Below are positions 1-38,098 of a stretch of 38,098 nucleotides of DNA, one piece after another. Made by a program: the position numbers and the translations under genes. Source of the DNA: a virus; the IMG/VR virus record IMGVR_UViG_3300003321_000683, positions 1-38,098 of that record. One strand, written 5' to 3'. Within the stretch, counting starts at the first letter, position 1, and every line of letters begins with the position of its first letter. Below the pieces are notes generated by a model that saw nothing but the letters and a program-made list of their open reading frames with translations, was not told where the DNA came from and searched no databases.

Positions 1-273
1 TGCGCTTGGCGGTATCTTGGGGGTGTGTATCAAAACCTGCTCGCTGAGGCCGCCAAAGGGCCGCCAGCACCACGACAGCAGCCGTTTAACCGTCAGCAGT
101 CAGCGGCGAATAGCCAGCAGTCGGTTGACACTGGGATGTATAAAGCCTACGTCCCACCAGCGCCGGAGGGCAAACCCCAATCCCGAGAAGCCAACATGGC
201 ATCACTGGCGTCACTGATGCGTTCCCTTGGAGAAAAACCATCGGCCGAAACGCTTGCCGTAATCGGAGCGTGA
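1..273 (+). CDS. C-terminal part of phage replication initiator (continues from the right end of the window)
   Basis: The frame is open from base 1, so there is no true start here; a GTG at 25 lacks a convincing ribosome site. The 90 residues begin CAWRYLGGVYQNLLAEAAKG, which looks like the last helix of DnaD-like or O-like replication proteins (a small residue and aromatic residues followed by a leucine-rich helix). A Pro/Gln-rich tail and a final amphipathic helix follow. The reading phase is exactly that of the open frame ending at 38098, and joining them would give one 445-residue protein. I infer this is one gene cut by linearising a circular genome. If the molecule is not circular, this is an unidentified partial gene. 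The next gene starts 3 bases after its TGA. Confidence 0.6.
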   Translation, partial: CAWRYLGGVYQNLLAEAAKGPPAPRQQPFNRQQSAANSQQSVDTGMYKAYVPPAPEGKPQSREANMASLASLMRSLGEKPSAETLAVIGA

Positions 274-276
274 AGA

Positions 277-516
277 ATGACCATTGCAGAAAGTCTGGAA
301 AAAAATCAGCGAGAAATAGCAATGGTTAAAAACAAGGTGGAGTCATATGTGAAGTATCTGGAGAAGCTGAATGGCCTTCGCTACGGCAGACACCGTCCGG
401 CGAGGCTGCATCTCATTATCGATACTGAACAGAAGATGCATGACTATTACCTGCGAAAACTTGAGACTCTGCAAGAAGAGCAGGGTTGCCTCTATGAGAG
501 GGTGATGAATGAATAA
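277..516 (+). CDS. Small early coiled-coil protein, unknown function
   Basis: A 79-residue protein with ATG at 277, three bases after the previous stop and preceded by GGAG at suitable distance. It is highly charged and almost wholly alpha-helical by composition. The first 35 residues and the last 25 carry heptad-like Leu/Ile/Val spacing, suggesting a coiled-coil hairpin around a basic middle (GRHRPARLH). There is no signal peptide or membrane segment. It is the first of a run of small overlapping genes behind the replication gene, so it is probably transcribed early. I do not recognise a family. The reading frame and spacing make it a likely real gene. Confidence 0.6.
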   Translation: MTIAESLEKNQREIAMVKNKVESYVKYLEKLNGLRYGRHRPARLHLIIDTEQKMHDYYLRKLETLQEEQGCLYERVMNE

Positions 517-676
517 GCGCCAGCGAAAAAAGAAAGCCAAAAAAGACCGCGACGCGTTCAGAGTGTTTTTTCATCGCTTTCTGACAACGCTACGGGGTGT
601 GCTTAGAGAGAATAATGGAAAGCTTCCTGGTAAGTTACTGGACGCACTCAGAGAGAAGGGCGGCCAGTGTGCCTAA
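509..676 (+). CDS. Small basic protein, unknown function
   Basis: A 55-residue frame starting at the ATG at 509, inside the last codons of the preceding gene, so translation is probably coupled. AGAG and GGTG just upstream can serve as the ribosome site. The N-terminus is strongly basic (MNKRQRKKKAKKDRD) and is followed by an amphipathic helix rich in Phe, Leu and Arg, ending GGQCA. The charge suggests nucleic-acid or membrane-surface binding, but that is inference only. It fills what would otherwise be a gap between neighbours and overlaps the next gene's GTG start by 8 bases. No homologous family is recognised. Confidence 0.5.
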   Translation: MNKRQRKKKAKKDRDAFRVFFHRFLTTLRGVLRENNGKLPGKLLDALREKGGQCA

Positions 677-827
677 ACGATTCTGGATTGCACATATTCT
701 TTTGGCTGTACAGGTATGGGCATTTGCATGGGCGTTTGACACAGGAAACATAAAAATCATGTTTATGTCCGGATTCTATGCGTTTGCTCATCTATTTGTT
801 CTGTACAGGGGATACATATGGAAATGA
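669..827 (+). CDS. Small two-helix inner-membrane protein, unknown function
   Basis: Starting at the GTG at 669 it gives 52 residues: a short basic head (MPKRFW), a hydrophobic helix (about residues 7-24), a short loop (DTGNIK) and a second hydrophobic aromatic helix (about 30-47), ending YRGYIWK. This predicts two membrane passes. An ATG at 615 in the same frame would add 18 residues but deepen the overlap with the previous gene; I prefer GTG 669 because it overlaps only the preceding stop. It overlaps the following ATG by 10 bases. Small membrane proteins in early phage operons are often exclusion or regulatory factors, but nothing here shows which. Confidence 0.5.
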   Translation: MPKRFWIAHILLAVQVWAFAWAFDTGNIKIMFMSGFYAFAHLFVLYRGYIWK

Positions 828-1198
828 CCACAGGTGAATCAACAGAACCCAATCTGATGGCTGCCACCACGGAAATCAAAGCATCACTGGAGCGACACAA
901 TGTCTCGGCAATCGTCATTGCTGTTGGCCAGACATCGAGTCGAAACATATTCTACGCAGACAACAAGCTGCGAGAAATACTACCCGACATCATTGACGGA
1001 AGCTTTATGCCCGAGGGCGACGACAAGAAGCGGATAATGGATGTCATGAAGACGTTGCTTGGTGCTCTGAATTACTACCAGTGGTTGGTGTCTGGTGTGG
1101 CTGCCGTGGCGTCAGGGACAGCGGTGATGGCTAACGAGCAGGAGTGCCAATGCCCTAATTGTGTTAGCCAGAGAAAAATAAATTTAAGGAAAAACTAA
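818..1198 (+). CDS. Early protein with C-terminal CxCxxC motif, unknown function
   Basis: 126 residues; the ATG at 818 follows AGGGGA at good spacing. The N-terminal half is polar. A moderately hydrophobic, Ala/Gly-rich stretch (about residues 88-105, LVSGVAAVASGTAVMA) could be one membrane segment, followed by a Cys cluster (CQCPNC, about 112-117) and a basic tail. Topology would then place the Cys cluster and tail on one side of the membrane, possibly binding a metal. I do not recognise a family. It is joined to the next gene by an overlapping TAATG. Confidence 0.55.
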   Translation: MEMTTGESTEPNLMAATTEIKASLERHNVSAIVIAVGQTSSRNIFYADNKLREILPDIIDGSFMPEGDDKKRIMDVMKTLLGALNYYQWLVSGVAAVASGTAVMANEQECQCPNCVSQRKINLRKN

Positions 1199-1563
1199 TG
1201 CACGCCGACGACAACGTGCAATCAAACACGGCAAAAGAGATGACCAAAGAAGAACTTGACGGGATAGATGAAATAACCAAGGAAGCAACACCTGGTCCAT
1301 GGATAGTAATCAAGGCAAATGATGGGAGCCACTACGTTGTGCGGACATTACGCAAAGATACGGATGGCAATCGCATCAATATTGCTGATGTCGATTCTGG
1401 AATTTATGCGCAACACTGTAACGACGCGCGTTTCATCGCAGCATCGCGCTACGCAGTACCATTGCTTATCGACCGTGTCCGTAGTCTTGAGATAGCGCTG
1501 AAGTATGAGATGAAAAAAGCAGATGAAATGCGTCAAAGAATAATAGACCTAATAATGGTTTAA
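1198..1563 (+). CDS. Ead/Ea22-like early protein
   Basis: 121 residues from an ATG overlapping the previous stop (TAATG), with AAGGA upstream. The middle carries the pattern seen in many small phage early proteins related to lambda Ea22: ATPGPW near residue 31, then a beta-rich stretch, then NDARFIAASRYAVPLLI near residues 75-91, and a C-terminal charged helix that could form a coiled coil. The family is widespread in temperate phages and its biochemical role is not established; position after the replication gene fits early expression. Recognition rests on the two motifs and size, not on a database search. Confidence 0.6.
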   Translation: MHADDNVQSNTAKEMTKEELDGIDEITKEATPGPWIVIKANDGSHYVVRTLRKDTDGNRINIADVDSGIYAQHCNDARFIAASRYAVPLLIDRVRSLEIALKYEMKKADEMRQRIIDLIMV

Positions 1564-1578
1564 ATAAAAGGACTTCAT

Positions 1579-1830
1579 ATGCCACAGAGAACGCATAAGG
1601 AATGGGTCGATATGTATAACAGCATATTCGACGAGATTTACGAGGAAGGTCCGGCCGGTGTGCCTATTGCTATGTTCGCCTTAAAAGTACGCAGTGAATT
1701 GATTGGCGAGGTGGAATCATGGCTCGATGAAATGGTCAGGGACCTAAACACGGAGCAAAAAGACCCTTGCGATGCACAGAACGGATACTTACACGCGCGG
1801 ATGCACTTCCGGCAGAGGTTTAGGCCATGA
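1579..1830 (+). CDS. Small acidic early protein, unknown function
   Basis: 83 residues with a strong ribosome site (AAAGGA, six bases before ATG). It opens with a helix rich in acidic residues (EWVDMYNSIFDEIYEEG), then a hydrophobic helix (VPIAMFALKVRSELIGEVESWLDEMV) and a basic tail ending FRQRFRP. No membrane helix, signal peptide or known motif is visible. It overlaps the next ATG by four bases (ATGA), consistent with an operon. Function unknown. Confidence 0.55.
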   Translation: MPQRTHKEWVDMYNSIFDEIYEEGPAGVPIAMFALKVRSELIGEVESWLDEMVRDLNTEQKDPCDAQNGYLHARMHFRQRFRP

Positions 1831-2147
1831 ATATATTTACAGGTGAAAATGCAGCCACTATGCAGTCAGCAATGAGGATGGCGCACAAGCTTGTAACCAT
1901 CCGTAATGAGCTAATGGAATTCTATGTTGAAAATTACGCCAAAAAAATCACCAAAATTCCGTCACCGGAGCAAATGGAGGAGATACGTAAAGAAATCAGC
2001 AAGACAGCATACAGCCACTATCCAGCACCACTGCAAAGTGCATCGTATCTGGTCGTTGAGCGTATCGTTGCAAGTGTCTATCTGGCATTCGTTAAATCAG
2101 TCATGGCGCGCATAGGTGATATCCCAGACTATGAGGATGAGGAATGA
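1827..2147 (+). CDS. Small helical early protein, unknown function
   Basis: 106 residues, start overlapping the previous stop as ATGA, with AGAGG upstream. The sequence is almost all helix-forming, with an amphipathic N-terminal helix, a basic middle (YAKKITKIPSPEQMEEIRKEI) and a hydrophobic C-terminal helix (SYLVVERIVASVYLAFVKSVMARIG) that ends in the acidic tail DYEDEE. The last helix is long enough to touch or cross a membrane but contains charges, so I would call it amphipathic. No family is recognised. The stop overlaps the next start. Confidence 0.5.
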   Translation: MNIFTGENAATMQSAMRMAHKLVTIRNELMEFYVENYAKKITKIPSPEQMEEIRKEISKTAYSHYPAPLQSASYLVVERIVASVYLAFVKSVMARIGDIPDYEDEE

Positions 2148-2455
2148 AGGCTGAGCTGAGAATGACGCCAAGAGAAAATGCCTTGCGCATTATATCATCG
2201 CTGCTATCGATTGCCGTCGGAGCGATGTTGATTCACTGGAATTGGAAACGTTCGATTATGGACGAAGTCAATGCATCTATACAGCGAGCAATCATGGCCA
2301 ACAAGCTGTCGATGACGCGCCTATTGGATAGGCCAGAAGAGGACCAGATGGTTGTATATATCCGCAGCACCACCAAGGGTCATCCAGCAACACTAACACT
2401 GGCAGACAACCAGCATGCGCAGTGCGTGGTCGGTAAAATCAATGATGACAAATAA
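2144..2455 (+). CDS. Small single-pass membrane protein, unknown function
   Basis: 103 residues; ATG at 2144 follows a GAGGATGAGGA purine run and overlaps the preceding stop. A positively charged N-terminus (MKAELRMTPRENALR) precedes one hydrophobic helix at about residues 16-32 (IISSLLSIAVGAMLIHW), then KRS, a helical stretch and a beta-rich C-terminal domain with one Cys. The charge pattern predicts N-terminus inside and the C-terminal domain in the periplasm if the helix is an anchor. No family is recognised. The next gene begins inside its last 14 bases. Confidence 0.5.
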   Translation: MKAELRMTPRENALRIISSLLSIAVGAMLIHWNWKRSIMDEVNASIQRAIMANKLSMTRLLDRPEEDQMVVYIRSTTKGHPATLTLADNQHAQCVVGKINDDK

Positions 2456-2795
2456 ATCAAGATTAGCGGCTGCTATCGCCCTGGTGCTGACGTTGGGTAA
2501 TTTATTATTCTGGGCATATCGCCTAATGGACAACTACACGCATGGCGAAGTCGTGCTTGAGGCGGTTCATTGCGGCACTATGCTAATTTTTACGTATATA
2601 TCAATATTATGCCTTGCCAATGCCATGACATATACAGGACTAAAAAAGCAGATGGATGAAATTCAAGAAAACATTAAGGCAATAAGCAAGTATGAGATGA
2701 TTAGACTGCAACAGGAGGGTGAATATATTAGCAAACTAGCTCAGTTTATAGCGGATACTAAAGCTTCTCAATCACAGAAAAATATGAGCGCGTGA
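2442..2795 (+). CDS. Two-pass membrane protein with cytoplasmic helix, unknown function
   Basis: 117 residues from tandem ATG codons at 2442/2445; an ATG at 2415 in the same frame is possible but less natural. Two hydrophobic segments are clear: about residues 6-24 (LAAAIALVLTLGNLLFWAY) and 40-58 (GTMLIFTYISILCLANAM), separated by a short acidic/His loop, followed by a long charged helix (KKQMDEIQENIKAISKYEM) likely coiled and cytoplasmic. Together with the preceding gene it forms a membrane-protein pair. Its 3' end overlaps a convergent minus-strand gene by 38 bases. Function unknown. Confidence 0.5.
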   Translation: MMTNKSRLAAAIALVLTLGNLLFWAYRLMDNYTHGEVVLEAVHCGTMLIFTYISILCLANAMTYTGLKKQMDEIQENIKAISKYEMIRLQQEGEYISKLAQFIADTKASQSQKNMSA

Positions 2796-2895
2796 TATCC
2801 CACTCATTTGCATAATGCCAACCACACTCGTCGCAAAAATAGACAAATCCGTCATCCGCAACACGGTCATCTGGTGAGTATGGCTCGATTTTCAT
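2758..2895 (-). CDS. Tiny zinc-finger-like protein, unknown function
   Basis: 45 residues on the minus strand. Its ATG (2893-2895) overlaps the stop of the upstream minus-strand gene as TAATG, the usual arrangement for coupled translation, which is the main reason to accept it and this start. The sequence has a single CxxC knuckle in FCDECGWHYANEW with a nearby His, resembling half a zinc ribbon, then a helix ending FSVIEKL. One knuckle alone would need a partner or dimer to bind zinc. It overlaps the plus-strand membrane-protein gene tail by 38 bases. Function unknown. Confidence 0.4.
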   Translation of the reverse strand: MKIEPYSPDDRVADDGFVYFCDECGWHYANEWDITRSYFSVIEKL

Positions 2896-3245
2896 TATGG
2901 CTGGATGTTCGCATCCGCTGCATCCTCGTCGTCCTCTGTTTCCTGCATTAAATCCAAGTCCTTCGTGAACTCGCCGAGCATCATCCATCCTGCTTTGCTT
3001 AGTATATTATGCATATACGCACAATCCTCGGTGCAGCAGCGGTCGTCATCAAGGCTAACGTACTGACGACGCTCAAGCGGGTCCCACAGGACCTTAGCGA
3101 TTCTCGCATCATGGCCATCGTTAATGGATATGTACATATCGGCAGCAAGCAGGGGTCCATAGATATTCAGGCGATACGTCAACCTGCGTACAGGCTTTTC
3201 TGTGTCGACTATATCGATATCAATCCATGTATGAAATTCGTTCAT
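2895..3245 (-). CDS. Minus-strand accessory protein, unknown function
   Basis: 116 residues from ATG at 3245, preceded on its strand by AGGGTG at good spacing; a longer frame to 3314 exists but would run into the divergent plus-strand gene and lacks a ribosome site. The first half is beta-rich (HTWIDIDIVDTEKPVRRLTY), the middle carries a CCTEDC cluster, and the C-terminus is very acidic (QETEDDEDAADAN). No known family. With the 45-residue gene after it, it forms a two-gene island read against the surrounding early genes, as expected for an accessory (moron-like) insertion. Confidence 0.45.
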   Translation of the reverse strand: MNEFHTWIDIDIVDTEKPVRRLTYRLNIYGPLLAADMYISINDGHDARIAKVLWDPLERRQYVSLDDDRCCTEDCAYMHNILSKAGWMMLGEFTKDLDLMQETEDDEDAADANIQP

Positions 3246-3303
3246 GTCGCACCCTAGCCTAATTGGCGCAGGTGATGCATTGTAAAAAACAGGAGGACAG
3301 CCA

Positions 3304-3441
3304 ATGGAAGGCATTACGACAACACAATGGCTGCTGATGGGACTGGGCGCTTACGCCCTGGTGCTTTTGGCCGTCACGCCGTTGTATATTGCAGCACTGC
3401 AAGGTCGCAAAAGGCAACTCAAGGACGCAGGGGCAAAGTAA
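3304..3441 (+). CDS. Mini membrane protein 1 of 3
   Basis: 45 residues behind a very strong ribosome site (AGGAGG, seven bases before the ATG). One hydrophobic helix (about residues 9-31, containing YALVLLAVTPLYIAAL) is followed by a basic, soluble tail (GRKRQLKDAGAK). By the positive-inside rule the N-terminus is outside and the tail inside. The stop overlaps the next ATG (TAATG). It is the first gene of a cassette of three tiny single-pass membrane proteins; no family is recognised. Possible roles include membrane-acting exclusion, toxin or lysis-timing factors, all inference. Confidence 0.5.
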   Translation: MEGITTTQWLLMGLGAYALVLLAVTPLYIAALQGRKRQLKDAGAK

Positions 3442-3545
3442 TGGGCTCGCTGATTAGCGGACTAATGGTTGGCGTGGCAATAGTAATTATCCTGCCACTG
3501 ATTACGTACTGGATTGCTAAATCGAAGGGGAAAAAACATGCCTGA
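3441..3545 (+). CDS. Mini membrane protein 2 of 3
   Basis: 34 residues, start overlapping the previous stop as TAATG. Almost the whole protein is one hydrophobic helix (GLMVGVAIVIILPLITYWIA) followed by the basic tail KSKGKKHA, so it is a single-pass membrane peptide with the tail in the cytoplasm. Its last eight bases overlap the start of the third gene. The architecture resembles small hydrophobic phage peptides and type I toxins, but no sequence family is recognised and there is no antisense RNA signal that I can identify. Confidence 0.45.
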   Translation: MGSLISGLMVGVAIVIILPLITYWIAKSKGKKHA

Positions 3546-3636
3546 TTTAATGATTCCGCTGACGATTGCCGGCCTTTTCGTCGGCGCCTACAGCTCGCTG
3601 GTGGTCTGGACCATCGTCAAAGACAGCAAGGCCTAG
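3538..3636 (+). CDS. Mini membrane protein 3 of 3
   Basis: 32 residues from the ATG at 3538, which lies within the end of the previous gene and has GGGG/AAGGGG upstream as ribosome site. It has a single hydrophobic helix (MIPLTIAGLFVGAYSSLVVW) and a short basic end (TIVKDSKA). Its TAG stop shares the CTAG tetranucleotide with the stop of the minus-strand exported-protein gene, so both genes end on the same four bases. Function unknown; the tight coupling of three such peptides suggests they act together in the inner membrane. Confidence 0.4.
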   Translation: MPDLMIPLTIAGLFVGAYSSLVVWTIVKDSKA

Positions 3637-4808
3637 CGGCGACAATTTTGCGGCGCCAGCTTGCAATAGTTGCCGTCAATGCCAGCGCTACCGATGGGCT
3701 CTTTTGCTCCAGGCGGCAGCGGTCCCATGGGTACAGGCAACGGCGTCGTCACTGGCTTAGTCAATGGCGAGCCCTGCTTCAGAATTGCTGGTGTATCAAT
3801 ATAAATAATCAGCTGACTGAGCCGCTGCACCTCGCTCGGTGGGCGCTGCTGCAATGAGCGATAGACAGCCTCAGCCTGCGATTGCACCAGGATGAGCTGC
3901 GCACCCATTCCCGTATGAAACAGCATATCAACAGCAGGGCTTGATGTTCCAATGCTCGGCTTGTCGGGGTTGGGCATGGACTGCTTGCAGCTCGTGATGC
4001 TTGGGTCGCAACCGCCAGGCGTGCCGCCGGCTGGCGGGTCCTGAAGAGGGTCTTTGCTGGGTTGCGTAGTGGGCGTAGGTGCCGGCGCTGGAGCAGGTGC
4101 CACTGGGTCCTTGGCTGGGACTGCTGTTGCAGGCGCCTCAGGCTGTTTCTCGTCGCCGCAGAACGTAGCTGTTGCCACCAGGGCGCCGGCAATCATGCCG
4201 CCTGCCGCACCACCTACGGCTAGCGTGGCCTTAACCCAAGGATTGGGTGATTTGGCTCCTAGCTCCATGCCGCCTTTGAGTCCCGCGCCACCCGCCATCA
4301 TGGCCGTGCCCAAGACGCCGTTGTTACACACCGCCTGTTTACTGAATCCTTTCCATGCGCTTTCAGAAAGCTGGTCCTGACGCGATATCATGCCCTTGCG
4401 CGCCATGAACTCCGCTTGCAGGTCTGAGGCGCCAACACGGAATGGACTGGTCGTGCCGAACCCGAATGCCTGCACGGTCAGTGTTTTGCGCTGCGGCAGT
4501 ACCTGCATGGTGAATAGGTAGGTCCCCACGCTCAGGTTGCGATGCTTGATGTACTCCTGATTGCGTTCATCCATGACCGTCGCATCGTCACCATAGAGCT
4601 GCATCAGGGGCGCTACCCATGTCGCACGCAGTGCAGTGAATGTATCAGGTGGAATCATGAGACGCGGTGGCCGTGCTGATTCTATTTTCTCAAGAAAGCA
4701 GCGCGGGATGTACTCCACGTCGATACAGTGCTCGACCACGTGGTTGTTGGGGTCATGCTTTGCTGGGGGTGCTGCCAATACTGCTACTGCGAGTAGTGCG
4801 TGTAACAT
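3633..4808 (-). CDS. Exported protein with glycine-zipper segment and proline-rich linker
   Basis: 391 residues from ATG 4808 (CAGGA upstream on its strand); an ATG at 4835 would hide the signal peptide. Residues 1-13 form a short hydrophobic signal sequence (MLHALLAVAVLAA). A soluble domain with paired cysteines follows, then a Gly/Ala-rich double hydrophobic region (about 165-212) with repeated GxxxG spacing (VGGAAGGMIAGALVA), a Pro/Ala/Thr linker (about 220-245), and a C-terminal domain with several cysteines ending CKLAPQNCRR. I infer a periplasmic or membrane-inserting protein with disulphides. It is transcribed against its neighbours. Possible roles: lysogenic conversion, superinfection exclusion or an envelope-active effector. 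No family is recognised. Confidence 0.6.
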   Translation of the reverse strand: MLHALLAVAVLAAPPAKHDPNNHVVEHCIDVEYIPRCFLEKIESARPPRLMIPPDTFTALRATWVAPLMQLYGDDATVMDERNQEYIKHRNLSVGTYLFTMQVLPQRKTLTVQAFGFGTTSPFRVGASDLQAEFMARKGMISRQDQLSESAWKGFSKQAVCNNGVLGTAMMAGGAGLKGGMELGAKSPNPWVKATLAVGGAAGGMIAGALVATATFCGDEKQPEAPATAVPAKDPVAPAPAPAPTPTTQPSKDPLQDPPAGGTPGGCDPSITSCKQSMPNPDKPSIGTSSPAVDMLFHTGMGAQLILVQSQAEAVYRSLQQRPPSEVQRLSQLIIYIDTPAILKQGSPLTKPVTTPLPVPMGPLPPGAKEPIGSAGIDGNYCKLAPQNCRR

Positions 4809-4888
4809 GTTGGTCCTGATTTGATGCAACGACATTGTTGCGCCGCAGGCATTAGGCTAATTGCCTGGATTCGACAAGGAGCAACGCG

Positions 4889-5212
4889 GTGATTAACAAG
4901 ACCTACGCAAACCGAGGCCGGCGTATTGGCGAGATGGTTGACATTAAGAACGCAGCCTACGGCGACTCGTTCAATCTCAGTGGCGAGGTGTTGCAACGCA
5001 TCTACCCTCACGGGATAAAGCCAGAGCAGTACCGAGACGCGCTTGCAGTGGTGCGTATCGTGGATAAGCTGTTTCGCATTGGGGCACGCAAGGACGCATT
5101 TGGCGAGTCCCCCTACGATGACATCGCAGGCTATGCGATTGTGGCTGGCGAAAAAGAGGCAGCAGTCCAACCACCCTACGAAACAGCGAATGAAAACGAC
5201 AAAGCGTGCTGA
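4889..5212 (+). CDS. Probable nucleotide-modification-associated (DUF1599-like) protein
   Basis: 107 residues from GTG 4889, eight bases after AAGGAG. The sequence AYGDSFNLSGEVLQRIYPHG, the following segment with QYRDALAVVRIVDKLFRI, and KDAFGESPYDDIAGYA match from memory a compact phage protein group described as a nucleotide-modification-associated domain (DUF1599). Members are soluble helical proteins found in phages near base-modification or nucleotide genes; their chemistry is not firmly established. Here it sits directly before a VRR-NUC nuclease whose start overlaps its last codons. Family assignment is from motif memory and should be treated as likely, not proven. Confidence 0.6.
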   Translation: MINKTYANRGRRIGEMVDIKNAAYGDSFNLSGEVLQRIYPHGIKPEQYRDALAVVRIVDKLFRIGARKDAFGESPYDDIAGYAIVAGEKEAAVQPPYETANENDKAC

Positions 5213-5729
5213 TTCGGACCCTCTTGAGCGCGTCGAGGTAATGATTGTCGCCGAGTATCTCGATGCGGTTGGTGCATTATGGTTCCACACCAACAACGCC
5301 GGCCGCCGCGCACCGCATGTTGGTCGGCTTATGAAGCGTGCCGGACTGAAGGCCGGCGTGCCCGATATTCTCATTTTCGAACACTGGGCCGACGATGGAA
5401 TGCGCTATTCAGAGGGATTTGGAATCGCCATCGAGATGAAGCGGCTAAACAAGGGCCGCGCGACGCCGGAGCAAAAGCAGTGGCTCGCTGACCTGGCGGC
5501 ACGTGGATGGCTTACGGCTGTTGCGCCAGGGGCTAATTATGCATTAGACATTCTGAAGAGAAAGCTGCGGCTCGACAGGGGCCGCAGGCGTCCATCCATC
5601 AGTCCAGGAGTGTTTATTGGCAAAGCGCGGAAGGCCGATAACGGAGACCATGCGGCTACAGGGCCAGATGGCGGCACTGGAGCGTCACATTTACTCACTG
5701 GCGAGACAGGTCCAATCAACGACGAGTGA
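5190..5729 (+). CDS. VRR-NUC domain nuclease
   Basis: 179 residues from ATG 5190. The core at about residues 15-123 has the VRR-NUC form of the PD-(D/E)xK nuclease fold: GVPDILIF with the metal-binding Asp at 59, AIEMKR with Glu 82 and Lys 84, a helix with TPEQKQWL, and GWLTAVAPG near 106-114. Phage VRR-NUC proteins are thought to act on branched or flapped DNA during replication and recombination. The last 50 residues are Arg/Gly-rich and overlap the next gene by 113 bases, so they may be poorly constrained. No strong ribosome site precedes the ATG; it overlaps the preceding gene by 23 bases, so coupling is likely. Confidence 0.75.
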   Translation: MKTTKRADSDPLERVEVMIVAEYLDAVGALWFHTNNAGRRAPHVGRLMKRAGLKAGVPDILIFEHWADDGMRYSEGFGIAIEMKRLNKGRATPEQKQWLADLAARGWLTAVAPGANYALDILKRKLRLDRGRRRPSISPGVFIGKARKADNGDHAATGPDGGTGASHLLTGETGPINDE

Positions 5730-5946
5730 GCTGCATCAAATCGTGCATAGCCGACATGTCCGCTGGGCTCATTGCGGCCAGCGGCAGTGTGGTGTTAGTC
5801 GTACGGTAATCAATCGCGCCGCCGAATCAATGGAAACAGGCAGTCAAGAGCTGCGCGACATGATTGAATACGAGAGCAGCAGGCGCATGCATTACTGCGG
5901 TGACACCAAGTTCAAAATCATCAAGAAGGTCTACAAGCGGCACTAA
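5617..5946 (+). CDS. Small basic protein with AT-hook-like start, unknown function
   Basis: 109 residues from a TTG at 5617 that has AGGAG six bases upstream, a stronger signal than the ATG of the gene it overlaps. It starts MAKRGRPITETMRLQGQ, where RGRP resembles an AT-hook, and continues with a helix and a Cys/His patch (HCGQRQCGVSRTVINRAAE) that could be a small helix-turn-helix. The C-terminus is basic (KFKIIKKVYKRH). DNA binding is plausible but unproven. The 113-base overlap with the nuclease gene is unusually long; both frames look protein-like only in part of the overlap. Confidence 0.5.
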   Translation: MAKRGRPITETMRLQGQMAALERHIYSLARQVQSTTSELHQIVHSRHVRWAHCGQRQCGVSRTVINRAAESMETGSQELRDMIEYESSRRMHYCGDTKFKIIKKVYKRH

Positions 5947-5963
5947 CCCCCACGGAGATTGCA

Positions 5964-7103
5964 TTGTCCACCTATGCTGAATCAATGGCGCAGTTACAAA
6001 CTGCGCTCACGGAGCATCTGCAAAACACAGAATCAATGCTCAGAAGTCTAACGGAGGCCATTGCGGCAACGCACAACCAGGCGACGGCACTCGAAACCAG
6101 GGTTGCGGCGCTGGAGGCCGACACACCCGACATACCGGACACCACACCACCCATCACACCGGCACCCGCCAACGAAAACTGGTTGCGCGTGCAGGGCAAT
6201 AAATTCATTGATTCGTCAGGGGCTGTTTGGGTTGGTCGCGGCGTCAACGTCCACGACTGCCGGTCCTGCGATGCCTGCGAGGGCGTCGCTCCCGCTGATA
6301 TGCAGCGTGAGTTGCGTAGGCGTGTGGATTTTGCCATTGGGCTGGGCGCAAACTTCTTTCGTTTGTGTCTGGAGTCCGGCGAAAATAATCTGCCATACGA
6401 ACGTGACCCGGATTATCGGCAATCGACCATTGACCTGGTTTCCTATATTGGCAGCAAGGGCTGTCGTGTGCTGGTTGCGCCGTGGGACTTCAAGGGATTA
6501 ATCATTGACGACCAGGGCGTACCGACCGATGCCGCAATAGCGACCTGGATGGCGATTGCTGCTGACCTGGCCGACCAGGGACACGTTCTGTACGGCCTCT
6601 GTAATGAGCCGGAGCAAAATTATGCAGGCGCCGACGATGCGCGGCGCATCGCTCAGTACGTTAAGCTGATTAATGCAATTCGCTCGGTGGAATCGTCACG
6701 GCGCAAGCCCAACCATATCATTGTGGTGCAGGCCTTAGGCGGGTGGTCGAGCAACTGGGGCAGTCTGTTGCGGTACAATTTTGGCGACACCCAAATTGCG
6801 TACGAGGTGCATGAATACAGCCATGTCGAATACTGGGACACCGAGGTATTTACGCCGGCGCAATCAAAAGCCGTCATTGTTGGGGAGTTCGGTCCGGCAC
6901 CAAATGGTGACTACATGACCAATGCCGAGACCCGTACGTTCATGACACGCATGCGCGCCGCCGGCATCACCTGGGCGGCCTGGACGCTGCATATGCGCTG
7001 TCCGCCCAATCTGCTGGTGGATAACTCGAATTGGGGATGTGGCCGCGACATGGTGTTGGCGCTGACGCCATGGGGCCAGGCGGTGGCGGACAATCTGCGA
7101 TGA
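5964..7103 (+). CDS. GH5-like glycoside hydrolase with N-terminal coiled coil
   Basis: 379 residues from TTG 5964 (GGAG six bases upstream). Residues 1-55 form a heptad-rich coiled coil, 56-70 a Pro/Thr linker, and about 72-379 a clan A (beta/alpha)8 glycosidase: LCNEPEQN with the acid/base Glu 215, EVHEYSHVEY with His 283, and VIVGEFG with the nucleophile Glu 308, followed by an aromatic ITWAAWTLH stretch. This spacing fits GH5 endoglucanase/mannanase enzymes, which hydrolyse beta-1,4-linked polysaccharides with retention. There is no signal peptide, so I infer delivery on the virion or release at lysis, perhaps as a trimer through the coiled coil. The true substrate cannot be read from sequence. 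Confidence 0.8.
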   Translation: MSTYAESMAQLQTALTEHLQNTESMLRSLTEAIAATHNQATALETRVAALEADTPDIPDTTPPITPAPANENWLRVQGNKFIDSSGAVWVGRGVNVHDCRSCDACEGVAPADMQRELRRRVDFAIGLGANFFRLCLESGENNLPYERDPDYRQSTIDLVSYIGSKGCRVLVAPWDFKGLIIDDQGVPTDAAIATWMAIAADLADQGHVLYGLCNEPEQNYAGADDARRIAQYVKLINAIRSVESSRRKPNHIIVVQALGGWSSNWGSLLRYNFGDTQIAYEVHEYSHVEYWDTEVFTPAQSKAVIVGEFGPAPNGDYMTNAETRTFMTRMRAAGITWAAWTLHMRCPPNLLVDNSNWGCGRDMVLALTPWGQAVADNLR

Positions 7104-7309
7104 TTGGGGATGATGTGACAGGATACCTGCCGCATGCTTTGGCGATGATTGCTGCGGTGATGTTTTTTTTCGCTATGCGGCACGTCAGCAAGCAGAACGA
7201 ATACATCCACGATCTTGAGCGTGAGTACATTCGGTCATATTGGGCTGTTGTTTTTTTTGAGAAACACATGAAGCGAAAACGATTCATCAAAACGGAGAAG
7301 AACCGATGA
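7100..7309 (+). CDS. Single-pass membrane protein, unknown function
   Basis: 69 residues with the start overlapping the previous stop (ATGA). One hydrophobic helix at about residues 10-27 (LPHALAMIAAVMFFFAM) is followed by a charged amphipathic helix and a basic end (KRKRFIKTEKNR). The frame reaches further upstream but only inside the glycosidase gene. Topology is probably N-out, C-in. Its position directly after a cell-wall/polysaccharide-type enzyme might suggest a helper in release or delivery, but no holin or spanin motif is recognised. Confidence 0.5.
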   Translation: MIGDDVTGYLPHALAMIAAVMFFFAMRHVSKQNEYIHDLEREYIRSYWAVVFFEKHMKRKRFIKTEKNR

Positions 7310-7503
7310 GTGAAGAAGTGCAGCAGGATTTACCGACACTGGAAGCCGAGACCAAGCAGAAAAAAACGAGCGGAAGGCCCACGTATAAGCACTTGTTTGA
7401 TGAGAACGTGCGGCTCTGGAGTGAGCTGATTGAGGTACGCGCCGCACTGGCTCGCTGGGAAGACCGCTACGACAAACTGCTTGCATCAAAAATTGGTCAT
7501 TGA
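7306..7503 (+). CDS. Small charged helical protein, unknown function
   Basis: 65 residues, start overlapping the previous stop as ATGA. It is acidic at the N-terminus (SEEVQQDLPTLEAET), basic in the middle (KQKKTSGRPTYKH), then a long amphipathic helix (NVRLWSELIEVRAALARWEDRYDKLL) likely to form a coiled coil. There is no membrane segment. Similar short proteins with a GRPTYK patch occur in phage operons, but I cannot assign a function. Confidence 0.5.
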   Translation: MSEEVQQDLPTLEAETKQKKTSGRPTYKHLFDENVRLWSELIEVRAALARWEDRYDKLLASKIGH

Positions 7504-7562
7504 TTTGATGTGGTGACCGGTCATAGAATTTGTCGCTCCAACAACCAACCAGGGACTAATCA

Positions 7563-7667
7563 ATGAAGAAGACAACCAAGAAGGCCAGCAAGAAGACCAC
7601 GGCAAAAAAGGGCAAGGCGGTTAAGCGTCCTGTATCGGTAAAAAAAAAGACTAGCGCCACCTGTTAA
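7563..7667 (+). CDS. Lysine-rich histone-like peptide ending at an A9 run
   Basis: 34 residues from ATG 7563, with AGGGA at good distance. About half the residues are Lys, with Thr, Ala and Ser between them (MKKTTKKASKKTTAKKGKAV), the composition of bacterial H1-like or AlgP-like DNA-binding tails. A run of nine A (7640-7648) lies near the 3' end, after which this frame ends within six codons. Reading one A fewer would join it without a stop to the next frame and give a 132-residue protein with a basic tail and a folded domain. I think that fused form is the functional product, either by transcriptional slippage or because the run length is wrong in the assembly. Confidence 0.5.
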   Translation: MKKTTKKASKKTTAKKGKAVKRPVSVKKKTSATC

Positions 7668-7668
7668 T

Positions 7669-7962
7669 TTGGTCGGCGACGCCCTTATGCGGACGGCACT
7701 GGCTTCGACTGTCGGCTTTGGGACGCGTCTCGGTGTCGATAAAAGTGACCCGAAAAATCCTATACCTGTCTACCAAATAACCTTAATTGCCGATGATGGG
7801 TCGAGGCATCCCTTGGTCCGTCATGTGCCCATTGATGAGTTGCGCCGCATGCGCGACTCATTCACCCGGTGCATCGAGGACGTGCAAATGCTGTTGCTTA
7901 TTGGGTCAGCGCCAGAAGCGCCGGAGAATGACGCTGTTGACCAGGAAATCGCGACGGATTAA
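7669..7962 (+). CDS. Out-of-frame continuation of the lysine-rich gene, unknown domain
   Basis: 97 residues if the TTG at 7669 is used, but no ribosome site precedes it and the first ATG (7687) is also unsupported. The frame is open only back to a TAA at 7639, immediately before the A9 run. Shifting frame at the A-run yields KRLAPPVNLVGDALMRTALA, a natural-looking junction, so I read this as the C-terminal domain of the preceding gene. The domain has a beta-rich core (PIPVYQITLIADDGSRHPLV) and a helical, acidic C-terminus. No family is recognised. Confidence 0.5.
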   Translation: MVGDALMRTALASTVGFGTRLGVDKSDPKNPIPVYQITLIADDGSRHPLVRHVPIDELRRMRDSFTRCIEDVQMLLLIGSAPEAPENDAVDQEIATD

Positions 7963-7971
7963 ACCAGTGGC

Positions 7972-8051
7972 GAGACATGGGGTCTCCTGTCCGACGGCGC
8001 GCCAGAAAGCCTGATTTTCCCCCGGGTTCTGACATGGGTGCGCTGTCGGAC
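7972..8051. terminator. Structured convergent intergenic region (candidate bidirectional terminator)
   Basis: Between the stop of a plus-strand frame (7962) and the stop of a minus-strand gene (8059) lie two potential hairpins. The first is GAGAC/GTCTC (7972-7976 and 7982-7986). The second is a long stem of GTCCGACGGCGC (7989-8000) against GCGCTGTCGGAC (8040-8051), 11 of 12 bases paired, with a 39-base insert that contains a smaller CAGAA/TTCTG stem. There is no long T run, so factor-independent termination is not certain. Location between convergent genes makes a bidirectional terminator the simplest reading. Confidence 0.35.
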
Positions 8052-8058
8052 TGACCTG

Positions 8059-8346
8059 CTACATGGCGACCCACGACCAATTCACTCCATTGTTTTCAAA
8101 TTTTACAAATTCATTATCTGCGCCGGTGGCGCATTTCTCGACCTGAATAAATACCGTCCCAGCTGTTGCTTCTGTAGAAAAACTCAGTGAGCGCCAATTG
8201 TTGGGATTGGCCTCCCATTTTTTTCGTATACGTTTCTTTTTGGATTTTGGCTTGCGAATCTGAACCGCATGGAATGTTATGAGCCCGCCAGGAGTTGCCG
8301 TGAACCAGGATGCTTTCATTGCACTTGTATTATTCGCCATGACCAT
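8059..8346 (-). CDS. Minus-strand beta-rich protein, unknown function
   Basis: 95 residues from ATG 8346 (MVMANN; a second ATG at 8340). A weak TTGGA lies upstream. The protein alternates hydrophobic and polar residues as in an all-beta fold (LITFHAVQIRK), with a very basic loop in the middle (KPKSKKKRIRKKW) and a C-terminus ending NGVNWSWVAM. The plus-strand gene at 8370 starts divergently 23 bases away. The coding signal is modest; it is the only sensible reading of this stretch because the plus-strand frames here are low-complexity. No family recognised. Confidence 0.4.
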   Translation of the reverse strand: MVMANNTSAMKASWFTATPGGLITFHAVQIRKPKSKKKRIRKKWEANPNNWRSLSFSTEATAGTVFIQVEKCATGADNEFVKFENNGVNWSWVAM

Positions 8347-8369
8347 CAATTCCAAGTGATTCTGTATCG

Positions 8370-8711
8370 ATGCCAACCTATTACGAGCCACCAGCGCGGC
8401 GCGTGTTCTTTGCCGATGGCAATAACCAAGTTTATGTGCCGAAGGATGAAGACACCATCATCAACTATACCATTGACTGGTCCAGATTACTTAGCACCGA
8501 CACCATCGTCACCAGCACCTGGACCGCCGAAGGCGGTGTATCCGTGGGCTCGCCGGTCTCGTCGAATACAACGACGACCGCCACCGCCTGGGTGGCCGGT
8601 ACGGACGGGAAAATCACCAACACCATCATCACGACGGCAGGGCTGACGCTTCAGCGGTCAGTGGCATTCAACTCGTATCGCTCAACGAGAAGAGACTACA
8701 CATGGTACTAG
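8370..8711 (+). CDS. Small structural-type phage protein (Ig/beta-sandwich-like)
   Basis: 113 residues from ATG 8370. The pattern YVPKDEDTIINYTIDWSRLL, then DTIVTSTW, then TTATAWVAGTDGKITNTIIT and a final LQRSV is a common small phage protein type found beside terminase and head genes, with the alternating Thr/Ser/Val pattern of a beta-sandwich. The family has no firm function but is generally viewed as virion- or assembly-associated. No strong ribosome site is visible. The last nine bases overlap the ATG of the methyltransferase gene, so it begins the packaging operon. Confidence 0.6.
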   Translation: MPTYYEPPARRVFFADGNNQVYVPKDEDTIINYTIDWSRLLSTDTIVTSTWTAEGGVSVGSPVSSNTTTTATAWVAGTDGKITNTIITTAGLTLQRSVAFNSYRSTRRDYTWY

Positions 8712-9826
8712 AGATAAAGCATGTGGCGCTTGATGACCTGCATCAGGACCCAGCCAATGCACGCAAGCACGGCCAGAAGAATATCGAATCAATCAGGGGC
8801 AGCTTAAAGGCGTTTGGCCAGGTTGAGCCGCTGGTGGTGCAAAAGAGCACAGGCAAGGTCATTGGCGGCAATGGGCGCGTCGAGGCCATGCGACTGCTCG
8901 GCATCACGTCGGCCGATGTGGTGGAGGTTGATGTAGATAATACGCAGGCCGCAGCGCTTGGTGTTGCGCTGAATCGTACAGGTGAGCTGGCGGAGTGGGA
9001 TTTGGATGTGCTGGATAAAATCACCACTGATTTAAAAGGGACGGATTTCGACCTGGGCTCGATTGGGTTTGATGATAAACAGTTAGACAGAATACTTGGC
9101 AGCAATAAGCCGAGCGGCGCCGATGAGGATGACGACGTTCCCGATGAACCAAGAACACCTGTTGTTCAGCATGGCGATATATGGCTACTGGGCAGGCACT
9201 CTGTCTGCTGTTGCAGAGCGGAGGAGTACGATGCGTTTTGGGCCGAGGCGGTTATCACGGACCCGCCATACGGAATTTCTATAGTCAAGAATGGGATGGT
9301 TGGCGCTGATTTTGGCGTCGCCAAAAAAGGCAAATACGAACCAATCGCCGGCGATGAATCGATTCCTGATGTATCGTTTCTTCTTGCTGGGGGGAGAAAG
9401 GCCATCATTTGGGGCGGTAATTATTTTGCCAATCAGTTAACGCCATCTGCCTCATGGCTCATTTGGGATAAGCGTGAAGATACCGGCATAGAAAACACAT
9501 TCGCTGATTGTGAGCTGGCATGGTCAAATTACGGCGGTCCAGCACGCGTCCATAGGCAACTATGGAATGGCATGATTCGCTCAGGAGAAAAAGACAAACG
9601 AGTCCATCCTACACAGAAGCCGGTGGCTCTAATGGAATGGTGCATACGCTTGCTGGAATGCAAATCCGTATTTGATTTCTATGCGGGCTCAGGAACCACG
9701 CTCATTGCAGCCGAGAAGGTCGGCATTACGTGCCATGCATCCGAACTATCGCCAGCCTATTGCGACGTCATTATCGAGCGCTGGCAAAACCTCACCGGCG
9801 GCAAAGCCGTCCGTAAATCCGTATGA
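8702..9826 (+). CDS. ParB-like domain fused to DNA (adenine/cytosine-N4) methyltransferase
   Basis: 374 residues. About 1-95 form a ParB/Srx-type N-terminal domain (VALDDLHQDPANARKHG; the GGNGRVEAM box near 55-63). After a linker comes an amino-methyltransferase domain with DPPYG (187-191, catalytic motif IV), HPTQKP (302-307) and FYAGSGTT (326-333, AdoMet-binding motif I); catalytic motif before AdoMet motif is the beta-class order. It would transfer a methyl group from AdoMet to adenine N6 or cytosine N4. Such fusions are common just upstream of phage terminases and probably mark or protect phage DNA. No cognate restriction gene is present. The start overlaps the previous gene and the stop overlaps the next ATG. 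Confidence 0.85.
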   Translation: MVLEIKHVALDDLHQDPANARKHGQKNIESIRGSLKAFGQVEPLVVQKSTGKVIGGNGRVEAMRLLGITSADVVEVDVDNTQAAALGVALNRTGELAEWDLDVLDKITTDLKGTDFDLGSIGFDDKQLDRILGSNKPSGADEDDDVPDEPRTPVVQHGDIWLLGRHSVCCCRAEEYDAFWAEAVITDPPYGISIVKNGMVGADFGVAKKGKYEPIAGDESIPDVSFLLAGGRKAIIWGGNYFANQLTPSASWLIWDKREDTGIENTFADCELAWSNYGGPARVHRQLWNGMIRSGEKDKRVHPTQKPVALMEWCIRLLECKSVFDFYAGSGTTLIAAEKVGITCHASELSPAYCDVIIERWQNLTGGKAVRKSV

Positions 9827-10236
9827 GCAAACACGCCGGCGGCCGACCCAGGGTCGCCATCAATTGGGAAGAGTTCGACAAACTTTGCGGCCTGCAATGC
9901 ACCCTTGGCGAGATAGCCTCCTGGTTTGATTGCTCCCCTGACACAATCGAGCGCGCCGTCAATCGCGAGAAGAACACAAGTTTTGCGGACTATTTCGCCA
10001 AAAAGCGCTGCTCCGGCATGGTCTCGTTGCGCCGCGCACAATACCAAGCTGCCACAAAAGGTAACGCCACGATGCTTATCTGGCTCGGTAAGCAATGGCT
10101 CGGTCAGCGCGATACGAGGCAGGAATCCACCATCACCATCGACGACAAGCGCCCTGTGCGAAATAGGTCAATGGCGGAATTGGATGCATTAATTGACGCC
10201 GGCGAGATTGCCATTAAATCTATGACAAACAAGTAA
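9823..10236 (+). CDS. Terminase small subunit-like DNA-binding protein
   Basis: 137 residues, ATG overlapping the methyltransferase stop. GGRPRVAINWEEFDKLCGLQ leads into a helix-turn-helix (TLGEIASWFDCSPDTIERAV, about residues 29-48), followed by YFAKKRCSGMVSLRRAQYQA and GNATMLIWLGKQWLGQRD, a pattern shared by small terminase subunits and related phage HTH proteins. The small subunit recognises the packaging site and regulates the large subunit. The large subunit follows after one inserted gene, supporting the call. The C-terminus carries an amphipathic helix that could mediate ring assembly. Confidence 0.75.
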   Translation: MSKHAGGRPRVAINWEEFDKLCGLQCTLGEIASWFDCSPDTIERAVNREKNTSFADYFAKKRCSGMVSLRRAQYQAATKGNATMLIWLGKQWLGQRDTRQESTITIDDKRPVRNRSMAELDALIDAGEIAIKSMTNK

Positions 10237-10253
10237 GTCCCAATTTGGGACTT
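10235..10253. other. Perfect 19-base palindromic hairpin between TerS and the next gene
   Basis: AAGTCCCAATTTGGGACTT is a nine-base inverted repeat around one central T, beginning in the stop codon of the small terminase gene. As RNA it gives a stem of at least seven pairs (AAGTCCC/GGGACTT) with an AATTT loop. There is no T run after it, so it is more likely an RNA processing/stability or attenuating element than a full terminator. The ribosome site of the next gene (AGGAG) begins only a few bases downstream. Confidence 0.45.
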
Positions 10254-10272
10254 CTGACCAGGAGTATCCCAA

Positions 10273-11088
10273 ATGGCTGAATTAGATTCCGACCTGTACC
10301 TGAATGTATCCTCATTTGTTCCTGTTGGTGGCCAATCCGATGGCGTATTTTACGAACGCGCCACTGGTGACTTACTGGCGGTGGTCAACAGCAATGTGAC
10401 CGCGCGGTTCCCCGATAGCCGCAATGTCACTGTGTTTGAAGACTTCATTGGTAAGGCCCTGAATGTCACTGATGCGGTGTGGGCGATTAAGGACGTGTCC
10501 TCATCCGGAACACCAACCTATGCAATCAAGGGCGACGAATCCAATGGCGCCTTTGAGCTGAAGTTCGACAACACCAGCGAGGACCAGACCGTTGGTCTGT
10601 ACTGGAATGATGAACAGAACATCCTCTATAGCGGCAAGCCTATCTTCCAATGCCGCCTTAAGGTGCCGACGCTCCCGAATGCCAATGACACGATTGTTTT
10701 CGGTCTCATGAGCGCCTGGAATGCTACCGAGGACAGTGTGGCCACCAATGCCTGGTTCCGTCTGCAGGGTGCCACACTGGTGCCTGCTCTCGAAACAGAT
10801 GATGGCACCACCGACAAAGACGACAAGGTAACCGACCAAGTCTTCACGATGACGGCGGATACCTATTATGAATTCAGGATTGACTGCTCGGACACCAGCA
10901 ATGTGAAGTTCTACTACCGCGCTACGCTTGGTGGCACCTGGACCCAGCTAACCACCACGGGCACCACCTTCACCATCGCTGCCAACTCCACCAATCTGCA
11001 GCCTGTATTCCAGATTCACAAATCAAGCGGTACACAGACCACCAATATCATCATTGATTATGTTAAAGTGACCTGGCTCCGAGGCTAA
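10273..11088 (+). CDS. Beta-sandwich (lectin/laminarin-binding-like) protein inserted between terminase genes
   Basis: 271 residues, ATG nine bases after AGGAG. The sequence is almost entirely beta-strand-like, Thr/Asp/Asn-rich, with VFEDFIGKALNVTDAVWAIK near the start and alternating strands typical of concanavalin/laminin-G-like jelly rolls (YEFRIDCSDTSNVKFYYRA). There is no signal peptide, coiled coil or catalytic motif. Its place between TerS and TerL suggests a late structural product such as a capsid decoration or head-surface protein that could bind glycans. The function is inference. Its TAA stop is in the same frame as the large terminase gene that follows. Confidence 0.6.
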   Translation: MAELDSDLYLNVSSFVPVGGQSDGVFYERATGDLLAVVNSNVTARFPDSRNVTVFEDFIGKALNVTDAVWAIKDVSSSGTPTYAIKGDESNGAFELKFDNTSEDQTVGLYWNDEQNILYSGKPIFQCRLKVPTLPNANDTIVFGLMSAWNATEDSVATNAWFRLQGATLVPALETDDGTTDKDDKVTDQVFTMTADTYYEFRIDCSDTSNVKFYYRATLGGTWTQLTTTGTTFTIAANSTNLQPVFQIHKSSGTQTTNIIIDYVKVTWLRG

Positions 11089-11091
11089 TCA

Positions 11092-12555
11092 ATATCCACT
11101 CAGGCTATCCAGCTCGGTAATGATGCAGCCAGGGAGCGCCGTGCTCGTATATCTGCACGCGACTCCCTGCTTGCCTTTGCTTGCTATACCTATGCGGCAT
11201 TCCGCCCGGCGCGCCACCACCAGCTCATATGCAATGAGCTACAACGTATCGAGACAGGCGAGATTGACCGCCTTGTCATCGAGATGCCGCCGCGCCACGG
11301 CAAGAGCGAGCTGGGCTCTAAGCGCTTTCCTGCATGGCTACTTGGCCGCAATCCGACGTGGCAAATCATTGTCAGCTCATATGCAAAGGACCTGGCTCGT
11401 GGATTCGGTCGAGAGATCCGTAATCTGTTTAACGAGGATGACTTCCAGAATGTCTTCGAAGGCATCCGCCTGGCGCGTGACTCACGCGCTGCCGACCGGT
11501 GGAATACGAACAAGGGCGGTATATTTGTCGCTGCTGGTGTCGACAGCGGCATCACGGGCAAGGGCGCTGACGTTGCCATTGTTGATGACCCATTCAAGGG
11601 CCGCGACGAAGCCGATTCAAAGAAGCGCCGTGACCATGTCTGGAATTGGTACAACGCCGACCTGTACACGCGGCTAATGCCCCATGGACGAATTGTCATC
11701 ATCACCACCCGTTGGCATGAAGACGACCTGGTGGGCCGACTGGAGAAGCGAGAAAAAGAAGGCGGCGACAAATGGGAGCGCCTGTCACTTGCGGCAATTC
11801 TGAACGAGGATACCGACCACGAGGAGGCGCTATGGCCGGAGTGGTTCTCTCTTGAAGAGCTGCGCCATAAGCGAAAACAGCTCCTGATTAGCTCGCCACG
11901 CGACTGGTACTCACTGTTCCAGCAGCGTCCACCGAGCGCCTCGGGGACGTATTTCTCCAATGATTGGATTCAGTACTATGATGAGATACCGCCAGGCCTC
12001 CATATCTATGGGTCCAGCGACTTTGCGGTCACCGAAGGCAAGGGCGACTTCACCGAGCACGCGGTGTTGGGTATCGACGAGCGCGACGATATCTATATCC
12101 TCGATTGGTGGTACGGCCAGGCCAGCTCGGACGTCTGGACCGATGCCAAGATTGACCTGTGGCAGAAATGGAAACCCCTTGCCTGGTTTGGTGAGTCGGG
12201 GGTCATTCGACGCGCCACGGAGCCTGATACAGAGCGAGAATCGCACCGCAGGCGCGTTTACTGCCGTGAGGAGTGGCTGGCCCCCGTCAACGACAAGCCG
12301 ACGCGCGCCAGGGCCATCCAGGCGCGTTTTGCGCGGCGTAAGGTGTGGTTGCCACGCTCACCTTGGGCTGGGCGGCTGGTGGCACAACTGCTGGCATTCC
12401 CGAATGGCGAGCACGACGATGCCGTTGATGCATTGAGCCTGTTTGGCCTGGCACTTGATGAGACCCATCCCGCCATCATTGAGCGCATTCAGCACGTACC
12501 GCGCGACAGGTACGGTCGCCATGATGACGATGACCGTGATAGTTACCGGTCATAG
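11092..12555 (+). CDS. Terminase large subunit (ATPase-nuclease), apparent AUA start
   Basis: The frame gives 487 residues if it starts at an ATA codon at 11092 with GAGG (11081-11084) seven bases upstream, reading STQAIQLGNDAARERRA next. No ATG, GTG or TTG occurs in this frame between the preceding TAA and an internal ATG at 11284, which lies just before Walker A and cannot be the true start. Motifs: PPRHGKSE (Walker A, 66-73), VAIVDDP (Walker B, 161-167), IITTRWHEDD (coupling motif), SDFAVTEGKGDF (nuclease Asp 310) and GEHDDAVDAL (nuclease Asp 442/443/446). The protein pumps DNA into the head and makes the packaging cuts. Order and spacing are those of a P22/Terminase_6-type motor. Confidence 0.9.
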   Translation: MSTQAIQLGNDAARERRARISARDSLLAFACYTYAAFRPARHHQLICNELQRIETGEIDRLVIEMPPRHGKSELGSKRFPAWLLGRNPTWQIIVSSYAKDLARGFGREIRNLFNEDDFQNVFEGIRLARDSRAADRWNTNKGGIFVAAGVDSGITGKGADVAIVDDPFKGRDEADSKKRRDHVWNWYNADLYTRLMPHGRIVIITTRWHEDDLVGRLEKREKEGGDKWERLSLAAILNEDTDHEEALWPEWFSLEELRHKRKQLLISSPRDWYSLFQQRPPSASGTYFSNDWIQYYDEIPPGLHIYGSSDFAVTEGKGDFTEHAVLGIDERDDIYILDWWYGQASSDVWTDAKIDLWQKWKPLAWFGESGVIRRATEPDTERESHRRRVYCREEWLAPVNDKPTRARAIQARFARRKVWLPRSPWAGRLVAQLLAFPNGEHDDAVDALSLFGLALDETHPAIIERIQHVPRDRYGRHDDDDRDSYRS

Positions 12556-12599
12556 TCAATTATTTGCTGCATGCATCCACCTGGTCGACTCTGGTGCAA

Positions 12600-14546
12600 A
12601 TGGCTGACAGCGAAAAAAGCACCGAGAAGTCCAAGCGTATAGGCGGCAAGTCGCTTGAGGATTTGATTCAAGATTACGAGTCATTCGAGACGACAACCAA
12701 TCCCTGGCGAGAGCGCGCCCAGCGCGACCGCGATTATCGCGACGGCATCCAGTGGACCAGTGAAGAGCGCGCCAAGCTGGCCAAGCGCAAACAGCCATGT
12801 CTGACGTTTAACCGCATCGGACCCAAAATTGATTTTATTGTGGGCACCGAAATCAAGAGCCGCACCGACCCGAAGGCGCTACCGCGCACACCAGCCGAAT
12901 CAAAATCAGCGGATGCCGTGACTGATGCCATTCGCTACGTGGCCGATGATGACCAGACCGATACACAGGGCAAGCTCACCAAGGTGGCCGAAGACCTTTT
13001 TGTTGAGGGCTATGGCGGTGTTCATATCAGCACCGAAGTTTGTAACGACGAGGTGAAAATAGTCCTTGATGCAATCCCCTGGGACCGCATCTACTACGAC
13101 CCCAAGTCACGCCGGCCAGACTTCTCCGACTCACGCTACTTTGGTGAGGTGGTCTGGATGGATTACGACCAGGCGGTGGCCTTATGGCCTGATGCCGAGG
13201 ATGTTCTGGACGATTCTGTCGGCGATGGCAGCGACGGCTCACAAACATTCGACGACACACCACGCAATACGGCCTGGAGTGACGGCAAACGCCAGCGCGT
13301 GAAAATCTGCCATCAGTATTGGGTCAACAAGGAACGTATCAATGGCGAGATTGCCGATGTCTGGTACAGCGCCAAATTCAACAACCGTGGCTTCATTGAG
13401 GAACCAATCAAAGTCCCGTTTGTTGATGAGTATGACCGCAACTTCTGCTGCATTGTTCTCACCAGCAGCTCAGTAACCCGCGACGGCGAGCGCTACGGGG
13501 CTGTCCGTAACCTGATTGACCCACAGGATGAAATCAATCACCGGCGCAGCAAAGGGTTGCATTTTGGGACAATGCGCCAGGTGGCTATTACCCGCAAGGC
13601 GGTTGACGACCCAGACAAGTTGCGCACTGAGCTGGCTAAACCTGACGGTCTGATACTCGTCAATGGCGTAATCGGCCAGGATATGCAGGTGCTCAGTACC
13701 AACGACATGCAGGCCACGCATTTGCAGTTGCTCCAGGAGGCCAAGAGCGAAATCGACGCCATTGGACCGAATGCGGCATTGACAGGTTCCGACCCGCGCG
13801 CCCTATCTGGCCGCGCCATCATGGCCAAGCAGCAGTCAGGCTACGCCGAGCTGGAGAAGTATTTCGAAGCGATGCGCAAGCTGAAGCGCCGCGTATACAA
13901 AATCTACTGGTGGATTATCAGGAAGTCATGGACCGCTGAGAAATGGATTCGCGTCACTGACGATGCCGAGAATCTGCGCTTTGTGCCGCTGAACCAGCCC
14001 ATCACCAAGCGCATGATATTTGAGTCGCAAATTGAAGAGGCGGAGCGCGCTGGCGAGCCCATGGACCCGCAGATTATCCAGCAGATGATGCTGGACCCGA
14101 CGATGGACGAGGTTGTCGAGATACGCAACGACCTCGCCACGCTCGGTGTCGATATCATCATTGACGAATCGCCCGATGTGGTGGCGCTGCAACAGGAGCA
14201 ATTCGAAACACTGTCGGGATTGGCAGAGAAGGGTCTGCCGATACCGCCGGAGGCCATTGTTAACGCAAGCTCATTGCGCAACAAGAAGCAAATACTCGAC
14301 GCCATGAAGAACGGCGGCCAGCAGCCGCCAACGCCAGAGCAGCAACAGCAGATGCAACAGCAGCAACAAATGGCCATGCAAATGCAGCAGGTGGCGATGC
14401 AAAAAGAGGCTGCCGAGGTCGACGAGACCAATGCCAGCGCCATGCAGAAGCGCGCCAGCGCCGAGGAAACGCAGGTGGATACGCAAATTAAGCTCGGCCA
14501 AGCACGTGCAGGCATGATGCAGCCTTCACCTGCACCGCCTGCGTAA
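12600..14546 (+). CDS. Portal protein, P22 type
   Basis: 648 residues from ATG 12600; a TTG at 12564 in frame would add 12 unconvincing residues. The N-terminus has RDYRDGIQWTSEERAKLAKR and CLTFNRIGPKIDFIVGTEIK, then VAEDLFVEGYGGVHI and AIPWDRIYYDPKSRRPDFSD, all typical of P22-like portals, which are 600-725 residues. The dodecameric portal sits at the unique vertex, docks the terminase during packaging and anchors the tail. The C-terminal 75 residues are Gln/Met-rich (PEQQQQMQQQQQMAMQMQQ) and should form the coiled barrel helix seen in P22-type portals. It follows TerL after 44 bases. Confidence 0.9.
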   Translation: MADSEKSTEKSKRIGGKSLEDLIQDYESFETTTNPWRERAQRDRDYRDGIQWTSEERAKLAKRKQPCLTFNRIGPKIDFIVGTEIKSRTDPKALPRTPAESKSADAVTDAIRYVADDDQTDTQGKLTKVAEDLFVEGYGGVHISTEVCNDEVKIVLDAIPWDRIYYDPKSRRPDFSDSRYFGEVVWMDYDQAVALWPDAEDVLDDSVGDGSDGSQTFDDTPRNTAWSDGKRQRVKICHQYWVNKERINGEIADVWYSAKFNNRGFIEEPIKVPFVDEYDRNFCCIVLTSSSVTRDGERYGAVRNLIDPQDEINHRRSKGLHFGTMRQVAITRKAVDDPDKLRTELAKPDGLILVNGVIGQDMQVLSTNDMQATHLQLLQEAKSEIDAIGPNAALTGSDPRALSGRAIMAKQQSGYAELEKYFEAMRKLKRRVYKIYWWIIRKSWTAEKWIRVTDDAENLRFVPLNQPITKRMIFESQIEEAERAGEPMDPQIIQQMMLDPTMDEVVEIRNDLATLGVDIIIDESPDVVALQQEQFETLSGLAEKGLPIPPEAIVNASSLRNKKQILDAMKNGGQQPPTPEQQQQMQQQQQMAMQMQQVAMQKEAAEVDETNASAMQKRASAEETQVDTQIKLGQARAGMMQPSPAPPA

Positions 14547-14560
14547 TGTAGCATTGCCGA

Positions 14561-15565
14561 ATGCTCTTGGACCTAGGCCTAAATCTGACGCTGCGCCCTA
14601 TGCGCTATCCACAATTCTACGAGATGTACCGTAATGGCATCCGCAACACATGGACTGTCGAGGAGGTTGACTTCTCCATCGATGTCGCTCACCTGCGTGA
14701 CAAAATCAGTCCTGCCGAGCGGCATATGATACAACGACTGGTGGCGTTTTTCGCCACTGGTGATTCGATTGTCGCCAACAACGTTGTCCTGAGTATCTAT
14801 AGCCATATCAATTCGCCAGAGGCTCGTCTTTACCTGTCGCGACAATTGTATGAAGAAGCGCTGCATGTGCAGTTCTATCTGACGCTACTGGATACATATG
14901 TTCCTGACATCAAGGAGCGAGCACGCGCATTCGATGCAATTAAAAATATAGCATCAATAAAGGCCAAAGCAGATTTTTGCTTCCGCTGGATGGAAAGCAT
15001 TAATGACTGGCGATTTGTTTCACTGAACGAAAATGACAGACGTCGCGGGTTTTTGCTTAATCTTATTTGCTTCGCCACCTGCGTCGAGGGTCTCTTCTTT
15101 TTTGCCGCCTTTGCCTATGTATACTTCATGCGCTCAAAGGGGCTGCTGCCTGGTCTTGCCTCGGGGACCAATTGGGTTTTCAGGGACGAGTCCTGTCATA
15201 TGGCATTTGCGTATGAGGCCATCAGGATAATACGCAATGAGCAGCCAGAGTTATTTGATAACGACACAAAAATCAAAACAGCAGAAATGATTCAGCATGC
15301 AGTTGATATTGAATCGATGTTTGCTGATGACCTTTTGCAATACGGAATCACAGGCTTGTCGTCTGTAGGTATGCGTAAGTATCTTGAATATACGGCGGAC
15401 CAGCGGCTCGCCGGGCTTGGTCTACGGCCGCTATATGGCAGCAAGAATCCGTTCCCATTCATGGAGCTACAAGACGTACAGGAGCTAACCAACTTCTTTG
15501 AACGTCGCGTAGCTTCGTATCAGGTCGGCGTGACAGGAGAAGTATCGCTCACTGAATCGTTCTGA
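14561..15565 (+). CDS. nrdB: Class I ribonucleotide reductase, small (radical-carrying) subunit
   Basis: 334 residues from ATG 14561. All metal ligands and the radical tyrosine are present: Asp 68 in ATGDSIVANN, Glu 99 and His 102 with Tyr 106 in YEEALHVQFY, Glu 176 in CVEGLFFFAAF, and Glu 210 and His 213 in RDESCHMAFA. It therefore looks active and would supply the tyrosyl radical used by NrdA to make deoxynucleotides. Its setting is odd: it lies between portal and scaffold in the head operon, and no nrdA is found anywhere in the window, so it would have to pair with the host large subunit. No good ribosome site precedes it, suggesting coupling to the portal gene. Confidence 0.92.
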   Translation: MLLDLGLNLTLRPMRYPQFYEMYRNGIRNTWTVEEVDFSIDVAHLRDKISPAERHMIQRLVAFFATGDSIVANNVVLSIYSHINSPEARLYLSRQLYEEALHVQFYLTLLDTYVPDIKERARAFDAIKNIASIKAKADFCFRWMESINDWRFVSLNENDRRRGFLLNLICFATCVEGLFFFAAFAYVYFMRSKGLLPGLASGTNWVFRDESCHMAFAYEAIRIIRNEQPELFDNDTKIKTAEMIQHAVDIESMFADDLLQYGITGLSSVGMRKYLEYTADQRLAGLGLRPLYGSKNPFPFMELQDVQELTNFFERRVASYQVGVTGEVSLTESF

Positions 15566-15741
15566 AGAATTCCACAGGAAAAAACGGTCTTTTTTGCTGT
15601 GAGCCATTCTGCTGGCCTTGTGTTAATCAATTGACCCCCTATTTATTTGCGCCAATCCCATTGCCATCTAAACTGCCCCTATCATGCCACTGGTGTGATT
15701 TTCGTGCCGCCGACGATACGGGCGCGTAAGGAGCTGGCTGT
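15566..15741 (+). promoter_or_regulatory. Intergenic region before the scaffold gene with possible promoter
   Basis: This 176-base gap is the longest non-coding stretch in the head module. It holds AAAAAACGGTCTTTTTT just after the nrdB stop (a weak hairpin with T run, possibly a terminator) and then TTGTGT, 16 bases, TATTTA, which is at best a poor sigma70-like promoter. The element ATTTATTTGCGCCAATCCC (15641-15659) resembles sequences ahead of the tailspike gene and ahead of the gene at 28784. I infer separate expression of scaffold and capsid, needed in larger amounts, but the exact promoter is not certain. Confidence 0.3.
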
Positions 15742-16605
15742 ATGGCACTTGACAGTTTTCTGGATAGCGGGCCTGAAGTCGTCAATGATGCACCAGTGGC
15801 TGAATCTGGGCCAGTGGCAGACGAAGGCAAGGTTGAGCAGGAGCCGGCACCGGAAACGGAACCAGCCCCTGACGAATCCGAGCCGGACCCAGAAAAGGGC
15901 GTTAAAGAAGAAGAGGATTCGGAGCCGCCATCCGAAGACGAGCCAGATAACGGCAAGCCGCCACCTAAGCACGTTCCCTACGCCGCGCTTAAACAAGCGC
16001 GCGCAGAGAGGCAGCAACTAAAGCAACGCATTGCGGAGCTGGAGCGACAGGCAGGTGGTGGTACGCAGCAGCAGAATCAACAGAATCAGCAAGCACCCCA
16101 AAAGGGTGTGCCTCTGGAGTTTTGGCAGGGACCGGCAGAAGCACATGCCGAACTACGCGGCGAGGTGGATGCGCTGCGTGAGGAGTCCAGGCGAGAGAGG
16201 GCGCTAATCGAGCGCCGGGCATTGACACGATACAGTCACATGGCTGCAAAGCGTGAGTTCAGTGACTATGACGAGGTCATTGCGGAATTGACGGAGAAGG
16301 CACAGGCAGACCCTGTGCTGAATGCCACGGTCGAACGCCAGATTGATGCAAGCGACGACCCGGCGCGGACAGCATATGAGTTTGCATTGGCGCTTCGTGA
16401 ATTCTCCGGCATCGGCAATATTGCTGATTACAAAAAAACGCTGCGAGCTACTGTCACACGTGAAGTCGAAGCCAAACTACGCAAGGAAGCGGCGCTGAAG
16501 GCTGCCAAAGATGCCCCCAAGTCTTTGGCGTCTGTGCGTGGCGGCGGAACAAAAACGGCACCACCCGAACGCGATTTGACTCTGGGCGAAATCACAAAAC
16601 GATAG
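15742..16605 (+). CDS. Scaffolding protein
   Basis: 287 residues with AAGGAG eight bases before the ATG. The N-terminal 75 residues are extremely acidic and Pro/Glu-rich (PAPETEPAPDESEPDPEKGV), followed by YAALKQARAERQQLKQRIAE, a coiled-coil region with a Gln-rich linker, another helical domain, and a basic C-terminus with KRA/R patches (REVEAKLRKEAALKAAKDA). Acidic disordered N-terminus, central coiled coil and basic C-terminal helices are the hallmark of phage scaffolding proteins, which guide capsid assembly and then leave. Position immediately before the capsid gene supports the call; there is no sequence-level catalytic motif. Confidence 0.8.
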   Translation: MALDSFLDSGPEVVNDAPVAESGPVADEGKVEQEPAPETEPAPDESEPDPEKGVKEEEDSEPPSEDEPDNGKPPPKHVPYAALKQARAERQQLKQRIAELERQAGGGTQQQNQQNQQAPQKGVPLEFWQGPAEAHAELRGEVDALREESRRERALIERRALTRYSHMAAKREFSDYDEVIAELTEKAQADPVLNATVERQIDASDDPARTAYEFALALREFSGIGNIADYKKTLRATVTREVEAKLRKEAALKAAKDAPKSLASVRGGGTKTAPPERDLTLGEITKR

Positions 16606-16639
16606 GCGCGGCCCAGATGCGGCCGCCTGAGGCGAGCCC

Positions 16640-17707
16640 ATGGCAGAGACTACAGTCAGTTCGACTAATGTCGTTACACAGTGGTCGAAAAAGTTTTTCA
16701 GTGAGTACATTCGCGGCAACCGATTCATTCGCTACATGGGCGATGATGAGGATTCCGTTATCCAGTTGGTCGAGGACCTGACCAAAAAGGCCGGCGAGAC
16801 GGTCAACGTGTCGTTTATCGCCAAGCTGTCGAATACCGGCGTTACTGGCAGCACCACGCTGGTAGGCAATGAAGAGGCGTTGTCTAATTATGGTCACAAG
16901 CTCACGGTGGCGTTCTTGCGCAATGCCGTGCGTGTCGATGAATCAGAGATGCAGAAGTCCGAGATTGACCTACTCAATGCCGGCAAGAAGGCATTGATGA
17001 ACTGGGCCAAGGAGAAAATCCGCGACGATATCATCACGGCAATGGGAATGTTTAATACTGGCACGGGAAATGGCACCGCTTATGCGTCTGCTTCCGAAGC
17101 CACCAAGGATGCGCATCTGGCCAACAACAGCGACCGCTTTTTGTTTGGCGCTGCATTAAGCAACAATGCAGCCAATGACCACTCGGCCGCATTGGCGAAC
17201 GTGGATAACACCAGTGACAAGTTCACTGCGGCGCGTGTTGGTCTGATGAAGCGCATTGCGAAAACAGCATCGCCACTGATTCGTCCAATCAGAGTACGGG
17301 AGGACGAGGAGTGGTACGTGATTTTTACGGGCTCACGTGCGTTCCGTGACCTGAAGACCGACCTGCTCACGGTGCATGAATATGCGGCAGACCGTGGTAA
17401 AAATAACCCAATTTTTGTGGACGGGGACCTTATCTATGATGGATGCGTCATCCGAGAAATCCCAGAGATTGGTGTCATTACGGGCGTTGGCAACGGCGGC
17501 ATCGATGTACAGCCGGCGTATCTGTGCGGTGCGCAGGCCGTGGCGGTTGCGTGGGCGCAGAGAACCAAGGCCACTACGGAAGATTTTGACTACGACTTCA
17601 AACATGGTGCGGCTATTTCCGAAAACCGTACCGTTCAGAAGTTGATGTACAATTCGAAGCAGAATGGCATCGTCACGGGATATTTTGCAGGCGTAGCCGA
17701 CTCGTAA
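16640..17707 (+). CDS. Major capsid protein (N4-gp56/DUF4043-like)
   Basis: 355 residues, GAGG before the ATG. After an N-terminal helix region (VVTQWSKKFFSEYIRGNRFI) comes DLTKKAGETVNVSFIAKLSN, then TTLVGNEEALSNYGHKLTV and RNAVRVDESEMQKSEIDLLN, followed by a long helix (ALMNWAKEKIRDDIITAMGM). This succession matches the N4 gp56-like / DUF4043 major capsid group, which has the HK97 fold. The C-terminal half contains HEYAADRGKNNPIFVDGDLI and EDFDYDFKHGAA, also usual in the group. Place after the scaffold and before connector genes fits. A strong hairpin terminator follows its stop. Confidence 0.85.
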   Translation: MAETTVSSTNVVTQWSKKFFSEYIRGNRFIRYMGDDEDSVIQLVEDLTKKAGETVNVSFIAKLSNTGVTGSTTLVGNEEALSNYGHKLTVAFLRNAVRVDESEMQKSEIDLLNAGKKALMNWAKEKIRDDIITAMGMFNTGTGNGTAYASASEATKDAHLANNSDRFLFGAALSNNAANDHSAALANVDNTSDKFTAARVGLMKRIAKTASPLIRPIRVREDEEWYVIFTGSRAFRDLKTDLLTVHEYAADRGKNNPIFVDGDLIYDGCVIREIPEIGVITGVGNGGIDVQPAYLCGAQAVAVAWAQRTKATTEDFDYDFKHGAAISENRTVQKLMYNSKQNGIVTGYFAGVADS

Positions 17708-17724
17708 TAGCCTCCCTGGGTGCA

Positions 17725-17754
17725 GACCGCGCGGCCTCACTCCACCGCGCGGTC
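17725..17754 (+). terminator. Hairpin terminator/attenuator after the capsid gene
   Basis: GACCGCGCGG (17725-17734) pairs perfectly with CCGCGCGGTC (17745-17754) around a ten-base loop and is followed by CTTT. The stem is very GC-rich, the T tract short, so partial termination is likely. Lowering transcription after the major capsid gene is a common way for phages to make more capsid than connector proteins. Confidence 0.65.
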
Positions 17755-17773
17755 CTTTAACCCAGAGGATGCA

Positions 17774-18001
17774 ATGGCTATTAAGGCTAAATTCGTCGGT
17801 GATTCACTCCATCAGAATGGTCCATCCAACAACCCCGACTTCATCAAATTCGGTGGCGTAACGTTCCCACTGCACAAGGATGTCGAATTACCAGTGACGC
17901 GTGAGTGGCTACCTGAAGACGCCAAGGGCGAGAAACCGGCTGGCGCTTTTCTCATAAAATTACGCGGCAATCACCACTTTGTGGTTGAAGAGAAAAAATG
18001 A
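17774..18001 (+). CDS. Small head-region protein, unknown function
   Basis: 75 residues from ATG 17774 with GAGG upstream; a longer frame would begin inside the terminator hairpin and is rejected. It is a beta-rich protein (AIKAKFVGDSLHQNG, IKFGGVTFPLHKDVELPVTREWL, GAFLIKLRGNHHFVVEEKK). Small proteins of this size after the capsid gene often act as capsid cement or accessory proteins, but no motif confirms this. Its end overlaps the next start (ATGA). Confidence 0.6.
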   Translation: MAIKAKFVGDSLHQNGPSNNPDFIKFGGVTFPLHKDVELPVTREWLPEDAKGEKPAGAFLIKLRGNHHFVVEEKK

Positions 18002-18336
18002 GCTACACAGCCAACGACGTGATGACGCGCGTCCTACAAAATATCGGCGTACTCGCCACTGGCGAGTCAGCTACGGCTGAGGACGACGCTCTGGTGACGC
18101 CCATCATCACGAACAAATATGCCGAGCTGCAACGGTTGGGTGTGGCGCCATTCGCTTTATCTGCTGTCCCGGAATGGGCCTTTGAGGGTGTGGTGTTGTT
18201 TGTGGCGGCCGCTGCGGCTCCGGCATTTGGGAGGCCTCTTGATGCATCAATGGCGGAATACGGTCTTGGCTTGCTACGTGAGCAGATGGTTGAGAGCAAC
18301 GGTAGCGGCTTACCAATCATGGCGGATTACTTTTAA
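17998..18336 (+). CDS. Head-tail connector/tail accessory protein (P22 gp4-like position)
   Basis: 112 residues. SYTANDVMTRVLQNIGVLAT is an N-terminal helix pair of the type in phage head-completion proteins, and YAELQRLGVAPFALSAVPEWAFE leads into an Ala-rich hydrophobic helix (GVVLFVAAAAAPAFG). The protein lies between capsid and the gp10-like gene, where P22 has gp4, which docks beneath the portal. The length is shorter than P22 gp4 (166 residues), so the functional equivalence is likely but not certain. Starts and stops overlap neighbours by ATGA and TAATG. Confidence 0.65.
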   Translation: MSYTANDVMTRVLQNIGVLATGESATAEDDALVTPIITNKYAELQRLGVAPFALSAVPEWAFEGVVLFVAAAAAPAFGRPLDASMAEYGLGLLREQMVESNGSGLPIMADYF

Positions 18337-19718
18337 TGTTGACCCCTGTCCCGTTTGCCATCGCCACCAATGTTGGCCGCAGTACTCCGGCCACATCAGA
18401 ACGCGTCGTAAACCTAATACCCGTCGCAAACCCTCCTGGCTCAAAAACGCCCTACACGTTGCTTGGCGCGCCTGGGCTGGTTGAATGGCAAAGCGTTGGC
18501 ATTGGTCCCATTCGTGGCATGCGGACCATGGGCACCTTTCTCTATGTGGTGAGCGGACCGGAGCTGTACCGCCTCGACCAGAGCGGCACACAGACCTATA
18601 TTGGACTCATTGACGGTACGCAGCCGGTTACGATGGCCGATAATGGGTACCAGCTATCCATCGTTGCTGATTCATTGACATACGTGGTGACTGGCACAAC
18701 TCTGACAACAGTTTCCGCTGTCGACGCACGTAGTGTTACCGTGCAGGACGGCTACGCTATCTACGTCACCCGCAACACGGGTGAATTCGTTATCAGTGAA
18801 ATCGCTGACTCTGGCGACGTGGACCCTGCCGAGTTTGCGAGCGCTGAATCCAACCCGGATAATCTGCTCACGGTGGTGTCGGCCAATCGCGAATTGTGGC
18901 TGATGGGCGAGCGCAGTATTGAAGTCTGGTACAACTCCGGCGACCCGGAGTTCCCCTTTGTTCGCAATGCGGCTGGCGTTATCAATCGCGGCGCCCTGTC
19001 GCCCTGGAGCGTGGTGGTTATTGATGGACAAGTCTACTGGTTGGGTGATGACGGGCTGGTGTACCGCAATGCTGGTTACGTTCCTCAGCGCATCAGTACG
19101 CACGCCATCGATTACGCCATTGGTCAATTTGACTACGGCCAACAACGCGCCGCCGTCGCATCGACCTACTCGCAAGAGGGTCACACATTCTACGTGCTGA
19201 CGTTCCAGAATGGGACATACGTATTCGACATCAGCACCGGTCTCTGGCACGAGAGGCAGACCTACGGACAGACCCGGTGGCGGGTGTCCTGCATGCTGCC
19301 GGCGTTTGGCGAATTACTCGCTGGCGATTTTGCGGATGGCAAGATTTATCATGTCGATCTCGATACGTACGTCGACGACGACCAGCCCATCCAGCGCATT
19401 GTTGACACGCAGCCGATTGGCGACGGCATCAACCGCATCCTGATGCACTCGTTTCAACTGAGCACTGAAGCCGGCACTGGCCTGATTGGCGGCCAGGGTG
19501 CCGACCCAGAAGTAATTCTTCAGTGGTCAGATAACGGCGGCCGCACCTGGAGTAATGAACACCACCGGCCATTGGGGCCCATTGGCGCCTACGCGTATCG
19601 GACCATCTGGCGCAGGCTGGGCATGTTCCGTCAGCGCTCAATGCGCATCATTATCTCGGACCCCATCAAAATAGCGATTTATGGCGCATATGCCGAGTTG
19701 TCGCAGGCAGGTGGCTGA
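18336..19718 (+). CDS. Packaged-DNA stabilisation protein (P22 gp10-like)
   Basis: 460 residues; P22 gp10 is about 470. The N-terminal RVVNLIPVANPPGSKTPYTL and LLGAPGLVEWQSVG, the repeated beta-propeller-like blades with GTFLYVVSGPELYRL, the block LWLMGERSIEVWYNSGDPEF, then GALSPWSVVVIDGQVYWLGD and the late WSDNGGRTWSNEH are typical of the gp10 family. In P22 this protein sits under gp4 and plugs the portal channel so packaged DNA stays in. Neighbours in front (gp4-like) and after (needle/ejection genes) agree with the P22 order. Confidence 0.85.
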   Translation: MLTPVPFAIATNVGRSTPATSERVVNLIPVANPPGSKTPYTLLGAPGLVEWQSVGIGPIRGMRTMGTFLYVVSGPELYRLDQSGTQTYIGLIDGTQPVTMADNGYQLSIVADSLTYVVTGTTLTTVSAVDARSVTVQDGYAIYVTRNTGEFVISEIADSGDVDPAEFASAESNPDNLLTVVSANRELWLMGERSIEVWYNSGDPEFPFVRNAAGVINRGALSPWSVVVIDGQVYWLGDDGLVYRNAGYVPQRISTHAIDYAIGQFDYGQQRAAVASTYSQEGHTFYVLTFQNGTYVFDISTGLWHERQTYGQTRWRVSCMLPAFGELLAGDFADGKIYHVDLDTYVDDDQPIQRIVDTQPIGDGINRILMHSFQLSTEAGTGLIGGQGADPEVILQWSDNGGRTWSNEHHRPLGPIGAYAYRTIWRRLGMFRQRSMRIIISDPIKIAIYGAYAELSQAGG

Positions 19719-20332
19719 TGGGTCTATCTATGCTGCCGCAATCAGTGCCGCTGCTGGATAGCACCGGCAAACTCGCCAGGGACTGGTATTCATTCATTCG
19801 GCAAATATGGCAACACACTGGCGCTGGCGGTGCGGCGCATCCGCGCTACACAATTACCAATCTCATCGCCGGACAGGTTCTGGATAGGACAGCCTCCAGC
19901 GTCAATGACCTTTATTTGTATTTTTTTAGTCCGCACTTTCATCGCAGCGTAGCGCTGTTTGGTTATTTGCCGCTGAGCTATACGCCTAATACGGACATCA
20001 TCCCGGTGTTCAACTGGTTTTGCCTGGACACCGATAGCGGCCTGTCTATTTGGGAGCTGGAGTATGCCTGGGTCAACACCGACGGCGACGCACTTACCGA
20101 CACGACCATTGAACGGGTAACCAGTCAGGCTCCGGGGGAGGCATTCAAGCCAACCCGTGTGGTGTTCCCGGATATCGCAGGCCTTGGCATGCGCCCTGGC
20201 AGCATATTCATGGGCACGCTGTCGCATCGTGGTGATGATGACTATCCGGGCATATCGCACGATACCTACATGTTGTCGTTCGGATTAATTCACCAGGTAA
20301 GCGGCGTCGGGCATATTGATAAAAATCCATAA
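19718..20332 (+). CDS. Tail-associated structural protein, unknown function
   Basis: 204 residues, start overlapping the gp10-like stop. The N-terminus MLPQSVPLLDSTGKLARDWY and FIRQIWQHTG recurs in short phage structural proteins (a 'lvd-dG-...W-rf-..lw' anchor). The rest is beta-rich and aromatic (SVNDLYLYFFSPHFHRSVAL, WELEYAWVNTDGD), with a conserved-looking APGEAFKPTRVVFPDIAGLG stretch, as in a jelly roll. Its slot corresponds to needle or tail-hub accessory genes in P22-like phages, but there is no coiled-coil needle, so I keep it as structural of unknown role. Confidence 0.6.
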   Translation: MGLSMLPQSVPLLDSTGKLARDWYSFIRQIWQHTGAGGAAHPRYTITNLIAGQVLDRTASSVNDLYLYFFSPHFHRSVALFGYLPLSYTPNTDIIPVFNWFCLDTDSGLSIWELEYAWVNTDGDALTDTTIERVTSQAPGEAFKPTRVVFPDIAGLGMRPGSIFMGTLSHRGDDDYPGISHDTYMLSFGLIHQVSGVGHIDKNP

Positions 20333-20343
20333 CGGAGGCGCAA

Positions 20344-21612
20344 ATGGGTTGGTTGGCAGCAGGCGCAGCAGCAGCGGGACTGGGTTCCGCCCTTGGCTCA
20401 ATCTACGGCAGCTACAAGCAAGCGCAGCAGGCACGAGAAGCGCGACGCTTCTTGAAGAAGCAAGGCGAAAAGGCCGTCGGCGACATCACGGCTGGGCGCG
20501 ACGACGCCATCAAGGCATACCGCAGCGGCCAGCAGCAGGCGTATAACCAGCGCATCACCGGCATGAACACCGCCGCCACCCAGCTTGGCGCCGGATACGA
20601 TACCGCCGACGAGAAGATTAACCAGGGATACAATGCGGCAGAAGGTAACATCAAGGACTATGGCCAGCGCGGACTGGCTTCACTTGCTGCCGCACGCGAC
20701 GCCAGTACTGGAGCCATCAACCAGGGTGCTGATGCGGCTATCGGGTCGTATCAGTCCGGAGCGAGGCAGGCGCGCAGCGACTTACAAAATCAATACAATC
20801 AGTACCGTGGGGACCTGGCCGGCTATCAAGACATCGGCACGGGTGCGCTGGCGCAATTGAATGCGCTGCAAGCGAATCCGCAGGCGGCGCTAGAGAATTC
20901 ACCAGGCTACCAGTTTCGTCTGGCGCAGGGCCAGAAGGCATTGGAGCGCTCAGCAGCAGCACGTGGCCGCAGCATCAGTGGTGGCCAGCTTAAATCACTA
21001 CAGAACTACGGCCAAGGCATGGCTTCGAATGAATACGGCAATCTGTTTAATCAACAGCTAGCACTGGCCGGCATTGGCCAGAACGCCAGCAATAGTCTGG
21101 GTGCCGCTGGTCAGAACCTTGGGGCCAATCTAAGCCAGCTTGGCCAATGGTCAAGCGGCGGCATTGCCAATGCAGAGACATCGCGCGGCCAGAATCTGGC
21201 CAGCATCGAGGGTCAATACGGTACGAATGCGGCCAATCTGAACACCGGGATGGGTGATAGGCTTGCCGGATTGAATACTGGACGTGCTGGCGTATTGGCC
21301 GGTAATGCCATCGGACGCGGCACTGGACTGGCGAATCTCACCAGTGGCACGTACAACGCACTGGCTGGTGATGCCATGACAACAGGTAGTCAGATTGGTG
21401 GAGCGCAGATGAATGCGGCAGGCGGCATGGCCAATGCGCGCATGGGCACCGCCAATAACATGGCGACACAGAACACCAATATCGGCAATGCCTATGCTGG
21501 TGGCGCTGCTGGTGTGGCGAATGGAGTAAACGATACCATCGGCAATTTGGCCTACCTCTACAAACTGGGTGCATTTGACGGCGGTGGTGGCGGTGCCGAA
21601 ATCAGCATGTAA
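20344..21612 (+). CDS. Ejection-type internal virion protein (gp7-like position)
   Basis: 422 residues with GGAGG seven bases before the ATG. The N-terminus is a Gly/Ala-rich hydrophobic segment (LAAGAAAAGLGSALGSIYGS) then a basic helix (QAQQAREARRFLKKQGEKAV). The rest is a long low-complexity helical region with repeated Ala/Gly/Asn/Gln units such as AANLNTGMGDRLAGLNTGRA. This composition, size and position directly upstream of two other large helical proteins matches the DNA-ejection protein set of short-tailed phages, which leave the virion with the DNA and form a channel across the envelope. Assignment rests on architecture rather than sequence identity. Confidence 0.65.
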   Translation: MGWLAAGAAAAGLGSALGSIYGSYKQAQQAREARRFLKKQGEKAVGDITAGRDDAIKAYRSGQQQAYNQRITGMNTAATQLGAGYDTADEKINQGYNAAEGNIKDYGQRGLASLAAARDASTGAINQGADAAIGSYQSGARQARSDLQNQYNQYRGDLAGYQDIGTGALAQLNALQANPQAALENSPGYQFRLAQGQKALERSAAARGRSISGGQLKSLQNYGQGMASNEYGNLFNQQLALAGIGQNASNSLGAAGQNLGANLSQLGQWSSGGIANAETSRGQNLASIEGQYGTNAANLNTGMGDRLAGLNTGRAGVLAGNAIGRGTGLANLTSGTYNALAGDAMTTGSQIGGAQMNAAGGMANARMGTANNMATQNTNIGNAYAGGAAGVANGVNDTIGNLAYLYKLGAFDGGGGGAEISM

Positions 21613-21629
21613 GGAACGGGAGCTTGTTA

Positions 21630-22949
21630 ATGGGCACATACTCTGGACAAATTCGCGGTCTCGACCTGCCGTCTATCTACATGGCTGCACAGCGCACCAA
21701 GCAGCTAGACCAGGAGGCCATCTATAAAGAACAAGAGTTTCAGCGACAACAGGCCGAATTGCAGCGACAGAAGCAGCTACGCGAGATGTACGGTCGCTAT
21801 TTGCGGACAGGCGACGAAGAGTCCGTGCGCAATCTGCAACGGATGGACCCACAGGGGTTCCTGGCGGTCCAAAAACAGCAGCTTGAGCAACAGGGTCTTC
21901 AGCAACAGCAACAGGCCAGAACGCAAGACCAAGCAGCAGAGAGATTGGCTACGATTGGCAATACGCTGCGCTCGCTCGATAAGATTCCCGATGACTATAA
22001 GGGCAACTCATATGTATCGATGCGCAATTACCTTATTCAGTCCGGAATAACTGACCCATCCAGCATACCGGAGCAATATGACCCACAATGGGTTGCGTCT
22101 GCGCTCCAGCAGGCCGATGCCATTCACCAGCTACGCCAAAACCGCGCAGAGGATACGCCGCAACAGCGGAACTTTAATTATCTGATGAGCCTGCCGCCGG
22201 ATAAGCGTGAGCAGTTCATGAGCATCCTAAAGAGCGGCGGCATCAATATCAATACGGGCGACATGGCCTTGTCGACACCCAATATCACCAAGGCACAGGA
22301 AGAGATTACCAACATCGACGACACCATTCGTATGCTTGACCAGCTCGGCAGCTATGACCCAAAAGTGTACAATACGGGCTGGGGGCAGGCGCGCACCAAA
22401 CTGGCAGAGTTCGCCGATAAATGGGCAAACCCGTTACTCCCAAGCTCTGAGAAACAGCGACTGAGCAATGCGAAGACATCGGAAATCATCACTGAGACAA
22501 TAGGTCTTCAGATACAAAAAGCCACAACGGGACTGTCGGGCGCAGGCAAGGAGCTGGACCGCATCATGCGCACCAGCATCAATTCAGAGCAGGGACCGAC
22601 TGCGTTCGAGACAGCGCGGCTATTCACCAAGGATAAATTACTGGCGGTTAAGCGTGCCAGGCAGGCACTGCTTCGTGAGGGCATTGACCTGGATAATCCC
22701 AACACCTACTCCAATGACCCTGCCAAAATTCAGCGCATACGCGATGTGGACAATCAGTTATCCAGCGACATCGCTAGCTCTTATATGCGGGTCGAGAGCC
22801 GCGTTGACCCGAGCGGCGGCATGCAGCGCATGAGCGATGCGGCCACGAGAGCCAAGCAGCTCGATGATGAAAGAAATCCGGACGGCTCAAAGCGCTACAA
22901 TGACCAACAAATCCATCAGATACTCATCCAGGAGAAACTGGCGCGATGA
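21630..22949 (+). CDS. Ejection-type internal virion protein (gp20-like position)
   Basis: 439 residues from ATG 21630 with GGAG seven bases upstream; the TTG at 21624 is too close to it. It is strongly helical and Gln-rich at the N-terminus (QEFQRQQAELQRQKQLREMY and a Gln-rich stretch near residues 84-98), then helical domains including NITKAQEEITNIDDTIRMLD and TTGLSGAGKELDRIMRTSIN. No catalytic motif or membrane helix is clear. It is the second of three consecutive large genes that I interpret as the ejection protein set. Its stop overlaps the next ATG. Confidence 0.65.
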   Translation: MGTYSGQIRGLDLPSIYMAAQRTKQLDQEAIYKEQEFQRQQAELQRQKQLREMYGRYLRTGDEESVRNLQRMDPQGFLAVQKQQLEQQGLQQQQQARTQDQAAERLATIGNTLRSLDKIPDDYKGNSYVSMRNYLIQSGITDPSSIPEQYDPQWVASALQQADAIHQLRQNRAEDTPQQRNFNYLMSLPPDKREQFMSILKSGGININTGDMALSTPNITKAQEEITNIDDTIRMLDQLGSYDPKVYNTGWGQARTKLAEFADKWANPLLPSSEKQRLSNAKTSEIITETIGLQIQKATTGLSGAGKELDRIMRTSINSEQGPTAFETARLFTKDKLLAVKRARQALLREGIDLDNPNTYSNDPAKIQRIRDVDNQLSSDIASSYMRVESRVDPSGGMQRMSDAATRAKQLDDERNPDGSKRYNDQQIHQILIQEKLAR

Positions 22950-25066
22950 CCGCACTACCTACAGCAGAAGAGGCACTGCAACAGGCGCGCCAGCTGCTCA
23001 CGCTTAGCAGGCAGCAGCAGCCGTCCGCATTCAACGAAGACCTGACTGTCATTGACAGGGAAACAGGCGCACCTGCTGCGCAGCGCGCAGCCGTTGGCTT
23101 TCTGTCGCGCGATGAAGACAAGCTGGCTTACCTGGAGAAGCAATACGGACCCGGTAATGTGGCGCAGACACGAAGCGGCGAGATAGTGGTGCGTGGTCCG
23201 CAAGGCGGATGGGTGCAATTCAACGAGGAGGGCTTATCGGGCGGCGACATTGCCGCGTTGGCTGGACCCGCTATTGAATATGGCGCAGGCATCGCAGGTT
23301 CCATAGCTGGAGCGCCCTTGGCTGGTTCGGCCATTGGCCAGGCAGCAGGGCGCTCGGTTCGTCAGGGTGTGTCTGATTACCTCCTGGGCAACTACCAGGC
23401 AATTGCCACCAATGAGCCAGGAGGCAGCTCTGCGCCGCCCATGTACCGCGCTTCAGAAATTGGTGCGGCCGGCGCCGAAGGCGCACTGGGCGACCTGATT
23501 CCGCTGGGCGTACAGAAGGGCGCTGACCTGATGCGCCCAGGATACCTGCCGGCCAAAAAAGCATTGGAGCAGATTGAGCCAGGCGGCGTAATGAACCCAA
23601 TCGCAGTACAAGGCACAGAGCTGGCCGAGAAGGTGCCGCTCAGCCTTGGCCAACAAACGCAAAACCCGACGCTGCTCAATATAGAGGGGGTAGCACGTCG
23701 CGCTGGTCCTGCGCAGGATGTGATTGTTGGCGGCGACTTCACGCGTGGTGAAGCGTTTACGAAATCCGTCAATGATTATTTAAACAGCATCAGCAATGCC
23801 GATCCAAAAATGAGTCCTGGTAAATTGGTCCAGGATATATTCGTCAATGGCATACGTAAGCTCGACAACCAACGACGCATGCTTGGCGCAAAGGTCTATG
23901 GCGAAGCATTCGACTCAATGGGCGGACGCACAAGCGCGGCCATTGACACCAGCAATCTACAACAAGCAGCCAGAGAGCTCTACGCCCAGCTTGACGCTCC
24001 GTCCAAAGCGCTTGGGATAAGCGACTCATCGCTGGCAGGACGTCTTGAGCGCTACATAAAAGACATGCCGAACACATTATCCGCAGAACAAATGAAGCGC
24101 GAGGTGAGCCTGCTCAATGACGAGTTGGCCGGTACTGGCGACCTGCTCAAGGACATTAAACCAAGCAACCGCAAGCGCGTGGCTGGCGTGCTCAAGGAGG
24201 CCCTGTATCGCGACCTGCAAGCATCTGAACAGGCTGGAGTTATTGCCCCTGGCTCAATGGATAAATTAGCCGCCGCTGATGCAGCCTATGCCCAAGTCAT
24301 GGATACCATCCAGCAAGCCAACGACCTGGCCATTGCAAAAATAGCAGGCAAGAAGTCCGCTGCACCTGAAGATATCATGAATGCGATGAGCAACATGCAG
24401 CCATCTGAAGCGAAGTCCGTTATGGAGTTCTTGCGTAAACAAGACCCAGAGAGAGCGGAGCAGGTGACGCGTGCCCTGGTGGAGAAATCAGTACAGCCTG
24501 CACTCGAAAAAATCATCGGCAATCAGCTGCGCTACAATCCAGCCAAATTGGCGTCACAAGATAGACCCGGTGACATCATGCGCATCATGGCCATACTGCC
24601 GGATGCCAGCCGCAAGGGACTCGAAGACCTATTTGAAATCGGTCGGCGCATGAAAAACATGCCGATGGCAGGCAGCCCAACCGGTCCGTACCTGGCAACA
24701 GCCGGCGAGCTACAACAAAACATGCAAGGGTTGCTCGGTAACGATGCGCTGGCCGGCGGCGTTGTTGGCGCCTTGTCTGGCGGCGCTGAAGGACCGGGTA
24801 TTGTCGGTGCTGTTGGTGGCGCGGCAACGGCCAAAGGGCTAAGTATCGTGCGCGGCCTCCTTGAGGAGCGCAACACTCGCAAGCTTGCGGCGATACTGAC
24901 CGACCCAAACGGCCTGGATGCCCTTAGAACGCTCGCAAAGCCAGGGGTGGGGGTCAAGGCCATCACCCGCGCCACAGAGACGCTTATCCAGCTCCTGGCG
25001 CGCGGTGCAGGGGTTGATGCTGGGTCGGCGGCCGGCAGTTATGTCAGCGAGATGCAGCAGCAGTGA
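22946..25066 (+). CDS. Large ejection-type internal virion protein (gp16-like position)
   Basis: 706 residues, ATG overlapping the previous stop (ATGA). The first 90 residues are polar; residues about 107-135 form a Gly/Ala hydrophobic stretch (LAGPAIEYGAGIAGSIAGAP) with GxxxG spacing, suitable for membrane insertion. A long helical central part follows (including KPSNRKRVAGVLKEALYRDL), and a second Gly-rich hydrophobic region near 590-630 (AGGVVGALSGGAEGPGIVGA). Two membrane-active Gly segments in a large helical protein at the end of the head module suggest the component that spans the inner membrane during DNA entry. No lytic motif is recognised. Confidence 0.65.
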   Translation: MTALPTAEEALQQARQLLTLSRQQQPSAFNEDLTVIDRETGAPAAQRAAVGFLSRDEDKLAYLEKQYGPGNVAQTRSGEIVVRGPQGGWVQFNEEGLSGGDIAALAGPAIEYGAGIAGSIAGAPLAGSAIGQAAGRSVRQGVSDYLLGNYQAIATNEPGGSSAPPMYRASEIGAAGAEGALGDLIPLGVQKGADLMRPGYLPAKKALEQIEPGGVMNPIAVQGTELAEKVPLSLGQQTQNPTLLNIEGVARRAGPAQDVIVGGDFTRGEAFTKSVNDYLNSISNADPKMSPGKLVQDIFVNGIRKLDNQRRMLGAKVYGEAFDSMGGRTSAAIDTSNLQQAARELYAQLDAPSKALGISDSSLAGRLERYIKDMPNTLSAEQMKREVSLLNDELAGTGDLLKDIKPSNRKRVAGVLKEALYRDLQASEQAGVIAPGSMDKLAAADAAYAQVMDTIQQANDLAIAKIAGKKSAAPEDIMNAMSNMQPSEAKSVMEFLRKQDPERAEQVTRALVEKSVQPALEKIIGNQLRYNPAKLASQDRPGDIMRIMAILPDASRKGLEDLFEIGRRMKNMPMAGSPTGPYLATAGELQQNMQGLLGNDALAGGVVGALSGGAEGPGIVGAVGGAATAKGLSIVRGLLEERNTRKLAAILTDPNGLDALRTLAKPGVGVKAITRATETLIQLLARGAGVDAGSAAGSYVSEMQQQ

Positions 25067-25098
25067 GCAATCGGTAAAATTGTGTTACCGGTTGCCGA

Positions 25099-25305
25099 AT
25101 GACCACCCATCTTTTTACCGAAAAAGAGCAGCCGGCAACGCGCTGGCGATGCCCAGTGACCCGCCGCGTAGTCTACTGGGCGCCGCATCTGCCGGTACGC
25201 TGTCGCAGGTGCAATCAAATGCGGCAAGCACGGACATGTGTAGTGCAAGCCTACTACGATGACATTGTAGTGTCGTGCGCGCAGGGCAAGGGATGCCGCG
25301 CTTAG
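25099..25305 (+). CDS. Small Cys-rich (zinc-ribbon-like) protein
   Basis: 68 residues from ATG 25099. Cysteines occur as RWRCPVTRR, PVRCRRCNQMR and VSCAQGKGC, enough to bind zinc, with aromatic residues between (YWAPHL, AYYDDIVV). Similar small Cys-rich proteins ending near 'DDIVVSCA-GKGC' are found in phages next to structural genes; their role is unknown. There is no strong ribosome site. A CGGTAA/TTACCG inverted repeat (25072-25090) lies between it and the previous stop. Its TAG overlaps the stop of the minus-strand gene, the two sharing TTAG. Confidence 0.5.
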   Translation: MTTHLFTEKEQPATRWRCPVTRRVVYWAPHLPVRCRRCNQMRQARTCVVQAYYDDIVVSCAQGKGCRA

Positions 25306-25472
25306 CGCTGGAGTTCAAGGGCAATGAGTTGCTTTGTATATGTCTGCCACGGCATACGCGCCGCCAATGCGCGCTTGCGCAACTCCCTCAGCATGCGCGG
25401 CGGAAACTTAAAATTCGTCGCCACCATCCGTTCATCTGCCGCCTTCGGCGGTCGACCTCGCTTAGTAGCCAT
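25302..25472 (-). CDS. Small ribbon-helix-helix-type DNA-binding protein
   Basis: 56 residues from ATG 25472, with AAGGGA upstream on its strand. It begins with a basic, AT-hook-like MATKRGRPPKAADERM, then a beta-strand plus two-helix pattern (VATNFKFPPRMLRELRKRAL and ARMPWQTYTKQLIALELQR) that resembles CopG/BrnA-type ribbon-helix-helix antitoxins and repressors. Such dimers bind operators, often repressing their own promoter. It is the last gene of a four-gene minus-strand cassette, so it may be the regulator of that cassette, or an antitoxin for one of the other three proteins. A longer in-frame Ala-rich N-terminal extension is possible. Confidence 0.6.
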   Translation of the reverse strand: MATKRGRPPKAADERMVATNFKFPPRMLRELRKRALAARMPWQTYTKQLIALELQR

Positions 25473-25845
25473 CGCAGTCCCTTCCGCCGCAGCCTCGGCC
25501 GTCGCCGAATGAACTGCAATTGCCGCCAGTGACGCATTCTTTGCCGCCGCCGCTGTCGCGGCTTCGTTGGGATACGGTGCAAAGCGACACGGTGTCGCCG
25601 CTTCTGTCCGGACCTGTCCAGAGGACCTTATCAATCATCTCCTGCTTTGTATCGCCAGCCTTGGTGCGCACGGATACTATATTGCCTGCCTGCGCAATGC
25701 CCGATATCCTGACCCCCCAGTTGCCATCTTTTAGCTTTGTGTAGCTGCCAAATTTCTGCACCGAATAACCCCTCTCCTCCATGAGCTTGCCGCGAATCAC
25801 GGCAGTGTTTGAACCATGGAATGATGCCTTGCGACCACTGGGCAT
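25462..25845 (-). CDS. Accessory cassette protein with Cys/Gly-rich tail, unknown function
   Basis: 127 residues from ATG 25845, preceded by GAGGTG at short distance. The first 85 residues look normal and beta-rich (SVQKFGSYTKLKDGNWGVRI, IVSVRTKAGDTKQEMIDKVL). The last 42 are Cys/Gly/Ser-rich and unlike the rest (CVTGGNCSSFGDGRGCGGRD), while the overlapping frame on the same strand reads as an Ala-rich segment leading into the next gene's start. Either the tail is genuine or a frameshift has occurred near 25580-25620. No family recognised. Confidence 0.45.
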   Translation of the reverse strand: MPSGRKASFHGSNTAVIRGKLMEERGYSVQKFGSYTKLKDGNWGVRISGIAQAGNIVSVRTKAGDTKQEMIDKVLWTGPDRSGDTVSLCTVSQRSRDSGGGKECVTGGNCSSFGDGRGCGGRDCDGY

Positions 25846-25846
25846 A

Positions 25847-25993
25847 TCACACCTCGCTGCTCATGATGCGCTTCGCATACTCGACTGCATCCGTTTTTTT
25901 TGCGCATGTCTTCAGTATGATTGGAATTGACCCCGACTTGCGCAAAACAACAATAAACTGCTCGATAAGATGATTAAACTCGATAAAAATCAT
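25847..25993 (-). CDS. Small accessory cassette protein, unknown function
   Basis: 48 residues from ATG 25993, with AGAGGAG seven bases upstream on its strand, and the stop only one base before the next gene's ATG. The sequence is an amphipathic helix (IFIEFNHLIEQFIVVLRKSG), a short beta-like stretch (SIPIILKTCAKKT) and a final helix (DAVEYAKRIMSSEV). Strong ribosome site and tight spacing support it as a real gene despite its size. Function unknown. Confidence 0.55.
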   Translation of the reverse strand: MIFIEFNHLIEQFIVVLRKSGSIPIILKTCAKKTDAVEYAKRIMSSEV

Positions 25994-26030
25994 ACAGACT
26001 CCTCTCCATGAACAATGCTTCCAGGATTTT

Positions 26031-26300
26031 TCAAATTATCTCTTCAATGACCCAGGCCGGAGCTTTTGAATACGGCACGACTCGTATATAAGGGTCTTGA
26101 TTGCCCCAGTAACTCGCACTCAGAAGTGCATCCCGTTCCGTTTTTCCCCAGCCTGCCCTACAATGACCAGTGTTGTCTGGACACCCACGAATAACGTAGC
26201 AAACATACCCACTCGCTGACCTGTCTCTGTTTTTCGTGAGATAATAAGCCCTCCAATACGTTGCCGGGTCGTAAGCTGTCGGTTTCTTAAGTTGACTCAT
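26031..26300 (-). CDS. First gene of the minus-strand accessory cassette, unknown function
   Basis: 89 residues from ATG 26300, with GGAGG six bases upstream and a sigma70-type promoter just before that. The protein is rich in Tyr, Trp and Arg (YDPATYWRAYYLTKNRDRSA) with three cysteines in a short span (CYVIRGCPDNTGHC) and a likely single alpha/beta fold. No signal peptide or membrane helix. The independent promoter and reverse orientation are typical of morons expressed from a prophage. No family recognised. Confidence 0.6.
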   Translation of the reverse strand: MSQLKKPTAYDPATYWRAYYLTKNRDRSASGYVCYVIRGCPDNTGHCRAGWGKTERDALLSASYWGNQDPYIRVVPYSKAPAWVIEEII

Positions 26301-26320
26301 AACCAACCTCCAATAATTAA

Positions 26321-26348
26321 AGTGTACCCTATAAATATGTTACGTCAA
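26321..26348 (-). promoter_or_regulatory. Sigma70-type promoter for the minus-strand cassette
   Basis: On the minus strand TTGACG (-35, 26343-26348) is followed by 16 bases and TACACT (-10, 26321-26326). The predicted start near 26314 leaves a very short leader before GGAGG (26307-26311) and the ATG at 26300. Five of six and four of six consensus bases with correct spacing make it the clearest promoter in the window. Confidence 0.65.
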
Positions 26349-26391
26349 GTCTTATTTTTTGCACCAATTCGCCGCCGTCATATCCTGCCGC

Positions 26392-28728
26392 ATGACCGCT
26401 TTCTTTTTGCCACACCAACAAATCGTCAATGGTTCTGGCTCGCCGTATTCTGGCGCCAAGGCTTATTTTTATTTAACCGGAACAACGACGCCGAAGGCGG
26501 TCTATACGAACGTCGGACTGACCATCGCGCACACGCAACCTGTCACTGCTGATTCTGCTGGCCGGTGGCCGGCTATCTATCTCGCCACTGACGCGGCCTA
26601 TAATGTCGAGATAAAAACCAGCGCCGGCGTGTCGATATTTTCAGAAGACCCGTGGCGGCCTGCGGTTCCGTACAACACATTCACAACGCTACTGGTCTCG
26701 CATAATCGCGTAGCCAGTAATCCGGTCTACTATGGCGCGCTTGGTGATGGGGTGGCGGACGAGTCATCATATGTGCAAGCCGCAATTAATGCGGCGACTG
26801 GTGTTGTTGATTTGCTTGGGTTGACTTACCGTTGCGATTCGCAACTCAATATTCCCAGCGATATCGAAATCAAAAACGGCACGCTGAACTTCAGTAACAG
26901 CATATCAACCAATGGATTCCTGTCTTGTCTTGGCAGCATTGGCACCGCCGAGGCCATGACGATGACCACGTCTTCCCGTCAAATTACAGCAACAACATCA
27001 CCCGTTGCTGTCGAAGGGGACCTGATTCGTATTCATTCGTCCAACGCCATTGGTGCAGGCACTGGTCGCGCTGAGTTTCATCGTGTTGAGAGTGTCTTGG
27101 GCAGCGACATATTTCTCCAAAGCTACACGTCAGACCTGGCTTACTCCACAACGCCATTCTATGCCGTCGTGTCGCCCAATACACGCGTGCGCTTTACGGA
27201 CCTGCACATTATTGGCTCTGGCACCACCGGCACGTACGGCATCTACATGGAGTATTGCGACAACGTGCGCATACGAAACTGCAAATTTACCGATATCTAC
27301 GAGTTTTGCGTCTACATGGAGAACTCTGTCGATATTCATGTCATGGATACCACCTGCCTGAACTCTGGCGGTGCTGTTCACGTCAACGGGTGCGAGCGCG
27401 TTATTATGCGCGGCATTGAGGACAATGGCTATACTGAAAATAATCCGCGCATCATTGTCGGCATGCCGGGCAACAGTGACCCCGGGGACCAGAACGGCAT
27501 CGATGTGGTGTCATCAAAAATCACCATTTCGGAATGCAGTTTTACCAATGGGGCAGTGGTTAATCCATGCTCAATTGGCCTCTATCTTTACTCCCGCCAG
27601 GTTACTGTTGACCGCTGCAATCTCATTGGTGGTACCGACGGTATCGTGCTGGAGTCGCTGCGCGATGTATCCATCAAAAATTGCACCATTAGGCGCAATA
27701 TTGACTTCCAGGGCGCTGGCATACGGGGTGCCATATGCACCGGCGTCTCGCATTTTAATTGGTCAATAATGGGCAATGATGTTGGTGATTCGTCAACAGC
27801 TTCATCGCCAATAGATTACGGCATTGTGCTCACAAGCAATGGTAACTCCGCAAACCTCGACCGCTTGCTAATTAGTGATAACTCGATGTTTGTTGGCACG
27901 AGGGGCATTGTAATTGACCTGCTTCTGGGCACATCTAAAACAATTAAGAATGTCAATATTCGCGACAACGTAATTTACTGCATCAATGACGACTCGGTTG
28001 GGATTGATTCTTCTGTGGCTCTGGCCAATACACTAGCAGAGCACTGGAAGATAAACGGCAACCATATAGAAATCACAGGAACCAATCCGTACGGGATACG
28101 CATGCTGGGCACCGATACCTCGGCACGCATGCAGCATATCAATATACACGGCAATCACATCAAGAGACCATCGGGGTCTGGTGTGTATGGCATACAGGTA
28201 TCTAACGTTATCGGAGCCAGCATCAACGGCAATAATATGCAGGGAGAATGGGGCAGTGGTATTTATTTTGAAAAGTCCAATTCGCCTGCATTTGCGCATG
28301 AACCATGCGGCGTCATAGCCAATAATGTCATCAGCGGCGGAAGCGGCACATATGCCAGCAATGGCATACAGGTCAAAACATCGAGCGGTAATATCTACGA
28401 CGTAGCAATCAGTGGCAACTCTATCCGTGCCTATGATAGGGCTGTCTATCTGCTGACAACCTCTGGTGATATTATTGACACATCGGTTGTCGGAAATGCG
28501 ATGCGCACCACAAACCTAACAACCGCCGATGTTGTCCAGGCAGTCGGCGCCGCAGCCAACGATATCAATACCGTCGCGGTTGTCGGAAATGCGTCCTCTG
28601 GTGGCAGATATGGCGCCAACTTCACCAATGACCTATACTCCAATCATAGCGCCAATGCCGCCAGCGGCTCCGGCACTGCGGCCTCTAATGGCGCAACGGC
28701 AGTAGACGGAACCAACACACCTCCATAA
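26392..28728 (+). CDS. Tailspike/tail fibre with right-handed beta-helix
   Basis: 778 residues from ATG 26392 (an ATG at 26359 would add 11 atypical residues). Residues 1-90 form a head-binding type adaptor (LPHQQIVNGSGSPYSGAKAY, YLTGTTTPKAVYTNVGL, VTADSAGRWPAIYL). About 115-700 is a parallel beta-helix of the pectate-lyase type, starting YYGALGDGVADESSYVQAAI and continuing with repeated N-G/I-x-N-C turns (RIRNCKFTDIYEFCVYMENS, VSIKNCTIRRN, LLISDNSMFVG). The C-terminus is Ala/Ser/Gly-rich. Such trimers bind and often degrade surface polysaccharide. No signal peptide. It is the first gene of the host-interaction module. Confidence 0.85.
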   Translation: MTAFFLPHQQIVNGSGSPYSGAKAYFYLTGTTTPKAVYTNVGLTIAHTQPVTADSAGRWPAIYLATDAAYNVEIKTSAGVSIFSEDPWRPAVPYNTFTTLLVSHNRVASNPVYYGALGDGVADESSYVQAAINAATGVVDLLGLTYRCDSQLNIPSDIEIKNGTLNFSNSISTNGFLSCLGSIGTAEAMTMTTSSRQITATTSPVAVEGDLIRIHSSNAIGAGTGRAEFHRVESVLGSDIFLQSYTSDLAYSTTPFYAVVSPNTRVRFTDLHIIGSGTTGTYGIYMEYCDNVRIRNCKFTDIYEFCVYMENSVDIHVMDTTCLNSGGAVHVNGCERVIMRGIEDNGYTENNPRIIVGMPGNSDPGDQNGIDVVSSKITISECSFTNGAVVNPCSIGLYLYSRQVTVDRCNLIGGTDGIVLESLRDVSIKNCTIRRNIDFQGAGIRGAICTGVSHFNWSIMGNDVGDSSTASSPIDYGIVLTSNGNSANLDRLLISDNSMFVGTRGIVIDLLLGTSKTIKNVNIRDNVIYCINDDSVGIDSSVALANTLAEHWKINGNHIEITGTNPYGIRMLGTDTSARMQHINIHGNHIKRPSGSGVYGIQVSNVIGASINGNNMQGEWGSGIYFEKSNSPAFAHEPCGVIANNVISGGSGTYASNGIQVKTSSGNIYDVAISGNSIRAYDRAVYLLTTSGDIIDTSVVGNAMRTTNLTTADVVQAVGAAANDINTVAVVGNASSGGRYGANFTNDLYSNHSANAASGSGTAASNGATAVDGTNTPP

Positions 28729-28771
28729 TCCACCGGCGGTCCATTTATTTGCGGCCATCCCGGGGGATTTA

Positions 28772-28790
28772 TACGCATAGGCTATGCGTA
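28772..28790. repeat. 19-base palindrome covering the start codon of the next gene
   Basis: TACGCATAGGCTATGCGTA is a perfect nine-base inverted repeat around a single central G. The ATG of the gene at 28784 lies within its right arm. As RNA it would hide the start codon in a hairpin; as DNA it is a symmetric operator-like site. Either reading predicts control of the exported-protein genes that follow. Confidence 0.55.
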
Positions 28791-29302
28791 ATCTTATCCT
28801 TGCTGCACTGATTGCCTTCGGCATTGGTTCTGTTGCCAGGGCAGATACTGCAATCCCAATCAATTCAGACGGTGGCGAGCGCAATCACCCTCGCTGCCGA
28901 CAATTAAACGTATCCGGAGGCAGCGTAAACCTGCTCAGTGCTGTAGCCGGCAATGCCACCATCGCCACGCGCACCATCACCATACCTGTCGCTGACGGGT
29001 GGACCGATGGGCGCATACAGGTGGACATCACTGAAGGCGGCACAATTACAGCGATGACCGTAACAATGACCTGTTCGCTCAATGGCGGGTCTACTTACGG
29101 AAACATCAACACCATAGAGCCCGGTTCGTCAGGGGCCATCAACATGTATGCGGCAACATGGACGAAGCCAATCACCACATCATCGGTCGAGACATTTGAT
29201 TTTGACGCCAGCCGCTGCGACTCCATTAAAATCGTCATTGGCTTAACGGGTGGTGGCGCCAGTGACTTCATTACGGCCATTGGCCGCCTGTGTGCCATAT
29301 GA
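28784..29302 (+). CDS. Exported beta-rich protein, unknown function (first of four)
   Basis: 172 residues. Residues 1-20 form a typical Sec signal peptide: basic start, hydrophobic core (LILAALIAFGIGS) and an ARA-D cleavage-like site. The mature part is beta-rich with several cysteines and small polar residues, including TVTMTCSLNGGSTYGNINTI and VETFDFDASRCDSIKIVIGL, reminiscent of virion-surface domains in phages. The start codon lies in a palindrome. It is not an expected feature for an internally assembled virion protein to carry a signal peptide, so it may act in the host envelope. Its stop overlaps the next start (ATGA). Confidence 0.6.
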   Translation: MRNLILAALIAFGIGSVARADTAIPINSDGGERNHPRCRQLNVSGGSVNLLSAVAGNATIATRTITIPVADGWTDGRIQVDITEGGTITAMTVTMTCSLNGGSTYGNINTIEPGSSGAINMYAATWTKPITTSSVETFDFDASRCDSIKIVIGLTGGGASDFITAIGRLCAI

Positions 29303-30780
29303 AGCGCCACTGGTTAATCGCTGGCGCATTGATGATTGCTGCGGCGGTGGCGTGGGCCGATATGCCGTCATCTCGCAATCGCTGGGGTCTCGTGGTGCAG
29401 TCGCCGTCACTCAGTAGCTCTGGCGGTACGCTTACCGGAGGCATTCTGGTATCAGGTGCCTGCGCCACGATGGCGAGTGGTGATGTATGCTGTTACGACA
29501 ACAACGGCGTCCAGTGCGGGTTTCCGGTAACGGATGTTGCCCCTGACGGATTCCGTCTGTACGGACATAGTTCGTCACCACTCACGACGTCCGGTGCCGG
29601 TGGCAACCTGCGCATTGCAGGCGGAGAAGGGGCAACATATGGACTCGTGGCCAATGCCACTTGCGGCGCCGGAGATACAATAACACTGACCGTCAGTGGA
29701 GATGCCACACCCAATGTATGTACGCGCGATGCTACTACTACGGCTGCCGTATCTGCCCACGCCGGCACATTTGTGTGTAATGCAACACCTCAGACTCTCG
29801 CCACAAACATAGCGACGTGTCTTAATGGCGTCTCTGGAATCCATGCTTGTGCTGGGTCAAGCTGCGCTTCGACTGCCGGCTTTACAGGGACAGACGGTGT
29901 CCTTTATGTGATGCGGGACTCGACCGACCCGAGCGTGGCAGCATTTACCTTGACCAGCAGTGATACCGCCGTAATCAATCCCGTCAACGGGACAGGCGGC
30001 ACCGTATCCATTCATAACGGCGTCGGTGCAAATACCAGTGGCGAGTTCCTGTTTGGTGTCGGTAGCGTCAATACGCTGAGCGGCTCGCAGTACACCTGGT
30101 CATCCAGTGCAACCAACGCATCGACGGCCGCCGACACAGGCATCAAGCGCATCGGTGCTGCGCATATGGGCATATCTGACGGAAGCACGGGCAATGGCCG
30201 ACTTCAGACAGCGGATGGTGCAGCGGCAACACCGGCAATTCACGGATCTACCGATGCAACAGATGGTGCCTACTTCGACGGCTCGCAGTTTTATATTACG
30301 CTTAATTCAACCAGAGTATTCAGCAAGGATACCACTGCAATCAGCTGGGGCTCCGGTAGCGCGGATAACTGCATCAATCGCGTCGCCGGCGCACGGAGCT
30401 ATGTCGATAACTGCGGTGGTGGCGTTGGGACGCTTGGTAACAACCGACGCGCCAATCCACAGACCAGCAATTTCTCTGTCAGCGGCATCACGGATGCGGC
30501 AGATGTCTATACGAATACCGGAGCCAGTGGAAAAATAACAGGAACACTTCCGGCGGCGGCGGCCGGGATGTTCATGACGTTCTATTGCCAGAATACAAAC
30601 GACTTACAGATTACGGCAGTGGGCGACGACACCATTACAGTTGCAGGAACGGTCACGGGCGCTGCTGGGTCATTTTGCTTGGATGACGCCGGCGACTCCA
30701 TAACCCTGGAAGCTATATCGACAACGCAATGGGTGGCCATCGCATCGGTCGGCACTCCGACATCCGGAACTTGCCCATGA
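29299..30780 (+). CDS. Exported fibre-like protein
   Basis: 493 residues from ATG 29299. Residues 1-20 are a Sec-type signal (KRHWLIAGALMIAAAVAWA then D). The mature protein is Thr/Ser/Gly-rich and beta, with domains like those of tail fibres: FRLYGHSSSPLTTSGAGGNL, LRIAGGEGATYGLVA, cysteine pairs, DATDGAYFDGSQFYITLNST, and a C-terminal region with ISGITDAADVYTNTGASGKI and TTQWVAIASVG. Fibre-like sequence plus a signal peptide is unusual. Possible roles: a decoy receptor-blocking fibre in the periplasm or outer membrane (superinfection exclusion), or a mis-predicted hydrophobic N-terminal anchor on a virion fibre. It is coupled to neighbours by ATGA on both sides. Confidence 0.6.
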   Translation: MKRHWLIAGALMIAAAVAWADMPSSRNRWGLVVQSPSLSSSGGTLTGGILVSGACATMASGDVCCYDNNGVQCGFPVTDVAPDGFRLYGHSSSPLTTSGAGGNLRIAGGEGATYGLVANATCGAGDTITLTVSGDATPNVCTRDATTTAAVSAHAGTFVCNATPQTLATNIATCLNGVSGIHACAGSSCASTAGFTGTDGVLYVMRDSTDPSVAAFTLTSSDTAVINPVNGTGGTVSIHNGVGANTSGEFLFGVGSVNTLSGSQYTWSSSATNASTAADTGIKRIGAAHMGISDGSTGNGRLQTADGAAATPAIHGSTDATDGAYFDGSQFYITLNSTRVFSKDTTAISWGSGSADNCINRVAGARSYVDNCGGGVGTLGNNRRANPQTSNFSVSGITDAADVYTNTGASGKITGTLPAAAAGMFMTFYCQNTNDLQITAVGDDTITVAGTVTGAAGSFCLDDAGDSITLEAISTTQWVAIASVGTPTSGTCP

Positions 30781-31193
30781 GAAAAAATTGGTTACTATTT
30801 CTCGGCGTTCTGATTATAGCGGTCGCTGCCTATGCTGGGACAATCAATGTTTCGGACTTCACTTCAGACTCTGCATGGGTGGAGCCTAGTCTGCAAAATG
30901 GCTGGGTGAATTTTGGCGGCGGATTTGCCAACGTACGCTATCGCAAGGATGGAAATACGATTCACCTCAGTGGCTCGGCCGCCCCGGGCACATTAACGCT
31001 GGATACGTTGATTTTTACGCTTCCGGCCGGTTATCGACCGAGCGCCACAATCAAGATGACATCGCCAACGCTTCAGACGCTTAGTCTGGCTCTTGGCCAT
31101 ATCAACATCGAGTCCGATGGCTCGGTGCGCTGGGAAGGACCAGCGCTGCTCGTAACGCTCGCTGCTTTTGATGGTCTGTCTTTTCACTTGTGA
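30777..31193 (+). CDS. Exported protein with tail-fibre-tip-like domain
   Basis: 138 residues from ATG 30777 (overlap ATGA). Residues 1-20 form a signal peptide (RKNWLLFLGVLIIAVAAYA then G). The mature domain contains NGWVNFGGGFANVRYRKDGN, TIHLSGSAAPGTLTLDTLIF and TLPAGYRPSATIK, a recognisable pattern of the small beta-domain at the tips of many phage tail fibres (the 'NGW-N-GGG---V-YRKDG ... LP-GYRP' module). It is therefore probably a receptor-binding-type domain sent across the inner membrane. How it would reach a virion, if it does, is not clear. Confidence 0.65.
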   Translation: MRKNWLLFLGVLIIAVAAYAGTINVSDFTSDSAWVEPSLQNGWVNFGGGFANVRYRKDGNTIHLSGSAAPGTLTLDTLIFTLPAGYRPSATIKMTSPTLQTLSLALGHINIESDGSVRWEGPALLVTLAAFDGLSFHL

Positions 31194-31202
31194 GGGATGC
31201 GG

Positions 31203-31568
31203 ATGAATAAAACACTTGCGGCAGTAATGGCCGGCGCGATTCTTGGCGCTGGCGGAACCGTAGCATTTGAAATCGCAGCAGCGCCTGGCGATGCGCTCAT
31301 TGACACCATTGTCAGTCAACGCACGGCCACTGCGCCAGAGGCAGCAGCAGCCGATACGCTTGCGACGGCCATCTTCGGGGATACGTCGCTCGGCGATGTG
31401 GTTGTACTCAAGCATCTCGATAACGGTACCTGGCTTGTCGAGGGACGCGGTTATGTGGCTGTCGCAGTTAATCAACTTCCGAACAACGCGCAGTATCGCG
31501 TCGTGGGGCGCATTGGGGCCAATGGACGACCTAATAAATTTCCAGAACCCAGAGGCGGCGGCAACTAA
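31203..31568 (+). CDS. Exported or membrane-anchored small protein, unknown function
   Basis: 121 residues from ATG 31203 (GAGGG six bases upstream; a second ATG lies two codons before). A hydrophobic N-terminus (TLAAVMAGAILGAGGTVAFE) is followed by an Ala/Thr-rich stretch, then a compact domain (LGDVVVLKHLDNGTWLVEGR, GYVAVAVNQLPNNAQYRVVG) and a Gly/Pro tail. It could be a signal peptide or an uncleaved anchor. Fourth in a row of envelope-directed proteins, directly before the lysis genes. No family recognised. Confidence 0.55.
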   Translation: MNKTLAAVMAGAILGAGGTVAFEIAAAPGDALIDTIVSQRTATAPEAAAADTLATAIFGDTSLGDVVVLKHLDNGTWLVEGRGYVAVAVNQLPNNAQYRVVGRIGANGRPNKFPEPRGGGN

Positions 31569-31581
31569 CCAGGGGCATAAT

Positions 31582-31788
31582 ATGGAAATCAACGCATCGG
31601 TGGTTGTTGGCGGGCTGGCGTTGGTGCAGACACTGGTATTGTTTTTGATTGGTCGTATCTGGACAGTCAATGACAAGCGCATCGAGAAGATAGAAGGAAA
31701 AGTAGACCAGCTTCTGACAAATCAAATTCGCATTGCCTCACGGCTCTTGCCGCCGGAGGTGGTGACCGAAAAAGGAATCTCCCTATGA
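31582..31788 (+). CDS. Small membrane protein with coiled tail (holin-associated type)
   Basis: 68 residues from ATG 31582 with AGGGG seven bases upstream. One hydrophobic helix (ASVVVGGLALVQTLVLFLIG) is followed by a short coiled coil (NDKRIEKIEGKVDQLLTNQI) and a cytoplasmic tail. Proteins of this shape (XhlA-like) accompany holins in lysis cassettes, but here the order is helix then coil, so the relationship is by analogy. Its stop overlaps the following holin-like gene (ATGA). Confidence 0.5.
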   Translation: MEINASVVVGGLALVQTLVLFLIGRIWTVNDKRIEKIEGKVDQLLTNQIRIASRLLPPEVVTEKGISL

Positions 31789-32177
31789 GCGCTGTCTATA
31801 TTCTCAAAGTCGCGACCGCTTTGGTGATGGTGGTGCGCGGGTTCAGTAGCGATGCATTTCAGGCGATATTCCCAGAACGGTACAGATGGAAAAGCTGGTC
31901 GATCTATTATCAGCTCATCCTGGTATTCTTGCTGTCGTTCGGTGGTGCCTTGGTCACAGAATTAACCAAGGACCCATCGATTGCCAGCGCTGCCGTAAAG
32001 GCGTTATTGGCTGCACTGGCTGCTGTTGGTCTTCACAAATCAACGTCAGATATAGGCAGGGAACAAACCAGAAACGCTGTTAAGGAGAATCCACTGTATG
32101 AGCCTGGGTCAATCAGAACGATTATCAGTCCCCTTATCCCTATTGACAAGGCAATCCTCCAGAAGAAAGGGATCTAA
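31785..32177 (+). CDS. Holin-like membrane protein
   Basis: 130 residues. There are two or three hydrophobic segments: residues 3-19 (weak, VYILKVATALVMVVRG), 44-60 (LILVFLLSFGGALVTEL) and 67-83 (AAVKALLAALAAVGLHK), then a charged, proline-containing tail. Short multi-pass protein directly upstream of a lytic transglycosylase-type endolysin fits a holin, which would form the membrane hole at lysis. No sequence family is recognised, so the call depends on topology and position. Confidence 0.55.
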   Translation: MSAVYILKVATALVMVVRGFSSDAFQAIFPERYRWKSWSIYYQLILVFLLSFGGALVTELTKDPSIASAAVKALLAALAAVGLHKSTSDIGREQTRNAVKENPLYEPGSIRTIISPLIPIDKAILQKKGI

Positions 32178-32178
32178 A

Positions 32179-32634
32179 TTGCGCGTACCGGGCATACTCC
32201 TCCCCCTGAAATCCCGCATCAAGCGTTACGGTCCCATCATCAAAGAATCCTTCGAGCTGCGCGGGCTCCCTTATCTTTGGGGCTATGCGATTGCTATGCA
32301 TGAGTCGGAATTTAAACCCTGGGCACTTAATCCAGACGGTGCAGATGGTCGGCGCGGCGGAGCCTGGGGGTTATTCCAGGTCACAGTGCTGACAGCATGC
32401 GGACACGGATTCACTGGCGACGCCAAGGCCCTGCTAGACCCGGAGATATGCTCAGACTATGCAGCGCGCATCGTCGAAGAGGCACGCAAAAAATACGGCG
32501 ACAGCTTCAAAGATATTGCATCATACTATAACTCCGGCAAGCCCTACGCACTGGCACCGGAGCGCACCAAGACCAAATACATTCCATCAGTGATGGCTCA
32601 TTATAAGAAATTCGTCGACCAGCTTTCAGTCTGA
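32179..32634 (+). CDS. Endolysin, lytic transglycosylase (SLT) type
   Basis: 151 residues from TTG 32179, with AAAGGGA seven bases upstream; the frame is open further upstream but only inside the holin gene. The fold signature is that of soluble lytic transglycosylase/lysozyme-like enzymes: AIAMHESEF with the catalytic Glu 42, then GGAWGLFQVT, and a late SYYNSGKPYA segment. It would cut the glycan strand of peptidoglycan between MurNAc and GlcNAc. No signal peptide, so release depends on the holin. No spanin genes are obvious. Confidence 0.8.
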   Translation: MRVPGILLPLKSRIKRYGPIIKESFELRGLPYLWGYAIAMHESEFKPWALNPDGADGRRGGAWGLFQVTVLTACGHGFTGDAKALLDPEICSDYAARIVEEARKKYGDSFKDIASYYNSGKPYALAPERTKTKYIPSVMAHYKKFVDQLSV

Positions 32635-32703
32635 AACAAATCACCACCAGAACCATTGACGAATCATCCCCTAACATGGTCTTGGGGGGCGACGAGGTTT
32701 TTA

Positions 32704-32958
32704 ATGGCTAAAAAGAAAACACCTGCACGCAAGCGGCCAGGACCGAAGCCGCTTGAACAAAGCATAAAACGTACGACGATATCGATTGTTGTGGCGCCTA
32801 AAACCGAAGCGCTGGTGCGCAAAATGGCACGCAGCAACGAAATGACCATGGGCAGAATGTGCGAATACCTGCTGTTGTTGGGCGTGGAATACATGTCAAC
32901 GACAGACGAACATCCCACGTACGAGGCTCTGGAGAAAATCGATTTTGACGTAGACTGA
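32704..32958 (+). CDS. Small basic DNA-binding-type protein (possible ribbon-helix-helix)
   Basis: 84 residues from ATG 32704 with GAGG upstream. The basic N-terminus (KKKTPARKRPGPKPLEQSIK) has AT-hook-like RPGPKP. The centre TTISIVVAPKTEALVRKMAR and SNEMTMGRMCEYLLLLGVEY looks like a strand followed by two helices, as in CopG/Arc-type proteins. It sits in the small plus-strand unit with dUTPase, opposite the recombination operon, and is one of only two candidate small transcriptional repressors in the window. Regulation of lysogeny by it is possible but not shown. Confidence 0.55.
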   Translation: MAKKKTPARKRPGPKPLEQSIKRTTISIVVAPKTEALVRKMARSNEMTMGRMCEYLLLLGVEYMSTTDEHPTYEALEKIDFDVD

Positions 32959-32981
32959 CAACCAAAAAACAAGGATACAAT

Positions 32982-33410
32982 GTGATTATTCTCGTGACCT
33001 ATGAGGGCCAGCGGCCTATTCAGATGACTGCTGGCGCAACCGGATTTGATATCTCAACCGCTGTCGACGTAGAGCCCAGCAATAAACCACTGGTAATTCC
33101 GGCTGGCGTGCGCATCCATGTGGACGAAGCATTTCAGCCCTATGCCGATGTACAGATACGACCGCGCAGCTCAACAACAGAGTTCGGCTACACGGTTGAG
33201 GTCGGAACCATTGATGCCGATTATCGCGGCGAAATCAAAATCAAGCTGCTGCCGATTGGGCCAGAGCAATTATTTATTCGTCAGCGCACACGCCTGGCGC
33301 AGCTGGTTTTTGGAGTAAGAGGCCGAGTGATTATGCAGAGGGCAGAGGATTTACCGGTCAGAATCCGTGGCGAAGGTGGCCACGGCAGCACAGGAGCATC
33401 AGCCGTTTGA
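32982..33410 (+). CDS. dut: dUTPase (deoxyuridine triphosphatase)
   Basis: 142 residues from GTG 32982, six bases after AAGGA. All five motifs of trimeric dUTPases are present: AGATGFDIST (motif 1), RPRSSTT (2), GTIDADYRGE (3, with the catalytic Asp), RLAQLVF (4) and RGEGGHGSTGAS (5). It converts dUTP to dUMP and pyrophosphate, keeping uracil out of DNA and feeding dTMP synthesis. The length is normal. It follows the small DNA-binding gene by 23 bases and its end overlaps the convergent ERF gene by 12 bases. Confidence 0.92.
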   Translation: MIILVTYEGQRPIQMTAGATGFDISTAVDVEPSNKPLVIPAGVRIHVDEAFQPYADVQIRPRSSTTEFGYTVEVGTIDADYRGEIKIKLLPIGPEQLFIRQRTRLAQLVFGVRGRVIMQRAEDLPVRIRGEGGHGSTGASAV

Positions 33411-34157
33411 ACCGGGCTCTGGCGGCGGACCTTTGCTGTCAAGAGCCCGGCGCTTAGCCGCATACAACTCATTCAGCTTCTTTTTGTCTTCAGCGCTAAA
33501 GCCCAAACCAGCTATCCATTTGCCCGTAGCCACCAGCTCGTCCACGGATGCGGCGTCACGGATACGCCGACCAGCTACATGTATTTCCTCGGGCGCTGGT
33601 GGCGGCGCGTCCGTATTGGCCGGCTTAAGCGCTTGCTTGGCCTGCTCCGCCCGACTCGATGGCCGTGGTTGCTCTGGTGGCCGCTGCCGTTGTGGCCCAG
33701 GACCAGCATCCGGGTCATTCTCCTCGCCAGTGCTAATCAAGAACGTCTTGAGCAGGAAATACTTCACGGCCGCCGTGGCCGCCTTATTAATGGCCTTATC
33801 CTGGCTGTCCATCGCCTCGGAAAACCACTTACAGGCTAGCACCTCGCCCGTGGCGCCATCCACAAAGCGCATGGTGAATGATGCGCGCACCAGGCGCAAT
33901 TTTTCACCGGCACGAATATCTTCAATGGAGTCCATCGACGGTAAAAACGCCACGCCTTCGCTGGCCAGCAACGAGCGTACTTCGTCGCTGACGTCCGCAT
34001 CGGTGGCGAATTTGTACTGATGGTGCTGATTGAATCCGCTCTTGCGCACGCGCGATACACCGTCCATCACACGCGCCAACTTGACTGCCAATCCTGGTGT
34101 TGTAGGCATGGGCGACGATAGCACATCTTCTGGCAATTGAATTACTGCTGCACTCAT
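33399..34157 (-). CDS. ERF-family single-strand annealing recombinase
   Basis: 252 residues from ATG 34157, coupled to the exonuclease gene upstream by ATGA. After a leader, about residues 22-145 show the ERF signature: SRVRKSGFNQHHQYKFATDA, then LLASEGVAFLPSM, FTMRFVDGATGEVLACKWFS and AMDSQDKAINKAATAAVKYF. The C-terminus is Pro/Arg-rich with PGPQRQRPPEQPRPSS. ERF proteins anneal single strands made by a phage exonuclease and circularise headful-packaged genomes, fitting the circularly permuted plan. It is the last gene of the recombination operon. Confidence 0.85.
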   Translation of the reverse strand: MSAAVIQLPEDVLSSPMPTTPGLAVKLARVMDGVSRVRKSGFNQHHQYKFATDADVSDEVRSLLASEGVAFLPSMDSIEDIRAGEKLRLVRASFTMRFVDGATGEVLACKWFSEAMDSQDKAINKAATAAVKYFLLKTFLISTGEENDPDAGPGPQRQRPPEQPRPSSRAEQAKQALKPANTDAPPPAPEEIHVAGRRIRDAASVDELVATGKWIAGLGFSAEDKKKLNELYAAKRRALDSKGPPPEPGSNG

Positions 34158-35137
34158 TTTTTCCCGTCCTTTAGTCTGCTCACACGAAACTGCCGATGAC
34201 CCGGCCGCAAGCGTGTAAACTTCTTCATTATCTCGTCAATGACAGGTTGTGGCGACTTTGACAATAGGTCCTTGGCTAGTTCCTCCCAATCAACAACAAG
34301 TGACGATTTTGTCGTCTTCCAGGTGATTTTTCCGTGACTGGTTTCAGTGCCTGCGTTGTGTCCGATATGCGTCTCTAGCATGGCCCTGATATTGCCCAGA
34401 TGTGTCTCGGCAGCCTCGGCCTTTTCCTTCGCATCCCAGTAGTCCAGATGCAATTGGTCAATGACGGGTGTCGATGCAATGAGCTCGGTATTTGTCGACT
34501 CGGAATAGCGCTTCTTAATCCAATCCAGGTCCCGGGCGCACGGCGGCGGGTCCTTGTCGCCAATGATGTAATCGCGATGCCATTGCGCCATGGACTCCAT
34601 GAGCCGGCCTTCGATTTCCGGGTCGCGGTCGACAAAATACATGTCGAAATAAAACTCCCAACCGCCAATCAAAACAGGAACAACGCAGCGGTCCACTTCT
34701 GGCCAGTGAATCAGGTGCCAGTGCGATTGCATCCATGCCGTAATCGGTATCTCGTCAGTGCCTGATTCGCCATAGCCGTCCGCTGTACGTAGCGCCGCCG
34801 TTTTGCCTTCGCCAATCAACACGGGGTCATCCATGCCAACGACGTACGGCGCACGATAATACAGGGCATCGCAGCTATCGGCAGCCCAGCCATTTTGATG
34901 TAAGCGAAACGGCGCCGGCTCGTACACGAGACCGAGCTGGGACTCCGGATAGCGCAGCACCGGCTCCTGTAATATATCGCCGCGCTCGGCGGCCTTGCCG
35001 CCAATATCATCGTGCCGACCGAGGATTTTGTATTTGGCTTGCAACGGCGTCGTGTATTCATCGAGGCCCGCACAAGCAGCCACAATACTGCTGGTAATTA
35101 GGCCCTGGCGCGCCTCTAGCTGCTCTGGACTAAGCAT
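34154..35137 (-). CDS. YqaJ-type phage recombination exonuclease
   Basis: 327 residues from ATG 35137 with AGGAG about 11 bases upstream. The N-terminus RQGLITSSIVAACAGLDEYT is the usual YqaJ start ('R-..-itgS-iaai-g'), followed by GGKAAERGDILQEPVLRYPE with a catalytic-type Glu, then the core DDPVLIGEGKTA where Asp and E-x-K form the PD-(D/E)xK site, and a Gln/His helix (WMQSHWHLIHWPEVD). It should resect 5' ends and hand single strands to the ERF protein encoded next. The C-terminal helical region contains an EELAKDLL stretch. Confidence 0.85.
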   Translation of the reverse strand: MLSPEQLEARQGLITSSIVAACAGLDEYTTPLQAKYKILGRHDDIGGKAAERGDILQEPVLRYPESQLGLVYEPAPFRLHQNGWAADSCDALYYRAPYVVGMDDPVLIGEGKTAALRTADGYGESGTDEIPITAWMQSHWHLIHWPEVDRCVVPVLIGGWEFYFDMYFVDRDPEIEGRLMESMAQWHRDYIIGDKDPPPCARDLDWIKKRYSESTNTELIASTPVIDQLHLDYWDAKEKAEAAETHLGNIRAMLETHIGHNAGTETSHGKITWKTTKSSLVVDWEELAKDLLSKSPQPVIDEIMKKFTRLRPGHRQFRVSRLKDGKK

Positions 35138-35375
35138 GTTTTTTAATGCTCCTGAATCGGTCTTCTGTGCATTTGATACTGGCGCGAACCCAATCCTGGG
35201 CTTCGCAGGGAATAATCACTGGCGAATCGCAGCCAAGGCAATCGGCCACGACGCAATTCTCGGTATCTATCTGGATATGTATCGGCTCGCCGCAACAGTC
35301 AGTGAGTAGTTCGCGTCGGTCTTGAGATTTGCCGTAATGGGCGTGCACGGGCTTCCGATACAGCATGGTCGCCAT
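35130..35375 (-). CDS. Small Cys-rich zinc-binding-type protein
   Basis: 81 residues from ATG 35375 with GAGG five bases upstream. Cysteines are arranged as DCCGEP, ENCVVADCLGCDS and IIPCEAQ, compatible with a zinc ribbon, in a beta-rich setting. It is the first gene of the recombination operon, downstream of a palindrome at 35422-35442, so it may be a regulator or a DNA-binding helper of the exonuclease. No family is recognised. Confidence 0.55.
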   Translation of the reverse strand: MATMLYRKPVHAHYGKSQDRRELLTDCCGEPIHIQIDTENCVVADCLGCDSPVIIPCEAQDWVRASIKCTEDRFRSIKKHA

Positions 35376-35421
35376 TCCATCCTCATTAAAAATACGGGGT
35401 TTTTAGGGCAAAAACTCCATA

Positions 35422-35442
35422 CACTAGCGCTAAGCGCTAGTG
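35422..35442. promoter_or_regulatory. 21-base palindromic operator-like site before the recombination operon
   Basis: CACTAGCGC (35422-35430), TAA, GCGCTAGTG (35434-35442) is a perfect inverted repeat. It lies about 47 bases before the first gene of the minus-strand recombination operon. A -35-like TTGACG with a poor -10 (TAATTG) lies just upstream on that strand (35449-35477), so a repressor bound here would block transcription. The binding protein is not known. Confidence 0.5.
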
Positions 35443-35538
35443 CGCTCATCAATTACTAATCAGTGGTGGATTCGTCAATGCCTAAAAAATTAGTCAAAGT
35501 GAGATATTTTTATCCGGAGGGTCTGACGCTGTGCCACT

Positions 35539-36594
35539 TTAGCTGTGACACACCAACAACTTTCCGACTGCCATATCAACAAGTACAGACGCCGACGCCG
35601 TACGAGCAATAGTACTCTTGAGATATTTTTGGGTGGTGGCGAGCTGGCGATGGCCGAGCGCCGCCTGAACCGCAATCGGGTCCGCACCGCCTGCAATAGC
35701 GAGCGTCGCATACGCCACGCGGAGGTCACGTAGCTTGATAGTCTGGTCATAACCAATCGTATGGCACGCCGCTTTGTACGACCAGCGGTAGTTTTTTTGG
35801 CTGAATACCAATTCATTCTCAGGACGGTTGCCGATGCGCCGTTGAATGATACCCAGCGCCTGCTCGGTGAGCCCGACGATGCGCGGCTGGCGGGTTTTCG
35901 TCGCGTAGCCGGGGAGTGAAAGCAACGCCGGGAGGCCAATACCCGTTGGCGCCGGCACCACCCAAGTCCCGGCCACGCGACGAGCCTCTTCATGTCTGAG
36001 GCCGGTGAGCAACACAAACCAGGCGATGTCGCGCGGCTCCTCGGGCAGAGCGGCCACCCATTCGGCGAGTATCTCCACAGGGTGCAGCCGGCCGCTGCTC
36101 TTGGGGTCGGGCTGGTCGGACTCGATGCGCGGCCAATCGTCGGGCAGCCTGAACGCTGCCCCATCACGCACGGCCAGACGCAGACCGCGGTACAAGGTGG
36201 CCAGCTCACGGCGTATTGTCTGATTGCGCACGCCATCATTTTGGCGCGCCTGAATATATTGAGTCGCGATTCGGTAATTGATTTGGTCGGCATAGATGTC
36301 ATCGCCGATGTGGCGACGCAACCAGCGCCAATGGAACTCTTGGATAGCGAGGGTCGGTGCACGCCGCCGTCGCATCTCGGCATTGCGCCGGTCTAACTCC
36401 GCCAGGTCCGCTAGGGCGTACGCACCACGTGGCTTGCCCGGTGGCCGTAGCATCTCCAGCTCTGAGCGATAGCGGCGCTCAAATTGCGCTGCGAGCTTGG
36501 CGTTGGTTTGGTTTGTGGTGCCGCGATATTCGCGGCCGGCAACCTTGAAGCGGTACCACCAATAGATTGATTCAGGACGTCGATATAAGGGCAT
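35539..36594 (-). CDS. int: Tyrosine site-specific integrase
   Basis: 351 residues from ATG 36594. The N-terminal part (YRRPESIYWWYRFKVAGREY) resembles an arm-binding domain, a core-binding helical domain follows, then the catalytic domain: LLTGLRHEEARRV (Arg 200), YATKTRQPR (Lys 233), LRDLRVAYATLA (Arg 292), ALGHRQLATTQKYL (His 315 and nucleophile Tyr 324). The His normally found at the first position of the HxxR box is replaced by Arg 289. It catalyses integration of the phage into the chromosome through attP/attB recombination. It is transcribed separately from the replication gene; no excisionase is recognised. Confidence 0.9.
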   Translation of the reverse strand: MPLYRRPESIYWWYRFKVAGREYRGTTNQTNAKLAAQFERRYRSELEMLRPPGKPRGAYALADLAELDRRNAEMRRRRAPTLAIQEFHWRWLRRHIGDDIYADQINYRIATQYIQARQNDGVRNQTIRRELATLYRGLRLAVRDGAAFRLPDDWPRIESDQPDPKSSGRLHPVEILAEWVAALPEEPRDIAWFVLLTGLRHEEARRVAGTWVVPAPTGIGLPALLSLPGYATKTRQPRIVGLTEQALGIIQRRIGNRPENELVFSQKNYRWSYKAACHTIGYDQTIKLRDLRVAYATLAIAGGADPIAVQAALGHRQLATTQKYLKSTIARTASASVLVDMAVGKLLVCHS

Positions 36595-36701
36595 TGATAC
36601 TACTCAAACAACTTTTACGGTTGAATCCAATTGCGAGTTTACGACTTGTGATCTACTTAGCTGGCTTGGTCAATTCACGAAAGGTTTGCAGTGACATGCG
36701 C

Positions 36702-36738
36702 AAAAAAGTAAAAAGCCACTGATTATGAGTCAGTGGCT
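36702..36738 (-). terminator. Hairpin with T run, upstream of the integrase gene
   Basis: On the minus strand AGCCACTGA and TCAGTGGCT form a nine-pair stem around the seven-base loop CTCATAA, followed by TTTTTAC and TTTTTT. This is a good factor-independent terminator for transcription arriving from the right. The loop and inner stem also match the shape of a CAU tRNA anticodon arm, which makes it a secondary candidate for an integration core site. Confidence 0.55.
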
Positions 36739-36772
36739 AATTACGGATGAAGTGTCCAAAGGATTCTTGAGT

Positions 36773-36793
36773 CTTTGAGTCTTAAGCTCAAAG
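36773..36793. promoter_or_regulatory. Inverted repeat, candidate operator
   Basis: CTTTGAG (36773-36779) and CTCAAAG (36787-36793) are perfect inverted arms with a seven-base TCTTAAG spacer. TCCAAAGG copies flank it on both sides. Its position midway between the divergent integrase and replication units fits a regulator binding site; no bound protein is known. Confidence 0.4.
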
Positions 36794-36902
36794 GAAGTCC
36801 AAAGGGACGGGAAAATCAGATAACCCTCCTTTAGATTCTTCTACGTAATTCGACAAGACAAAAACGACGCGATTTTAAAAAATCATTTGCGCCAGTGTGC
36901 GC

Positions 36903-36940
36903 AAAAAAAAGCCGCCATACTCAACGACTGAGCTGGCGGC
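36903..36940 (-). terminator. Second hairpin with T8 run on the minus strand
   Basis: On the minus strand GCCGCCA and TGGCGGC pair, with an inner CTCA/TGAG extension, followed by eight T. It faces the same way as the hairpin at 36702-36738, and both are followed by a TTTTTTGCGCA-like sequence. It would stop minus-strand transcription from reaching the integrase gene from the replication side. Confidence 0.6.
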
Positions 36941-36969
36941 CAACAAAGGGGTCATGGAGGACCCAAGCA

Positions 36970-37041
36970 ATGAAAGAGAAACGCCTTAAAATCTTTTCCG
37001 CCACACTAGTCAAGTCAGCAGCAGAGGTGAGTCATGGATGA
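36970..37041 (+). CDS. Leader peptide overlapping the replication gene
   Basis: A 23-residue frame (MKEKRLKIFSATLVKSAAEV then SHG) with an excellent GGAGG nine bases upstream. Its last codons overlap the ATG of the replication gene by eight bases, so its translation would bring ribosomes to that start. It may be a translational-coupling leader rather than a functional protein. The short length limits certainty. Confidence 0.4.
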   Translation: MKEKRLKIFSATLVKSAAEVSHG

Positions 37042-38098
37042 TTACCGTATGCAGGTTGGTTTCGTTGACCACCCAAAACTATTCTCACTTGAGCAAATCG
37101 TCGGGCCGTACGCATGCAAATATCTATTACGTCTCTACGAATTCTGCACAAAGACAAAATCGCGCCACAAAGGAAATTTAGACGGGTTGTCAAATCGTGA
37201 GATAGCAGCCGTCGCAAAGTACGAAGGTAACGCTGACCAATTTGTGGCAGCACTACTCGAAACCCGACTCATCGACAACACGGACAAGGGCGTTTTCATT
37301 CATGATTGGAAGGAGAATCAACCTTGGGTTGCCAACTTTTCTAAGCGCTCACGCGACGGCAAAATCAACGCGACAAAGGGATGGGAGAAAAGAAAACAAA
37401 AAGAAGCAAAACGAAAATCCAAGAGTGCAGCCAAAAAAGAGGCAAAAAACGTAGCACCAAAAACGCAAAAAGCCTCGGAAAACATAGAGCGAGCAGCGCG
37501 TCATGCCAGTGGCATGCAACCGCCTTGCGAGCCGCATGCTCCATCTCCTACTCCTCCTCCTACTCCTTCTCCTTCTCCAAACAACAACACCGATTTGCTC
37601 GCAACAACTGTGTTGCTCACCGACGCCTCGTTGTCGTTGTCTGAATTTCATTCACCGCCCAAAACAGAACCAACCACAACGGCTCAGTATGTCACTGACA
37701 GAACCGACACACCCCCTTCTGTCAGTTTTGTCAGTCCACCCCAGGCACCCTGCGCCGCATGGAGCGAGTCGCAGGAGTGTTCAGGGGCAGTTCAGGGCAA
37801 TGACAGGGAGTCAACAGGGTACATCAGGGAATCGAGTCCGCGCCTGCTCGGTGGTACAGTCAACCTGCTGGGCGTAGACATCACGCTGAAGCCAGCCAAT
37901 GAGCACGTTGAGCAGGTGACCATCGAGCACCTCGACGAAGTGACCCTCGCTGACCTGGAAGCTGAACTCAGCAGCAAGCCCCAAGCGTGGCCGGTCATGG
38001 GCTCGCATAAAATCCGCTCACTGTTCCCAATCCGAGGCAAGGACAACATCGCGTTGCTACGCAAGGCCATCTCGGTCACCGAGGAAGGCCGCAGAAGC
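37034..38098 (+). CDS. Phage replication initiator/replisome organiser, N-terminal part (runs off the window end)
   Basis: Open for 355 codons from ATG 37034 (GAGGTGA just upstream) to the last base. Residues 1-95 form the winged-helix domain of phage replisome organisers: VGFVDHPKLFSLEQIVGPYA, YLLRLYEFCTK, NLDGLSNREIAAVAKYEGNA, QFVAALLETRLIDNTDKGVF and HDWKENQPW. A Lys-rich helix and a long Pro/Ser/Thr linker follow, then a more ordered C-terminal domain (HVEQVTIEHLDEVTLADLEA). Such proteins bind the origin and recruit the host helicase loader. The phase at 38098 matches the frame entering at base 1, implying a 445-residue protein in a circular genome. The gene also carries candidate origin repeats. 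Confidence 0.75.
   Translation, partial: MDDYRMQVGFVDHPKLFSLEQIVGPYACKYLLRLYEFCTKTKSRHKGNLDGLSNREIAAVAKYEGNADQFVAALLETRLIDNTDKGVFIHDWKENQPWVANFSKRSRDGKINATKGWEKRKQKEAKRKSKSAAKKEAKNVAPKTQKASENIERAARHASGMQPPCEPHAPSPTPPPTPSPSPNNNTDLLATTVLLTDASLSLSEFHSPPKTEPTTTAQYVTDRTDTPPSVSFVSPPQAPCAAWSESQECSGAVQGNDRESTGYIRESSPRLLGGTVNLLGVDITLKPANEHVEQVTIEHLDEVTLADLEAELSSKPQAWPVMGSHKIRSLFPIRGKDNIALLRKAISVTEEGRRS
37539..37835. repeat. Candidate replication origin: iterons inside the initiator gene
   Basis: CAGGG occurs five times at 37782, 37793, 37804, 37815 and 37825, spacing 11, 11, 11 and 10 bases, one helical turn each. Because 11 is not a multiple of three this is not a protein-repeat effect. Upstream are two direct TGTCAGT copies (37720 and 37729) and an inverted ACTGACA (37694), and further left a 40-base C/T-rich tract (37539-37578). 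Origins within the initiator gene are known from lambda O; I infer the same here. Confidence 0.5.

Follow-up and report, generated by a model that had tools for sequence, protein, structure and literature searches.

A possible exported adsorption cassette between the tailspike and lysis genes of an uncultured P22-like podovirus

Results and Discussion

Gene order from the head genes to the endolysin

The window, by which we mean the whole stretch of DNA analysed, comprises 38,098 bases (positions 1 to 38,098 of the uncultured virus record IMGVR_UViG_3300003321_000683) and, judged by its predicted head and tail genes, is from a P22-like podovirus. The P22-type set consists of the large terminase (11284-12555), the portal (12564-14546), the major head protein (16640-17707), the head-closure protein Hc3 of the P22 gp10 type (18336..19718, plus strand; phrog_578, 4e-120), which served as the query for relatives, and an ejection protein (20344-21612). 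The tailspike (26392..28728, plus strand) joins a P22-like head-binding domain at residues 1-87 to a right-handed β-helix (Pfam Beta_helix, 5e-14; phrog_7458 tail spike, 1e-18). This head-binding, or docking, domain aligns with its counterparts in many other phages and occurs in a single copy in the window record, where a profile search found the spike as its sole match, at 26395-26664.

Between the tailspike and the holin and transglycosylase genes lie four plus-strand genes, here called S1 to S4, and the coordinates, strand and clustering behind the tailspike reported for them in the first-pass annotation were all confirmed. S1 (28784..29302) encodes 172 AA, with a predicted signal peptide (SP; MRNLILAALIAFGIGSVARA, next residue D) and a predicted β-sandwich domain containing four Cys. 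S2 (29299..30780) encodes 493 AA, with a predicted SP (MKRHWLIAGALMIAAAVAWA, next residue D) ahead of a repetitive, fibre-like protein. S3 (30777..31193) encodes 138 AA, with a predicted SP (MRKNWLLFLGVLIIAVAAYA, next residue G) and what appears to be a stand-alone phage receptor-binding head, and S4 (31203..31568) encodes 121 AA, with a short hydrophobic N-terminus, either SP or anchor, and a small domain. Overlaps of 4 bp (ATGA) at S1/S2 and at S2/S3, together with a gap of only 9 bp from S3 to S4, make the four frames look translationally coupled. An alternative start for S4 is present at 31197, and a GTG lies upstream of S2 at 29290. These genes are followed by a small protein that, from its sequence, has a single transmembrane segment at its N-terminus and a tail of charged residues (31582..31788, plus strand), for which family searches gave nothing significant and which probably belongs to the lysis genes; by a probable holin (31785..32177, plus strand; phrog_1299 holin, E 0.11), which matches positions 13831-14208 of a related locus, L141 (Z 9.6); and by a lytic transglycosylase (SLT) endolysin (32098..32634, plus strand; Pfam SLT, 7e-10).

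Predicted signal peptides of S1 to S4

Signal peptides were scored with a home-made scorer, not SignalP, under which six known SPs used as a test set received 4.6-5.7. The scores were 5.48 for S1, 5.71 for S2, 6.40 for S3 and a borderline 4.75 for S4, and among 20,000 whole-protein shuffles of each the real score was matched 16, 0, 0 and 188 times, respectively. The tailspike and the other predicted virion genes of the window scored as non-SP. In the cultured Rhodoferax podophage P26218 the scorer flagged one annotated gene, gp24, which is also the single SP gene published for that phage on the basis of SignalP (PMC4657236), its other matches falling in unannotated frames. As a background, 15 of 1480 ORFs of at least 250 AA in related loci scored at least 5.0 (1.0%, true positives included), and four successive genes with an SP or anchor against this 1% count in favour of an exported role in adsorption.

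The first-pass annotation had assigned a Sec-type signal or hydrophobic anchor to all four genes. For S1 to S3 the predicted SPs are convincing and of a strong Sec type, with full n-, h- and c-regions and AXA-type sites, whereas S4 is borderline and its N-terminus could be a membrane anchor instead of a cleaved SP. No lipobox was found in S1 to S4, none of which has a Cys at its predicted cleavage site or close to it, and an o- or u-spanin lipobox is absent from S4. It is conceivable that the hydrophobic N-termini are retained segments, with which the virion might for example dock or contact a membrane, instead of processed export signals, and the leaders of S4 and of the L141 spike, which are short and lack a clear cleavage site, would fit such a role. 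The complete leaders of S1 to S3 do not, and one would in any case expect such a hydrophobic leader to enter the Sec pathway; we consider this explanation very unlikely.

A receptor-binding head behind a signal peptide

S3 consists of its SP and 118 AA with almost no shaft. Its PHROG matches were minor tail proteins (1e-10), and its matches among PDB sequences were at chance level only. When S3 was modelled without its SP by AlphaFold (AF2) from a 28-sequence alignment (pLDDT 89, pTM 0.82), the model resembled the receptor-binding protein (RBP) head of Listeria phage PSA gp15 (Z 13.8, 104 residues aligned), the tail needle (knob) of Pseudomonas phage Pa223 (Z 13.7) and the RBPs of the lactococcal phages bIL170, TP901-1 and p2 (Z 10.5-11.8). 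The best 18 matches of the structure search (Z 9.5-13.8) were nearly all phage RBPs, baseplates and needle knobs, the next match stood at 7.2, and fibre heads of eukaryotic viruses reached a Z of about 7 or less. On this model, the mature part of S3 is a phage receptor-binding head fold, and the fibre-tip module proposed in the first-pass annotation is real.

Although S3 shares its predicted fold with these RBPs and the Pa223 needle over about 95-111 residues (Z 10.5-13.8), the heads of the latter form the C-terminus of longer virion proteins lacking an SP, while S3 is a lone head behind one. Homologues without the hydrophobic start, named in the first-pass annotation as evidence against export, do exist for the S3 domain: an SP was found in 0 of 47 viral homologues, all of which carry the domain inside tail-type proteins, mostly much longer ones. 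S3 therefore looks like a head freed from a fibre and given an SP, and since the homologues are domains within tail-type proteins, the fibre tip seems to have been recruited and the SP is not thereby shown to be false.

A bare, nearly shaftless receptor-binding head with an SP, whose homologues are located in tail-type proteins, could occupy a receptor without a virion, and for this reason receptor masking or superinfection exclusion is a serious rival explanation. According to it, S3 and its partners would be exported late and occupy the host's own receptor, either from the periplasmic side or once released, so that progeny could not adsorb again to the infected cell or to remains of it. An SP alone, however, reaches the periplasm only, and neither a lipobox nor an outer-membrane anchor accompanies it here; the late placement beside the lysis genes would leave exclusion little time; and no lysogeny gene was found in the window among the families tested. 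The exported lipoproteins Llp of phage T5 and Ltp of phage TP-J34 are able to block receptors or DNA entry, but S1 to S4 differ from them in lacking a lipobox and in that S3 is a predicted receptor-binding head. A search against PADLOC defence families returned only a chance-level match (S1, E 0.039). With no lipobox, no defence-family match and no lysogeny gene found, nothing points positively to an exclusion lipoprotein of the classical type. Masking would also leave unexplained the SPs that other phages carry on the virion-docking domain itself (see below), and we regard it as unlikely.

S1, S2 and S4 and the layout of related loci

The remaining proteins were less informative. An AF2 single-sequence model of S1 was all β and of low confidence (pLDDT 58, pTM 0.59). 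A fold search with this low-confidence model returned generic β-sandwiches (Z at most 8.4), small uncharacterised phage proteins and tail modules, and S1 was assigned no function on this basis. S2 is repetitive and rich in Gly, Ser, Thr and Ala, with 15 Cys, and had no significant family, its PHROG match being sub-threshold (E 0.065). Thus, where two fibre-like proteins had been proposed, S3 is supported by fold and family and S2 appears fibre-like by composition only. Family searches with S1, S2 and S4 gave no match, comparison of S1 and S2 with PDB sequences gave chance-level matches only, and neither tblastn nor peptide patterns detected relatives of S1, S2 or S4 in phages and viral contigs, or of S2 in plasmids and genomes.

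The closest layout was found in L141, where a spike is followed by two SP proteins of 171 and 637 AA, an anchored 137-AA protein and a holin, in that order. L141 is homologous to the window in Hc3 (38%), the ejection protein, the spike (36% over 304 AA) and the holin. It differs in that the window spike lacks an SP and in that S3 has no counterpart in L141, and homology of S1, S2 and S4 to their positional counterparts was not supported (Z at most 2.0), so that only position and export signal recur. With regard to the question raised in the first-pass annotation of whether the four genes travel together in other phages, the arrangement thus recurs and the genes themselves do not detectably do so. 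Elsewhere in the same phage, on L292 (5112-6053, minus strand), an SP-bearing, Cys-containing gene of 313 AA lies between the portal and scaffold-like genes.

A second P22-like genome, L186 (IMGVR_UViG_3300024286_000002), contains four successive SP genes of 392, 785, 545 and 952 AA at 7923-15951, the first of which is the docking domain (spike adaptor) itself. Apart from this domain, the cassette proteins of L186 and L141 were not found in named phages, and an L186 query gave no match in genome contigs. The last of the four has Ig-like domains of the ASPM/Hydin type as well as fn3 domains, a possible hint at the host group.

Such loci also bear on the possibility that the set is mixed, with S4 and the next small membrane protein forming a lysis cassette and S1 to S3 being unrelated exported accessories in a late-region insertion hotspot that extends from spike to holin. 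P26218 has its single SP gene in the corresponding position, S1, S2 and S4 are without family matches, and a precedent exists in the SP-bearing esterase gp40 of PBR31, for which a role in aiding lysis has been suggested (PMC10975493). On the other hand, S3 is clearly a receptor-binding head by its predicted fold, the ATGA overlaps join S1 to S3, and the run of SP genes in L186 begins with the spike adaptor; a mixed set is in our view quite unlikely.

Signal peptides at the tailspike loci of other phages

For comparison we used loci with the docking domain of the window spike. From the spike onwards, the spike included, 12 of 427 ORFs of at least 150 AA scored as SP-bearing, versus 0 of 519 before it (P 7e-5, counted on distinct ORFs in loci that are not independent), and three of the 12 (in L187, L198 and L148) resemble lysis or other proteins. 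P22-type head-binding domains normally make up the first residues of cytoplasmic proteins. In L186, L159, L208, L145, L141 and L221, the last but one with a weaker leader, the SP was on the docking domain itself, which was the single copy found in each of these six records; all are uncultured contigs, and the count holds per record and not per complete genome. We considered that the SP-encoding starts might be artefacts and that translation really begins a little further downstream, but Shine-Dalgarno-like matches oppose this: five of the six spikes have one ahead of the SP-encoding start, and no alternative start just after the SP has one.

These six SP-bearing docking domains make virion attachment the more probable role relative to superinfection exclusion. 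Of the proposal in the first-pass annotation, which named an exported masking or exclusion system or else a way to decorate virions or cells, the export signals, the fibre tip and the clustering stand, while the comparative evidence leans towards attachment to the virion. Set against an exported role in adsorption is their rarity (six of about 155 examined). Moreover, the P22-like domain is present on the window spike, which has no SP, and absent from S1 to S4, in which no virion-docking domain was recognised, and this counts against joining of S1 to S4 to the particle.

In the cassette-bearing genomes, mature SP proteins averaged 1.9% Cys versus 0.27% in other virion-type genes (P 3e-5, values not independent), and the docking domains of L145 (7899-8060) and L186 (7923-8060) share a CxxC motif (CTGC) where others mostly read LSGG. 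The distribution is uneven, with 0.2% Cys in the SP-bearing docking protein of L208, 0.9% in those of L145 and L141, and none in S3 and S4, and β-helix spikes without an SP can reach at least 2%. The enrichment fits folding in an oxidising periplasm, as weak evidence and not as proof, because SP-less spikes can also be Cys-rich and SP-bearing ones are not uniformly so.

Proposed route to the virion and related systems

Our preferred interpretation, which we hold tentatively and at a little short of an even chance, is that S1 to S3, and perhaps S4, make up a cassette of exported adsorption proteins in a P22-like podovirus, proteins which at lysis either join virions or are set free. Encoded beside the lysis genes and probably co-expressed with them, these proteins would pass through Sec into the periplasm and mature there, where the Cys-rich S1 and S2 may gain disulfides. 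Once the holin, the transglycosylase and membrane rupture mix periplasm with cytoplasm, the exported proteins would meet finished particles and could be added to the tailspike or the tail needle as further receptor-binding components, S3 forming the tip, and a part of them may remain free. We infer the export and cleavage, the disulfides, the timing and the joining to virions, and only the order of the genes leads us to guess that S3 caps S2 as its tip. P22 tailspikes are the last addition to finished particles, and their addition also works in extracts, which makes late joining feasible.

Tailed-phage fibres and tailspikes are normally regarded as cytoplasmic proteins. Our results suggest that, in some tailed phages, components of the attachment apparatus leave the cytoplasm while the cell is still intact; for the phages compared here as a whole, the most economical view is that some receptor-binding proteins are exported ahead of lysis and encounter virions once the envelope gives way. 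A more specific proposal, which we find doubtful though worth stating, is that some short-tailed phages from the environment have receptor-binding proteins that are exported by Sec, matured in the periplasm, possibly with disulfide bonds, and joined to the virion only at lysis, the window being a version that exports added fibres and not the main spike. If true, export before lysis would be an additional stage in phage assembly, periplasmic disulfide formation would become available to phage receptor-binding proteins, and these would be kept apart from heads until release. Annotation would change as well, as the S genes of the window otherwise pass as hypothetical secreted proteins.

Parts of this picture have precedents. 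The MAT fibre proteins of Bdellovibrio are exported, SP-bearing, fibre-like trimers with phage-type tips (PMC10769870), from which it follows that fibre folds can follow an SP. They resemble our proteins in having an SP on a fibre protein, as seen for S3 and, by composition, for S2, but they belong to a predatory bacterium, which encodes them for its own use, and not to the tail region of a phage. In P26218, gp24 (YP_009222574) is, like S1 to S4, an SP protein (169 AA), located between the spike-like gp26 and the endolysin, but it is a single gene with no recognised fibre domain and no detected homology to S1 to S4. Exported fibre-like proteins and phage SP proteins near lysis genes are thus already known. 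An SP on a tailspike docking domain and a cassette of SP-bearing fibre proteins were not found described in the open-access literature, which is weak evidence of absence, and no described system matched the set, in agreement with its first-pass description as a candidate for an undescribed one.

Other features of the window

Searches of the window for tRNAs and Rfam families gave no match. Three further plus-strand genes were observed: a ribonucleotide reductase small subunit (14561-15565; phrog_86, 1e-63), whose gene is an insertion that separates the portal gene from the head genes following it; a ParB-like domain fused to a DNA methyltransferase (8702-9826; phrog_498, 1.7e-78) upstream of the terminase; and, between the methyltransferase and terminase genes and far from the tail genes, a protein (10273-11088) with an SO2946-like C-terminal domain (Pfam, 3.5e-6).
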